Positions 1 to 60,879 of a stretch of 60,879 bases of DNA are shown here, piece by piece; within the stretch, counting starts at the first letter, position 1, and every line of letters starts with the position of its first letter. This DNA is from Gracilariopsis chorda (lineage: Eukaryota; Rhodophyta; Florideophyceae; Gracilariales; Gracilariaceae), in the NCBI GenBank assembly GCA_003194525.1, contig NBIV01000377.1:1-60879 (forward strand), in the 5' to 3' direction. Made by a program: the position numbers and the translations under genes. A model generated the notes under the pieces. The model saw nothing but the letters and a program-made list of their open reading frames with translations. It was not told where the DNA came from and made no database searches.

Positions 1-2925
1 TTGTTTCCGCGTCCGGTTTTTCGGCAGTGGGCCAAGGATGTCCATAGCCACGAATTCGAATGGTCCCGATGCCGGGAACAACTTCAAGTATTTCTGGTTC
101 TTGAAGTATGTTCCGCGAATGGCTCGACATGGCTCGCACCGTGAGACGGTTTCATATAAATGCTGTGACATGAGGGGCCAGTAGAAGTCCTGTCGCAATG
201 TATAATACATCTTGACGGAGCCCGGATGACCAGCCAGGCGTGGGTAGTGAGAGAGATAGAGTACTCTATCCCGTAGAGACTCCGGACGACCCTCTGTATG
301 GCTCCGTCAATCGATGAGATTCTGCAGAGTATTCTGGAGCGGTTTTAATCGAACTGGGACTTCGGATCTCCAACGGACAGCGCTTTCTCCTTGCAAAATG
401 GGTCCTCTGCTTGGGCGGCGATAAACTCTTTGACCGTTATCGTGGTGATGTCAGGCTGTCCCGGTACGGTCGCCATAACGTGCAAGGGTTCTCCTGTGCC
501 CGTAGTCGTCGGAAAATTCACCAGTACATTCTTGTAGACTTCTCCGTTCACGGTAACATCTGTGAGGACATATTCCGACTCGGATTCATCCTCGTCCACG
601 AATAGACATGGTATTTCATCCTCGAGAGGCGTTTCATCGTTTCCGTCTGTTGGCATGCGGGACACTGCGTCCGCGGGAAGGTGCTTGATCCCGGGATGGT
701 ACTGGACTTCGAAGTCGAACTCCGCGAGGCGCAAGCGCCATCTGGCGAGTCTTCCGGTCGCATCGGTTATATTTAGAAGCCAACGCAGAGCGTTGTGATC
801 CGTTCGAACGATGAACCGTTGTCCTTCAAGGTAAGGCCGTAGGAGTAGCATGCTCCAAACGATGGCCAAGCACTCACGTTCGGACGTGCTGTAGTTCCTC
901 TCCGGTGCAGTTAACGAACGTCTCCAGTACCCAATTGGTCGGAAATCTTTCGCATCCCCTTGTTGCTGGAGCAATGTGCACCCGACTTGACGGTTACAAG
1001 CATCCGTTTCCAGTATGTAGGGCTTACCGGGTTTCGGGAGAGAAAGAATTGGAGGTGAGGTCAATTTCTCCTTGAGTGTTCTGAAGGCCTCCATATCTTC
1101 ATCCGAAAACGGTTCCAGGTCCACGGGTTGGTTCTTTTCTAACTTCCGGTTTAGCGGATGGGCGATTCGTGCAAAGTTGGGCACGAAACGTCTGTAAACG
1201 TTACAGAGGCCCAAAAATGCCCGAAGCTCAGTCTGTGTCCGTGGCGGTTTAGCTTTCGTAACAGCGTCGCAAGTCCTCGACGCCATTTGAAGCTTTCCGG
1301 GTCGGATGACGTGCCCCAAGTAGTCAACAGCCGATTGGAAAAAGAAGCACTTCTTTAGCTTCAACGTTATTCCGGCTTCTTTGAGGAGGCCAAGTACCTT
1401 CGTCAGGTGCTTGAAAATGATCCAAAACAGAACTAGAGTATATTATGACATCGTCGAGATACACTATAAGCAAACTGCCAACGAACCTTATTCAGAATGA
1501 CGTCTATGGCCCTCTGGAACGTCGCCGGGGCGTTCTTCAAACCAAATGGCATCCGAGTAAAGCGTTAAAGACCCACATGAGAGGTGAAAGTCGTCTTATC
1601 CCTGTCGGGTTCGTCGATTTCCACTTGCCAATATCCCCAGATGGCATCAAGAGTGGAGAAAATCCTTGCGTCTCCTAGTGAATCAATACACTCATTCATT
1701 CGTGGTATCGGGTAAGAGTCGCGAACCGTGACAGCGTTGAGCTTTCTGTAGTCCACGCAGAAGCGCCATGAGCCGTCCTTTTTCAAGGCTATGACTACTG
1801 GGCTTGCCCATTCTGCCGAAGACGGTTCAATAAATCCTTCGTCGAGCATCTCCGCGACTTGCTCCTTCTCCCATTCACGGGCCTTCTGACCAGATCTGTA
1901 GGGGACTTGTTGCACCGGTCGGGCATCGGGTTCCATGTCAATCCGATGTTTGACGGCTGTGTGGTACCTAAATGTCCATCCCACATGTCAGCATACTCGG
2001 AGAGCATCTGAATGATCTTGCTCCGTTGCGGTTCATACTCTTCACCGATGTTAACGGTCGATGTCCAGTCCGCGTCTGGGTGTTTGTCCCTGAATTTCGT
2101 ACCCCCCTTCTCAGTGTTGTCGACGTCCTCGTCGACCTGATTTATGGGTTGTATCTGTAATGGAGAGGATAGCCGCAGGTGCTGGGTCAGTATTACCGAT
2201 GACGTTTTTTTTTCGATAAGTGTGTAGGGCGGTCACTCATGTTCGAAACCAATACGTAGAAAGGCCGATTCGGAAGGACTTCCATAACGCCATTCACCAG
2301 CAACTGGAGGTTGCGACGCGTTGTGTGAAGGTGATTCTGTGTGTACACCAGTCCGTGCGTATCGAATTGAACCAGGACTGCGGTTTCGGACATAGGAGGG
2401 AGTAATATTGAACGAGCGACTCGAAGCTTCGTTGATACCGTATTACGGGGGATTCGAGCGGGGATGGTTACACCGTTGCGGGAACCATTTCGGGCATCTA
2501 AAAGAGCCACCGGCGGTGAGTTGTGGAACGATATTTTCCGTTCCTTGGGGTAGATCGCTTTGACATAGCAGTCTATAAATGTAGTACCCAGTATGCAGTC
2601 GACTGCTAGGTTGGATGAAACAAGGAACCGAATTCGGACCTTCAAGTTACCGAGGCGGATGTGGAGAGGAACGACACCGAGGAATGGTCATAGAGCGACT
2701 TGACGCATCCGATACCCTAGGAGTATCGAGCGGTAGTAACTTCGATTCCCCATCCGGGTGGTAGTACGCGGGTGTGAATCAGGTTCGGTGAGGCACCTGT
2801 ATCCAGAACGCTGGTAACCATTCGTATCAATCGGGACTGTGATAGAGGGCTGTCAGGACCTTATAGTTCTGGCTTCGGAACAAGTACACCGGTTCGGAAG
2901 TGTCGAGGGTACAATTCAACACTTC
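1..2925 (-). pseudogene. pol: Ty3-type retrotransposon pol (protease-RT-RNase H-integrase), broken and cut by the window edge
   Basis: Reading the minus strand from high to low coordinates, the domains run in Ty3 order. The retropepsin active site VLDTGAS lies near 2789-2810 and LGTTFIDCYV follows near 2590. The RT has EWASPVVIALKKDGSWRFC near 1740-1810 and the catalytic YLDD at 1450-1461. The RT connection and RNase H (FLGLCNVYRRFVP, then TDHNALRWLL) lie within 345-1364. An integrase HHCC zinc-binding segment sits at about 115-260, and the integrase core begins at VAMDILGPLP near 25-60 before the window ends. The known role is copying the element RNA into DNA and integrating it. The frame is broken by a stop near 2717, a stop near 1567 and frameshifts near 1400 and 1480, so this copy cannot make a working Pol. 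No chromodomain could be checked because the integrase C-terminus is outside the window. The order protease-RT-RNase H-integrase excludes Ty1/copia. Confidence 0.93.
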
Positions 2926-3011
2926 ATAATGTAGTCCATCTTCCGTAACGGCGGTCCGTTCGACGGCTGGGCCTTCATGGAGGCTATCACCTTTGACAGG
3001 GCGCGGCGCCT

Positions 3012-5375
3012 CTACGCGTCCTGCTGAGCGTTTCCCCTCTCTTCATGTTGATGGGCGTGATCCTCTTCCAAAGCAAGAACCGAACGACGACTGTTCCTGT
3101 TTCCAAGTGGAGGACTTCCGGGGATCGGAGCTGTATTGCTGGCGCGACTTCCCTGGCTACCAACATTACCGGGGCGACTTCCCTGGCCTCCAGTAAATGG
3201 CATCCGACGGCGGAAATATCCTTCATCAACACGATGGGAGTAGTTTTGCTCACGCTGCTGAAGCAAATTGGTCCGGATCTCGGCAGGCAGGCATTCGCAA
3301 CATGGGCGAGTAGTTGACAAGCATAAGCGATATGCTGGGTTCCGGTTCGGGTCAAAAGACTGGCGTGGGGTATGGTAGGCCGAGTACGGTGCCGAAGGCG
3401 CCGTATCTTGGGAACTCATATGAGAAGGTGAAACAGAACCGGTAGTTGGTATCGACGGGAAGGATACGCTCGGCGAGGGCATCACTGCAAGTGCCTCTCC
3501 AGCCGGGTCTTCTACTGTCCCGGACTCCATACTACTTTCCGTTTCGGCAAGGAGGGCTCTGGTACGAGACTTACGTGCGTCACGAGCCTTCTCAGTCGTG
3601 GAGTAAACTTTCTTACCACCACGGTGAGTATCTCCTAAACCTTCCGCGAAGAGAACCAACTGCCGGAATCCGATCTTCGGGTGCGTGGCAGAGTGGTTGC
3701 GAACCGAAGCGCGTATGGCGGGCAGTAACCCTTCCACGAACAAAGCCTTAAGCCGAGAGTCGGTGAAAATGTTCCCGCAACGGAGATTCTTCTTCCATAG
3801 ACGGTCTGCAAATTCACTTTCCGTTATACCGGAACTCTGCCGATAAGTGGTGATATCATGGTACGCTTCAGCAATTTTTTCGTCGGTAGCGTACGTTTCC
3901 AGGAGATGGTTTACGACCTCCGGATAGGATCGTAAGAGCTCATCATCCTCATCCGAATCCACGGCACCAGACTCGCCTGAGATGCGGTTCTTGACGAGTT
4001 CCAAAGCCGGGCCGGATGTGAAGAACTGAAAGAGCCAAACAGCGGCCCCCTCATGAATGCCATTCTGGTTGCACGCGGTTTTAAACGCGTTAAGAAACTT
4101 GAGAACCGTGATCGGATCATTCCCACTGAACTTCTCGGGAATCTGTAGCGCCATCCGTTTTGCGGACTTCGCGACTGTACGGGCAACTCGGGCATCATAC
4201 TTTCCGGAACGCTTCATCAAGCGGTAGGTCTTGAAGCTCAAGACCTTGGCGAACTCCCGATTGTTCAGTTTGATTCGCCGGATACGGGAGATATCGGATT
4301 CATCTTCCGTATCGGAGGATTGACTTGTATCAGAGTCAGAGCGTTCCGACTCGGTGTCGGAATCAGAATGTCCATAACGAGAATAACGTGACCCCTGAGG
4401 TTTCCTGTTACGGTTCTTCCTTTTGTTACGCTTCTTTTTCTCCGACTTCGGCATGGCGTTCGACGTGCCTCTCGCGATCTTCCTATCACGGAGGAGGCCA
4501 TCCGAATTCGGTACCAGAACTGGATCGAAGTTCGACGTGCCCAGCACAAGCTCTTTTCCGTGGAGGAGGCCATCCGAGTTCGGGTTCACCCGAGCCGGTA
4601 AGGGGTTCGACGTGCCCCAGATGATCTCTTTATCACCGAGGAGCCCTTCCATTCTCGGATTTCGAGCGGCTTTCGACGTGCCCGCCGTGAGCTGCCCCTC
4701 ACGGGGGAGGCCGCCCGTATTGAATACTTCATCCCTAGAGGGTTCAGCGCGGATTTCCCTGTTGGGGTGACTCAGTTGCTGCAACACTTCCGTTGCGGAG
4801 ATAGGTTGTGGGTGAGTTCCGGCAGGTAACAAGCGATGCCTGCGGAGTTGGTTCGCGACTTCCGTTTCCACGGTTTCGAAGACCGCCTCGGTTACAACCG
4901 AAGCATTCCGAAAACGGGTGGACACACTTTCCACAATGATGGGGAGGTGCGTTTCTATTCCGGACCGGACTCGCTGTTCGAGGACAGTATCGACCTGAAC
5001 AGGCACTCGATTGGAGAGTTCCTCCGACAACCACCTCTCCAAGTGGGGAAGGTGGGAGGCAAAATCCGAGACGTTTCGTGCGTCTAGTAAGGCGGATATT
5101 GCCGATTCGGGGCCACGAGTCTGCACGGGGGGTGCAGGTCCAGGGTCTCCTCTTCCTCTTTCCGTGTTCGGTTGTGCCTCTCCGGTGCGGCGGAGCAAAC
5201 GCTCCGGGTTATCAACTTGTGGTACAATCCCTTGGGGCTCACTGCGCGTGCTGTTGGATCGTGGAGGCGGCAACGACATTGCAGGGGGATTCGGTTCTGG
5301 GCGCGCACGACTGCGCGTCGACGAAACCGATTTCGGATGAGCGAGCTCGTCAAGCCTGGACGGTTTAGAAGTCAT
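3012..5375 (-). CDS. gag: Gag-like protein of the Ty3-type retrotransposon, 787 residues, open
   Basis: This is an uninterrupted ORF directly upstream of the pol region in the same orientation, the normal place for gag. The start is the first ATG after the LTR and primer-binding leader. Residues about 1-230 are Ser/Pro/Arg-rich. About 240-320 hold three spaced repeats built around GLL followed by GTSN. About 310-375 are Lys/Arg-rich and then Ser/Asp/Glu-rich. About 415-600 resemble a retrotransposon gag domain (MALQIPEKFSGNDPITVLKF onward). The C-terminus has a few cysteines but no clear CCHC knuckle, which is unusual. The known role of Gag is to form the particle that packages element RNA. 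At 787 residues it is long for a Ty3 gag. Gag and pol are in different frames with broken sequence between them, so any original frameshift signal is not recoverable. Assignment rests on position and general resemblance. Confidence 0.82.
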   Translation of the reverse strand: MTSKPSRLDELAHPKSVSSTRSRARPEPNPPAMSLPPPRSNSTRSEPQGIVPQVDNPERLLRRTGEAQPNTERGRGDPGPAPPVQTRGPESAISALLDARNVSDFASHLPHLERWLSEELSNRVPVQVDTVLEQRVRSGIETHLPIIVESVSTRFRNASVVTEAVFETVETEVANQLRRHRLLPAGTHPQPISATEVLQQLSHPNREIRAEPSRDEVFNTGGLPREGQLTAGTSKAARNPRMEGLLGDKEIIWGTSNPLPARVNPNSDGLLHGKELVLGTSNFDPVLVPNSDGLLRDRKIARGTSNAMPKSEKKKRNKRKNRNRKPQGSRYSRYGHSDSDTESERSDSDTSQSSDTEDESDISRIRRIKLNNREFAKVLSFKTYRLMKRSGKYDARVARTVAKSAKRMALQIPEKFSGNDPITVLKFLNAFKTACNQNGIHEGAAVWLFQFFTSGPALELVKNRISGESGAVDSDEDDELLRSYPEVVNHLLETYATDEKIAEAYHDITTYRQSSGITESEFADRLWKKNLRCGNIFTDSRLKALFVEGLLPAIRASVRNHSATHPKIGFRQLVLFAEGLGDTHRGGKKVYSTTEKARDARKSRTRALLAETESSMESGTVEDPAGEALAVMPSPSVSFPSIPTTGSVSPSHMSSQDTAPSAPYSAYHTPRQSFDPNRNPAYRLCLSTTRPCCECLPAEIRTNLLQQREQNYSHRVDEGYFRRRMPFTGGQGSRPGNVGSQGSRASNTAPIPGSPPLGNRNSRRSVLALEEDHAHQHEERGNAQQDA

Positions 5376-5457
5376 CAGGAGTGATGCGACGTTTTAGGGT
5401 ACTCCTTCTTCCGATACGGTGAAGACAGATATGTTGTTCCCACGAAAGGACCGTTCT

Positions 5458-5472
5458 AGGTCGGGAGACCAG
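5458..5472 (-). other. Probable primer-binding site of the Ty3-type element
   Basis: Two bases inside the inferred LTR end, the minus strand reads TGGTCTCCCGACC. It begins with TGG, as a tRNA primer-binding site should, to pair with the CCA end of a tRNA. I could not assign the tRNA. Its position fixes the inner edge of the LTR. Confidence 0.55.
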
Positions 5473-5474
5473 TT

Positions 5475-6011
5475 GTGAGGTAGTGCGCGCGAGCGCCCTA
5501 CTCAGGTGAAATGTCCGGGAACGGTGACGGTGGGTATTGCGCAACGGGGTGTAAGGCCGTGCGGCTACCGAGTCGGAAAAGGCGGAACGGTGAAGGTGCG
5601 GAGTAGCGCAGGGCCCTCTGCTGTGAGGCCGAGTACGGAGACACGCGTAGCCGAAACAGGTACCACGCGCCTAAACAGAGAGCCGATGTAACGGTAGATA
5701 TCCGATACGGCGCAGCCCGTACAGGACTTTGACGAGCTGCGTCTCCTACTACGACTTAGGATCCGTGCCAAGGAACTAAGACGAAGAACCTAGTAGGAAG
5801 CACCTTGAGTTTACTTGGTGAGGGCGTCGGCCGCGCTGGCGGAGAATAAATATCCAGCTGGGCCGCACCACACGTGTCTGGCTTACCGCTCGCGGGGCAC
5901 TAGCTGCCACCGGCACAAACGTCTGCTACTACAACTACTACACTAGCCGAATAGCGGAAGGGCTCCTACAGCCAGAATACCACTCCAATAAACGGTTTTC
6001 ACTTCCTTACA
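5475..6011 (-). repeat. 5' long terminal repeat of the Ty3-type element
   Basis: On the minus strand this 537-bp block begins TGTAAGGAAG and ends CTACCTCACA, the TG...CA ends expected of an LTR. The probable primer-binding site follows at once and gag begins about 100 bp later. Just outside the outer end the second element's protease frame stops abruptly, so the outer border is also an insertion border. The partner LTR lies beyond the window, so identity of the two LTRs cannot be tested. The last 5 bp of the interrupted gene (6012-6016, AGAAG on the minus strand) are the expected target-duplication copy. Confidence 0.72.
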
Positions 6012-7383
6012 CTTCTCTCCCGATTATTGCGTACTTCGTATCACCGTCACTCATCAGCCATTCCATGCCGCGCATCATCATTTTTGTGCCATGACGTATG
6101 CGTAGCATGACGTTGGACGTCACTTTGCGGCTGCAATATAGAGGCGCTGCCTCCAGACTGTCGTTGCTGTACTCGAGCGTCTCGTCAAGTTCGATGACTT
6201 GGAGGCTCGCGTCCGCCTATAGCATAAGGGTGAGGAAGCTTGGTGGAATCACATTGATATCGGATCCTTGATCAGCAAGAACAATGCCTTCCACCGCACC
6301 AGTACAGAACGTAGCAGAGAAAAGAGAAGAATTCTTTTCGATTTCTGCTCCATCGACGGTCCCAATGTTGCCTTTGTACTTGTCCCCTTTGCGCTTCTTT
6401 TCGGCCCCCTTGCGGGCCCTTTTCGCCTCGTGGTACTCGGCGACAAGTTTCTTCTTATCCTCGTCTGACGTGATCGGGCACTCGTTCATGTAATGGTGCC
6501 CGTCACAGACTGGATTCAGACAGCTTGGTCTGTCTCTTTTCGGCTTCTCTTTTCCAGCATTGCTTTTTCCATTTGAGCCTGAACCACTCGCGCCGTTCTT
6601 TTTACGCCGATCCTTGTTAGCACGGTCAGGCTTGGGGCCCTCCTTGTGCTCCAAGTCATCGTCAGAATCAGAGAAGTTGCTGCGAGCCTTGAAGCCCTTC
6701 GCTGTTTCGTGACGGTCGATCTGCTTCGCCTCCTTCACGAGCTCGCGCATGACGGCCTTGTAGTTCTTCTTGAAGCCCTCCTCCTTACGGAGTTTGATGG
6801 TCAAAAGCATACGTTTTCTGAGCTGCTCGAGTGTCACACGTTCAATAACATGCTCGACAGCAAGCTGTGGCTGTTTCTCGATAAACTCGGAATAACCCAG
6901 GTTCTCAAGTGTAGTGCTGTACTTCAGTCCCAGCCGCAGGACTTGCATCTCCAGGCTGTTGCTTTTCGTAATCTTGTCCATCCTGACATACTTCAAGTCT
7001 CTCTCAATCTGGGCTAAGTCGTACTCTTCAGGATTCACCCGAGCTCGTTCCTCCACGCACTGGCGCAGATGCTGCTCTGTGATGTCCTCAACGCTCTCTA
7101 CTGGGACCCAACAAGCTGTCACAAACATTTCCAGGACTGGCTTAGTAATATAGTTCCGGTAGGTCGTCAACGGAACCTGAATGCCTGATTCTGCATTTTT
7201 CTCGGCTATCTGCCTCTCATACACTTCCCGTTTCTGCTTAAAAAGGACAAAGTCCTCTGTGCTGATATCCTTCAAACGCGGGGCTTCGACCGACTCAATG
7301 ATTGTTTGACGCACTGTATCAGTCCCTGACCTGCGACATTCTCCGAGTTCGACATCTTCGGCTCCGAACGAATAACTTCCCTA
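6012..7383 (-). pseudogene. gag-pol: Gag-protease region of a second Ty3-type retrotransposon, interrupted by insertion
   Basis: A 365-residue open stretch (7314 to 6217) opens upstream at about 7380 without an in-frame ATG. It has a charged helical Gag-like region, a Ser/Lys-rich linker, a knuckle-like cluster CLNPVCDGHHYMNECP and then a retropepsin start GIVLADQGSDINVIP, where the usual DTG is replaced by DQG. After a TAG at about 6217 the same frame continues with protease-like sequence as far as YAIIGREV at 6012, where the LTR of the first element begins. The element therefore was already present when the other one landed in it. Its RT and integrase are not in the window. I see this Gag-protease style as typical of Ty3-type elements of protists. 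The ORF lacks an ATG because a one-base change seems to have moved the natural start into another frame. Confidence 0.8.
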
Positions 7384-7853
7384 GAGCACTTTCGCGAAGT
7401 AATTACCGTAACGACTCAAGGGGATAGCTCCCTCTTCGTCAACCACTGATCGTCCTCGAGCTCCCTTCGACCCACAGAAAACACGTCGGCTCTGTCACCC
7501 TGATATTCGTTGCCACTAGAGAGCGATGCCTTTATAGCCCGAGCCCAAAGGCCCGGTTGTTTTTCACTAGTGACGTCAAGCCGAATCGGTGTCGCCCGAT
7601 TACAGCTCTGTCGAACGCACCCGAAGGGTTCCGTGCTAGTTCACAATTAAAGGTAGATATGTAGCGTCTGTGTCAAGGTTGTTTGGCGGATGCCCAAGCC
7701 TTGACCAAATGGCCTGCATCCCACAGATAGTTTGGACACAACAAAAGTCTAAAATGCAACCAGTGGTTACAGTCCTGAATACATAAAGTTCCCGAACCAG
7801 CGCGAAGACAAGCCCTTATACGCCATTCAGTCACAAGACGTTTGCGATTTCCA
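7384..7853 (-). other. Non-coding flank, probable LTR/leader remnant of the second retrotransposon
   Basis: No gene is supported here. On the minus strand a TATA-like CTATAAAGG (core at 7531-7536) sits about 150 bp upstream of the Gag reading frame, which suits a promoter in a 5' LTR. I could not define LTR ends or a primer-binding site. Confidence 0.35.
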
Positions 7854-8714
7854 ATGGCTTCCAATGTCCCCTCCACTGATATGGTTCCGTTTTCTTTGTC
7901 CGTTCCACCTGCGCCTAATTCAACAAAGCCCTCCATCACAGCTCCTACCGTACCCACTCCGAGACACGACATTCCCGCGGCAAAGAACAGTCCTGATAAA
8001 AGCCATTAAAGGAGGTAAAGATCGTGCGGGTGCACCTTACTACAACGCAAACGATGTTACCAGTCTTCTTGATATTATAGAACGCATTACACCGATTGGA
8101 GCTAACATGTGAGCTGTCGCCGCAAACGAGTTTTCTTCATCGAGCGAAACTCATTGCCGTACGTAAACTGATCAAGACTCTCTTAAGATCAAATTTGACA
8201 ATCTTTGTAATTCAAAAAATTCCAAAGGTGACCCTTCATGCCCTGCTGAGGTTTGACGTGCAAAGTATATTGAACGAAACATTCAAGCCAACATTGCTGC
8301 AGAACTTCTTGAAAATGATAACAATGCAGGTAATGGGTCAATTTTTAACCTGGATGAGGAGGGAAATGAAACAGAAGATGGAATTGTTGGGGCAAGGAAG
8401 AAACTTCGCGCTATAGGAAAGCCTGTAGTACACTGCAAAACGCATAAAACGGAAGATGTTCTAGTGAAAAGTGTGAAATCGATGACCTAGTTCATGGTTG
8501 TTATTGTCACTTCCTTTGCGGCACTGGGTTCTGCTTTTAACGATCAGGAGGAGATGTTTATCACTAATTTGGTCATGAAAGAAGTCGAATCTTTAAAAAA
8601 AGGCGTAGCAAGTCCATGAGTGACACGAAGCAAATGATTACTGGCATAAATGTGACCATGCAGATACTTGGTGGAAAACTGTCTACTGCACCGGAATCGA
8701 AAAATGGAAAGTAA
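7854..8714 (+). pseudogene. DUF6818 / Myb-SANT-like gene, broken
   Basis: From the ATG at 7854 the first 50 residues are Pro/Ser/Thr-rich (MASNVPSTDMVPFSLSVPPA). After a frameshift near 8010, KGGKDRAGAPYYNANDVTSL and IIERITPIGANMW follow, and after another break DSLKIKFDNLCNSKNSKGDP near 8178-8240. The pattern (a helix, PIG.N.W, then SLK.KF..L.N.K...GDP) is that of the DUF6818 domain, a Myb/SANT-like DNA-binding fold common in protist and plant mobile-element proteins. The C-terminal part (about 8280-8714) is acidic and helical. Stops lie near 8109, 8268 and 8488. The gene faces a Harbinger-like transposase fragment, and Harbinger elements usually encode both a DDE transposase and a Myb-like helper, so this is probably that helper. 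Family assignment is from memory of the motif. Confidence 0.62.
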
Positions 8715-8844
8715 CAAAACCAGCCACAGAGCTCAGAAAGTTACTGAGCTTCCGCCTGCGTGGCACTTGCCCTGAGAGCCAGGTGCGTGAATGCAAGCAC
8801 TAGCAAGCTTTGACGCATTTGGCTCCTCGTGCTGCGGCTGCGCT

Positions 8845-9440
8845 TTATTGCGATTCTTTATTGCCGTAGGTAATAGCGATTTGATTAAATCCCATTGTTC
8901 TCGTGCGATAGTTTAATAAAGGAACTGCAAGATCTATCATAATTGAATTTCTCTCCGTTTCCGCCGTTAGTGTCGCTTTTAGTTGACTAAACGGGCCTTT
9001 AACAGCCCGTATACCCCACTCCGCACATTGTCGCTCGCTGGGCATGATGTGCTGGAGGATAATGTCGACTGCGGCTCCTTCTTGTGATTCGGGGATATCG
9101 GAAGTTTTGTTGATCTTTCGTGGGCAAATAATCTTCCCGTTTTTTACAGCTCTTATTGTAGACAAATGCTGAATCTTCACGAGTCACGTGGCCAGGTGGA
9201 GTCATTTCAATGCCAAGTTTTGTATAATAGAATCTGGACAGCGCAGCGAGCTTTGTGTCATTGCCAGCTTCCAGGAAAGCCTAGAGCTTCATGAATAATC
9301 TCACCAAAACCTCAAAGACGAACAAGATTTTAACCTCTTCATGGTGCGTGTATCCCTCGTAGTACGAATTTTGCATATTAGAGTCTGCATGGTGTTGGAT
9401 CTTGAACCTACCACCACCAGTTATTCCAAACACACCCTTC
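8845..9440 (-). pseudogene. PIF/Harbinger-like DDE transposase, C-terminal remnant
   Basis: On the minus strand the fragment reads FGITGGGRFKIQHHADSN, YYEGYTHHEEVKILFVF, then NDTKLAALSRFYYTKLG, then AEWGIRAVKGPFSQLKATL and LLNYRTRTMGFNQI. These match the end of protist PIF/Harbinger transposases: a substrate-facing strand, a GSW-D region carrying the second catalytic Asp, and a final E-W-G-[IM]-R helix holding the catalytic Glu before a conserved L-N-R-T. The reading frame shifts near 9260 and has stops near 9340 and 9185, so it is dead. The N-terminal half with the first Asp was not found. It converges with the DUF6818 gene at 7854-8714, which fits a two-gene Harbinger element of at least 1.6 kb. 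No terminal inverted repeats were recognised. Confidence 0.65.
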
Positions 9441-10115
9441 AAAAGACGTTAAAACTTTCTGTTGTTCTCCAGTAATGCAGCAGAGTTTTTTTTGTTCTTT
9501 AACGGACGGCCATTTAACCTTAAACAAAACAGCCTACTCTCTTTTCGATGCCTTCAGGACCATGTGCAGTGCATATTCGAGCCATGCGCTTAGTGTAGAA
9601 GGCACAATGCCAAAAAAGGGCACAGTTGGTAAGCCTTACATTGTGTGTTTAGAAAACACAATGTTAGCCCGAGCACACCAACTGAATTCAGTAACAGTTT
9701 GCCTTCTTTCCGTGAGGTTAGGGACCGAAATGGGCTGCTTTTGGTGTTTTCTCCTCGTGCATCGTCAAAAAGAGGAAGCATGCTGTGCACCACGATTGAT
9801 TTCGTGTAATTTCTGATCACTATAAAGTCGTTATTCGTGCCGTGTAGTGGAATGCGTTGCCATGAAATGTGTTCCGTGGAGGAAATTGGGTGGAGTAGTG
9901 CACCGCGTTTGGGCTGCGCGCTGTGGTTGGCTCTGCGTTGCTTCTGCTGAGGCTTGCAAACAGCTAGCCAGACGCTGAGCGTTGTTGAGTAAGCGGCAAC
10001 GCAGGCCATGACGGCAGCTTTCTGTCGCCTTGAATGCATCTGAGCAATATGAACATCTGGTAGACGGTTTGGTAGGGTGAAAAGACCCTCAGAAGGTCCT
10101 TTCTTCTTTTCAAAT
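9441..10115. other. Unassigned interval
   Basis: Both strands contain open stretches (a 149-residue one on the minus strand, 9590-10039) but none has a recognisable motif or a supporting neighbour. I see no RNA gene. The right border is where homology to the Helitron helicase begins abruptly. Confidence 0.4.
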
Positions 10116-11005
10116 CACGCAACGCAATATCCAAAAACTCTCAACTACCACTCAGATCTACCGGTGGCATGCAAACCGCTTACCATTTCTTGTGGAAGTG
10201 GCTCCCAGCACGAAGCAAGGGGGATGTGGATCTCAGCAAAATGTTCGTTGCGTCCACAAATCAGGTGGTCAATGACCACAATGCGGCAGCGCTGAACCTG
10301 TTTCCTGGTGAATGTTTCACTCTTCCGTCTGCTACAATGGTACAACCTGACGGTGGACAGAACTCAAAGCCCTACGTCACCAATACTTTTGTTCCTCAGT
10401 TTGCATATCAGTATGCACCTACTATATTACCACCTTATAACTTCGATTTCAAGATTTGTGTGCAAGCTATTGTCATTCGGAACGTGCTGCATCCCGCTGT
10501 GGTAAACGAAACGCTGTTCTTCGTCGTGCATGTCGGTCAGTTTACGATGCAGGTGGCTCGATTCGACGAGAACGGACAGGTGCTGAAATGACAGCTCCTG
10601 CATCGCATCGACCTCGAGTTTTCTTCCGCATACATTCGAATGATTCGAACGCAGTTCCCCATTCGTCTCGCGTTTGCAGCTAGAGTTCACAAAGAACAGG
10701 GAAACACGTTGGAAGGCTTAGTTGTGGATGTGCGATCCAACTTGTTCTGCACCGGTCAATTGTCTGTCACATTGTCGCACATTCGAAGGGAAAACCATGT
10801 GCTGCTTCTGCATGACCTGGAGCTTACATCCACAAATGCGCACACAATTCATCCCATGCCTGTTCCAATCACCACCCCAGTGCTGCCTGAAGCCATTCAG
10901 TTCTGCATCCCTCCACAACCGCAATCATATCTCTTGCATTCTTCTTTCATTGAATTAAACTACTTGCTTTTCTACTTTCGCTTTCTCCACGCTTTTTTTT
11001 CTTAG
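10116..11005 (+). pseudogene. Helitron copy 0: PIF1-like helicase C-terminus, 5'-truncated
   Basis: Homology to the other Helitron helicases starts at 10116 in the stretch just after the helicase mid-motifs. It runs through FVPQFAYQYAPT, IRNVLHPAVVNETLFFVVHV, a TGA at about 10589 (after GQVLK), FPIRLAFAARVHKEQGNT and GQLSVTLSHIRRENHVLLL. The last two are the PIF1 C-terminal helicase motifs, although a normal copy has VHKGQGKT. The usual stop codon at the end is CAA here, so the frame runs on to 11005. Of the copies in the window it most resembles copy 3, sharing GGMQTAYHFLWKWLPARSKG and the TGA after GQVLK. It lacks the Rep domain and Walker motifs and cannot act alone. Confidence 0.85.
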
Positions 11006-11019
11006 CACTGCTGTTTATC

Positions 11020-13427
11020 ACTCCTTCACCCCGGCGTGCAGCGCCGCCCACGGCCGAAGGCCGCTTCTTCTTGTCTCAACACCACTTCGTACTATAATGA
11101 TTTACACATGTATGAGGGGGGTGTTGTTGATTGACGGGAGTCGTTGCGCCAAAAAATCCCCTTGCACGCCGCCTTCAGTGCATGCAATATTCACGCCTCC
11201 CCGCCAATCAAAAAAGTCAGCAGCAGCAGCAGCAAAGCTCAGGGCTCATTGGCTGCTGCTGCATGTTCACTGCCGCTGCTGCTAAGTGGCTGGCACTGCA
11301 GCAGTGCCACCCACACTGCTGCACAGTGGCTGGAACAGCAGTTATTTTGGCAGTGCCAGCCAATTACAATCTACTGTACTCGACATACACTCTGCAGTGC
11401 CAGCCAATCACCAATGCGCAGGCGTTCCAGTGCAACTCTATTCCAAATTCACTCTCAGCGCCGCAGCCCTCATTGGTTAGCAGGCCGTGTGCGAGCGATA
11501 ATGAGCAGAAACGGCCTGCAGATCCCCAAAATTACTCCAACTCAGCGGCGCGCAGCGCTTCCCGTGGCTGAAGGCCGCTTCTACTTGGCTCTCCATTATA
11601 ATGATTTTTTCATGTATGAGGGGGGTGTTCTTGATTGAATGGAGGCGGTGCGCCAATAAACCGCCCTGCATGCCCCTCTAAGCGCATGCAAAACGCCATT
11701 TGGCGCAACGCCTCCCTACCATTTAAAACATTCAGTAGCAGCAACAAAGCTTCCTGCTTACTGGCTGGCACTCCCATAATGACTGCAGTGCCACCCAGTT
11801 ACACAAAGCAACGTGTCGCGCTTTCTCATCATTGGCTGGCACTGCAGTCAATTTAGGTACCTAAACACAAACCCTAAGGCTCCACATACTCTAGGTGCCA
11901 CGGCACCCCGTGGTTCTACGAACGCTATAGCGAGTGCAAGCGAGCAAAGTGCTCGGAGAGCCTCCGAACACTACTAAATACACAAAGCTACAAAACCGAC
12001 TTGGCGCGCAGCGCCGCCCACGGCCGAAGGCCGTTTCCACTTGTCTCTCCATTATAACCATTTACAAGAGTATGAGCACCTACATCTTTATTGAACGGAG
12101 GCGTTGCGCCAATAAACATGCCCGCACGCCCTCTTCAGCGCATGCATAACCCTCTTTTAGTGCAACGCCTCCCTCCCATTCAAAAAATTCACCACCAGCA
12201 GCAGCACCAGCAGCATCAGCAGCAGCAGCAGCAAAGCTCAAACCTTATTGGCTGCTGCCCCATGTTGACTTCCGCTGCTGCTCAGTGGCTGGCACTACAG
12301 TATCAGTGGCTAACATGGCTGGCACTACAGTAAATGACTGAAGTTCCAACCCATAATATTCCACTTTACTCTCTATGCACAACTGCAGTGCGCGCCAATC
12401 ACAATCGCATGGGCGCTCAATTGCTACTCTATTCTATATTCACTCTCGGCGCCGCGGCCCTCATGGGTCTGCAGGTCGTTTTGCGAGCGTTAGCGAGCAT
12501 AAGCAGCCTGCAGATCCCCCAAAGTCACCCCTACTCAGCAGCGCGCAGCGCCTCCAACGGCGGATGGCCGTTTCTACTTTTCTCTCCATTACACCCATTT
12601 AAAAGCGTATGAGCACCTACATCTTGATTGAACGGAGGCGTTGCGCCAATAAACATGCCCGCATGCCCTCTTCAGCGCATGCATAAACCTCTTTTGGCGC
12701 AACGCCTCCCTCCTATTCAAAAAAGTCACCACCAGCAGCCGCAGCAGCATCAGCAGCAGCTGCAGCAAAGCTCAAACCTTATTGGCTGCTGCTGCATCTT
12801 GACTGCCGCTGCTGCTCAGTGGCTGGCACTACAGTATCTGTGGCTGGCATGGCTGGCACTACAGTAAATGACTGAACTGCCAGCCAATAATATTCCACTG
12901 TACTCTCTATGCACAACTGCAGTGCGCGCCATTCACAATCGCATGGGCGCTCAATTGCTACTCTATTCTATATTCACTCTCGGCGCCGCGGCCCTCATGG
13001 GTCTGCAGGTCGTTTTGCGAGCGTTAGCGAGCATAAGCGGCCTGCAGATCCCCCAAAGTCACCCCTACTCAGCGGCGCGCAGCGCCGCCCGCGGCCGAAG
13101 TCCGCTTCTACTTTTCTCTCCCTTATAACCATTTACAAACGTATGAGCACCTATATCTTTATTGAAGGCAGGCGTTGCGCCAATAAACATGCCCGCACGC
13201 CCTCTTCAGCGCATGCATAAAACACTTTTGGCGCAACGCCTTCCTGCCATTCAAAAAATTCACCAGCAGCAGCAGCAAAGCTCAAACCTTATTGGCTGCT
13301 GTTGCATCTTGACTGCCGCTGCTGCTCAGTGGCTGGCACTACAGTATCAGTGGCTGGCACTACAGTAAATGACTGGAGTGCCAGCCACTCAGAAGTACCT
13401 GGCTTGCACGACACGTGGCTTCCTTTT
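11020..13427 (+). repeat. Helitron copy 0 tail: five tandem units of about 0.35-0.54 kb
   Basis: Units start near 11036, 11549, 12002, 12540 and 13074. Each opens with two adjacent hairpin-forming motifs, GGCGCgcaGCGCC and GCGGCCgaaGGCCGC. Then come a TTATAA-type stretch, GGGAGGCGTTGCGCC paired about 80 bp later with GGCGCAACGCCTCCC, a (CAG)n run facing GCTGCTGCTG, and several copies of CTGGCACTGCAG and its inverse. Unit 3 is shorter and differs in its second half. The ORFs predicted inside are products of the repeat and are not supported as genes. The array runs directly into the head palindrome of copy 1 at 13428. Confidence 0.85.
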
Positions 13428-14142
13428 TGCACTGCGCCAGTGCAGCACAATGCACAGAGCATATATACTGCACTGGCACAGTGCAAAAATCATCTCGCTT
13501 GCTGACCCTAACCACTTTTTTTTCACCTCCCATTTCAGGCTGCCCAATAGTGCAGTGTCGTAACCTTTTGCTACTTTGGGCACTGTTTGCTGGCCTGCGA
13601 CCTAGGCAAGGCCGAGCTCGTGTGCAGGTCGCCACAAGAGTAAACCACTAAGTACCACGGATCTGGGAAAGGTCAGGTGCTGCTCTGTGGTATACTGGTC
13701 GTTTGACTGCGATCAGGAAGTCTGTGGGTTTCCTGGACTTAATACCAGCTTGCTGTTCAGGGTCCGGGGCGGCGGCCGTGTCGTACCTCTTTGGGCCAGA
13801 AAGCACACTTCGGTGTGTGAGTAAAGGCAGACCAATCCTTACAACCGGACGCGGGTTAAACATCAAACGGCTTGAAAACCGGCTGGGCACACTCCGCCCG
13901 TCATAATCCAACAGGAGTGTGTCGAGAGTCCTTGTGCTGCGCACGACTGCATCGGGTAAGTATAAGCCTTGCAGCAATTTTTTTTAATTGCTGCATGCGA
14001 CTAGGCCCTGTGGGTGCAAAGAAACAAACTGCAACCATTTTTTCACACTCAACTTTTTGTTATATTGGAAATTATTCTGGAACTCTGTCAAACTTTTTAC
14101 CGGTTTAAAAATTTTGAATTGTTTTTTTTTTGGTAAATTGAA
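13428..14142 (+). promoter_or_regulatory. Helitron copy 1 head: twin palindromes, TATA box and conserved 0.7-kb leader
   Basis: Two 17-bp palindromes, TGCACTG-CGC-CAGTGCA (13428-13444) and TGCACTG-GCA-CAGTGCA (13469-13485), flank a TATA-like GCATATATAC (13459-13468). About 650 bp of leader follow before the ATG at 14143. The leader is conserved in copies 2 and 4 and shortened in copy 3. The palindromes could be Rep-binding or nicking signals, a transcription-factor site, or both. That is inference. Confidence 0.6.
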
Positions 14143-17100
14143 ATGACGCAAGGAGGTCAACTTCCAAACTTTGGTGTGGCCAGACCGAACTCTGGAGGTG
14201 CTCGGAGGAATTCTGGAGGTGCCAGAGCCAATTCTGGAGGTGCACGAGCCAATTGTGGAGGTGCAAGAGCCCATTTTGGAGGTGCAAGAGCCAATACTGG
14301 GGGTGCTCGAGCCAATGCCAGAGGTTCCAGAGATAATTCTGGAGGTGCCAGGGCCAATTCCGGAGGCGCCAGACAGAATGCTGGAGGTGCTCGAACAAAC
14401 GCTAGAGGCGCCAGAACCAGTTCTGGAGGGGCCAGAGCCAATTCCGGTGGTGCCAGAGCCAATTCGGGAGGGGCCAGAGTGAACTCGGGCGGCGCAAGGC
14501 CAGGAGCTGGACGACCTCGACGAGTACCAGTTCCTCCCGCTCCAGATGACATGCCGGTAAATGAGGGCGGAGTGCACGGGCAAGGACCCATTGTTCCAGC
14601 CGTGGAAGAGGACGAAATTACTCCTGCACGTACTTCGCTTGCAGCTGCAGATAGTACAAGCGGAGCTGGAGCCAGTGGGTCCGTTTCCATAGGTTTACCA
14701 ACTTCGTGCCCAATTCTTGGGTTTCTGAAGTTTGTGACAGGATTTCCAAGTCACATTCCACCGCCTCCGATGCCTCCCCCTCTCCCACCGATTCCTGCAG
14801 AACAGGTGCCCGTTGCTATGGAAGTGGAAGAAGTTGAGATCATCACTGCTCCCTAACAGCCACCGCTGTCACCACCGCCGCCACAGCAGCCTGCTCTGCC
14901 ATGAGCTCAACAAGAGGAAGAACACATGCCAGTCCAGATGGAAGTGGAATAGGATGAGATGACCCCGGCTCCCTCACACCCGCCGCCACAGCCTGCGCTG
15001 CCACAAGCTGAACAGGAAGAACAACAGATGCCCATTCCGATGGAGGTGGAAGAGGGTGAGATCACACTGGCTCACTCACACCAGCCGCAGCATCAGCCAC
15101 AGCAACAGCTTGATATGACGATCATGCTGTGTGATGGACGTCCGGATCGAGGACTGTATCGCGTGTACTATGCGTGGGATACCGCGCCTGATGAAGCTTG
15201 GATTGATCCATCCATCCGTGTAAGCGTTCCAAAGTTAGAGACGCTTTCCAATGCGGGTCAAAGGCGATGCGGAAGATGCGGCGAGCACGCACACACGCTC
15301 TCCTTCTGCCCGTACGCGGACTGGACATTGAGAATTCATAGCTGCAAGTACTGCAGATGCGTTTTGCTTGGCAAAGTGACCAATGGAGTGTGCTGTGGAA
15401 TGAAAAGAATGTCAGGGTGGGGCATCACGTTCCGCAGAAGGCATAGTAGTGAGTTGGTTTGCAGTCTTTATAGCCTGAGAGCCTTTCACAGCCATTTCCT
15501 CAATTTGAATACGTTCTTCGCGAAGACGCAAGCGTTCATGGACGTTCTGTATGTGACGAGAGGCGGTCCCTCCTTTCCCAGACTTGAGGGCAACGCAGCT
15601 TTCCCTCTGCCCACGCAGAACCAGAACAACACGCGCTACAGCTTTCTGTGGGGTACTGGTCCGCCTTTCTTGGATCTCTCTCACTATGCGCGTGCCAATT
15701 TGCGTGCGTTCATTCAAGACATCAACGTACGAGACATCTTGCCCAAGTTGTACGATGTGATCCAGCCCAAGACAGACGTGGTGTGTGAGCGGTACGGATC
15801 CATGCTTAGCACGCAACAGCAACAACAACAACAAAATGCGGAGACTGCCGTGGATATCAGCGTACAAGCAGCAGAACAAGGAGTAGTCGTACGTGGATAC
15901 GAAGGAACCCGAAGTGCTACAGTCAGTGCTCTTCATGCAGGGGCTGGCCCTCTCCCTGAAGATGTTCCGGGTGGGGGTCCAACCATGATGAGAACACTCG
16001 TGGTTGATCCGACTGGCCTGTACCGAGTGAAGTCTCAGGTACCGCGCTTGGTAGAAGGAACCGTAACCGAAGAGCACGCTGCAGTGACGAGTGCTGCTGC
16101 TGCTGGAGCAGGGGCGACTGCGAATGCCGCAAACAATGCGCAAGTGTGGTACCGACTTCTGAAACCGGCATCCAATCTTGCAGAGAGGGGCACTTTCCCT
16201 CTTCCCTACCCGTACGGGGATCAGCATGAACCGTTTGACATCGGCCTGTTCCTGGATGCCAAGAACTCCACACAGCAAAACTCAGGTCTCAGCGTCGACG
16301 AGCGGAAGCTACGAAAGCTCACCTGGGCTCAGAACGCGAAGCAACGCCTGTACTCAGACAACACCCTCCTAAACAGTGGACCGTTGATGCAGATGTGGAT
16401 GCTCCGCACTCACACAAACATTGAGGACATGCGACTACGCTTCCTGGAGAGAGAAAAACAGGCACGTATAGTACAAGAGCAAGAGATCCAGCAAGCACAA
16501 CAGCAAACAGCTCATGTGTCACAATCACAGTTCGCACGAATGGGACGCATATTTCTGCCCGATGACTCGGTCAACTCAGCAGCGTACTTGAAAAACCAGC
16601 GCATGGATGTACAGGCGATCGTAGCGCAGAGAGGACCGCCTTCTCTTTTCATTACAATAACCATGAACATCTGGAGAGAGGACATCCAGCGCCTTGGTAT
16701 GGATACCAGCAATCGGAGCGCATTTACGGCACAGAGTAACCACCCTCGAACGTTTGACAGACCTGATCTGATTGCAAGGGTCTAAAACCAGTACGCAAAC
16801 GACTTTATGAAGGACTTGGAGAAGAACTCGGAGCACATCTTCGGATTGAAGTGCCTGGGGCTTGCATCAAAGCTCGAGTTTCAAGAGCGCAATGTTCCTC
16901 ATCACCACATGCTCTTGTGGCTCGAAATAGGCGTGATTGAAGACTTTGATGTGATCGACGATCTGATTCGTGCAGAACTTCCCCTTCCAGACGAAGACAA
17001 CGCGTTGTGTGCCCTCATTCGTTCCATGCACAGGCACCGCCACTCCCCCTATTGCCGTAATCGCGCTGGGCGCTGCAGGTTTGGATACGACAGCAACATG

Positions 17101-19784
17101 ATTGTACCGGAGACGTACATTGAAGAAGGCACGAATCGCGTGATCTACCGCGGAAGAAGGCAACCGGACCTCAAGATAGTGCCGTACAACCCAAATCTGA
17201 GCAAGAAGTACCGCTCTCATATCAACGTAGAACGCACGCAAGGAGGGGGCGCGGTGGCTTATCTGATGAAGTACGCGTTCAAGCAGCCCAAAGTTCAGGA
17301 GGTGGTGCTCAGTGTGAGTGGTGCTAATGAGACAGGCACACACAACGAGCAGCAACAAGAGCCGCAGGTGTAGAAAGACATTCATGCATACATGCGAGCG
17401 CGTGTGGGGGCAGCCATCAACGCAGCTTGGAGGATTTTAGAGTTTCGACATGTTCACATCGTACCAAAAGTAGAGTGACTGGCCATTCAATTGGAAGGAG
17501 AGCGAACGTTCCTGTTCAGAGGTCCAAATCATATCCATTCCGCATTGCCACCGTCTACGTTGGAGAGATACTTTGCAAGGCCCGAAGCATATGCAAACCT
17601 CGACTACCTTTCGTACTTTGAAAAAGTTCGATTGTATCGCACGCTTCCAGCCCGAGTGCTTAACCAATACGACGGAGACAGCACTTCGGTGCCCACGAAC
17701 GACTGCGATCCGCCTATGTACGTGGTAGAGCGCACGGAAGACGAGCAGTGTGTCGCAAGGATCAGAGGTGTTTCACCCTCGGACATTGAGCTATTTGCTC
17801 TGCGCTTGCTGATCATGAATCACTGCTTGGGCTCTTATGAAGACGCAAGAACTTTCAATGAACAGCAGCATGACCCTTATCGGGAAACCGCAATTGCAAT
17901 CGGACTGCTCGCGGACGGATCCGAGTTTGGTATTGCATTTAAAGAAGCAGTGCAGATCTACAGCACGCCCTCCGAGCTACGACGTCTGATTGTCACACTA
18001 TACCAACAAGGCGCAGACCCAGAAAAAATGACCGTCGAAAACTAGAGGCGCTTTGTAGCGACATACATACAGGAGATGAGCAGCAACGAAAGCAAGAAAT
18101 GTATCGACGTGTGTTGGAGATCTCAAACCGGGACGGAGGACGACTGCTTCGCGATCACATCTTCTACTCCCAACACCTACAGAAGGATCATGCAGCATTG
18201 AATGAGGCGAATCGAGCTACAACAACTCGAGACGCGCGAGTGTTGCGAAGTTCTTCAGCTTTGCAGTCAAGGTACGCCACCTTAAAACCTCGCCAAAGGC
18301 AAGTCATTAAAACCGTCATTGCCGCATTGCAACAACGACAGGCGCTGCAGGAGCGAACAAGCACTCCTGGAAACGTGTCATTTGTGCAAGGATCCGCAGG
18401 AACCGGAAAGACATACGTGCTCAACCTCCTTCGTGATATCGCAGAGTCAGAAGGAATGCTCGCCGAAATGACTGCTACAACAGGCATTGCAGCTTCGTTA
18501 TACGAAGGTCGCCGCACTTTACATAGCCTGCTCGGAATGGATGTAGCTGATAGGGACAGCACAAGCAGCACTACAGCCAATTTGTCAAAGTACGGTCCCT
18601 GATCTCAACGTGCAGAACGTCTACGGGAAATACAACTGCTCGTCTTGGATGAGGCGTCCATGCTCTCAAGAAAGCTTTTCGAACTCATGGATGCATTGCT
18701 CAAAGATCTTCACTGCTGTGGAGTGGAAAACCCGCCTCCGTTTGGGGGCTTGACCATCGTTCTATCTGGCGACTACTCCCAGCTGCTTCCAGTGGTGCCG
18801 CAGGTGTACATGGAGGCCGAGCAAAGTGGAAATGTGAGACGAGTATACACAAACATTCTCAACGAACTGCTGTGGAAGAGTGATCTGTGGACGTTGTGCT
18901 CGGTTCAAGTGCTGTATCTCACCGAACAAGTACGCCAAGCCGATGATCCCGCATTTGCGTCACTGTTACGTTCCATTGCAAGCAACGCAATATCCAAAAA
19001 CGCTCCAATACCACTCAGATCTACCCGTGGCGTGCAAACAACTTATCAATTCCTGTGGACGTGGCTCACAACACGACGCAAAGGGGATGTGGATCTCAGC
19101 AAAATGGTCATTGCGTCCAAAAATGAGTTCGTCGATGAACACAATGCAGCAGCGCTGGATCTGTTTCCTGGTGAAGGCTTCACTCTTCCGTCAGCTACGA
19201 CGGTACAACCTGACCGTATACAGAATTCAGAGCCCGACCTCACGAATACCTTTGTTCCCGAGTTTGCATATCAGTATGCACGCACTGTAGTACCACCTCA
19301 TAACTTGGATTTCACGATTGGTGTGCCAGTTATGGTCATTCGGAACATGCTGCATCCCGCTGTAGTCAATGGGAAGCTGTTCGTAGTCGTGCATGTCGAT
19401 CAGTTTACGATGCAGGTTGCTCGATTCGACGAGAACGGACAGGTACTGGAACAACAGCTCCTGCATCGTATCGACTTCGAGTTTTCTTTCGCAGACATTC
19501 GCATGATTCGAAGGCAGTGCCCCATTCGTCTCGCGTTTGCAGATACCGTTCACAAAGGACAGGGAAAGATATTGGATGGCTTGGTTCTGGATGTGCGATC
19601 TGACTTCTTCTGCACCGGTTAGTTTTATGCATTGTCGCGCGTTCGAAGTAACAACCATGTGCTACTCCTGCATGACCCGCAGCTTACACCTGCGAATGCG
19701 CACACAATTCATCCCATGTCTGTGGCCATCATCAACCCAGTTTTGCCTGAAGCCATTCAGTCCTGCATCCCTCCACAACCGTAA
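14143..19784 (+). pseudogene. Helitron Rep-PIF1 helicase (RepHel), copy 1, broken
   Basis: One frame runs from the ATG at 14143 to about 18045 and a second to the TAA at 19782. Domains in order: a Gly-Ala-Arg-Asn repeat (SGGARAN, 14160-14510) ending GGARPGAGRPRR; Pro-rich acidic repeats around MEVEEGEI (about 14800-15075); a cysteine cluster CGRCGEHAHTLSFCP and CKYC...CC (about 15265-15405); the Rep start PSLFITITMNIWRED (16636 on); the HUH-type core NVPHHHMLLWL (16891-16925); a Rep-like tyrosine helix VAYLMKYAFK (about 17257-17290); Walker A GSAGTGKT (18390-18413); Walker B LLVLDEASML (about 18630-18665); IVLSGDYSQLLPVV; and a C-terminal IRLAFADTVHKGQGK. Rep nicks and rejoins single strands for rolling-circle transposition, and the helicase unwinds. 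Stops lie at 14854, near 14903 and 14950, 16783, 17371, 17478, 18043, 18600 and 19621, plus a frameshift near 18050, so it is inactive. The intact form would be near 1,880 residues. Confidence 0.93.
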
Positions 19785-20081
19785 TCCTATCTCTTGCGTT
19801 CTTCATTCAATGAATTAAACTACTTGCTTTTCTGCTTTTGCTTTCTCAACCCATTTTTTCTTCTCACCGCTTATTATAACTCCTCCACCGCAGCGTGAAG
19901 CGCCGCCCGCGGCCGAAGGCCGCTTCTACTTTTCTCTCCATTATAACCATTTACAAGCGTATGAGGACCTACATCTTGATTGAACGGAGGCGTTGCGCCA
20001 ATAGACACGCCCGCACGCCCTCTTCAGCGCATGCATAAACCTCTTTTGGCGCAAAGCCTCCCTGCCATTCAAAACATTCAC

Positions 20082-20158
<77 letters not shown>

Positions 20159-22944
20159 AAGCTCAGAGCTCATTTGCTGCTGCTGCATCTTGACTGCCGC
20201 TGCTGCTCAGTGGCTTGCACTACAGTATCAGTGGCTGGCACTGCAGTCATTTTTACAGTGCCGGCCAATTACATTCCACTGTACTCTCCACGCACTACTG
20301 CAGTGACCACCAATCACAATCGCATGGGCGCTCAATTATTACTCTATTCTACTATATTCATTCTCGGCGCTGCAGCCCTCCTGGGTCTGCAGGTCGTTTG
20401 CGAGCGTTAGCGAGCATAAGTGGCCTGCAGATACCCCAAAGTCACCCCCTATTCAGCGGTGCGCAGCGCCGCCCGCGGCCAAAGGCCGCTTCTACTCGTC
20501 TCAACACCTCCCCGTACTATAATGATTTACACATGTATGATCGGGATGTTGTTGATTGAAGGGAGGCGTTGCGCCAAAAAATCCCCTTGCACGCCCCCTT
20601 CAGCGCATGCAATTTTCACGCCTCCTTGCCAGGGAACAAATGCAGCAGCAGCAGCAACAGCAGCAGCAAATCTCAAAGCTTATTGGCTGCTCCTGCATGT
20701 TGACTGCCGCTGCTGCTCAATGGCTGGCAATACGACATTGCTACCCATCCCACTGCACAGTGGATGGCACTGCAGTCATTTTGGCAGGGCCGGCCAATTA
20801 CAATGCACTGTACTCTCCATGTACAACTGGAGTGCCTGCCGATCACTATCGCGCGGGCTCCCAATTGCTTCTCTATTCTCTATTCACTCTCGGCGCTGCG
20901 GCTCTCATGCGTTTGCAGGTCTTTTGCGACTGTTAGCAAGCATAAGCGGCCTGCAGATTCCCCAAAGTCACCCCTATTCAGCGACGCGTAGCGCCGCCCA
21001 CGGCTGAGGGCCGCTTCTACTTGTCTCTTCATTATAACCATTTACAAGCGTATGAGCACATACATATTGATTGAACGGAGGCATTGCACCAATAAACATG
21101 GCCGCACGCCCTCTTCAGCGCATGCATAAACCTCTTTTGGCGCAACGCCTCCCTGCCATTCAAAACATTGACCAACAGCAGCAGCAGCAAAGCTCAGAGC
21201 TCATTGGCTGCTGATGCATGTTGACTGCCACTGCTGCTCAGTGGCTGGCACTACAACACTGCTACCCATCCCACTGCGCATTCGTTGGCACTGCAGTCAT
21301 TTTTGTAGTGCCGGTCAATTACATTCCACTGTACTCTCTATGCACAACTGCAGTGCCCGCCAATCACAATCGCGTTGGCGCTCCATTGCTATTTTATTCT
21401 ATGTTCACTCTCGACGCCGTAGCATTCATGGGTCTGCAGGTCAGTTCCGAGTATTAGCGAGCACAAGCGGCCTGCATATCCCCAAAAGACACCCCTATTC
21501 AGCGGCGCGCAGCGCCGCCCACATCCGTAAGCCCTCTCTACTTTTCTCAACACCACCTCGTACTATAATGATTTACACATGTATCAGGGGGGTGTTGTTG
21601 ATTGACGGGAGGCGTTGCGCCAAAAAATCTAATTGCACGCCCCCTCCAGCACATGTAATTTTCACGCCTCCCCGCCAATTAAAAACTTCAGCAGCAGCAG
21701 CAGCAGCAAAGTTCAGAGCTCACTGGCTGCTGCTGCATGTTGACTGCCGCAGCTGCTGGGTGGGTGGTACTGCAGCAGTGTCAGCCACACCGCTGCACAG
21801 TAGCTGGAACTGCAGGTATTTTGGCAGTGCCAGCCAATTACACTCTACTGTACTCTATATACACAACTGCAGTGCCAGCCAATCACCAACGCGCAAGCAC
21901 TCAACTGCAACTCTATTCCATATTCACCCTCAGCGCCGCAGCCCTAATTGGTTTGCAGGCCGTTTGCGAGTGATAGCGAGAGAAAAAGGCCTGCAGATCC
22001 CCCAACGTCACCACTTTTCAGCGCCACGCAGCGCCGCTCGCAGCCGAAGGCCGCTTTTTCCTGTCTCTCCACTATAATGATTTACACGTCTTTCGAGCGT
22101 GTTGTTGATTGATGGGAGGCGTTTCCAAAACAAATCCCTTTGCAAACACCCTTCAGTGCAGCTAAAAAAGGCGTTTCGTGCAACACCTCCCTTCCAATCA
22201 AATACTTTAGCAGCAGCAGCACCACCACCAGCAGTTCCAGCAGCAACAGCAGCACCAGCAGCACCAGCAAAGCTCAAGGCTTATTGGCTGCTGCTGTATG
22301 TTGACTGCCACTGATGCTCAGTGGCTGGCACTACAACATTGCTACCCATCCCACTGCACAATGGTTGGCACTGCAGTCATTTTGGCAGTGCCGGCCAATT
22401 AAAATCCACTGTACTGCCCATGCACTACTGCAGTGCCTGCCAATCACAATCGCGCGGGCTCTCAATTGCTACTCTATTCTATATTCACTCTCGGCGCCGC
22501 CACCCTCATGCGTCTGCTGGTCGTCTGCGAGCGTTAGCGAGCAAGAGCAGCCTGCATATACCCCAAAGTCACCCCTATTCAGCGGCGTGCAGCGTCGTCC
22601 GCGGCCGAACGCCGCTTCTACTTGTCTCAACACTCCCATTCTTAATTATTTGCTCATGTATGAGAGGGGTGTTGTTGACTGACGGGAGGCGTGGCGCCAC
22701 AAATTCGCTTTGCACGCCCCCGTTTGCGCATGCAAAACGCCCATTTGGCGCAAAGCCTCTCTACCATTTAAAAAAATTTAGCAGCAGCAGCAGCAGCAAA
22801 GCGTGCAGTTCATTAGCTGCTGCTGCTGCATGTTGACTGTGCAATGGCTGCTGAATGGCTTGCAATACAATCAAATTATAGTGTCAGCCACTCAGCAGCA
22901 CAACCCTGGCTGTACATTCCAACACGTGGCAAGTTGCACTGCGT
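19785..22944 (+). repeat. Helitron copy 1 tail: six tandem units of about 0.36-0.56 kb
   Basis: Unit starts (the GCGCAGCGCCGCC-GCGGCCGAAGGCCGC block) lie near 19894, 20457, 20983, 21500, 22022 and 22584. Units carry the same hairpin motifs as the tail of copy 0, diverged from each other. The last unit ends with CAGCAG, an ACACGTGGCAA motif and the half-palindrome TTGCACTGCGT at 22944. Predicted ORFs in this block, including poly-Gln, poly-Leu and poly-Ala stretches, come from the CAG/CTG runs and are not genes. Confidence 0.85.
20082..20159 (+). repeat. (CAG)n microsatellite with CAA interruptions
   Basis: About 26 triplets, mostly CAG with three CAA interruptions, inside the first tail unit of copy 1. 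The same site in other units holds only about three to eight CAG triplets, so this one has expanded. A CTG-rich stretch follows about 20 bp later, so a long hairpin is possible. Confidence 0.95.
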
Positions 22945-22964
22945 CGGTGTTCTCGGAATGCTAG
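22945..22964 (+). repeat. Left terminal inverted repeat of the 8.1-kb element
   Basis: CGGTGTTCTCGGAATGCTAG. It pairs with the right end at 31038-31057 (17 of 20 matches counting the outer CGGTG/CAGTG). Confidence 0.7.
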
Positions 22965-23178
22965 ATAGAGGTGCTACATCGCAACACTCTTAAGCAAAAG
23001 CTCAAAAATACTACGAAAATGATAGATTCTGCTAGTTTCTGGCGCTTGCCAAGTTAAAATTTTTTTTTTGGGAATTCACACTTCCATATCTTACAGAACC
23101 TTGCCTCACCTGCACTGTGCATCGCTAGTTTCAAGTTTGGAGCAAGTTCATTCTCCATTCAAAGCTAGATACAGATCT

Positions 23179-23217
23179 CAAAATGGCGCTGGCCACGCAG
23201 CGGCCAGCGCCATTTTG
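23179..23217. repeat. Perfect 16-bp inverted repeat with 7-base loop
   Basis: CAAAATGGCGCTGGCC at 23179-23194 is the exact reverse complement of 23202-23217, with loop ACGCAGC. It lies about 230 bp inside the left end of the 8.1-kb element, upstream of its first gene, in sequence unlike the Helitron hairpins. A structural or regulatory role is possible but unproven. Confidence 0.9.
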
Positions 23218-23239
23218 GAGCACGCAACCCAAACTAACA

Positions 23240-23750
23240 TGTTTATTTCCATCTTTTGAATTTCAAACTTCCTACTGCCCTAGTTTGACGTCCAACTCAT
23301 CCTGAGGAACTCATCTGGGCAGCTCTCTCCCTTCTCATACACCCGACGCACCGCGCACCAGATTCAAGTACCACCCATTCAATTATCCTTCTCCCCTTCC
23401 AAAATTCTCTCCGTAGTCCTAACAGTCTCAAGTACACTCCTAAACATCACCATTTTTCCTCTCCCTCTCCCCTCATTCCATGCCTCCTGTTCAACCGACT
23501 CCAACCCTCCCATCCTTCTTCGTCCTTCTCCTTCAACCTCTTCCTCACAACACCTGGACCTCCAGGAGTAACCGGAGACCCTCTCTCGACAGCACCTTCC
23601 ACCCCATCTTCCCCTCCACCTCCATACATCTTCTTAAATTCATGCCTGGCGCTCCATCGTAATGGCGATGGGGCACCATGACACCTCGGACCACGGACCT
23701 CGACCCAAAACGAAGAGAAACATAATCTGAATGAAACGGGTTCATTCAAG
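23240..23750 (+). promoter_or_regulatory. Pyrimidine-rich leader upstream of the 405-residue ORF
   Basis: About 400 bp on the plus strand are dominated by C and T (for example CTCTCCCTCTCCCCTC near 23460) and end close to the ATG at 23751. Similar C/T-rich leaders precede the ATGs at 46470 and 59709, so this may be the usual 5' leader or promoter form in this genome. No clear TATA box was found. The short ORFs on both strands here follow the base composition and are not supported. Confidence 0.4.
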
Positions 23751-24968
23751 ATGCATGGAACCGGAGAAGAGCTTGTTGATGCTTATCTTGCAGTTCGTGA
23801 TGACTACGCAGCAACAAGGCAAAATGTGGATGAGCGGAGAAGTTTGAAGCACACCGACGTTGTGGAGTTCGCGGTACAAAGTCGCAACGTTCATGACTCT
23901 GCCAAGAAAAAGTTTCTCACTCTCATCGGACCGGATTACATCTCGTATTCGGACTCCGAGCTCCGTAACATGTCTCTCAGAGGCCCTCCACGTCAACTCT
24001 ATCTTATGGCAAGAGTGTTGAACGTAAAGGACCGTGAAGAAGACAGGCGTGTAAGGGACTTTTGGAAGGTTTATTATAAAAGGGAAGGTCTTAAAGGAAT
24101 TCGCCGTAACTTGTTGCTATATGTCTTTTGCAAGTCCCGTGTTCTGGAAGCAACCAAGAAATCTTCCGCTTTTCATACGGATCCTTGCATCGACTTTGAA
24201 ATGGTCATTGGGTTGTCTATGGTGCAACAGATTGCCGTGGATAAGAAAGGAAGTTGTAGGAAGAGGAAAAGGGGCATGGCAGCTAAGAAGTTCTCGAAAG
24301 TGAGTTTGTCGGACATGACCCAGAGTCAGAGAGTCGGATATGGTGTGCAGCTGGTGACCAGGGCTTGGGATTGTTTCGCCCAATTCTTCGAGTTTCCCAA
24401 CGTTGAGGTTATGAACTTGCCTTACATTCGACTGGACTATATCAGTGTAGTCTTCACCGATATCGCACAACGCTCCATGGGCTTCCAACACAAATATTGT
24501 TCCAAACAGTTTGTGGAGAAGAAGAACGTCACCACCGTACAAGAAAACGTTACCAAATGGGCATGGAATCTGCCAGACCCAGCGGATACAGCGCTTCGCT
24601 TTTGTGCCAAAGAATACCTTGGTGACCTTTCTAATGTGGTGGTACAAGAGCACCTGTTCGACATCTCTGCTCCCAGCAAATGGGATGCCCTCAAATGGTT
24701 CATCATCATGAGAAAGAGACTTTTCCCTCTGCGGTTTGAGAACTTTAGTGAATCTCTTGTCACTACGGTTCAAGGGGCCATAAAGCCTCTGAAGCTCATT
24801 GCATTGCATGGAAGCAATTTCAAACTACATCAAGCTGTGAAACCAGAGCCCGCAGAAGACGTTGACATCATTATGGAGCCGGTACAAACTGGTACGGGTG
24901 GTGGTGGGAACGAACGCGCTGAGCGTGTGGAAGGTGGTGATCAGGGTGAGTTGGAAGAATTGGAATAG
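23751..24968 (+). CDS. Unrecognised 405-residue protein, N-terminal part of the methyltransferase-SET frame
   Basis: This is an intact ORF from ATG to TAG. I recognise no family. Residues 1-120 are charged and helical (MHGTGEELVDAYLAVRDDYA). A basic patch RKRKRGMAAKK lies at about 170-180. The middle has paired aromatic and helical segments (GVQLVTRAWDCFAQFFEF), and the last 40 residues are acidic with GTGGGG. The stop is followed in the same frame, after two codons, by the ATG of the methyltransferase segment, so the two were probably one protein, with the TAG being a nonsense change or a readthrough point. It is the first gene inside the TIR element and is well preserved compared with its neighbours. 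It could be the element's transposase or a DNA-binding/target-recognition region, but no DDE, HUH or tyrosine-recombinase signature is visible. Confidence 0.7.
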   Translation: MHGTGEELVDAYLAVRDDYAATRQNVDERRSLKHTDVVEFAVQSRNVHDSAKKKFLTLIGPDYISYSDSELRNMSLRGPPRQLYLMARVLNVKDREEDRRVRDFWKVYYKREGLKGIRRNLLLYVFCKSRVLEATKKSSAFHTDPCIDFEMVIGLSMVQQIAVDKKGSCRKRKRGMAAKKFSKVSLSDMTQSQRVGYGVQLVTRAWDCFAQFFEFPNVEVMNLPYIRLDYISVVFTDIAQRSMGFQHKYCSKQFVEKKNVTTVQENVTKWAWNLPDPADTALRFCAKEYLGDLSNVVVQEHLFDISAPSKWDALKWFIIMRKRLFPLRFENFSESLVTTVQGAIKPLKLIALHGSNFKLHQAVKPEPAEDVDIIMEPVQTGTGGGGNERAERVEGGDQGELEELE

Positions 24969-24974
24969 ATAGAG

Positions 24975-26904
24975 ATGGTAGAGGATGCGGAACGTGGTAC
25001 TGCGGAACGTGGTACTGCACCAAAGGCCACTGAAGGAGTGCAGACAACAGCTTTGTCGCAGAACTTATCGTATGATGCCGAAGGCACGGGGATTCGTGCA
25101 CCACCGTACCCGACGACTTTGGATGATGTGATAGCTTACAAGTATTGTGAGAAGGAGATGTCCCGCAACTTCCGTCTCCACAACTGCAAGTTCGAAAATC
25201 TCATCGAAGTTGACGACAACAAGGCTGGCGAAAGCGAGGTATCTATTGAAGGAAGGGTACTGTTCCTGCTTTCCGATCCGCCATATGGAACTCGTTCTGA
25301 GCGTCGTTTGGAGAACAGCGAACACGATATTCTGACCGAGAAGGGCATGAGCAGGTCAGCGAGGAGGTCTTCAAAGCTTCTACGTCCTGGTGGACATATT
25401 TTACAGTTCTGCTCATGGGATCAGGTACCGTTGTGGCGGGATGTGCTAAAGAACGTTACCTACATGGATGACTCTGATACGAAGCGTTACTGCTTTTTCT
25501 TCGACGAACAGCCCCTTCATTTCGTACGGTCTTTAGGTAATAAGACGAGTAACGTTGGGAGATGAAGTTGCCAGTTGCACCAGACGACAGAATACGCTGT
25601 ACATGCTGTTCGTTCTGGAGTTCCTTATGCACAACAGCACTGGATGGTCAACTATGAGAACTTCAAGTATGTTGCTTCACGATACCCAGCGTATCATGCA
25701 ATCATGGATCAGGTGCCGCCGATGTCAAATAGTGAGATGCTCATGTGGTCTGTGAAAAACGCGGATGGGAAGTATACCAGGAAGAGGATGCGACCAGAAC
25801 AGAAGTGTAGGGCACTGTTGAAAGAGCTGATTTGCAGGTTCAGTCAGCCAGGAGACCTCGTGGTAGACATGTTTGCCGGAACGTTCTCGACAGCGATGGC
25901 GTGCATGGAACTGCCCAAGCATCGGGCGTTTGTGGGGTGTGAACCGGACAAAGCTTGTTTTGAATACGCCAGGCATGCCGCTATTGTTCGCTTTGCTTCC
26001 ATAATAAGGGAAAGACACACAGATATTGAGAAGAGCCAGGAGCTTCGAAAGATGGCCCATTGTGTTTCGTCTGCATTCCCAATGGGAAGAAGCAGGCACA
26101 CCGTGTTATGGAGGGCTGTCGACGGATTTCCACCGTACCAAATTCTTCCCCCACACCTTGCCGACTTTCTCTCCACTTTGTGGCAAAGTGAAATTCTAGG
26201 GAAGTTGGGAAGGAAGAAAGCTATGGATGGATGGCCGAGGGAGCTGCAGGGAAGAATGAATCTGGAGAACATGAAGTCTCTATTGGCAATGGAGGCTGTG
26301 CAATATTATTTGCGAGTGGGCAAGTCTACTACTCGTCACGAAATGGCTGGTGTTGGAGTGTTTGCAACTCGTCGAATTGCTGCAGGCGAGGTAGTGTGCT
26401 ATTTCTACGGGACGTTGGTTTATCATGGCCTTTTGAATCGGAAAGAAGTGCACAAGACCTACGGGGAGGGAGTCATGGGTGTGACGAAGGATCGCTTCCA
26501 GAAGTATGCGGTGGAGATAGAAGTCTACGGTCAACAGTTCCAATCACTTCCGCATCGAAAACAGCTGACGAATGGGCATGGAAAACAAGCAAAACCCCAT
26601 TTTATGGGTGCTTCCTGCCCCTTTTTGTATTGCGGGGTATATAAACGATCCAACGTACGTGGAAGGAGATAAACATTTAGATGCCATGGTGGATGGCCTC
26701 CTGAAAAAAAGGGAGGGTAATGTGCGAATGAAACGGACAGCGGGAGTGGGACGAACACCAGGGGGAATAACGGACTACAAACTTATTAAGATGGAGGCGA
26801 AAGCCGACATAGAGCAAGGAGAGGAACTCTTCGCCTGATACGGTGATGTTTATGACTGGCAAACCCATTTGAATGTGGAGGATGGAACGATATTCATTGA
26901 TTAG
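24975..26904 (+). pseudogene. Beta-class DNA amino-methyltransferase fused to a SET domain, broken
   Basis: The frame is the same as that of the preceding ORF. Catalytic motif IV LLSDPPYG (DPPY at 25275-25286) comes first, then LLRPGGHILQFCSW. After an in-frame TGA (25563) come a target-recognition-like stretch, KCRALLKELICRFSQPGDLV and the AdoMet motif VVDMFAGTFST (FAGT at 25872-25883). DPPY before FxG is the beta-class order (N6-adenine or N4-cytosine, PF01555 type). Then GVGVFATRRIAAGEVVCYFY (about 26350-26410) opens a SET domain, closed, after a one-base frameshift near 26620, by GYINDPTY (26635 on) and GEELFA-TGA-YGDVYDW (about 26820-26865). SET proteins methylate protein lysines, often histones. 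Damage is light: two TGA codons and one frameshift in about 1.9 kb. Base specificity cannot be read from DPPY alone. The usual NHS motif of SET is replaced by YIND. Confidence 0.83.
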
Positions 26905-27189
26905 TTTGTTGTTATAAACCTTTCTCCACAGCTTGGCTAAAGGATGTCGTTTATTATGTGAACGGATGTCTAGTCATAACTTAGGACAATATTACATTTC
27001 ATTAGGGATAGAAGATACAAAACGATATAGATGTGACACAGAAACGTCCATTTTCGGCACCACCGAGGATTGTATTTTCAAGATTTCACAAAAAGCAAAG
27101 ATTTTTGTGCACATCGGGTGGCGAGATTTTCTCAGAAAACACACGGCGTGCACCAACCCAGAGCGTCACCAGCCACTTGTGCAAGAGTT

Positions 27190-29812
27190 TTGACTCCAAG
27201 AATCGCGCCGAAGGGAAAGAAGCGAGACCCAGGAAAGGGTAGTGCGGCGAGTGTGGCTAAGACGCGGCGAAAGGCTATTGAGGAGCGAACTGCGAGTGGA
27301 ACGAAAGCGAAATCATGTGTTCCGAGGAGCGGATTATTGGGGAGGAGATCAGGAGAAGGTGCTTTGAAGATATAGGGAGGAGGTGGGGCATAGAACGTCG
27401 GATCCGAGCGCCCGACAAGTGAGCGCACGACGAGTGAGAATTTGAGGGCTGATGCCCATGCGAATATAGCAGGCGGGAGAGATTCGGTTCGGAGACAGCG
27501 GTCTATGCCTGGGTCAGGTGATAGAGTGGAGGGTAGAAAAGGGTTGGTTGTTCGGAGAACGGAAGAGGTAACAGATCAGGGAGGCTTGAAAGGAAATGCG
27601 CCGGTTGAAGACCGAAATAAGGATGAAGATATGCCCGGAAGGAAACAAATAGAAGAGCCAGGTGCGCTGAAGAGAGGTGGGCCCCAAGTGGAAACCGAGA
27701 TATAGGAGAGGTAAATGTCTCTTTGGTACACAGTGATGGGGACGAAGAGGATCACATTGTGAAGGAGAGATGGACTAGAGATATGATAAACGAAGGAGTG
27801 GGACGCCGGTCTAATTTAAAGGAAACGCGAGAAGTGGAAGAAGTGGTCAGAGCGACGGATGGAATACAGGAAGCATCGAAAAGCGGAGACCGTACAAGCA
27901 CACTCGTGCGGACGCGAAAGGTGCAAATGACTGAAAACTTGGAAAGTGGTCGAGGAAGCAGAACGCTGCAGACTCTGGAAGGCATACGAGAGAGAAAATG
28001 AATTGTTCATTGGTCGCCAAGTAAACCCGCTGACGAGCGAAGCCTGCCTGTCAATGTTTTGGGAGATGCAGGAAATGATGACATCGGTGCGATTTCTTGA
28101 TCTTCGTTACTTGAGAGGGTCAATATATTGAGGGCAGAACTTGGACAGATCAAAGGGGACCACTGCAGCCTAAAGATGTCGCTGAAGCTGACGCAAGAGG
28201 AACTGAAGAGGATGAGAGAAGAGATGAGCGAGAATAATATATTGATAGATAGCTTACGGGAATGGATGAAGGTGGGAAGAGGGGAGAGAAAGGGATCTGA
28301 AGGTAAAAATGGCTTAAGAGGGCGTAGGAAGTATGTAGTTGATGTGCAAGAGAATTATTATGGGTTTGCCAGGGTATTATATGATAGGTTGTTGTACTAT
28401 GCGAAGGTGGAGGTATCGGAGTTTTGATTTACTTCGGAGGCTGTGGAAAGAAACTGGAAGAATCGATGCAGAATATTGGGGAAGGGAAGAGATTGGAGTG
28501 TGTTTGTCGTCGGAGGAAAGGAAATTGTGCCTCGATGTCCATTTGAGATCGCGTCTGAGATGAGGTCGTACACGCCTTCGTCGGGAGGAGGAAGTAATGA
28601 CCAATTGAAGTACTTGGTTGGCGTTGAGATTAAGGGGGAGAGATGGCAGTCGATTAATGATGCGGGTAGGAAGGATCAATGCATGCGGGAGGTTGTTGCG
28701 GACAGGTGTTTGAGGCAACGTATGAAGCAGAATTTGAGTGATGTGATTGGGATTCGGAAGCGTGCGGCACCGGACAAAATGCTTTCGTTGCTTGGATATG
28801 ACTTGGTCGCCAGACGTGTGAGACCACGAGAGGGGACGGGGCTAGACATTGAGTTGAAGAAGCAGTTAGAGGAAGCAAAGACGAAGTTCAAGGGGGATGG
28901 GGAGGCGAAGAGCGGTAGATTATGTTCTTGGAGGATGAGAACAATCGAAGATCTTACGTATTCTGAATTTCAGGTTGCTGATCGGCTGAGGGAGTTTAGT
29001 GAAGAGGACATGTACTTCAAGAACGGAGCTGCGGGGGAAGTGTTGGAAGAATTCATGGGATTTGAGGTGGGGACGGAAAGGGAGGGAAAGATGGAGTAAG
29101 TTGATGGGACAGTGGTGCATTTGGCTCGTTTGGATGCGTGGATCGGATTTGTTTTGACAGCAATGGACACAGACATGGGGCGTGGAGGAAGAAGGCAGTT
29201 GTTATTTTCTAGTTGTACGGGGAGTATCTTCGGCTTGCGGTGGAGAAAATACTTGGGGTGGCGTGGGAGAGGGAGAGAGAACTACATCATGAAGAATTGG
29301 AGAATGAAGGTTGCGATGACGGTGACCCGCGTTTTATAGCTAGGAATGGGAGTAGAGAAGCGAAGGTAGTGCTGTGGATACCTTCGAACCGGAAGAATGC
29401 CGAGGCTGCACGCTGAATGAAGGCCATTCTTGTTTCGCGTGGGATGTTGGAGGAAGAATGTGGGATGAAGTATCCGTCGCCGGGGGAGGAAGAGGGGGAG
29501 AAGAAAGTTGGGAGGTATCCGAGTAGGGTGAGGCTTTGGGAGACACACTTTCAGTGGAATGCGTCGGAGAGGTTAAGGAGGGTGATGTGAAGGGGTTAGG
29601 AGGTGATGGAGGAGCCTTTGAGTGAGGTTACAAACGTATCGGAGTATAACTGGACGAGACCGACGAATGATTCCATACCGGTTGTGTCAGGGGTGTGCCA
29701 GACGATATCATTGATGTGGCACTGCGTGATGGCCTGTTTAAAGACAGGAATGACTTTGTTTCCAAAGGCTGCGGCCATAGGATGGGCGAAGGCGGGGGTT
29801 GAAGAAGAGTAA
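27190..29812 (+). pseudogene. Large decayed gene of unknown function in the TIR element
   Basis: Open segments follow one another with several frame changes: 27190-27705 (basic, Arg/Lys/Glu-rich, with internal stops near 27373), 27723-28001, 28128-28427 (a coiled-coil-like LKLTQEELKRMREEMSENNI), 28443-29099 (218 residues, including KMLSLLGYDLVARRVRPREG), 29112-29339 and, in another frame, 29213-29812 with internal stops (including VKLWETHFQW-like RVRLWETHFQW and NVSEYNWTRPTNDSIPVVSG). Together they would encode about 850 residues. Amino-acid composition is consistent from segment to segment and the opposite strand offers no better reading, which supports a real decayed gene. I recognise no domain. 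It ends 12 bp from the stop of the convergent minus-strand ORF. Confidence 0.45.
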
Positions 29813-29823
29813 GGTGAAGATTG

Positions 29824-30717
29824 TTACACGCGTTGTAAGAAGATGTTGTTGAAGTGTGCGAGATCGAGTTGTTGCTTCAGGACTTCTATGGCGCCTTTTT
29901 GGAAGAGAGTTGCGGAGGAGTTGTGCTCGTCGGAGATTGTGAGAGGGAGAAAACTGGTGGAGTTGATACGTCCCTTGACGAGGTGTTCTTGGAGTGCGAG
30001 GCACTGCTTTGCGGAGGAGATGGATTTCTGGAAGGATGAATTGGAGGAGTCTGGGTGCTTGAGAAGGGAGATGAGTTCGTCGTCTTTGCGTGTGCTGAGG
30101 AAGGAAGCAATGGAGGAGATGCAGAGGACGAGTTGCTCGAGATGGGGGTTGTTGAGGAGAGGGGAGGGGGATTGGGACGACGTATGGGGAGGTGGGTTTG
30201 AGGAGGAGACTGAACAGAGGGCGTGACTTGCCATGTGGTGTGCGTCTTGTGTTTGGAGGGAAAGGGAGGCCTGTTGGATGTGATAGGGTTCATGTTCGGC
30301 GAGGGGGACGCTGTCTGAGGGGCAGTGTGAGGGAGTGCGAGGAGAGGTTTGGAACGGATTTTCGTCGCTTGGTCCTTGGAGGGAACTGTACGGGAGCGTT
30401 GGCGGAGGAGGAAGGGCGTTTGTGGGGGGTGAGTCGATGAGGGCACCTGCGTTGGTGATTCTGGAGAGAGAACGCGGTGCGGCCATAGAAGGTGCAACGG
30501 GATGGCAACAGGGTATCATTGCGGTGGAAGGAGAACGGAGAACGGGATGCTTGGAAACAGAGAAGGGAGGGTGGTGGCGGAGTGGGATATCGGGGAGCGT
30601 AATATTATGGCACACGTAGATGAGGTGGTGCACGTGACGCAGAGGGTCTTTTCGTAGGGCGTGGGGTAGACTATGCGATGCAGGGAGCAGGTCGGGCAAC
30701 GGGTGGTAGAAAGCCAA
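29824..30717 (-). CDS. Unrecognised 297-residue ORF, convergent with the decayed gene
   Basis: Open without stops, rich in Pro, Ser and His in the first 190 residues and helical at the end (LEQLVLCISSIASFLSTRKD, then KGAIEVLKQQLDLAHFNNIF). The open frame begins at a TTG. The first ATG is about 65 residues in (MIPCCHPV), so the start is uncertain. The C-terminal 100 residues look more protein-like than the low-complexity front. No family recognised. It lies tail-to-tail with the 27190-29812 gene, 12 bp apart, inside the right end of the TIR element. It could be real or a chance opening opposite G-rich sequence. Confidence 0.4.
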   Translation of the reverse strand: MAFYHPLPDLLPASHSLPHALRKDPLRHVHHLIYVCHNITLPDIPLRHHPPFSVSKHPVLRSPSTAMIPCCHPVAPSMAAPRSLSRITNAGALIDSPPTNALPPPPTLPYSSLQGPSDENPFQTSPRTPSHCPSDSVPLAEHEPYHIQQASLSLQTQDAHHMASHALCSVSSSNPPPHTSSQSPSPLLNNPHLEQLVLCISSIASFLSTRKDDELISLLKHPDSSNSSFQKSISSAKQCLALQEHLVKGRINSTSFLPLTISDEHNSSATLFQKGAIEVLKQQLDLAHFNNIFLQRV

Positions 30718-30741
30718 AGCTATTTGGTTATGTAAACGATA

Positions 30742-30777
30742 TGTATCTATTCTATCTATCTAATATCTATTCTATTT
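30742..30777 (+). repeat. TCTA/ATCT microsatellite
   Basis: Imperfect repeats of TCTA (TATCTATTCTATCTATC and so on), between the minus-strand ORF and the right end of the TIR element. The rest of 30778-31037 shows no gene. Confidence 0.8.
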
Positions 30778-31037
30778 TGCTATTTGAAGGGGCACTCGCT
30801 CAGGACCAGTAAGATTTGGATTCCACGTTCACCTGAGAGGGTAGGTATTAGTGGAGTCTGGCGCTAGTTTTACCTCCAAAGAAACTGGGAAATGTGTAGT
30901 ACACTGCTAGTCTTTTGTCCCAAGCAAACTAACTCTGTGCTATGTATGGAATTAATTTGAGAAATTGGATTCATTCAAACTTGGGTTTGAAGAGTCGTTA
31001 TTCGTTCATTTTAATTTTTTGAATTTTGGATGCCAAA

Positions 31038-31057
31038 CTAGCATAACGAGAACACTG
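31038..31057 (-). repeat. Right terminal inverted repeat of the 8.1-kb element
   Basis: Read on the minus strand, CAGTGTTCTCGTTATGCTAG. It matches the left end at 22945-22964 except at three positions. Inward, the two ends diverge quickly. Confidence 0.7.
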
Positions 31058-31796
31058 AAGTGCGCCTGTGCAGTGTATACTGAAGTTTCATTGCAGACAT
31101 GCCTGCGACAGACGTATATAATGCACTGGCGCAGTGCCAAATGCACCTCTCTTGCTGACCCTAACCACTGTTTTGCATCCCATTTCAGGCTTGGCCTATA
31201 ACGCATTGTCGTAACCTTTTGCAACTTTGGCCACTGTTTTCTGGCCTGGGACCTAGGCAAGGCCGAGCTGGTGTGCAGGTCGCCACAAGGGTAACCCACT
31301 AAGTACCACAGATCTGGGAAAGGTCAGGTAGTGCTCTGTGGTATACTGGTCATTTGACTGCGATCAGGAAGTCTGAGGGTTTCCCGGACCTAGTACCAGT
31401 TTGCTGTGCACGGTCCGGGGTGGCCGCGGTGTCATACCTCTTGGGGCCGGAAAGCACACTTTTGTGTGTGAGTAAAGGCAGACCAATCCTTACAACCAGA
31501 CGCGGGCTCAACATCAAAGGGCTTAAAAACCGGCTGGGCACATTCCGCAGGTGATAATCCAACAGGAGTGTGTCGAGAGTGCCTGTGCTGCGCACGACTG
31601 CATCGGGTAAATATAAGTCCTGCAGCTATTTTTTCTTAATTGCTCATGCGACTAGGCCCGCTGGGTGCAATACAACAAACTGCAACCAGTTTTTCAATTT
31701 CAACTTTGTGTTTTATTCGGAATTATTCTGGAACTCTGGCTGATTTGTTAACGGTTTAAAAACATAGAATTTTTTTCTTTTCTTTGGTAAATTTAA
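31058..31796 (+). promoter_or_regulatory. Helitron copy 2 head and leader
   Basis: A TATA-like GTATATAA at 31114-31121 is followed by the palindrome TGCACTG-GCG-CAGTGCC (31122-31138) and a 0.65-kb leader closely similar to that of copy 1. The first palindrome is altered by the neighbouring insertion. Confidence 0.55.
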
Positions 31797-34700
31797 ATGA
31801 CGACGGGAGGGCGACGTCTCAACTCTGGTGGCGTCCGATCTAACTCGGGAGGGTCCTGAGAAAATTCCGGAGGTGCCAGGTTGAACGCAGGTGGTGCCGC
31901 TGGAGGTCGTCGCGTCGGCAGTGGTGGAGCACGGGCAGGAGCTGGAAGACCCCGACGAGTAGCAGCTCCACCAGCTCCAGATGAGTTGGGAGTACATGAG
32001 AGCGGAGCGCATGTTCAAGGACCTATTGTTCCAGCGGTAGAAGAAAACGAAATTACTCCTGCACCTACTTCGGTTGCAGCTGCAGATAGCACAAGCGCCG
32101 CTGGAGCCAGTGGGTTCGTTGCCAGAGGTCTACCAACCTCATGCCCAATTCCTGGATTTCTGGAGTTTGTGAGAGGCCTTCCAAGTCACATTCCATCGCC
32201 TCCGATGCCTCCCCCTCTCCCACCGATTCCTGCAGAACAGGTGCCCGTTGCCATGGACGTGGAAGAGGTTGAGATCATCACTGCTCCCGAAGAGCCACCG
32301 CTGTCACCACCGCTGCCACAGCAGCCTGCTTTGCCATGAGCTCAACAAGAGGAAGAACACATGCCAGTCCAGATGGAAGTGGAATATGATGAGATCACCC
32401 CGGCTCCCTCACACCCGCCGCCGCAGCCTGCGCTGCCACAAGCGGAACAGGAAGAAGAACAGGTGCCCATTTCGATGGAGGTGGAAGAGGGTGAGATCCT
32501 ACCGGCTCCTTCACACCAGCCGCAGCATCAGCCACAGCAACAGCTTGATATGAAGATCATGCTGTGTGCTGGACGTCCGGATCGAGGACTGTATCGCGTG
32601 TACTATGCGTGGGATACCGCGGCTGATGAAGCTTGGATTGATCCATCCATCCGTGCAAGCGTTCCAGAGTTAGAGACGCTTTCCAATGCGGGTCAAAGGC
32701 GATGTGGAAGATGCGGCGAGCACGCACACACGCTCTCCTCCTGCCCGTACGCGTACTGGACATTGAGAATTCATAGCTGCAAGTACTGCGGATGCGTTTT
32801 GCTTGGCAAAGAGACCAATCGAGTGTGCTGTGGAATGAAAAGAATATCAAGGTGGGGCGTCACGTTCCGCAGAAGGCATAGCAGTGAGTTGGTTCGCAGT
32901 CTTTATAGCCTGAGAGTCTTTCACAGCCATTTACTCAACTTGAATACGCTCTTCGCGACGACGCAAGCGTTGATGGACATGTCTTATGTGACGGGGGGCG
33001 GTCCCTCCTTTCTGAGACTTGAGGGAAACGCAGCTCTCGCTCTGCCCACGCAGAACCAGAACAACACGCGCTACAGCTTTCTGTGGGGTACTGTTCCACC
33101 TTCCTTGGATCCCTCTCACTATGCGCGTGCCAATTTGCGTGCGTTAATTCAGGACATCAACGTACGAGACATCGTGCCCAAGTTGTACGATGTGATGCAG
33201 CCCAAGCCAGACGTGGTGTGCGAGCGGTACCGATCCATGCTTAGCACGCAACAACAACAACAAAATGCAGATACGGCCGTCGATATCAGCATGCAGGCAT
33301 CAGAAGAGGGAGTAGTCGTACGTGGTTCGGAAGGAACCCGAAGTGCCACAGTCAGTGCTCCTCACGCAGGTGCTGGGCCTCTGCCTAAGATGCTCCTGGT
33401 GGGGGGCCAACCATGATGATAATGCTCGCCGTGGATCCGACTGTCCTGTACCGAGTGGAGTCTCAAGTACCGCGCTTGGTAGAAGGAACCGTAACAGAGG
33501 AGCACGCCGTAATGACGGCTGCTGCTGCTGCTGCTAATGCTCGAGATGGGTGACTGCGAATGCGGCAAACAATGCGCAAGTGCGGTACCAGCTTCTAAAA
33601 CCGGCATCCAAAATGGCAGAGAAAAGCACTTTCCCTCTGCTCTACCCGTACGGTGATCAGCCCGAACCGTTTGACATCGGCGTGTTTCTGGAGGCAAAGA
33701 ACTCAAAACAGCAAATCTCAGGTCTCAGCGTCAACGAGTGGAAGCTCCGAAAGCTCACCTGGGCTGAGAACGCGAAGAGACGACTGTACTCAGACAACAT
33801 CCTTCTGAACAGCGGACCGTTGATGCAGATGTGGATGCTTCGCACCCACACAAAAATTGAGGACATGCGACTGCATTTCCTGGAAATAGAATAACGAGCA
33901 CGCATTTTATAAGAGCAAGAAATGCAGCAAGAACAACAGCAAACCGGGCAGGTGCCACAATCCCAATTCGCGCAAATAGGACACATCTTCCTGCCCGATG
34001 ACTCGGTCAACTCAGCAGCATACTGGAAGAACAAGCGCATGGATGTACAGGCGATCGTGGCGCGAAGAGTACCGCCCTCTCTGTTCATTACAATCACCAT
34101 GAACATATGGCGAGAGGACATCCAGCGCCTTGGGATGGACACCACCAATCGTGGCGCATTTACGACACAAAGTAACCGCCCTTGACCGTTTGCCCGACCG
34201 GATCTGATTGCAAGGGTGTACAACTAGTACGCCAATGACTTCATGAAGGACTTGGAGAAGAAATCGGAGCACATCTTCGGAATGAAGTGCCTGAGGCTTG
34301 CATCACAGTTCGAGTTTCAAGAGCGCAATGTGCCTCATCACCACATGCTCGTGTGGCTCGAAAGAGGAGTGATTGAAGACTTTGATGTGATTGACGAGCT
34401 CATTCGTGCAGAACTTCCTCTTCCAGGTGAAGACGACGCGTTGCGTGGCCTCATTCGTTCCATTTACAAGCACCGCCACTCTCCCTTTTGCCGGAATCGC
34501 ACTGGGCGGTGCAAGTTTGGATACGGCAGCAACATGATTGTTCCGCAGACGTATATTGAAGAAGGCACGAATCGCGTGATCTACCGCAGAAGAAGGCAAC
34601 AGGACCTCAAGATTGTGCCGTAAAACCCAACTCTGAACAAGAAGTACCACTCCTATATCAACGTAGAGCGCACGTAAGGAGGGGGCACAGTGGCTTATCT

Positions 34701-37225
34701 GATGCAGTGCGCGTTTAAGCAGCCCAAAGCTTAGGAGGTGGTGCTCAATGTGAGTGGTGCTAATGAGACAGGCACACACAACCAGCAGCATTAAGAGCCA
34801 CAGGCGGAGAAAGACATTCGTGCAGACATGCGAGCGCGTGTGGTGGGCGCCGTCAACGCAGCTTGGAGAATTTTCGAGTTTCGACATGCTCAAATCGTAC
34901 CACAAGTAGAGCGACTGACCATTCAATTGGAAGGAGAGCGAACGTTTCTGCTCAGAGGTCCAAATCAAATCCATTCCGCATCACTGCCGTCTACGTCGGA
35001 GAGATACTTTGCAAGGCCCGAAGCATATGCGAACCTCGACTACCTTTCGTACTTTGAAAAAGTTCGAATGTATGGCACGCTTCCAGCCCGCGTGCCTAAC
35101 TAATACGACGGAGACAGCAATCAGGTGCCCACAGACGACCGCGATCCGCCCATGTACGTCGTAGAGCGCATGGACGACGAGCAGTGCGTCGCAAGTATCA
35201 GAGATATTTCACCGTCGGACATTAAGCTCTTTGTTCTGCGCTTGCTGCTCATGAATCACGGCTTGAGCTCTTATGAAGACGCAAGGACTTTGAACGGACA
35301 GCAGTATGGAACTTATCGTGAAAATGCGATTGTAAGCGGACTGCTCGCTGACGGATCCGAGTTTGATATTGCATTTCCAGAAGCATTGCATATCTACAAA
35401 ACACCCTCGGAGCTACGAAATCTGGTTGTCATAGTATACCAACAAGGCGCAGAACCAGAGAAAATGGCCGTCGAAAACTAAGAGGCGCTTTGTAGCGACA
35501 TGCATACTGGAGATGAGCAGCAACGAAAGCAAGAAATGTATCAACATGTCGTTGAGACCTCAGACAGGCACGGAGGACGATTGCTTCGCGATCACAGCTT
35601 CTTCTCCCAGCCTACAGCAGGATGGTACAGCATTGACTGAGGCGAATCGAGCTACAACAACTCGAGACGCGCGAGTGGTGCGAAATTCGTCAACTTTGCA
35701 GTCAAGGTAGGCCACCTTAAAAACTCGCCAAAGAAAAGTCAATGACACCGTCATTGCCGCATTGCTACAACTACAAGCGCTGCAGGAGCGAACAAGCACT
35801 CCTGGAAACATTTTATTTGTACAAGGATCCGCAGGAACCGGAAAGACATACATGCTCAACTTCCTTCGTGATATCGCTGAGTCGGAAGGAATGCTCGCCG
35901 AAATGACTGCTACAACAGGCATTGCGGCTTCGTTATACGAACGTGGCCGCACTTTACATAGCCTGCTCGGACTCGGTGTAGCTGATAGGGACAGCACAAA
36001 CAGCACTAAAGCCACTTTTTCAAAGTACGGTTCCCGATCTCAACGTCCAGAACTGCTACGGGAAATACAACTGCTCGTCTTGGATGAGGCGTCCATGCTC
36101 TCAAGAAAGCTTTTCGAACTCATGGATGCATTGCTCAAAGATCTTCACTGCTGTGGAGTGGAAAACCCGCCTCCGATGAGGGGCTTGACCATCGTTCTAT
36201 CCGGCGACTACTGCCCGTTGCTTCCAGTGGTGCCGCAGGTGTACATGGAGGCCGAGTTAAGTGGAAATGTGGGACAAGTGTACACAAAAATTCTCAAAGA
36301 ATTGCCGTGGAAGAGTGATCTGTGGACATTGTGCTCGGTTCAAGTGCTGTATCTCACCGAACAAGTATGCCAAGCCGATGATCCGGCATTCGCGTCACAG
36401 TTACGTTCCATTGCACGCAATATAATATCCAACAACGCTCCACTACCACTCAGATCTACCCATGGCGTGCAAACAACTTATCAACTCTTGTGGAAGTGGC
36501 TCACAACACGATGCAAAGAGGATGTGGATCTCACCAAAATGCTTATTGCGTCCAAAAATGAGTTCGTCGATGAACAAAATGCAGCAGAGCTGGATCTGTT
36601 TCCTGGTGGAGGCTTCACTCTTCCGTCAGCTACGACGGTACAACCTGACCATGTACAGAACTCAGAGCCCGACGTCATCAATACGTTTGTTCCCCAGTTT
36701 GCATATCAGTATGCACCTACTGGATTACCACCTCATAACTTGGATTTTAAGATTGGTGTGCCAGTTATGGTCATTCCGAACGTGCTGCATCCCGCTGTGG
36801 TCAACGGAACGCTGTTCCTAGTCGTGCGTGTCGATCAGTTTACGATGCCGGTGGCTCGATCCGACAAGAACGGACAGGTACTGGAACGACAGCTCCTGCA
36901 TCCTATCGACTTCGAGTTTTCTTTCGAAGACATTCGCATAATTCGAAGGCAGTTCCCCATTCGTCTCGCGTTTGCAGCTCCTGTTTACAAAGGACAGGGA
37001 AAGACATTGGAAGGCTTAGTTGTGGAAGTGCGATGATCCAACTTCCTTGGCACCGGTCAGCTGTATGTTGCATTGTCGCGCATTCGAAGGAACGACCATG
37101 TGCTGCTCCTGCATGACCCGCAGCTTACATTCGCGAATGCGCACACAAATCATTCCATGCCTGTGCCCATGGCCAACCCAGTGCTGCTTGAATCCAATCA
37201 GTTCTGCACCCCTCCACAACCATAA
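31797..37225 (+). pseudogene. Helitron Rep-PIF1 helicase (RepHel), copy 2, broken
   Basis: Starts at ATG 31797 with a shortened Gly-Ala-Arg repeat containing a TGA at about 31858, then GAGRPRRVAAPPAPDE, acidic MEVEEGEI repeats (to about 32515), the cysteine cluster CGRCGEHAHTLSSCP (about 32705), the Rep start PSLFITITMNIWRED (34078 on), the HUH-type core NVPHHHMLVWLE (about 34328-34363), Walker A GSAGTGKT (35825-35848), Walker B LLVLDEASML and a C-terminal IRLAFAAPVYKGQGKTLEGL. Roughly ten stops or frameshifts interrupt it, including a TGA shared with copy 1 after PALP (near 32337). The Helitron tyrosine-helix region is damaged (QCAFKQPKA followed by a stop). The helicase part is open for 424 residues (35762-37036), the best preserved helicase in the window. 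Confidence 0.92.
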
Positions 37226-39510
37226 TCATATTTCTTGCGTTCTTCATTCACTGAATTAAACGACTTGCTTTTCTGCTTTTGCTCTCTCCACCCTTTTTAT
37301 CTTCTCACCGCGGTTTATCACTCCTCCGCGTGGCGCGCAGCGCCGCCGGCGGCCGAAGGTCGCTTTCTCTTGTCTCTCCATTATAATGATTTACACGTCT
37401 TTTTGAGCATGTTGTTGATTGTTGCGAGGCGTTTCCAAAAAAAACCCCCTTGCAAGCGCCCTTCAGTGCGGCTAAAATAGGCTTTTTGCGCAAGGCTTCC
37501 CTTCCAATCAAATAATTCAGCAGAAGCAGCAAAGCTCAAAGCATATTGGTTGCTGCTGCATGTTGACTGCCACTGCTGCTCAGTGGCTGGCACTACAGCA
37601 TTGCTACCCATCCCACTGCGCAGTGGTTGGCACTGCAGTCAATTCGGCAGTGCCAGCCAATTACAATCCACTGTACTGTCCATGCACAACTGCAGCCGGC
37701 TGATCACAATCGCGCGGGCGTTCAAATGCTACTCTATTCTATATTAACTCTCGGCGCCGCGTCCCTCATGCGTCTGCAGGTCGTTTGCGAGCGTTAGCGA
37801 GCAAAGTCGGCCTGCAGATCCCCCAAAGTCACCCCTATTCAGCGGCGCGCAGCGCCGCCCGCAGCCGAAGGCCACTTTTACTTGTCTCAACACCACCACT
37901 CTTAATGATTTTCTCATGTATGAGGGGGGTGTTGTTGACTGACGAGAGGCTTTGAACCACAAATTCGCTTTGCACGCCCCCGCTTGCGCATGCAAAACGC
38001 ACATTTGGCGCAACGCCTTCCTACTATATAAAAGATTGAGCAGGAGCAGCAGCAGCAGAACTTGCTGCTCACTGGCTGGCACTCCCATATTGACTGCAGT
38101 GCCAGCCAGTTACGGAAAGCAACGTGTCACACTTTTTCATCATTAGCTGGCACTGCAGTCAATTTAGGCACCTAAACATAAACCCCTACGGCTTCAGATA
38201 CTCTAAACGCCGCAGCGTTCCGGGGGTCTACGAGCGCTATTGCGAGCGAAAGCGAGCAAAGTGCTCGCAGAGCCTCCGAACGCTACTAAATAGGCAAAGT
38301 TAAAAAAAAACCGTGGCGCGCAGCGCCGCCCACGGCCGAAGGCTGTTTCCACTTGTCTCAACACCACACCGTACTATAATGATTTATACATGTATAAAGG
38401 GGGTGTTGTTGATTGACAAGAGGCGTTGTGCCAAAAAATCCCCTTGCACGCCCCCTTCAGTGCATGCAATTTTCACGCCTTCCTGCCAATCAAAACACTC
38501 AGCAACAGCAGCAGCACCACCAACACCACCAAAGTTGAGAGCCCATTGGCTGCTGCTGCATGCTAACGGCCGCAGCTGCCAAGTGGCTGGCACTGCAGCA
38601 GTGCCAGCCGCACCCCTGCACAGTGGATAGAACTGCAGTTATTTTGGTGATGCCAACCAATTACAGTCTACTGTACTCTATATACACAACTGCAGTGCCA
38701 GCCAATCACCAACGCGCGAAGGCTCAACTGCAACTCTATTCCATATCCACTCTGGGCGCCGCAGCCGTCATTGGTTTGCAGGCCATTTCCCAGCGATAGC
38801 GGGCAAAATCGGCATGCGAATCCCTCACAATTACCCCACCTTAGCGGCGCGCAGCGCCGCCCGCGGCCGAAGGCCACTTCTACTTGTCTCTCCATTCTAT
38901 AGACTTACAAGCGTATGAGCGTCTACATGTTGACTGAACGAAGGCGTTGTGCCAATAATCACGCCCGCAAGCCCTCTTCAGCGCATGCATAAACCTCTTT
39001 TGGCGCAACGCCTCCCGCAACGCCAATCAAAATCCGGCGGGCGCTCAATTGCTCCTCTATTCTATATTCACTGTCAGTGCCGCGGCCCTCATTGGTCTGC
39101 AGGTCGTTTGAAAGCGTTAGCGAGCAAACCCGGCCTGCAGATTCCCAAAGTCACCCCTATTCAGCGGGCCACAGCGTCGCCTGCGGCCGAAGGCCGCTTC
39201 CACTTGTCTCAACACCCCACTCTTAATGATTACCTCATGTACGAAGGGGGTGTTGTTGACTGACGGGAGACATTCCGCCCCAAATTCGCTTTGCACGGCC
39301 CCGTTTGCGCATGCAAAACACCCATTTGGCGCAACGCCTCCCTACCATTTAAAACATTCAGCAGCAGCAGCAGCAAAGCGTTCAGTTAATTTGCTGCTGC
39401 TGCTGCATGTTGACTGTGCAATGGCTGCTGAATAGCTCGCAATACAATCAAATTGTGGTGCCAGCCTCTCAGCAGCAACACCAGGCTGTTCATTCCGACA
39501 CGTGGCAAAT
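37226..39510 (+). repeat. Helitron copy 2 tail: five tandem units of about 0.32-0.53 kb
   Basis: Unit starts near 37334, 37842, 38314, 38845 and 39168. The fourth unit is shortened to about 320 bp. Motifs are as in the other tails. Between units 2 and 3 lies an ACGAGCGCTATTGCGAGCGAAAGCGAGC variant segment that also occurs near 11915 and 41910, so unit subtypes are shared between copies. Confidence 0.85.
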
Positions 39511-39734
39511 TGCACTGCGTCAGTGCAGTGTATACTGAAGTTTCATTGCAGACATGCCTCCAACAGACGTATATACTGCACTGGCGCAGTGCTAAATGCA
39601 TCTCATGAACCTAACCACTGTTTTGTATCCCATTCAGGCTTGGCCGATAACGCGGTGTCCTATCCTTTTTCTACTGTGTGCACTGGTGCTGGCCTGGGAC
39701 CTGGGCAAGGCCGCGCTCGTGTGCAGGTCTCCTC

Positions 39735-41046
39735 CTACAACAGGCATTGCAGCATCGTTTTACGAAGGTGGCCGCACTTTACATGGCATGCTTGGACTGT
39801 GTGTAGTTGATAGGGACAGCACAAGCAGCACTACAGCCAATTTGTCAAAGGGCGGTCCCCGATCTCCATGTGCAGAACTGCTACGTGATATACAACTGCT
39901 CGTCTTGGATGAGGCATCCATGCTCTCACGAGAGCTCTTTGAACTGATGAATGCGTTGCTCAAAGAACTTCGTGGAACTGGAATGGAAAACCCGCCTCCG
40001 GTTGGGGGCCATACCATCGTTCTATCCGGCGACTACTCCCAGCTACTTCGAGTGGTGAGGCAGGTGTACATGGAGGCCGAGGTAAGTGGAAATGTGAGAC
40101 AAATGTACACACATATTCTCACCTAATTGCCGTGCAAGAGTGATATGTAGACATTGTGCTCAGTTCAGGTGTTGTACCTCACCAAACAAGTACGCCAAGC
40201 CAATGATCCGGCATTTTCGTCGCTGTTACGTTCCATTGCACGCAACGAAATATCCAAAAACTCTCAACTACCACTCAGGTCTACCGGTGGCATGCAAACC
40301 GCTTACCATTTCTTGTGGAAGTGGCTCCCAGCACGAAGCAAGGGGATGTGGATCTCAGCAAAATGTTCGTTGCGTCCACAAATCAGGTGGTCAATGACCA
40401 CAATGCGGCAGCGCTGAACCTGTTTCCTGGTGAATGTTTCACTCTTCCGTCTGCTACAATGGTACAACCTGACGGTGGACAGAACTCAGAGCCCGACGTC
40501 ACCAATACTTTTGTTCCCCAGTTTGCATATCAGTATGCACCTACTAGATTACCACCTTATAACTTGGATTTCAAAAGTTTTGTGCAAGCAATGGTCATTC
40601 GGAACGTGCTGCATCCCGCTGTGTTAAACGGAAAGCTGTTCTTAGTCGTCCGTGTCGGTCAGTTTACGATGCAGGTGGCTCGATTCGACGGGAACGGACA
40701 GGTGCTCAAATGACAGCTCCTGCATCGCATCGACCTCGAATTTTCTTCCGCATACATTCGAATGATTCGAAGGCAGTTCCCCATTCATCTCGCGTTTGCA
40801 GCTAGAGTTCACAAAGGACAGGGAAACACGTTGGAAGGCTTAGTTGTGGATGCAGGATCCAACTTTTTCTGCACCGGTCAGTTGTCTGTCACATTGTCGC
40901 ACGTTCGAAGGAACAACCATGTGCTGCTTCTGCATGACCTGGAGCTTATATCCGCGAATGCGCACACAATTCATCCCATGCCTGTGCCCATTGGCAACCC
41001 AGTGCTGCCTGAACCCATTCAGTTCTGCATCCCTCCACAATCTTAA
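39735..41046 (+). pseudogene. Helitron helicase remnant, copy 3 (Rep and Walker A deleted)
   Basis: Homology begins at CTACAACAGGCATTGCAGC, which is TTGIAA just after Walker A in the full copies. It runs through LLVLDEASMLSRELF and IVLSGDYSQLLRVV, a stop near 40124, GGMQTAYHFLWKWLPARSKG, a frame change near 40345, FVPQFAYQYAPT, a TGA after GQVLK (near 40711), AARVHKGQGNTLEG and a normal stop at 41044. The leader upstream happens to be open in the same frame, giving a leader-helicase fusion ORF (39596-40126). It shares the GQVLK TGA and several replacements with copy 0, so copies 0 and 3 belong to one dead sublineage. Confidence 0.85.
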
Positions 41047-43021
41047 TCATATTTCTTGCGTTCTTCATTCATTGAATTAAACTAATTGCTTTTCTGCTTT
41101 TGTTTTCTTTACCCTTTTTTCTTCTCACTGCTGTTTATCACTCCTCCACTGCAGCACGCGCTGCCACCCGCGGACGTAGGCCACGTTTACTTGTAACTCC
41201 AAGCTCATGATTTGTTCATGTATGAGGGGGGCGCAACGCCTCCCTATCATTTAAATGAATGTGCAGCAGCAGCAGCAGCAAAGAATACAGTGCATTGGCT
41301 GCTGCTGCATCTTAAATTCCTGCTCGCTGCTGAGTGACTGGCACTCCAGAATTGCTACAGTGAGAGCCACTCAGCAGCACAAAGCGTTTTTCACATGTCA
41401 TACGCCATCCTCAGGGCTTTAGTGCAGCTGCACATTGCACTGGATATGACAGTCAAGTGCCGCTCAAAACCACTCTTGGCGCCGCCGCTCTCATTCGTCT
41501 TCAGATCCCCCAAATTCACCCCTGTTCAGCAGCAAACAGCGCCACCTGCGCCCGAGGGCCACGTCTAGCTGTCTTTCCACTCTTAAGCATATGCTTATGT
41601 ATGATGGGGGTATTTCTGATTGAATAGAGGCGTTGCGCCAATAAACGGCCTTGCATGCCTTTCTATGCGCATGCAAAACCCTCAATTGGCCCAATGCTTA
41701 CCTACCAATTAAATTATTGAGCAGCAGCAGCAGCAAAGTGAGACGCTTAGTGAGTATCACTCCAATAGTGACTGCAAGTCCCGCCAGCGACACAAAGCGA
41801 CGTGTCACGCCTCACCCTCATTGGTTGGCACTGTAGTAATCTTTGGCACCTATGGACAAATACCTACGAATCTAGCTACTCTATGCACCGCGGCACACCG
41901 GGGCTCTACGACCGCTATTGTGAGCGTAAGCGAGCAAAGTGTTCAGAGAGCCTCTAAACGCTACTAAATCAACAAAGCTACAGAAGTGACGCGGCGCACA
42001 GCGCCCCCCACAGCCGAATGCCGCTTCTACGTTTCTCTCCCTCCTTGAGTATTTCCTCGGGGATGAGGCGGTGGTTGTTGATTGAAGGGAGACTTACGCC
42101 AATAAAGGTCCTGACGAGCCCTTTTTAAGTGCCTGCAAAAACCTTCCTTGGCACAACGCCTCCCTGCCATTCAATAAATTCCCCACTAGCAGTACCATCA
42201 GAATCAGCAGCAAAGCGCAGAGCCTATTTGATGTTGTTATATGTTGACTGCCGCTGCTGCTGAGTGGCTGGCACTACAGGACTGGAAGCAACTCAACTGC
42301 AGAGGGTCTGGCACTGCAGTCAGTTTTCCAGTGCACGCCAATGGCAGTCAATTGCCCACTTGAACTAGCACTTAGTAGCCAAAAGTAACAAAAATTGAAA
42401 GTGACACTGAAGAATTACTACTTCCGTTTGGTTATATCATTACACGTCTTGCTTGCCTCTGAGTGCCTGATGATACAGAAACAACCGCAAAGCCTGCCAC
42501 TCAGCACTGCCGGGTTAGTAGCAAACTCTATTTCATAGTCACTCTCAGCGCCACGGCTTTCATTAGATTGCAGGCAGTTTGCGAGTGATAGCGAGCAGAA
42601 CCGACCTGCAGACCATTCGAACTTACCCTCATTCAGAGGCGCGCAAAACCGCCCACTGCCAAAGGCCGCTTCTACTTATAAAACACTGATTCTAACCATT
42701 GAAAATTATATCACCACATCCCCGGTGCTATAATGATTTGCTGAAAGATGAGGGGAGTGTTTTTGATTTAAGGTAGGCAGTGCGTCAGAAAATCATCTTG
42801 CACGCCCCCTTCATCGCATGCAATTTCCACTTTGGCACAACGCCTCCCCTCCAATTAAAAAGTTCAGCAGCAGCAGTAGCAGCAGCAAAAGCATACCTCA
42901 AAGCCTATTGGCTGCTGCTGCATGTTGACTGCCGCTGCTGCTGAGTGGCTGGCACTATAGTAAGTGACTGCAGTACCATCCACTCAGCAATAGCTAGCTT
43001 GCGCGACACGTTACTGGCTTT
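41047..43021 (+). repeat. Helitron copy 3 tail: four diverged tandem units
   Basis: Unit starts near 41151, 41531, 41995 and 42638, all with degraded hairpin motifs (for example GCGCACAGCGCCCCCC). Short CAG runs remain near 41263, 41722 and 42866. This is the most diverged tail. It runs directly into the degraded head of copy 4. Confidence 0.75.
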
Positions 43022-44960
43022 TTGCATCGCACCAATGGACGACACAGCACTGAGCATATATCCTGCACTGGCGCAGTGCAAGAACCTTCTCCATTGCTGA
43101 CCCTAACCACTATTTTACATGCCATTCAGGCTTGCCGAATAGCGCAGTGTCGTAACCTTTTGCTACCTTGGGCACTGTCGCGGGCCTGGGACCTAAGCAA
43201 GGCGGAGCTTGTGTGCAGGCCTCCACAAGAGTAGCCCACTGGGTACCACGGATCTGGGAAAGCTCAGGTGCCCTTCTGTAGTATACTGGTCGTTTCACAG
43301 TGATCAGGAAGTCTGAGGACTTCCCGGACTTAAGACCAGCCTGCTGTGCAGGGTCCATGGCGGCCGCCGTGTCGTAACTCTTGGGGCCGAAAAGCACACT
43401 TCGATGTGTGAGTAAAGGCAGAGCAATTCTTTCAGCCGGACGCGGGTTAAACATCAAATGGCTTGAAAACCGGCTGGGCACCTTCTGTCCGTCATAATCC
43501 AACTGGAGTGTGTCGAGAATCCCTGTGCTGCGCACGACTGCATCGCGTAAAGATAAGTCTTGCAACAATTTTTTTTCTGCTTATGCAACTAGGTCTGGTG
43601 GGAGCAAAGCAGCAAACTACCATTTTTCACTTTCTACTTTTTGTTATATTGGAAGTCATTCTAGAAATCACACAGAACGTTTATTAGCGGTGTAAATTCT
43701 AGAATTGTTTTTTCCTATTATTGTAAGTTAAATTGAGGAGAGGAGAGCGACTTCCAAACTCTTGGCGGTCCGATCTAACTCTGGAGTTGCCAAAGCCGAT
43801 TCTGGAGTTGCTAAAGCGAATTCTGGAGGTGCCAGGCCAAATTCTGGAGGATCCAGAGCCAGTTACCAATGTACCAGAACGAAATATGGAGGGTCAAGAC
43901 CCACTTCTGAAGCTTCCGGAGCCAGTTCTGGAGGCTCCATGGTGAGTGCATGCGACGAAAGTCAAAACGCTGGAGGTCCTCGCGTTAACAGCGGAGGAGT
44001 ACTGCCAGGTGCTGGACTACTTCTATGATTACACGTTCCTCCAACTCCAGATAAAGTAGATTTGCACTGCGCGTCAAAGGCGATGCGGGAGATGCGTCGA
44101 GAACCCTCACATGCTCTCTTCCTGCCCGTACCCGTAGTGTGCATTGAGAAATCATAGATGCTAGTTCTGCGGATGCGTTTGGCTTGGAAAAGAGATCACC
44201 GGAGAGTGCTTTGGAATGATAAGAGTGTCAGGATGGAGCCTAATGTTCCGCAGAGAATATAGGAACGAGTAGGTTTGAAGTATTTATAACCTGAGAGCGT
44301 TCTAATCCCAATTTCTCAACTTGTATACAATCTTTGCGACGATGAAAGCGTTCATGGACATGTGTTATGTATCGGAAGGTGGTCCGTTCTTTCTCAGACT
44401 TGACGGTAATGCATCTCTCCCTCTCCCTACGTAGAAATAGGACAAATTGAGTACAGATTTCTTTGGGGTACCTTTCCGCCTTGCTTCGATCCATCTCACT
44501 ATTCGCGTGCCAACCTCCGTGCATTCATTCAGGACATTAACGTACGAGACGTCTTTCCCAAGTTGTATGATGTGATCCAGCCCAAGTCAACCTTGGTGTT
44601 CAAGCGGTACAATCCATGCATAGCGAGCAACAAACACAACAACATGCGGACACAGCAGTGGGTATCCTTTTACAAGCAGCGGAACAAGAAGTAGTCGTAC
44701 GTGGATACGAAGGAACTAGAAGTGCCGCAGTCAGTACTATTTACGCAGTTGCAGGTTCAAACCTTGAAAATGTTTGAGGTGTGGGACCAACCATGATGAG
44801 AACGCTCTTTGTGGATGCGACTGGTGTATACCCAGTGGAACCTCAAGTACCGTGCTTTGTAGAAGGAACCGTCACAGAAGAGGACCGGGAGCTGGGACGA
44901 CTGCAAATGCACTGTTGAGCGATGAAATGTATTCCGCAATGTCGTTCTGAATGTCCTTCG
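43022..44960 (+). pseudogene. Helitron copy 4: decayed leader and N-terminal/Rep-upstream remnant, 3'-truncated
   Basis: A degraded head palindrome, TATA-like GCATATATCC (43054-43063) and an intact second palindrome TGCACTG-GCG-CAGTGCA (43064-43080) are followed by a leader similar to those of copies 1 and 2 (to about 43730). The Gly-Ala-Arg repeat follows without its ATG (ATTG at the site), with traces NSGGARPNSGGSRA. The acidic repeats are deleted. Sequence rejoins at the cysteine cluster (about 44065) and continues in broken frames through AFIQDINVRDVFPKLYDVIQ (about 44520-44580) to about 44930, where homology ends. Nothing of the Rep HUH core or helicase remains. Confidence 0.8.
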
Positions 44961-46469
44961 TTAGGTGAGTATCCTTTGCCACTGGAATCATACCAGTACG
45001 AAGTCGTGCACAGAGCTAACGTTATGCTCCCTCACGGTTACAGTCTGCGCTGTTATGGGAACTGTTGCGTTCTCATGATGAATAAAGTCTGATCTTCTCC
45101 AGATGAAGGGGGTGTTGGATGACGATCATCTTATACAGAACTTGTGGTGGTATAAAGAATTATATGAACACGCTAAAGGCTAGCTACTCTCCGTTAACAT
45201 GACAGCAACAGGCTGAGCACGGTGATCAGGCGTGACTAGGCTTGTAGGCTGTTTTCTGTGTTACAGTTACACCATTAGATTTTAAATAAATGAAAAGGCA
45301 GAAGAAAGGTTGGGTTACGAGAGGCGTCTGTAGTTGGCACTGTCCAAGACTTATTACCATGAAAATAGTCCAAAATCACATGGCCTATCCATGAGTGCTT
45401 CCATAATCAGAGCCTGTCGGTTGAACGGTAGCTATGTGCACTGGAAAAGTAGTAATGGTACATGAATATCGATTAAGTAGGGTGCAGTGGTTGATAAACC
45501 CTACAACAAAATTTGTAAATTTTTGAGAGTTAGCGGAGTCCATTGTACCGTTTTCTAATACCCAAACTGCAGCGATTTTGCAATTAGTTTATTTCTTAAT
45601 TTGGAATGCATTTGAAGTGTACACTCCGTGCGCGCGATCCAAGTGCGCTCACTTGTTGTTCCAGGTGTCTTCCAATGTGGCACTTCTGAATGCATTAAAA
45701 ACGCAATTTTAACAATTGCAATCTATAGGTGCTCCGTTTATTGTGAATTGAACACACTACCCCTTGCACTAACATACCGGCTAACTTACACTTCTTCTGA
45801 AGTCCATCTGCAACCAGAATATCAAAATCAATGCAGTACATCAGCAATAGAAGATGCGGGGAGTTTTTCCGCTTACACGCCAGTCGCATGGCTAATATCT
45901 TCCGTTCACATGAAGTCCCCTTTCATTTCACTTCAATATGCAGCCCGTCAATTCCCATTCGTTCTCCTCTTACCCTCCTCTCACTTCCTCGTCGCTCTCC
46001 ATCTGTATGCATATCACACTCTATCTGGCACGACCTTCAACTCCGTTTGCTCACCCCCACTCGGCGGCCAGCTTACGCTCGCTTGCAGGTCGCTTTCTCT
46101 TCCCATTTGCAACAATCAAGTTCTTATATTTCATCCTTCGAGTTCTTTTTTGCCCCCTGTACCTTTTCGTGCTTCTCACCAGCTTCTTTGTACTCACAAA
46201 TTGCTGTCTGTTTTGTTCGAAATCCACCTGCATCTTCGTCTCTCATGAATCTCCGCACGTCCGGCGAATCTTCCTCCGCTCGCGCTTCTGCCAGACTCTG
46301 GTAACTTCCACCTCACGCGCTTATTTTAAGCGATTATTCGCATATAGTCGCAGTTCATTGTTCTCTGTGATCGTTCCTCGCGTCCCTCCCCACTCACTGT
46401 TCACTTCAGCCTCCGCATATTTCGACATCACATTCTTTCCTACGTGTTCTTCTCTGTGCATATGCCGAG
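44961..46469. other. Unassigned interval with a pyrimidine-rich stretch
   Basis: No gene is supported. 45930-46460 is C/T-rich on the plus strand and open in two frames (206 and 179 codons), but the composition (Ser, Phe, Leu, Pro) is what such a tract gives by chance. It may be a leader like those at 23240 and 59580, since an ATG follows at 46470. Confidence 0.4.
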
Positions 46470-46586
46470 ATGGCTAGTAAAAACATAAATGACACCTTTG
46501 CTCTCGTATACAGAAGAAGCATGCATACAAAGAGTAGCACCAGCAAGGCGTGGACCGATTCTCGCTATCTTTCTAAGAACATCTAA
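46470..46586 (+). CDS. Short ORF of 38 residues after a C/T-rich leader
   Basis: ATG GCT AGT AAA... to TAA, encoding MASKNINDTFALVYRRSMHT and 18 more residues. It is placed where the pyrimidine-rich leader ends, as at two other ATGs in the window, so it may be the surviving 5' end of a gene. No homology recognised, and it could be chance. Confidence 0.2.
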   Translation: MASKNINDTFALVYRRSMHTKSSTSKAWTDSRYLSKNI

Positions 46587-46830
46587 TTGTCGAAGTGAAT
46601 GTTCTCAGATTTTGTCAGTGAACATAAGATCCGTGTGAATATTGTCATCCGTTCATATCCAAGTCAACGTCCATTCGTTTGCCCGTCAACCTGCCTTATT
46701 CGTTTGGTTGCAAAAAATTCTAGTCAACTTATAAGTCGAATTTTGGCTCGTTGCCGGTGAGATGTCTCGAATTCAACTGCAATCTCGACCCTTAAAAAGG
46801 AACAGGTTGTATTAGGCGTAATTACTGATC

Positions 46831-49800
46831 TTACGTTTCAACTTTTCCACCACGAAGAACTCTATTGTTCTCAGCTCCAGACTGAAGATCATCATCAAGC
46901 AAGTTATCTTGAAGCCTTCTCTTGTGCATGAAGTAACATTGATGACGACCACAATGCAGTAGCAAACGGGAGACAACAAGATGATCTACAACGCTGATAA
47001 GCCTGGAAATGATGGATACTTCCTGTATTGTTTTTTTTTTCACAAATAAATCAGTTGAATGGTTTCTTTTGTATAGCTGCCCTTGTCTATATACATCCAT
47101 GCCAGACACCCAATTAAAGAGATCTAATTCATACCTTCGTTTCCAATGGCTCCATCGATTTGACCAATCCGCATCTATTACAATTTCGATGAGCATTAGA
47201 ACCCGTCCGTTGTAAACCTCAACGCACGTTCCATTTGTCATTTCGCAGGCGATACGCCAGTTCCCCCGTCGTCGAGAGGGTTATTTGTTTAGCGTTCCGG
47301 GAACCAGTTTGGTAGAAACAGACTGAGCAGTTTCCATCGTTTGGGAAGATAGACGAGGTCGAAAGAGGACTACGGACACCAGTTCCACAACTTGCAAAGC
47401 TTCTTGTGGCGTTATGCTATCATATTTTTTTACAAGATAGCTTGTCAATGTTAAGGAAAGCAGATCATCAAGTTCTTGACCGTTAAAAACGACATAATTG
47501 CACTGTTGACCTTCTAACTGATAACGTCTGGTGGTAGAACTGGTGCTGTCCCTGCACTCCACATCTTGAAAGAGATATTTATAGGCCTCGAAAAACTTAG
47601 CGTTATTGAAAAGCGATGAAGATGCAAGGTTTGGAGCGTTCATCTGACTCAGAAATCATCCAATATACCACTCCATCCAGTACTGCGACTAGAGAATCGG
47701 TGGCCCACACTGTACAATGCATTTGGGGAGGTGAAGGATCAAGCGATTTCGTACTTGCACATGTGTATCCAACTTCAATCACCGTCAAAGTAGTACTGCT
47801 CATAGTTCTGATAGAACTGAATACAAAGTACATGGAGTTTTCCAAGGTTAGTATGCCTCAAGGGAGTACGCCAGCAAATTTCAACAATCTCGACAAAGTG
47901 TCTGCAGCCGGAGAGAATTTGCTCAGAAAGATGGCCATCCAAAACCAGTAGACTGTACGAAAGAATGAAATATTTTACCTTGATGAACTTCTACTCTGCA
48001 GATCGACTGAAAAGTGTCGTCCTGCATCCTAGTTGAATGGGGATACACCTTTTAAACTGCTTTAACTCGAAATAAATTTGATTCAGTGTGGCTTTTGCGA
48101 TCGAGTACACCTCGTCACGGCTATTGATCCATCCGCGGAAAATATCGTTTCCAATATTGTAGAACAGATGCATTATGTCAACTGAAAAAGAATTATAGGG
48201 CACAATGCTTGAAAGATTGAAGAGTACACTTCCTTCGTTAATTCCAGCATTTGCTTGAAGCAGAAATTTTCTCTGACCCCTAGTATTTGAAAGCTCTTGA
48301 ATCCGTCTTCGATTCTGTTGCTCTGTGCGCAGTGGCAGTCTTGAAGGGTTGAAAATTCTTTGCCAATCATCAGACGTCTCCACAAAACTAGGGGAGGAGT
48401 AGTGTCTCCAAGGAACAGACGAGACTCTAGACACACTGCAGTACCGACATGGTCTTTCCCATTATGCCCTTTAATCCCAGCGATTTTCTCCACTGCAGGA
48501 AGATCTCCAGTAAACAATATGATATGTACTTTAACGCGCTGCTTCGTTCTTTCAAAGAAAATGAGTTCCGTTCTCAACCCGTTGTTCTCTAATTTCTTTA
48601 CCTACTCGAGTAGTGGGCTAAGAAAAGATTGGAGATCTTCAGGTTCCGTTCGCCCAGGTATGAATGTGAAAGACACAACATCCCAGATGAGAAATCTCTC
48701 AGACGGAGGCAAGTTGCAGAATACTGCAGCAATAGGCCAGACCGTGTAAGTTTGCTTCTGGAAGGCCTGAAACTTTCTGTTGAGACAGATAAAAAGATTT
48801 CATCTCTCATAGTCCGTTGACTGCCATACCGTTGTGCACTTCTCCGGAATGCTTCAGTGTGGAGAAAGTCGCCTATGAGCTCAGAGGGTAGGTCATGCCC
48901 GGATGAAAATAAGAGTACATCTTCCTGCAAAGAATTTTGGTCCTTAGAACTGACTCTAACCGACCAGACAATTTAAACCATGGAAGTGTTGGGCCAGAGT
49001 AGCTATTGGTTTCTGGTCTTGGTTCCCGACACAAAGAACATGCAATGATTTCATTCTTATAGAAGAGCGTATGACCAGGACACATTTGTACCTGGAGGAC
49101 GATGCTTTTGACGCCAGTCTGACGGCGCATACTCGAAACAACTGTTTTCCAAAACTTGTACGGAGAGTTGATGTTTCGAAGAGTTTCGTCCATGATGACT
49201 TGCGTAACATGGTGTTGGAAACAAAGATCTAAACAAACCCTGTTTTCGCATATCCATGACAAAGAAGGCGTTTGCTCATCACGAAAAATTTCCGCTGCAT
49301 CATGCAAGAGGTCATCCCCAGCAAAGGGATGCACAAAAGATCGTTCATGTTCCGATATCACTGTTTTTTTATCGATGGGTTCGATAATATCAAGGCCAAG
49401 AGTTTTCAATTTGGGGAGAGCAGCAGAAATGCGCATGGCTTGAGTTCGAAAATCTGCCCAAAAGTATTCTGCTTCGGTGCTCTTAAATAACGCAGAATCT
49501 CCAGGAAAGACAACGTTAGAGTAGATGTTTTCATTTTCATTCGAAAAATGAGTCTCATGTACCTGACCATATGCGTTTCTCTCGACATAAACCTCGTCGT
49601 AGGCTTTATTAGTGTGATGCAACTTGGAAGCATCGAATCGCACATGTATGAGCGATTCTGCAGCAGAAATATTCCGCACAGCATCCGAATCTACAAAAAC
49701 GGGATCATTCTGGACGGAGGTCATCACTGAATTACTGCGGCTTTGATGGTACCCTCGTCCATGGTCAGAGTCCTCAACATCGTGGAGCACATTTGGGCCA

Positions 49801-50000
49801 TTAGTCTTATTTCCTTGCTGCGCAGTGTCTCGATTTTCATGATCAACATGAGGCAGATGTGAGATCTCAAATGAGGTCAGTTCCCTAAGCATACTGGTTT
49901 CGTAGACATCTTGATGGTCACCGGGGTCATTTTCATTTTTAATACTGTAATTGGCGTGGATCTTCATCGCTACCGTTTGGGATAAATCTCTACGGTTTGG
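46831..50000 (-). pseudogene. CACTA/EnSpm-like (Tnp2, Transposase_21) transposase, broken
   Basis: Minus-strand segments follow one another with frame changes: about 50000-48873 (over 370 residues, with CPGHTLFYKNEIIACSLCRE and then PWFKLSGRLESVLRTKI), 48930-48598 (MRDEIFLSVSTESFRPSRS), 48577-48173 (VKVHIILFTGDLPAVEKIAG, KGHNGK), 48434-47991 (PCRYCSVSRVSS when read from the shifted frame, and SFSVDIMHLFYNIGNDIFRG), 47643-47281 and 47241-46831. The run of a C..C near a proline-rich LPW, LS..., G-D-L-P-A...GH...CRYC, and D-x-MH is the layout of Tnp2/Transposase_21 transposases, whose RNase H-like core cuts at CACTA-type ends. Plavaka-type elements are close relatives and not excluded. At least four frameshifts make it inactive. 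No CACTA termini were identified. Confidence 0.68.
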
Positions 50001-50046
50001 AAAGAAACTTAGTACTTCCAATTCTGTACCGTCTGCAAAGTGCGTG

Positions 50047-50240
50047 GGAACCTCAGAGATCCATCTTTCTTCTTGGCGAACACCACCGAGGAGGCCCATT
50101 CGGAGGTGGATGGCTCAATTACGCCCTTGTAGAACATGCATTAGACCTTCTCACGCCCATAATCGCGTGCAAGGGGTTCCGGCTCTCCTTCGGAGTTGAA
50201 GTACCAGTTTTGTCTCAGGTTTTAACTGGGTCGGTGCTAA
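50047..50240 (-). pseudogene. Ty3-type reverse transcriptase fragment
   Basis: On the minus strand the sequence reads FYKGVIEPSTSEWASSVVFA and then KKKDGSLR, the conserved start of Ty3-type RT. The frame is then lost, and the following 100 bp pass into the N-terminal part of the CACTA-like ORF. It is much shorter than the RT at 1450-1980 and differs from it (VVFAKKKDGS instead of VVIALKKDGS). It is a scrap of a separate element, probably broken by the CACTA-like insertion. Confidence 0.75.
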
Positions 50241-51079
50241 GTCAAGTTCACTTGGCCCAAACGGTCGGACCAAATATCATGAAATGCGGATAACATCTCT
50301 ATTATCTTTTGGCCATACTTTACGAATTCTTTGCCAGTTTGGTGCTTCTCCTGCCATGGGGTGAGGGCATAGTTTGGGTGCAATCATTCACTTCAGGCTT
50401 GGCTTTTTTTGCAAGGCAGCCCTCACCTTACTAAAAGGCAACAATCCATGATGGCGAATGGTGTCATGAAAATATTGCCAACCATCCCCTTCAAGGTTGT
50501 CGTTGCCAAACGTAAGGAGTAGATAGGGAGTGATATGCGTACAAAATGAGGATGTATTATCATCTGAAGGGTACTATTGGGACGAGCTTCCGTATAAAGA
50601 GGTAGGTTCTGAAGGTTTAATAGAGATACCATTCAAGAAGGCGTGAAGGGTGTGCAGGACGTTTACTTACGGTACATGTAGTTCATCAAGAATAAAGAAT
50701 CAATTCCCACTTCAGTCATTGTTTGAATCAGGAACAGAGGACACTGAGACTTGAAATAGTTGCCAATTTTGATAAGTCTAGAATTGTAGAAAATACTGCA
50801 TCAAAAGTTACAATCGTTCTCTACATTAGATACCTTAGAGGTGCTTTAAATAATGCGCTGGAAATTGCATTCGTTTAGCAAGTTCTGCATCATGAGAGAT
50901 GGTGACAAAATGCACCCATCGGTGCAATTTTTAGCGACATTGCACATTGTGAAAGACGAGAAAAACGTGCAGTAAAAGGTGGAACGTTGCGCAGTGGGAA
51001 AAATAAGAACAAAAGACATTGTGCAGTGCAGTCATTGGCCATGTAGCACAATGCCAAAGACAAGGACAAAGTACACCGA
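50241..51079. other. Unassigned interval
   Basis: No gene or RNA recognised. The last 150 bp contain several GTGCAGTG-type short repeats (GTGCAGTGCAGTC, AACAGTGCAATTG) leading into the dispersed repeat at 51080. Confidence 0.4.
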
Positions 51080-51230
51080 ACAGTGCAATTGCGTCTACAT
51101 TTTGGATCATTCAGGACGGGGAAAAAATGTACCGCACGGTGCAGTTTTTCTATTTAGGTCTTCCCTCAGGGCCATTCTACACAGGCGTCCCAGCCGTACT
51201 GGCGTACTGGCGTCCTCGGATTTTTTTGAA
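51080..51230 (+). repeat. Dispersed repeat, copy A (inverted relative to 59045-59225)
   Basis: Contains CGGTGCAGTTTTTCTA and, further on, AGGGCCATTCTACACAGGCG and CCAGCCGTACTGGCGTACTG. The reverse complement of 59045-59225 has the same blocks in the same order with a longer middle. It lies about 340 bp upstream of the Harbinger ATG. Confidence 0.65.
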
Positions 51231-51570
51231 GAATTTTTTGATACATTCAACGAAAAGGCAGAGTTTAGATTCAGGACGACCAGATCTACTTCTCGTCAAT
51301 AAATCCCATCTATTCATCAAACAAGAGCAATTCAATATACACGAGCAAAAGCCTGCTGTTAGGCTCACGCAACTTCAAACCATTCAGACTGTCAGTGTTG
51401 ATCCTCATATCTGCTACGCCTGGGATCCTACAAATTCAAAGTACTATACCGATCCAATCGTAGAAACTCCAACGCTCTGATGGCAGGACTATGAAATTCT
51501 CTACATCACTTTGTATTACCACTCGCTACATTTACGACAACTTTCCATCGTTTCGCGTCATCGACAAAAT

Positions 51571-52800
51571 ATGACTAACCTTCCAAACGACAATCCGATA
51601 TCCAACTCAAATCAATTGCTCCCCTCTACCACACTGATTCCATGCCTATGGCTTCGCTTAAGACGAAAACGATCGTTTCAACGAATAACCCTCTTTCCAG
51701 CGATTCGGAAGCTTTCTGATCGATATGGGGATCTCTTTCATCACTCGCTTTCTCAGCGATGCTTCTCAAGTCTGTACAGAATGAGCAGGGAAACTTTTAG
51801 AAACCCTATGGACAAGCTAGGACTATATCTTCAACGAGATAATTCAATGGCTACGAGGCTCGGTAACACCGTGATTTCTACGCAGCATCGCCTCGAGATC
51901 ACTCTCTCTTTTGTAGCGGGGGGCAGATATCAGGATATATTCAAGAGCTACAAATGTGGACCTTCCACAGTTTATAAGACTTTCCATGGGACGTGTGAGG
52001 CGCTGAATAAGGTTCTACAGTTCGAAGGGCTGCCTGCCACTGATGATGCCTATCGTAATATTGCAGACGGATTTAAAACCTTTCGAAGAACCCCCAGTCC
52101 ATTGACGGGATGTATCGGAGCATTGGATGGTATACTTATTAGAATTGCCTGCCCTGACAAGATGCACAACCCCGCCACCTTTTACTGTCGAAAAGGATAT
52201 TATTCATTGCCAGTTCAAGCACTCACATCATACGACTATCGGTTCTTGTTCGTTTCTATCAAGTGTGCTGGTTCTACGCACGATTCTTTGTGCTTTAATG
52301 TAGCAGAGCTTGGACGAAATCTTGTAGAGAAAAGCCTTCCGATAGGAATTTGTATTGTAGGTGATGGGGCATATACATGTTCAGAATTCTTGATTACCCC
52401 TGTACCGTTGTCAAAAGCCACTGATCGGGAGAAGGTCTTCAATTATTATCTATCTTCGTTGCGAATTGTGATGGAACAGGCGTTTGGAATTCTGGTATCA
52501 AAGTTCACAATGTTGAAGAAGGGACTCAAATTTGATCTTGCACGTAATAACAGGGTGGTGACCGTTTGTATGAAGCTCCATAACTTTATTATTGAGCACG
52601 AGGGATGTCAAGTAGTCCCAACGTACAGTAGCGAGGACAGTGAAAAGGTGAAAGAGCATTGCGAAGATTGTTATAACCTCTGTGGGGAGGCAAACAACGT
52701 GACTGATGAGGTTTCTGTAAAGCGATCCAAGATGATTCGGGTCGTAGAGCAGCTGAAAATGAAGCGCCCAAATGCCCATCCTGCATCTAGGGCCTCTTAA
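51571..52800 (+). CDS. PIF/Harbinger-type DDE transposase, intact, 409 residues
   Basis: One open frame from ATG 51571 (MTNLPNDNPISNSNQLLPST) to TAA. An N-terminal helical region (residues about 40-160) includes HRLEITLSFVAGGRYQDIFK, the usual helix-turn-helix-like part. The catalytic triad is visible: Asp186 in IGALDGI, Asp265 in VGDGAY and Glu302 in RIVMEQAFG, with 36 residues between the second Asp and the Glu. The C-terminus has ARNNRVVTVCMKLHNFIIEH, the L-H-N helix typical of the DDE_4 family. Length is normal for the family. The open frame extends 20 codons upstream from a TTG, but the first ATG is used here. The enzyme would cut at element ends and reinsert, with 3-bp duplications known for this family. 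The Myb-like partner usual for Harbinger elements was not found nearby. It is the only transposase in the window without damage. Confidence 0.9.
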   Translation: MTNLPNDNPISNSNQLLPSTTLIPCLWLRLRRKRSFQRITLFPAIRKLSDRYGDLFHHSLSQRCFSSLYRMSRETFRNPMDKLGLYLQRDNSMATRLGNTVISTQHRLEITLSFVAGGRYQDIFKSYKCGPSTVYKTFHGTCEALNKVLQFEGLPATDDAYRNIADGFKTFRRTPSPLTGCIGALDGILIRIACPDKMHNPATFYCRKGYYSLPVQALTSYDYRFLFVSIKCAGSTHDSLCFNVAELGRNLVEKSLPIGICIVGDGAYTCSEFLITPVPLSKATDREKVFNYYLSSLRIVMEQAFGILVSKFTMLKKGLKFDLARNNRVVTVCMKLHNFIIEHEGCQVVPTYSSEDSEKVKEHCEDCYNLCGEANNVTDEVSVKRSKMIRVVEQLKMKRPNAHPASRAS

Positions 52801-53518
52801 GTATCATCCTCTCTGTTTTTTAACAAATCCAAGCAACATGCAGGGTTTGAAGCTTCGCTCTCAACGGCAGCCCGCACAGTTCTCGTTGCCGCCTTTCTCG
52901 TTTCGCCAAATCTGCCACAACATAATCTACGGTTCTTTTCTTCTGAAAGAGCTGGGTGAGGCAGGTCCTCGAAAGCAAGGAGAGTGGAACAGCAAGATCG
53001 ATCGTTTCTCCTGGAGCGATTACTGGCACTCTTTGCATTTGTAGCATCGGATTCCCTTATTCGGGAGCGAGTGATCGACGCAAACGAAAGCGTGTGAGGG
53101 AGGCAGCAGCCGCTTGAATGCGTATGCTGGAGCAGCGCGCCGTCAACGTGCCACAGCATCCACACATGGCGTCCGTTCTCATCTGCACCGCTATTGAATG
53201 CCATACCATCAGCCCTTGCTGGCCCATTGGTCAGAGCAGTAAGGTTGCTAAGACGCTTCCCCATGAAAAGTCTACTGTTTTGAGAAAAAATCTTCTGAAT
53301 CGCGGGCCTGATACCACTTTCCAGTTTGAAACCCTAATGCCCTTCATTTGGAGGATTTCGGATATTAAGGGTTGTAGGGTTGAACATAGTGGTCGGATTA
53401 GAGCCCCGGAACGCAAGAGGATTAAAATTAGAAGCCTCCATGTTCAGAAACCCTTGCTGTGTTTGGGATATTGACAGCTGTAGAATACTCTGCCTTTGAA
53501 GGGATTCTGAAGACGGGA
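52801..53518. other. Interval with a segment repeated near 55.2 kb
   Basis: No gene is firmly supported. 53098-53166 (GAGGGAGGCAGCAGCCGCTTG onward to CCACAGCATCCACAC) resembles 55166-55262 (GCGGGAGGCAGCC... to CCCCACAGCATCTGCAGGGC) in the same orientation. Translated on the minus strand both give VDGA-LQ-T-SGC-LP. It may be a decayed duplicate of the exon-like region between the two bromodomains. Confidence 0.35.
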
Positions 53519-55068
53519 TTATCCTAAGAGATTGCCAACCGCCAATTCAACCCCCGTTGTGCTTTGGAATGTTGAAGAGTTGATGGAACTGCTTTCATGT
53601 GCTGCTTCTTTCATCTGCCTCACGACAGCACCTGCATTCGTACCAACGAAATTCGGGGGACCAAGGCGTTGAAACTGCTGAGCGAAATTGAAACGATCTT
53701 GATTACCAGCCCTCGCTCTTAGGACGTGAAGCACAGATCCACCTATGTTTGCTCGTTGGGGGTTTGCTTGGCTTATGTGTGACAGGATTGGCACACTCGG
53801 AAACGAACGCGAAAATCTTTGTAACAAGCTAGCATTACGCACCGCGCACATACTTTGATATGACAGTACCCCAGAGAGCATCGGCGTTTTTGGACCCCGA
53901 CCAGATCCATTTGATGATGTAGAACGACGATAATCAGACTGTGGCGTCTTTTTCTGGATAGCAGGCTTGGAGATTACGTTGGGAGATAAGCCTGGCATAA
54001 TGGACTGCATCTGGTTCGGGGTAACGCCAGTTTGGGTGCGACCGTTCTCAGTAGCGATAGGCTGCTTTATATTATAACTGAAGCTCGACTGCGTTACAAA
54101 ATCCTTCTGTCGCATCTGTCTTGTCTTCTCCCAAAAGAGTCCACACAGTACGCAAAGGTCTCTCCGAGCCATAAACATGTTAGTCCGCAATCTTGGGATG
54201 CTGGCCGTACCACAGTTGGTGCATGTGATTTTTGCGTCGATCGACAGGCCAGCAGCCGTAAACAATACCGAAGGTATTCCAAAAGCACTTCACGGGACGG
54301 CAAGCGATGCTTGCCTTGAGCATTGAGCTGTCACCTCTTGTGCAGACCAGTGTTTCCCGCGTATTGCATGCGCAACGCTTCGGCAATCGCATTCTCCTCA
54401 AGACTTCTGCCCGAATTGCAATCACTGATGAAATCAGCCTATGCAGTAGGGTCAGAAATCTCACGAATTCTTGAGGTTAGAGCGCTGTTAGCAGGCCAAT
54501 ACGGACAAGCGGAGCCATGCAGACGGGCGCTAAGCATGGCTGCGTTGGCGGCCTTAGTGTCGCCATGCTTGCTATACTTCTCCTTCCCTCGGTGGAGCAC
54601 CTCCTTGTTCTTCTCAAATGGCTGACGAGTGTTGACAATGAGCTTGTCCGTGAGTCAACGACTTCTTACTGAAGATATTAGTAGGCTCCTTGCCGTTGAA
54701 GAGCAGACAGTTGGACCATATGAGATCGAAATCCATTCGGAACTCGCCAAAGCTCTTTTACTCGCTGCCCATGAGCTTGGAGCAAACGGTGGAGGGGTCC
54801 ATGGGGCGTCTGATGATGTCATGATAGCCAGCAACGCCCTTGATGGGCTCGAGGAAGATGTCTTAGTGGTCCTTCTTCCTGAGCCTGTCAAGCACGTCGC
54901 CGCATCGCTGATTGGAGAACTCTGCGAGGGGGTCAGGCGCTCGCGGCCATCACGGGGTGGGTTGGGCGGACGGCCACGCCCGCAGGCGGAGAAGAGCTTC
55001 TCATGGTGGGGCATGTTGGAGTTGAGGTACGAGTCGGTGGCAGGGCGGCGACGCTTGGCAGTTCTCAT
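53519..55068 (-). pseudogene. Bromodomain-GATA zinc finger protein gene, broken
   Basis: On the minus strand an ATG at 55068 starts MRTAKRRRPATDSYLNSNMP, with GRGRPPNPPR, a basic AT-hook-like motif. After a frame change the bromodomain follows at about 54920-54655: VLDRLRKKDH-stop-DIFLEP, AGYHDIIRRPMDPSTVCSKL, and DFDLIWSNCLLFNGKEPTN. After another frame change a helical linker continues (EKNKEVLHRGKEKYSKHGDT, about 54610-54330) with one stop. Then 54265-53519 is open for 248 residues and begins with a GATA-type finger, C-x2-C-x19-C-x2-C (CTNCGTASIPRLRTN to LCVLCGLFWEK), followed by a Ser/Gln/Asn-rich tail to TGA-free stop at 53519. Bromodomains read acetyl-lysine on histones and GATA fingers bind DNA, so the parent was probably a chromatin or transcription regulator. 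Three stops and at least two frameshifts inactivate it. GC is clearly higher in 54640-55740 than around it. Confidence 0.7.
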
Positions 55069-55470
55069 GGGCGCCAGAGGGCGAAGGAAAGGAGGGGTGG
55101 GGGGTGCAGGCACGTGCGAGCGAGAGCAATGATGGAGTGATGAGGAGAGAGGCGGATCGAGTGGCTGCGAGGGGCACGCGGGAGGCAGCCGGCAGCCACT
55201 TGCACGCGTGCGCTGAAGTGGTGCACCGTCAACCAACGCCCCACAGCATCTGCAGGGCACGCGCACAGCGCTCGTGCGCAACCGCCGCTGCTGCATGAGC
55301 AGAAACATGGCACGCAAATGGAGTGTCCTGACCGCCGTGCGTAGATGGCGTGGCAGTTGGGCTTGCTCGTCCAAACGGCGGAGACTGCGCTTTGAAGAAG
55401 CACCAAACGCGCACTGCGCGTAGTCTTCGTACCCCTGGCACCTTCTCGTCCGCTCCGCGCGCCGACACGC

Positions 55471-55790
55471 GTGCTGTGCGACCTGAAGGAGCTGCTCAAG
55501 AAGCGCCGCAACAACCTGTTGGGTAAGGTCTCCGACCGCGACGGTTATTGGATCTTTCTGCAGCCTGTCGACGTCGTTGCCATAAACGGCTACGCAGAGC
55601 TTTTTGCGCGCCCCATGGAACTGTCCACCTGCCATTACAACCTCGCCATGGGCGTGCACCGCACGCTCATGAAGCTTTGTGCCGACCTGGACCTCACCTG
55701 GTCTAAATGCTGCACCTTCAACGCCGATGACTGCATCTAATTCAAGGAGACCATGTGTAGCCGTTTGTAATCCGACCAGCCTTTGCCGAC
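55471..55790 (+). pseudogene. Second bromodomain fragment, divergent orientation
   Basis: The plus strand encodes DLKELLKKRRNNLLGKVSDR, DGYWIFLQPVDVVAINGYAE, LFARPMELSTCHYNL and DLDLTWSKCCTFNADDCI, then TAA where a Tyr is expected, then FKETMCSRL. The PVD...GY.E...PM-LST...L.W...C..FN.D..Y-FKE pattern is a complete bromodomain core. Only the domain is preserved. Upstream frames are broken. It points away from the bromodomain-GATA gene, whose bromodomain starts 0.55 kb away on the other strand, so the two may be halves of an inverted duplication or two different genes. Confidence 0.72.
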
Positions 55791-56122
55791 CGAATGCTCT
55801 CGCTGTCCGAGCGTCGTATCCACGGCAAGCTGACTCATGTCGAGAACAGCTGAAGTGCTTTTTTCGTGGCTGCTCTTCTTTCCGCTGGTACAGCTCGCCG
55901 TCCGCTGCTTCTGTTCAAGTGGACTGTTTCATGCAGTTGCCGTCGTCTGTATCGCCATCTCCACATGTGCATTGTCCTCAACGCAACTCAGCGATCCGCA
56001 CCTCCAATCGCTTCACACGCTCTTCTCTTCCACTGCCGAAGCATCCCAAACTCTCCTTCTAAGTGGGACTCCAAAAGCTCCCGCCATCCGAGTCACAGGA
56101 GCCGACGCACGAATGTACTCCA

Positions 56123-57048
56123 AAAATGAGGCTAGTTGAGCAAATAATGCCACACGACGCACATCACCACTGCATCAAACAAATCCTGCTCTCCAAGAGC
56201 ACCAAGTTCCAATCCATGACCATCACCGACAAAGGAGCGTACGGCGCACCCTCTTCCTAGATGGAAAGATTCAAACCATAGAGGGTGATGAACAGTTTTA
56301 CCACGAACCTCTGGTCCATTTTCAACGCTTGTGCACTCCAATCCTCAGAATGTGCTAACTGTGGGCGGTACTGATGGCGGTGCTGCTAGAGAGGCTCTCA
56401 GATGGCACTCCGTCAAGTCCATCGTTGTCATTGACATTGATAGAGAGGCAGTGGATGCGTGTTGCAAATACCTTCAAAACGTAGCAGTAGGCTTTCTGGA
56501 TGATCCAATATGTAACTTCATCGTCGGCGACGCTTTAGGCTATATACACAGAAACGAAACCCCATTTGACGTCATCATATGCGATTTAACAGATCCTATG
56601 GAAGACGGTCCAAAGCCTGCGCTTGTTCACAAGGGAATTATTCTGCAACGTGAAGCGAAGGTTAGAACTTGTGGGAGCAATTTCAATCTTCAGCGGTCCC
56701 ACATCATTGAGGGAAAGTAACGTATTGTTCCCACGAACTTGTGCAGCTCTATCATCCGTATTTACGTCTATACGTCCGTCTCAAGTATTTGAACCAATCT
56801 ATGGCCCACATCTTGGTATACTAATCGCCACGGACAAAATGCAGCCGCTAACCGAAGCTAACGAACTGGATCTGAACATAGCCAAATCCATAAACGGAGA
56901 AATGAATGTCCGCGATGGCGCTTCGGTTCATGGTCACTTGGCTAGTCCTCGGTGCCTGAAGAAAGCAGTGATGGAGGAAACAGAGATTTTCACCATCGAT
57001 AACCAGGTTCCGACATTTGGCGAAGGCATTCTGAACCAGAAAGGATGA
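56123..57048 (+). pseudogene. Polyamine aminopropyltransferase (spermidine/thermospermine synthase-like), broken
   Basis: Segments in order: MRLVEQIMPHDAHHHCIKQI and STKFQSMTITDKGAYG (56126-56240); after a frameshift LFLDGKIQTIEGDEQFYHEP (about 56255-56315); after another NPQNVLTVGGTDGGAAREAL (about 56340-56400), VVIDIDREAVDACCKYLQ and FDVIICDLTDPMEDGP (about 56565-56615); after a third, the C-terminal 120 residues ending AVMEETEIFTIDNQVPTFGE. The family transfers an aminopropyl group from decarboxylated AdoMet to putrescine or spermidine. The AdoMet loop, usually GGG[DE]G, reads GGTDGG. The D-L-x-D-P-x-E-G-P-like DLTDPMEDGP and the E-T-x-x-(F/Y)-T-x-(D/E)-N end look more like thermospermine synthase (ACL5 type) than classical SpdS. 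Probably a host gene that has died, or a dead duplicate. Confidence 0.82.
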
Positions 57049-57230
57049 TATCCCAGGAGCGCAAACTTGCACACATCCATTATGTTCCACTCGGCATTGA
57101 AAAGCAGTTCTCGTTTTCGATCTTGGCAAAGAAGTGGAGTTTTTTGAAGCCCTATAACGGGTCTAAGCCCCGTTGTCGGGCTGCAGTGAACAGAATATTG
57201 GCCCCTTTGTAATCCTTACTCGTCCAACAA

Positions 57231-58361
57231 TTAATTAACATTATCTTTCATCTTACGAAAGAGTTTCCACGACATTTTACTGACATACTCTTTCATTTTC
57301 TTCACTTCTTCACTTTCTGCCTCCCCAGGCACAGTCCGGCATTTAATCCCGGCTCTCATTATGTCCAACTGCTGTTGTACCCCCAATCCATCAAACTTTG
57401 GCTTTTGTATCTGCGAAACCATAGCCGTAGAGGTTGTATTGTCCACCAGTTTCTCAATCTTCTCCTCTAAAGATATTGCATCATTTTTGCGCCTTTTCTT
57501 TTTCGCAGGACCAGCGCTCGTATGTTCGTCGTGCTCGTTGCCATGCACTCCAACCTCGTAGCCAACATCTTCCTCCATTACTTTGGAGAACAGATGTATA
57601 ATTTCCTTGTCTTCTTGATTTGTTCCGCATCGAAGAAGTTTAAATAAAATCATGGAATGCGCACCCGAGGTCATGAATGTCTGGTCTGGGTGCTTCAGAA
57701 GAAAACTCCCGAAACGATGTGGATAGTTTTGTCCTGAGGCCGACCTTTTTTTTTAAAAGTAAGTGAAGTCCTTTCGGGCTTCTTGGTAATGGCGCTTCAA
57801 TAAAAAAGGAGATCTCTTCACCACTGGCATACGGGATGGATCGACCTTCTCCAAAACATTGGAGAGATCCGCTATCGTTGATAATGTTTGGTCATTAAAG
57901 CGATCTGCAACCACAGAAAAATCTTCATCCCTTCCGACCCTGTCATCCAGCTCCTGGCGGTCTAGGGGTAGTCCGACGGCCTTCATGATAGCTTTTCGGG
58001 CGGTTTCGTCATCCTTGATGACAAGTGCGAGACGAGCAAATTCGTCAAGTGTGAATTTTGGCACGCCGTTTGGCTTGTGTCGTAGCAGGAGCAAATCTTC
58101 AGGTTCTGCTTCACAGTGCAAGGTTTTCTGTGCTTCGCACACTCTAGCACGAATTTGTTCCATGTACGATGTCCAAAGATCTCTCTCACGTTGCTCAAAC
58201 AGTTCTAAGAGATGAGCATCGTCTGGGCAAGACTGTAAAATCACGTTTGAGTGTTGTAGTTTTCGTAAGTCTTGTACAAACGAAGAGTTTGTTAACAATT
58301 CCTGTAAAGAAACACCCAGAAGGGCTTTTGCTTTTGCTTTCATCATCAAACGCGCAAGCAC
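57231..58361 (-). pseudogene. Unrecognised 376-codon gene with one in-frame stop
   Basis: Two open segments, 58361-57753 (202 residues) and 57674-57231 (147 residues), share one frame, and the 80 bp between are open except for a TAA at 57753-57755 beside a run of A. Residues 1-200 are charged and helical (QRERDLWTSYMEQIRARVCE, DDRVGRDEDFSVVADRFNDQ). About 275-290 have a basic nuclear-signal-like PAKKKRRKN, and the end is helical (VSKMSWKLFRKMKDNVN). Helical, charged composition with a nuclear signal suggests a nuclear or transposon accessory protein. I know no family. The codon before the start continues open upstream without an ATG, so the true start may lie further up. Confidence 0.55.
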
Positions 58362-59044
58362 ACGGTTCTTCGTTCCTCACTTTGTCACTCCTATGGAGGA
58401 CTCGAGTGAAAGAAGCTGGTTTTTTGTTTTCCCGATAGATAGGTATAAAGTGCATCAATTTCCGTGTAAGCCTGCACGAAGAACAAGGAGATGTTCTAGT
58501 TTGGTGGTGGGAAACAGTCTCATCAGGAACAGCCGCTGCCACCAGGCTATTACTGCCTGGTGTTTATGTCGGTAGATCAAGAGCAAGGCGAGATTTCACA
58601 CCTTCGTCAGATATATTGGTGGCAGGACCATTTTCGCCGGGCCACCAAGATGAACCAGGATCATGAGGATAGACTGTGTGGGTGTTTGTCGCTGGGGGGT
58701 GAATTTGTTGACATGGAGAGATCGGGGGAGGTTGCTTGGGAATTAGAAAGCAAGGATGCAGTTATCTGCTGCTCTGTTGCTGTTCAACAACAGGAAGCTC
58801 AGGAAGTAACGTTTTTTTCAAACAGGAGGAGATGTGGACGGTAATTTCAAGAGCTCATACAGCGCGTTAGGAGAACTGCAAAGTATGCAGTAAAAGGAGT
58901 TCAAGAATGTTGCATGCAGGGATTGAAGTTTGAATTGGGCGATTCATTGAGATCTCAGAGCTCGTTCTGTGTATGTTTTCTTGAAGTACGGGTTATAAAA
59001 ATGTTGGGAAAAGTTTCAAACTAGAACCAAAGTATCCAGTGATA
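58362..59044. other. Unassigned interval
   Basis: A 94-residue ORF on the plus strand (58560-58844) and a 115-residue one on the minus strand (58195-58542) have no recognisable features. No repeat except two short GTTTGAA-type motifs. Nothing is supported. Confidence 0.35.
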
Positions 59045-59225
59045 AGGACCCACGTTGCAGGACGCCAGTACCCCAGTACGGCTGAGACGGCTGTGTATAA
59101 TGGCCCTCATGCAGCCTGTGGACAAATACCCTTGACATTGTAGTAGGGGGCCTCGTGTAGTTGTTTCCTGCACGTAGAAAAAAGAACTGCACCGGACGTT
59201 GCATTCGTTCTTCCGGTGTAGTCAG
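59045..59225 (-). repeat. Dispersed repeat, copy B (inverted relative to 51080-51230)
   Basis: Read on the minus strand: ACGTCCGGTGCAGTTCTTTT, then AGGGCCATTATACACAGCCG, then TCAGCCGTACTGGGGTACTG and GCGTCCTGC. The blocks match copy A in order. The middle between them is longer here. Confidence 0.65.
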
Positions 59226-59568
59226 CAAATTATGCTTGTTTCAGAGAGTGACGAGGAAATCTATCAGGGTCCTCATCCCGCGGGAAAATCTATGCAATAT
59301 GAAGTGAGGGAGAGAAATGCATATGAAAGATTTGTGATGACCATTGCTATCCAGTAAGAATTATACACAGGTCTTGGAAGTCCTGTGGCATAGTGGCAAG
59401 GCGGTCGTAGTTCCAGGGTAGTTTTGCACAGTACGGCGCAAATATATCCTAGAGGTTACTAGTTTAGGCTTGGCCGTATTAGTATCCAATAGGTTCTCTC
59501 TACGTCGACCTCCAAGGACCAGAAAGATTTGTGTATACTGACAAACTGATGGAACCCTGTTTCGGCTG

Positions 59569-59708
59569 TATATAAGAGTCTCCTCGCCTCCCCCCCTCTT
59601 CTCGCTTTGTCTCCGCAGCCCGTCGAGCTCTACGTCCTCCTTTCTCTTCCCTTCTATAAACTTTCTCTGCCTTGATCTTTCTCTCTTCCAAACATACGCA
59701 ATATTATC
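59569..59708 (+). promoter_or_regulatory. TATA box and pyrimidine-rich leader
   Basis: TATATAAG at 59569-59576 is followed by a C/T-rich leader (CCTCCCCCCCTCTTCTCGC and so on) of about 130 bp and an ATG at 59709 in ATTATCATGTCTG. Spacing is right for a TATA promoter with a start site near 59600. Confidence 0.55.
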
Positions 59709-60836
59709 ATGTCTGAAGTGTTGAGTTCGGGAATAAAAGGCACGAGTATGTTGCGTCCGACACGTTCGATTGTTGACTCAGCAAAGCCTGAAGGTGTGAA
59801 GAGGAAGATACCGTTCGATTTTCTTCTTTGCACGTCGTTTGGTCGAACTGCATCTTTCGAGTGACTGAAGAAACTTGACGAAGACATTGCTTTTGATGGT
59901 AAACTTCTTGCAAAAAAATACGTTCATTTTCATTGAGTTGAAGCATGTGTATTTCCAAGACACGTTACCTGGTTGTTTGGCGACAACCGCCGAAAACTAC
60001 TTGGTCCTCGCTGGCTGTTTCCATTCTTTGATCTTCCTGGTTCTAGATGTCTCCAGCGTTGTATCTCCTGAGAGAGTATTAGAGAATGGGGCATTGATCA
60101 CCCTGGCTGTGGAATTTGGAGAAGAATGACCGTCTGCGTATACGATAATGAATTAACGAGATGGACCTGAAATCGCTGGACGTTTCGATGCAAATCGCAG
60201 CTAGAGCGAGAAGATCCGACACATTTTGCATCTAAAAAGGTTAGTGTACCTAAAAATAGGCTTCGGGAATTCTTGAATTCATAGCGGAGGCAAATGAACC
60301 AGAACTAAAATAATGAATGGGCTTTTATGCTCGGATCTACGTGGACCTCGGACAAGTATCTTCTCGGTGTTCAAAGACTGATTGCCTCTGGGATTTCCTG
60401 TTCAGCTATGGAAGTGAAAGACATGGGTTTTGTGAGGTTTTCGAAGATGGAACTTCGTCAATGCATCAATATATTTTCTGCTGAGGAGCTTCGGACCATC
60501 GTAAATTACTGGTCCACAACATCAGCCTGGCAGACAATGAACTAAAAATTTGCTGCAGGGAAACAGATCCTTGCAAATTTAAGGATTGAAATGAAGTCTG
60601 GAGCAAAGGCTAGTCTCAGAATTGGTACGCAGCGCACCACTTCTAACTCTACGAAATCCTATTTGTACTACTTCTGTCACGTTTTAAACTTTGAAAGCAT
60701 CGTGGAGTCAACAGCCAAGCAGACTACAACCTACTGGCACCAAAACCCACCCTGCGCGTCGGCTAGGTCTCCGTCGTTGTTCCTCCACCACGAAGCCCCG
60801 AGAACAAGTTCTGCCGCTCCGAGAATGCTAAGGTGA
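59709..60836 (+). pseudogene. Unrecognised gene with TATA promoter and several nonsense codons
   Basis: One frame from ATG 59709 encodes MSEVLSSGIKGTSMLRPTRS, AKPEGVKRKIPFDFLLCTSF and so on. It keeps protein-like composition across in-frame stops at about 59862, 59934, 60069, 60168 and 60282, then is open over 60327-60545 (EVKDMGFVRFSKMELRQCIN, FSAEELRTIVNYWSTTSAW) and 60591-60836. Persistence of one frame over 1.1 kb downstream of a good TATA box and leader argues for a decayed gene. No domain recognised. A competing ORF on the plus strand (59875-60129) is in another frame and has no support. Confidence 0.4.
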
Positions 60837-60879
60837 TGTGAACGATGGTGAAAATGGTTATCTGAAAAGAAGCTCTCTA

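Follow-up and report, generated by a model that had tools for sequence, protein, structure and literature searches.

The window analysed here, a stretch of 60,879 nucleotides (red alga Gracilariopsis chorda, contig NBIV01000377.1), contains a non-autonomous element with terminal inverted repeats, which is inserted in Helitron sequence, as a preliminary description had proposed. It carries a methyltransferase-SET (MT-SET) gene, a decayed gene (D) and a frame on the minus strand, along with the remnant and scars of further genes (Table 1).

Table 1. Features of the element and its empty site, in coordinates of the window.
Feature	Position	Strand	Evidence
Whole element, decayed non-autonomous transposon, probably Plavaka-type, 8119 bp	22942..31060	+	family-wide ends, 2-bp duplications, empty site
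Target site duplication TG, left	22940..22941	.	family-wide comparison of ends
Target site duplication TG, right	31061..31062	.	family-wide comparison of ends
Left terminal inverted repeat CGTCGGTGTTCTCGGAATGCTAG	22942..22964	+	23-bp end
Right terminal inverted repeat, decayed to TGAAG in its five outermost bases	31038..31060	-	23-bp end
Left subterminal region, 4 GCTAG motifs	22942..23191	+	motif count
Right subterminal region, 3 GCTAG motifs	30811..31060	-	motif count
Small gene E, remnant (young copies: frame of 276 aa)	23468..23650	-	tblastn
Scar of deletion removing the gene A region	23635..23636	.	alignment of copies
MT-SET gene; one TAG, one TGA, frame change near 3' end (tail 26587-26901 in other frame)	23736..26901	+	69% identity to P0001, residues 19-972
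DNA amino-methyltransferase domain, approximate limits, permuted order	25250..25975	+	Pfam, motif reading
SET domain, first part, open frame; remainder past frame change	26349..26504	+	Pfam E 0.0071, below cut-off
Decayed gene D (intact 821-aa frame in young copy)	28101..29270	+	comparison with young copy
Scar of transposase deletion	29391..29392	.	multiple alignment of copies
N-terminal part of Plavaka transposase (young-copy residues 14-432)	29401..30636	-	sequence comparison with young copy
Empty site: a different Helitron copy, uninterrupted	39399..39630	+	alignment with element flanks

The inverted ends GTGTTCTCG-NN-ATGCTAG reported before are present at 22947-22964 (plus strand) and 31038-31055 (minus strand). 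The exact borders, first read as 22945..31057, shift to 22942-31060 on the evidence of target duplications across 35 copies, and the inverted repeat (CGTCGGTGTTCTCG..ATGCTAG) begins three bases farther out at both ends. CGTCG is exact at the left end in 22 of the 35 copies, CGACG at the right end in 25, and both in 15. GCTAG motifs accumulate near the ends: 12 elements have two to six per 250-bp end (a few of these counts being of overlapping sites), compared with 0-0.11 per 250 bp internally and 0.08 inside the copy in the window.

The preliminary description had made the element depend on a second copy with the same ends, and our searches of the 91.3-Mb genome showed that it is multicopy. 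The 18-base end pattern occurs exactly at no fewer than 100 places; with up to three mismatches, the reversed control gave more matches than this short pattern itself (1274 versus 997 places), which therefore does not discriminate at that setting. At the same tolerance, longer asymmetric end patterns matched 121 left and 59 right ends, the reversed controls matching none. End pairs were matched by eye, and at least two more (C211, C314:19057) lie outside the set used for duplications. From its 38 rows (37 pairs and the copy in the window), those lacking a read left flank were dropped (one each on C10, C314 and C7), leaving 35.

Immediately outside CGTCG and CGACG, 25 of these 35 copies have an identical 2-bp duplication, the expected fraction being 0.113 (p about 1e-16). 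C402 and C460 resemble a single insertion, which reduces the count to 24 of 34 independent duplications. Two young copies that were read at both ends show AT/AT, and the ten copies without a perfect duplication count against the Plavaka-type reading developed below. As had been noted, the flanks join in register against an uninterrupted Helitron copy, agreeing at 88.7% over 238 columns with no gap at the joint.

These flanks had originally been taken to show a diverged 8-bp target duplication, and this first reading would place the element in a new hAT- or KDZ-like superfamily whose transposase is unrecognisable. In the window, an 8-bp near-duplication (five of eight positions) is indeed in register with the empty site, and the 8-bp and 2-bp readings imply the same net insertion of 8121 bp, so that the window by itself does not discriminate between them. 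Across the family, not one of the 35 copies matches over all 8 bp at the nine offsets from 0 to 8, compared with 25 that match for 2 bp. This refutes the first reading, together with membership in hAT or KDZ, and as the transposase of the relatives is moreover that of Plavaka, we consider it exceedingly improbable. CACTA/EnSpm was also rejected: its CAC..GTG ends are absent, the ends being CGTCG..CGACG, and no full match to its 3-bp duplication was seen in the 35 copies at offset 5.

The earlier statement that no transposase is recognisable holds for the copy in the window, due to the deletion of most of the catalytic core, but not for its relatives, which have the Plavaka domain PF18759 (Pfam E-values: old copies, 8.8e-19 and 5.2e-18; young copies, 1.9e-21 and 2.7e-21). 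The genome has 114 matches to this domain at E <= 0.001, 110 of them above the curated cut-off, and 14 control genomes have none. An alignment with a Psilocybe Plavaka protein locates the transposase motifs LYSDK (349), CADIP (466), CPRC (488), LHNFHLG (585) and FEHAH (789); the histidine spacing is H-x2-H, where the text available from PMC12730594 gives H(3-4)H. In the window, the minus-strand ORF noted before proved to be the N-terminal part of this protein. It reaches only to about residue 432, and the second catalytic aspartate, the cysteine pair, the histidine pair and the glutamate are gone.

A single deletion of most of the catalytic core (alignment columns 12524-14886) is common to seven of ten old copies at different sites, namely the copy in the window and six of its nine relatives (C3, C134, C151, C273, C286, C85), from which it follows that the deleted version likely moved in trans. 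C77, a 4.7-kb copy with a different deletion, is outside this count and the mutation counts below.

Judged by its transposase sequence, the family would be filed as Plavaka-type but outside subgroups A and B, because its CGTCG..CGACG ends match neither. In the part of Kojima 2025 available (PMC12730594), the subgroups have the termini TGT..ACA (A) or CATCA..TGATG (B), neither of which is found here; their duplications, of 2 bp in A and of 2 to 3 bp in B, agree with the 25 copies described above.

The methyltransferase-SET frame of the preliminary description is present as a single gene, with an N6_N4_Mtase domain (PF01555, DPPY) followed by SET. In the copy in the window, the open piece that was scanned matches PF01555 at 25587-25970, and DPPYGT is read from the sequence upstream of this match (25275-25292). 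An intact young copy matches PF01555 at 3.6e-18 and SET with 23.3 bits, above the cut-off of 22.4; counting against the SET assignment, the whole P0001 protein scores 20.5 bits, below this cut-off. Structure prediction was unusable (mean pLDDT 28). The best solved relatives are DpnA and CcrM, and the DPPY motif suggests that the enzyme may methylate adenine at N6. MT-SET has 45 matches in its own genome (derived from 43 scored of 401 candidates), of which four are full-length and stop-free, all in the young subfamily.

The decayed gene reported earlier was confirmed as gene D, which matched no Pfam family and, in PDB, gave only a weak coiled-coil match (E 0.27). Gene A, deleted in the window and, with the same gap, in C85 (alignment columns 897-6248), is a gene of the longest old copies. 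By eye, it has a dioxygenase-like motif, HTD..GDVFHAG..R, in C151. It had no Pfam match and its tail no PDB match, a homologue search with words from its first 500 residues, the tail being outside its scope, found none, and its predicted structure was unusable (mean pLDDT 30). The first part also looked ParB-like by eye, for which the Pfam search gave no support.

Copies of 11-18 kb with several cargo genes could be taken to stem from a virus or a Polinton-like element. Yet Pfam searches of selected frames yielded no capsid, polymerase or integrase families, and in the viral contigs searched neither MT-SET nor the tail of gene A had a close relative. As read from the sequence, what makes the 17.6-kb copy so large is the insertion of a Gypsy-like retroelement. 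We regard a viral or Polinton-like origin as highly improbable.

Young intact, young shortened and old decayed copies lie side by side in this genome. Four copies of the young subfamily are 99.3-99.8% identical over 1.57-1.71 kb, and one full-length young copy that was read whole has MT-SET, an intact transposase and the 821-aa frame of gene D. Fifteen young copies retain only residues 420 onward of MT-SET, and a 7.1-kb young copy (L102) is without it, showing that MT-SET is dispensable in individual copies.

Between young and old copies, dN/dS is 0.18-0.29 for the transposase, 0.18-0.21 for MT-SET and 0.17 for gene D, whereas among old copies it is 0.94 in the transposase comparison and 0.86 and 1.03 in the MT-SET/gene D comparison, indicating selection while the element was mobile and neutrality after insertion. 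A codon-position test inside the old family found no constraint, which is expected after insertion and in itself provides no support. CpG transitions in old copies reach 27.6 per 1000, compared with 14.6-18.2 in other C contexts, a mild hint, though no proof, of former cytosine methylation.

The preliminary description had considered a non-autonomous cargo element. The element is non-autonomous, but MT-SET is unlikely to be chance cargo, given its 45 matches, its four intact copies and its purifying selection. MT-SET and gene D might still be pieces of host genes captured by chance and without a role for the element, as L102, read whole, lacks both. Against this, old copies and the young copy on C53 have their genes in the same order, selection was purifying between subfamilies at a dS of about 1, and four MT-SET copies are full-length and intact. 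We therefore consider chance capture quite unlikely.

We conclude with high confidence that 22942-31060 belongs, as a decayed copy lacking most of its transposase, to a Plavaka-type family of DNA transposons with many copies, and that intact relatives in the same genome encode a Plavaka transposase and a DNA amino-methyltransferase-SET fusion that would likely protect the element from silencing. The full-length transposase of sister copies would bind the ends and subterminal repeats, excise the elements and reinsert them at a 2-bp stagger, mobilising deleted copies such as that in the window in trans. The MT-SET fusion, as far as its domains indicate, would methylate element DNA and nearby histones, marking the chromatin as active or self. 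An alternative target would be the host or rival elements, with MT-SET silencing competitors or setting a mark that blocks re-insertion rather than serving escape from silencing. The enzyme pair is a writer, and a bdelloid amino-methyltransferase of the same domain family marks transposons and, in the available text, has a proposed role in maintaining silencing with SETDB1 variants that prefer marked DNA (PMC8885841), which runs counter to the protective role put forward above. We consider this alternative less probable than not. Extending our own reading of protection from silencing, the transposon may possess a self-made chromatin kit: one protein writing DNA amino-methyl and histone methyl marks, paired in the longest copies with an oxidative eraser (gene A), would give a eukaryotic cut-and-paste transposon its own epigenetic identity, a bacterial-style self-mark. 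We put this forward tentatively and think it rather improbable.

Our literature searches turned up no published Plavaka element that carries a fusion of epigenetic writers. In the portions available of the sources cited here, fungal PlavakaA and PlavakaB (Kojima 2025, PMC12730594) share the PF18759-type transposase and the 2-bp target duplication, and some members carry an epigenetic enzyme, a TET/JBP dioxygenase. The present family differs in its host, a phycobilisome-bearing alga, its CGTCG..CGACG ends, its amino-methyltransferase-SET fusion and its 114 transposase matches in one genome. Outside fungi, Plavaka transposases occur in the giant repeats of Amoebidium, which are also large, gene-rich units but form tandem clusters that reach 50 kb and include tyrosine recombinase genes (PMC11244446), and EnSpm-Plavaka is named, without further description, for the green alga Auxenochlorella (PMC12633428); for neither do these texts mention an MT-SET gene.

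HarbingerS and oomycete MuDR elements are, like the present one, DNA transposons with a captured SET histone methyltransferase, but belong to other superfamilies, with no mention of a DNA methyltransferase joined to SET in the text available (cited in PMC12730594). Mobile elements with a DNA methyltransferase include DIRS retrotransposons (Dam-like adenine methyltransferase) and dinoflagellate and charophyte retrotransposons (DNMTs); unlike here, they are retrotransposons with Dam-like or C5 enzymes, and a SET fusion goes unmentioned in the same partial source (PMC5890265). Bdelloid N4CMT is likewise a eukaryotic methyltransferase of the permuted, bacterial PF01555 type, fused to a chromatin domain and partnered with SET histone methyltransferases (SETDB1). 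As far as the excerpted source describes it, N4CMT is encoded by host genes that silence transposons, and has SPPY, a chromodomain and SET on a separate protein (PMC8885841), whereas MT-SET is transposon-borne, with DPPY and both writers on one protein. In 2022, the bdelloid enzyme was stated, in the same text, to be without eukaryotic homologs; MT-SET adds a eukaryotic PF01555 methyltransferase beside it. The transposons in these partial sources have one kind of epigenetic enzyme each (SET, TET/JBP, Dam-like or DNMT), whereas here a DNA methyltransferase and SET are fused in one gene, under purifying selection, in a transposon with recent copies. With both writers carried by the transposon itself, and with its young intact, young shortened and old decayed copies together in one genome, it becomes directly testable whether transposons set marks of their own.

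The element in the window is a member of a multicopy family whose left and right ends can be distinguished. Its inverted ends are present as the preliminary description had them, and their 18-base pattern occurs at no fewer than 100 exact places in the genome (91.3 Mb in 1081 contigs, the window lying within contig C377). At 3 mismatches this pattern did not outperform its reversed control (997 places versus 1274). Further copies with the same ends as the proposed 8.1-kb TIR element do exist: longer patterns with differing subterminal bases, allowed up to 3 mismatches, recovered 121 ends of the left type and 59 of the right, against zero in the control, which establishes both the family and the distinction between its ends.

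Both flanks could be read in 35 elements, including that of the window (38 were set up and 3 left out). Directly outside the left GTGTTCTCG, CGTCG is exact in 22 of the 35 and has one change in 9 more; directly outside the right CGAGAACAC, CGACG is exact in 25 and has one change in a further 7. The inverted repeat therefore starts five bases beyond GTGTTCTCG, and this comparison moves the borders from 22945..31057 to those in the table. The 2 bp beyond CGTCG and CGACG vary among copies, yet are the same on both sides within a copy in 25/35 (expected fraction 0.113 with partners swapped, p about 1e-16), or in 24 of 34 independent copies, as those on contigs C402 and C460 look like one insertion. 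The 8-bp target duplication suggested earlier has to be abandoned, with no full match at any offset from 0 to 8 among the 35 copies. The joined flanks of the window element align without a gap at the joint with the Helitron copy at 39399-39630, in register as previously noted, and this copy is thus its empty site.

Features of the element and of the surrounding Helitron sequence in the window
Feature	Position	Remark
Whole window element	22942-31060	TG on both sides
MT-SET, broken	23736 to about 26901	one TAG, one TGA, frame change
Helitron_like_N	frame 14959-16782	domain match
PIF1 helicase	frame 18645-19619	domain match
PIF1 helicase	frame 35762-37033	domain match

Ten further copies of the old part of the family were read whole (4.7 to 17.6 kb) and are 86-93% identical to the window element over aligned columns (81.5-93.5% for all pairs). 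Minus-strand frames in the right half of the old copies on C1 and C29 match Pfam Plavaka (8.8e-19 and 5.2e-18), as do a 911-aa frame of L102 (1.9e-21) and a 1160-aa frame of the copy on C53 (2.7e-21), both of the near-identical young subfamily. At E ≤ 0.001, Plavaka is matched 114 times in the genome, with 110 of these matches above the curated cut-off; 14 control genomes gave none. That no known transposase is recognisable remains true of the window copy, which retains only the N-terminal part (residues 14-432 of the young copy), but not of the family. By alignment, the window copy still has the first catalytic Asp, at about residue 352, but has lost the second, at about 468, along with the CPRC and His pairs and the Glu at about 790.

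The same alignment gap is found in seven of ten large old copies (C3, C134, C151, C273, C286, C85 and the window copy; the small copy C77 was left out of this count). Since the stretch is present in C1, C29 and the young copies, the gap is evidently a deletion, and its identity at different sites is best explained by mobilisation of a deleted version in trans. A perfect 2-bp duplication flanks four of the seven (C3, C151, C273, window copy), and the gap that removed cargo gene A is common to the window copy and C85. The C85 copy (L026-L027) also has a Gypsy-like retroelement inside, whose 1423-aa frame reads by eye as a retrotransposon polyprotein. GCTAG occurs 2-6 times per terminal 250 bp in 12 elements, versus 0-0.11 per 250 bp internally, as expected for the subterminal binding sites of CACTA-like transposases. 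The elements would move by cut-and-paste through the Plavaka transposase, presumably supplied in trans for the window copy.

The young subfamily has the left-end variant GATAAGGG, present in 29 of 100 left ends listed (121 overall). Over 1.57-1.71 kb, four young copies share 99.3-99.8% identity, from which we infer recent activity of this subfamily. L102 (7.1 kb, AT duplications) has an intact transposase frame and no MT-SET; the C53 copy (about 11.85 kb, AT on both sides) carries the transposase (1160 aa), MT-SET (1060 aa, counted from Met), gene D (821 aa) and gene E (276 aa) as intact frames, and lacks gene A. At L102:1543-2793 (minus strand), several hydrophobic stretches mark a 417-aa frame that had no family match above cut-off; a related piece is present in C3.

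The methyltransferase-SET frame reported earlier is indeed in the window, though broken. MT-SET comprises about 510 residues of no assigned type, an N6_N4_Mtase domain (PF01555) with DPPYGT ahead of the FAGT motif, and then SET. In P0001, an uninterrupted relative of 1060 aa from a public collection, PF01555 matches at 3.3e-18, and SET scores 20.5 bits in the whole protein, below the cut-off of 22.4, but 25.4 bits as an isolated stretch; in the whole C53 protein it reaches 23.3 bits. The solved relatives by sequence are DpnA and CcrM for the methyltransferase and, weakly, KMT2 and KMT5A for the SET part (best E 0.014).

MT-SET has at least 45 matches in the genome (43 scored of 401 candidates; two genes are listed as two pieces each). 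Five are full-length at 94% identity (4 stop-free), one at 93% covers residues 1-672 (stop-free), one at 87% has stops, and all 23 at 64-72%, the window copy among them, have stops. The remaining 15, which are young copies at 95-96%, retain residues 420-1014 or 420-1060, are stop-free in 14 cases and lie on C187, C790, C14, C27, C12, C34, C281 and others; they may have kept the enzymatic part without the N-terminal domain.

Gene A, on the minus strand of the longest old copies, has frames of 855 and 1062 aa without a Pfam match. By eye, its tail in C151 shows an HxD..H..R pattern (C1 has Q for the first His), the order found in Fe(II)/2-oxoglutarate dioxygenases. Sequence searches with the tail gave no confirmation of this pattern, and a dioxygenase is a lead only.

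Between young and old copies, dN/dS is 0.18-0.29 in the transposase (dS 0.54-0.72) and, at dS about 1, 0.18-0.21 in MT-SET and 0.17 in gene D, whereas old copies compared with each other gave 0.94, 0.86 and 1.03. These ratios indicate that all three genes were constrained along lineages still jumping and decayed freely once inserted; the lack of any sign of constraint when codon positions were tested among the old copies is in keeping with this.

Transposon ends share contigs, e.g. C12, C60 and C144, with the phycobilisome linker, which has seven matches in the genome (best 9.4e-41) and among the 14 controls matches only Synechococcus. Taken with the Helitrons and the genome size of 91 Mb, these linkers point to a red-algal host. 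Elsewhere in the window, an intact-looking frame at 51511-52800 (+) has a PIF/Harbinger-type DDE_Tnp_4 transposase domain (3e-29), and 345-1364 (-) and 3012-5375 (-) hold retroelement RNase H domains, Gypsy-like by reading, with a large, possibly gag-like frame without family match.

We predict that MT-SET would mark the DNA and chromatin of the element, which would thereby avoid silencing. It might instead play the opposite role and silence other elements, given that a PF01555 methyltransferase is proposed to act jointly with SETDB1 variants in silencing the transposons of bdelloids (PMC8885841, in excerpt). The same excerpt associates DPPY with adenine-N6 in a bacterial comparison and warns that methylation specificity is not readable from the domain alone; with this proviso, the DPPY motif of MT-SET favours adenine-N6. 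Among the matches listed in our literature search, none described a red-algal Plavaka element or a transposon with a methyltransferase-SET fusion. According to excerpts of the respective papers, SET genes are already known in HarbingerS and MuDR (PMC12730594), Dam-like or C5 methyltransferases in retrotransposons (PMC5890265), and Plavaka beyond fungi in Amoebidium (PMC11244446) and a green alga (PMC12633428). Fungal Plavaka elements, some with TET/JBP, make 2- to 3-bp duplications (PMC12730594, in excerpt), compared with 2 bp for the element described here.
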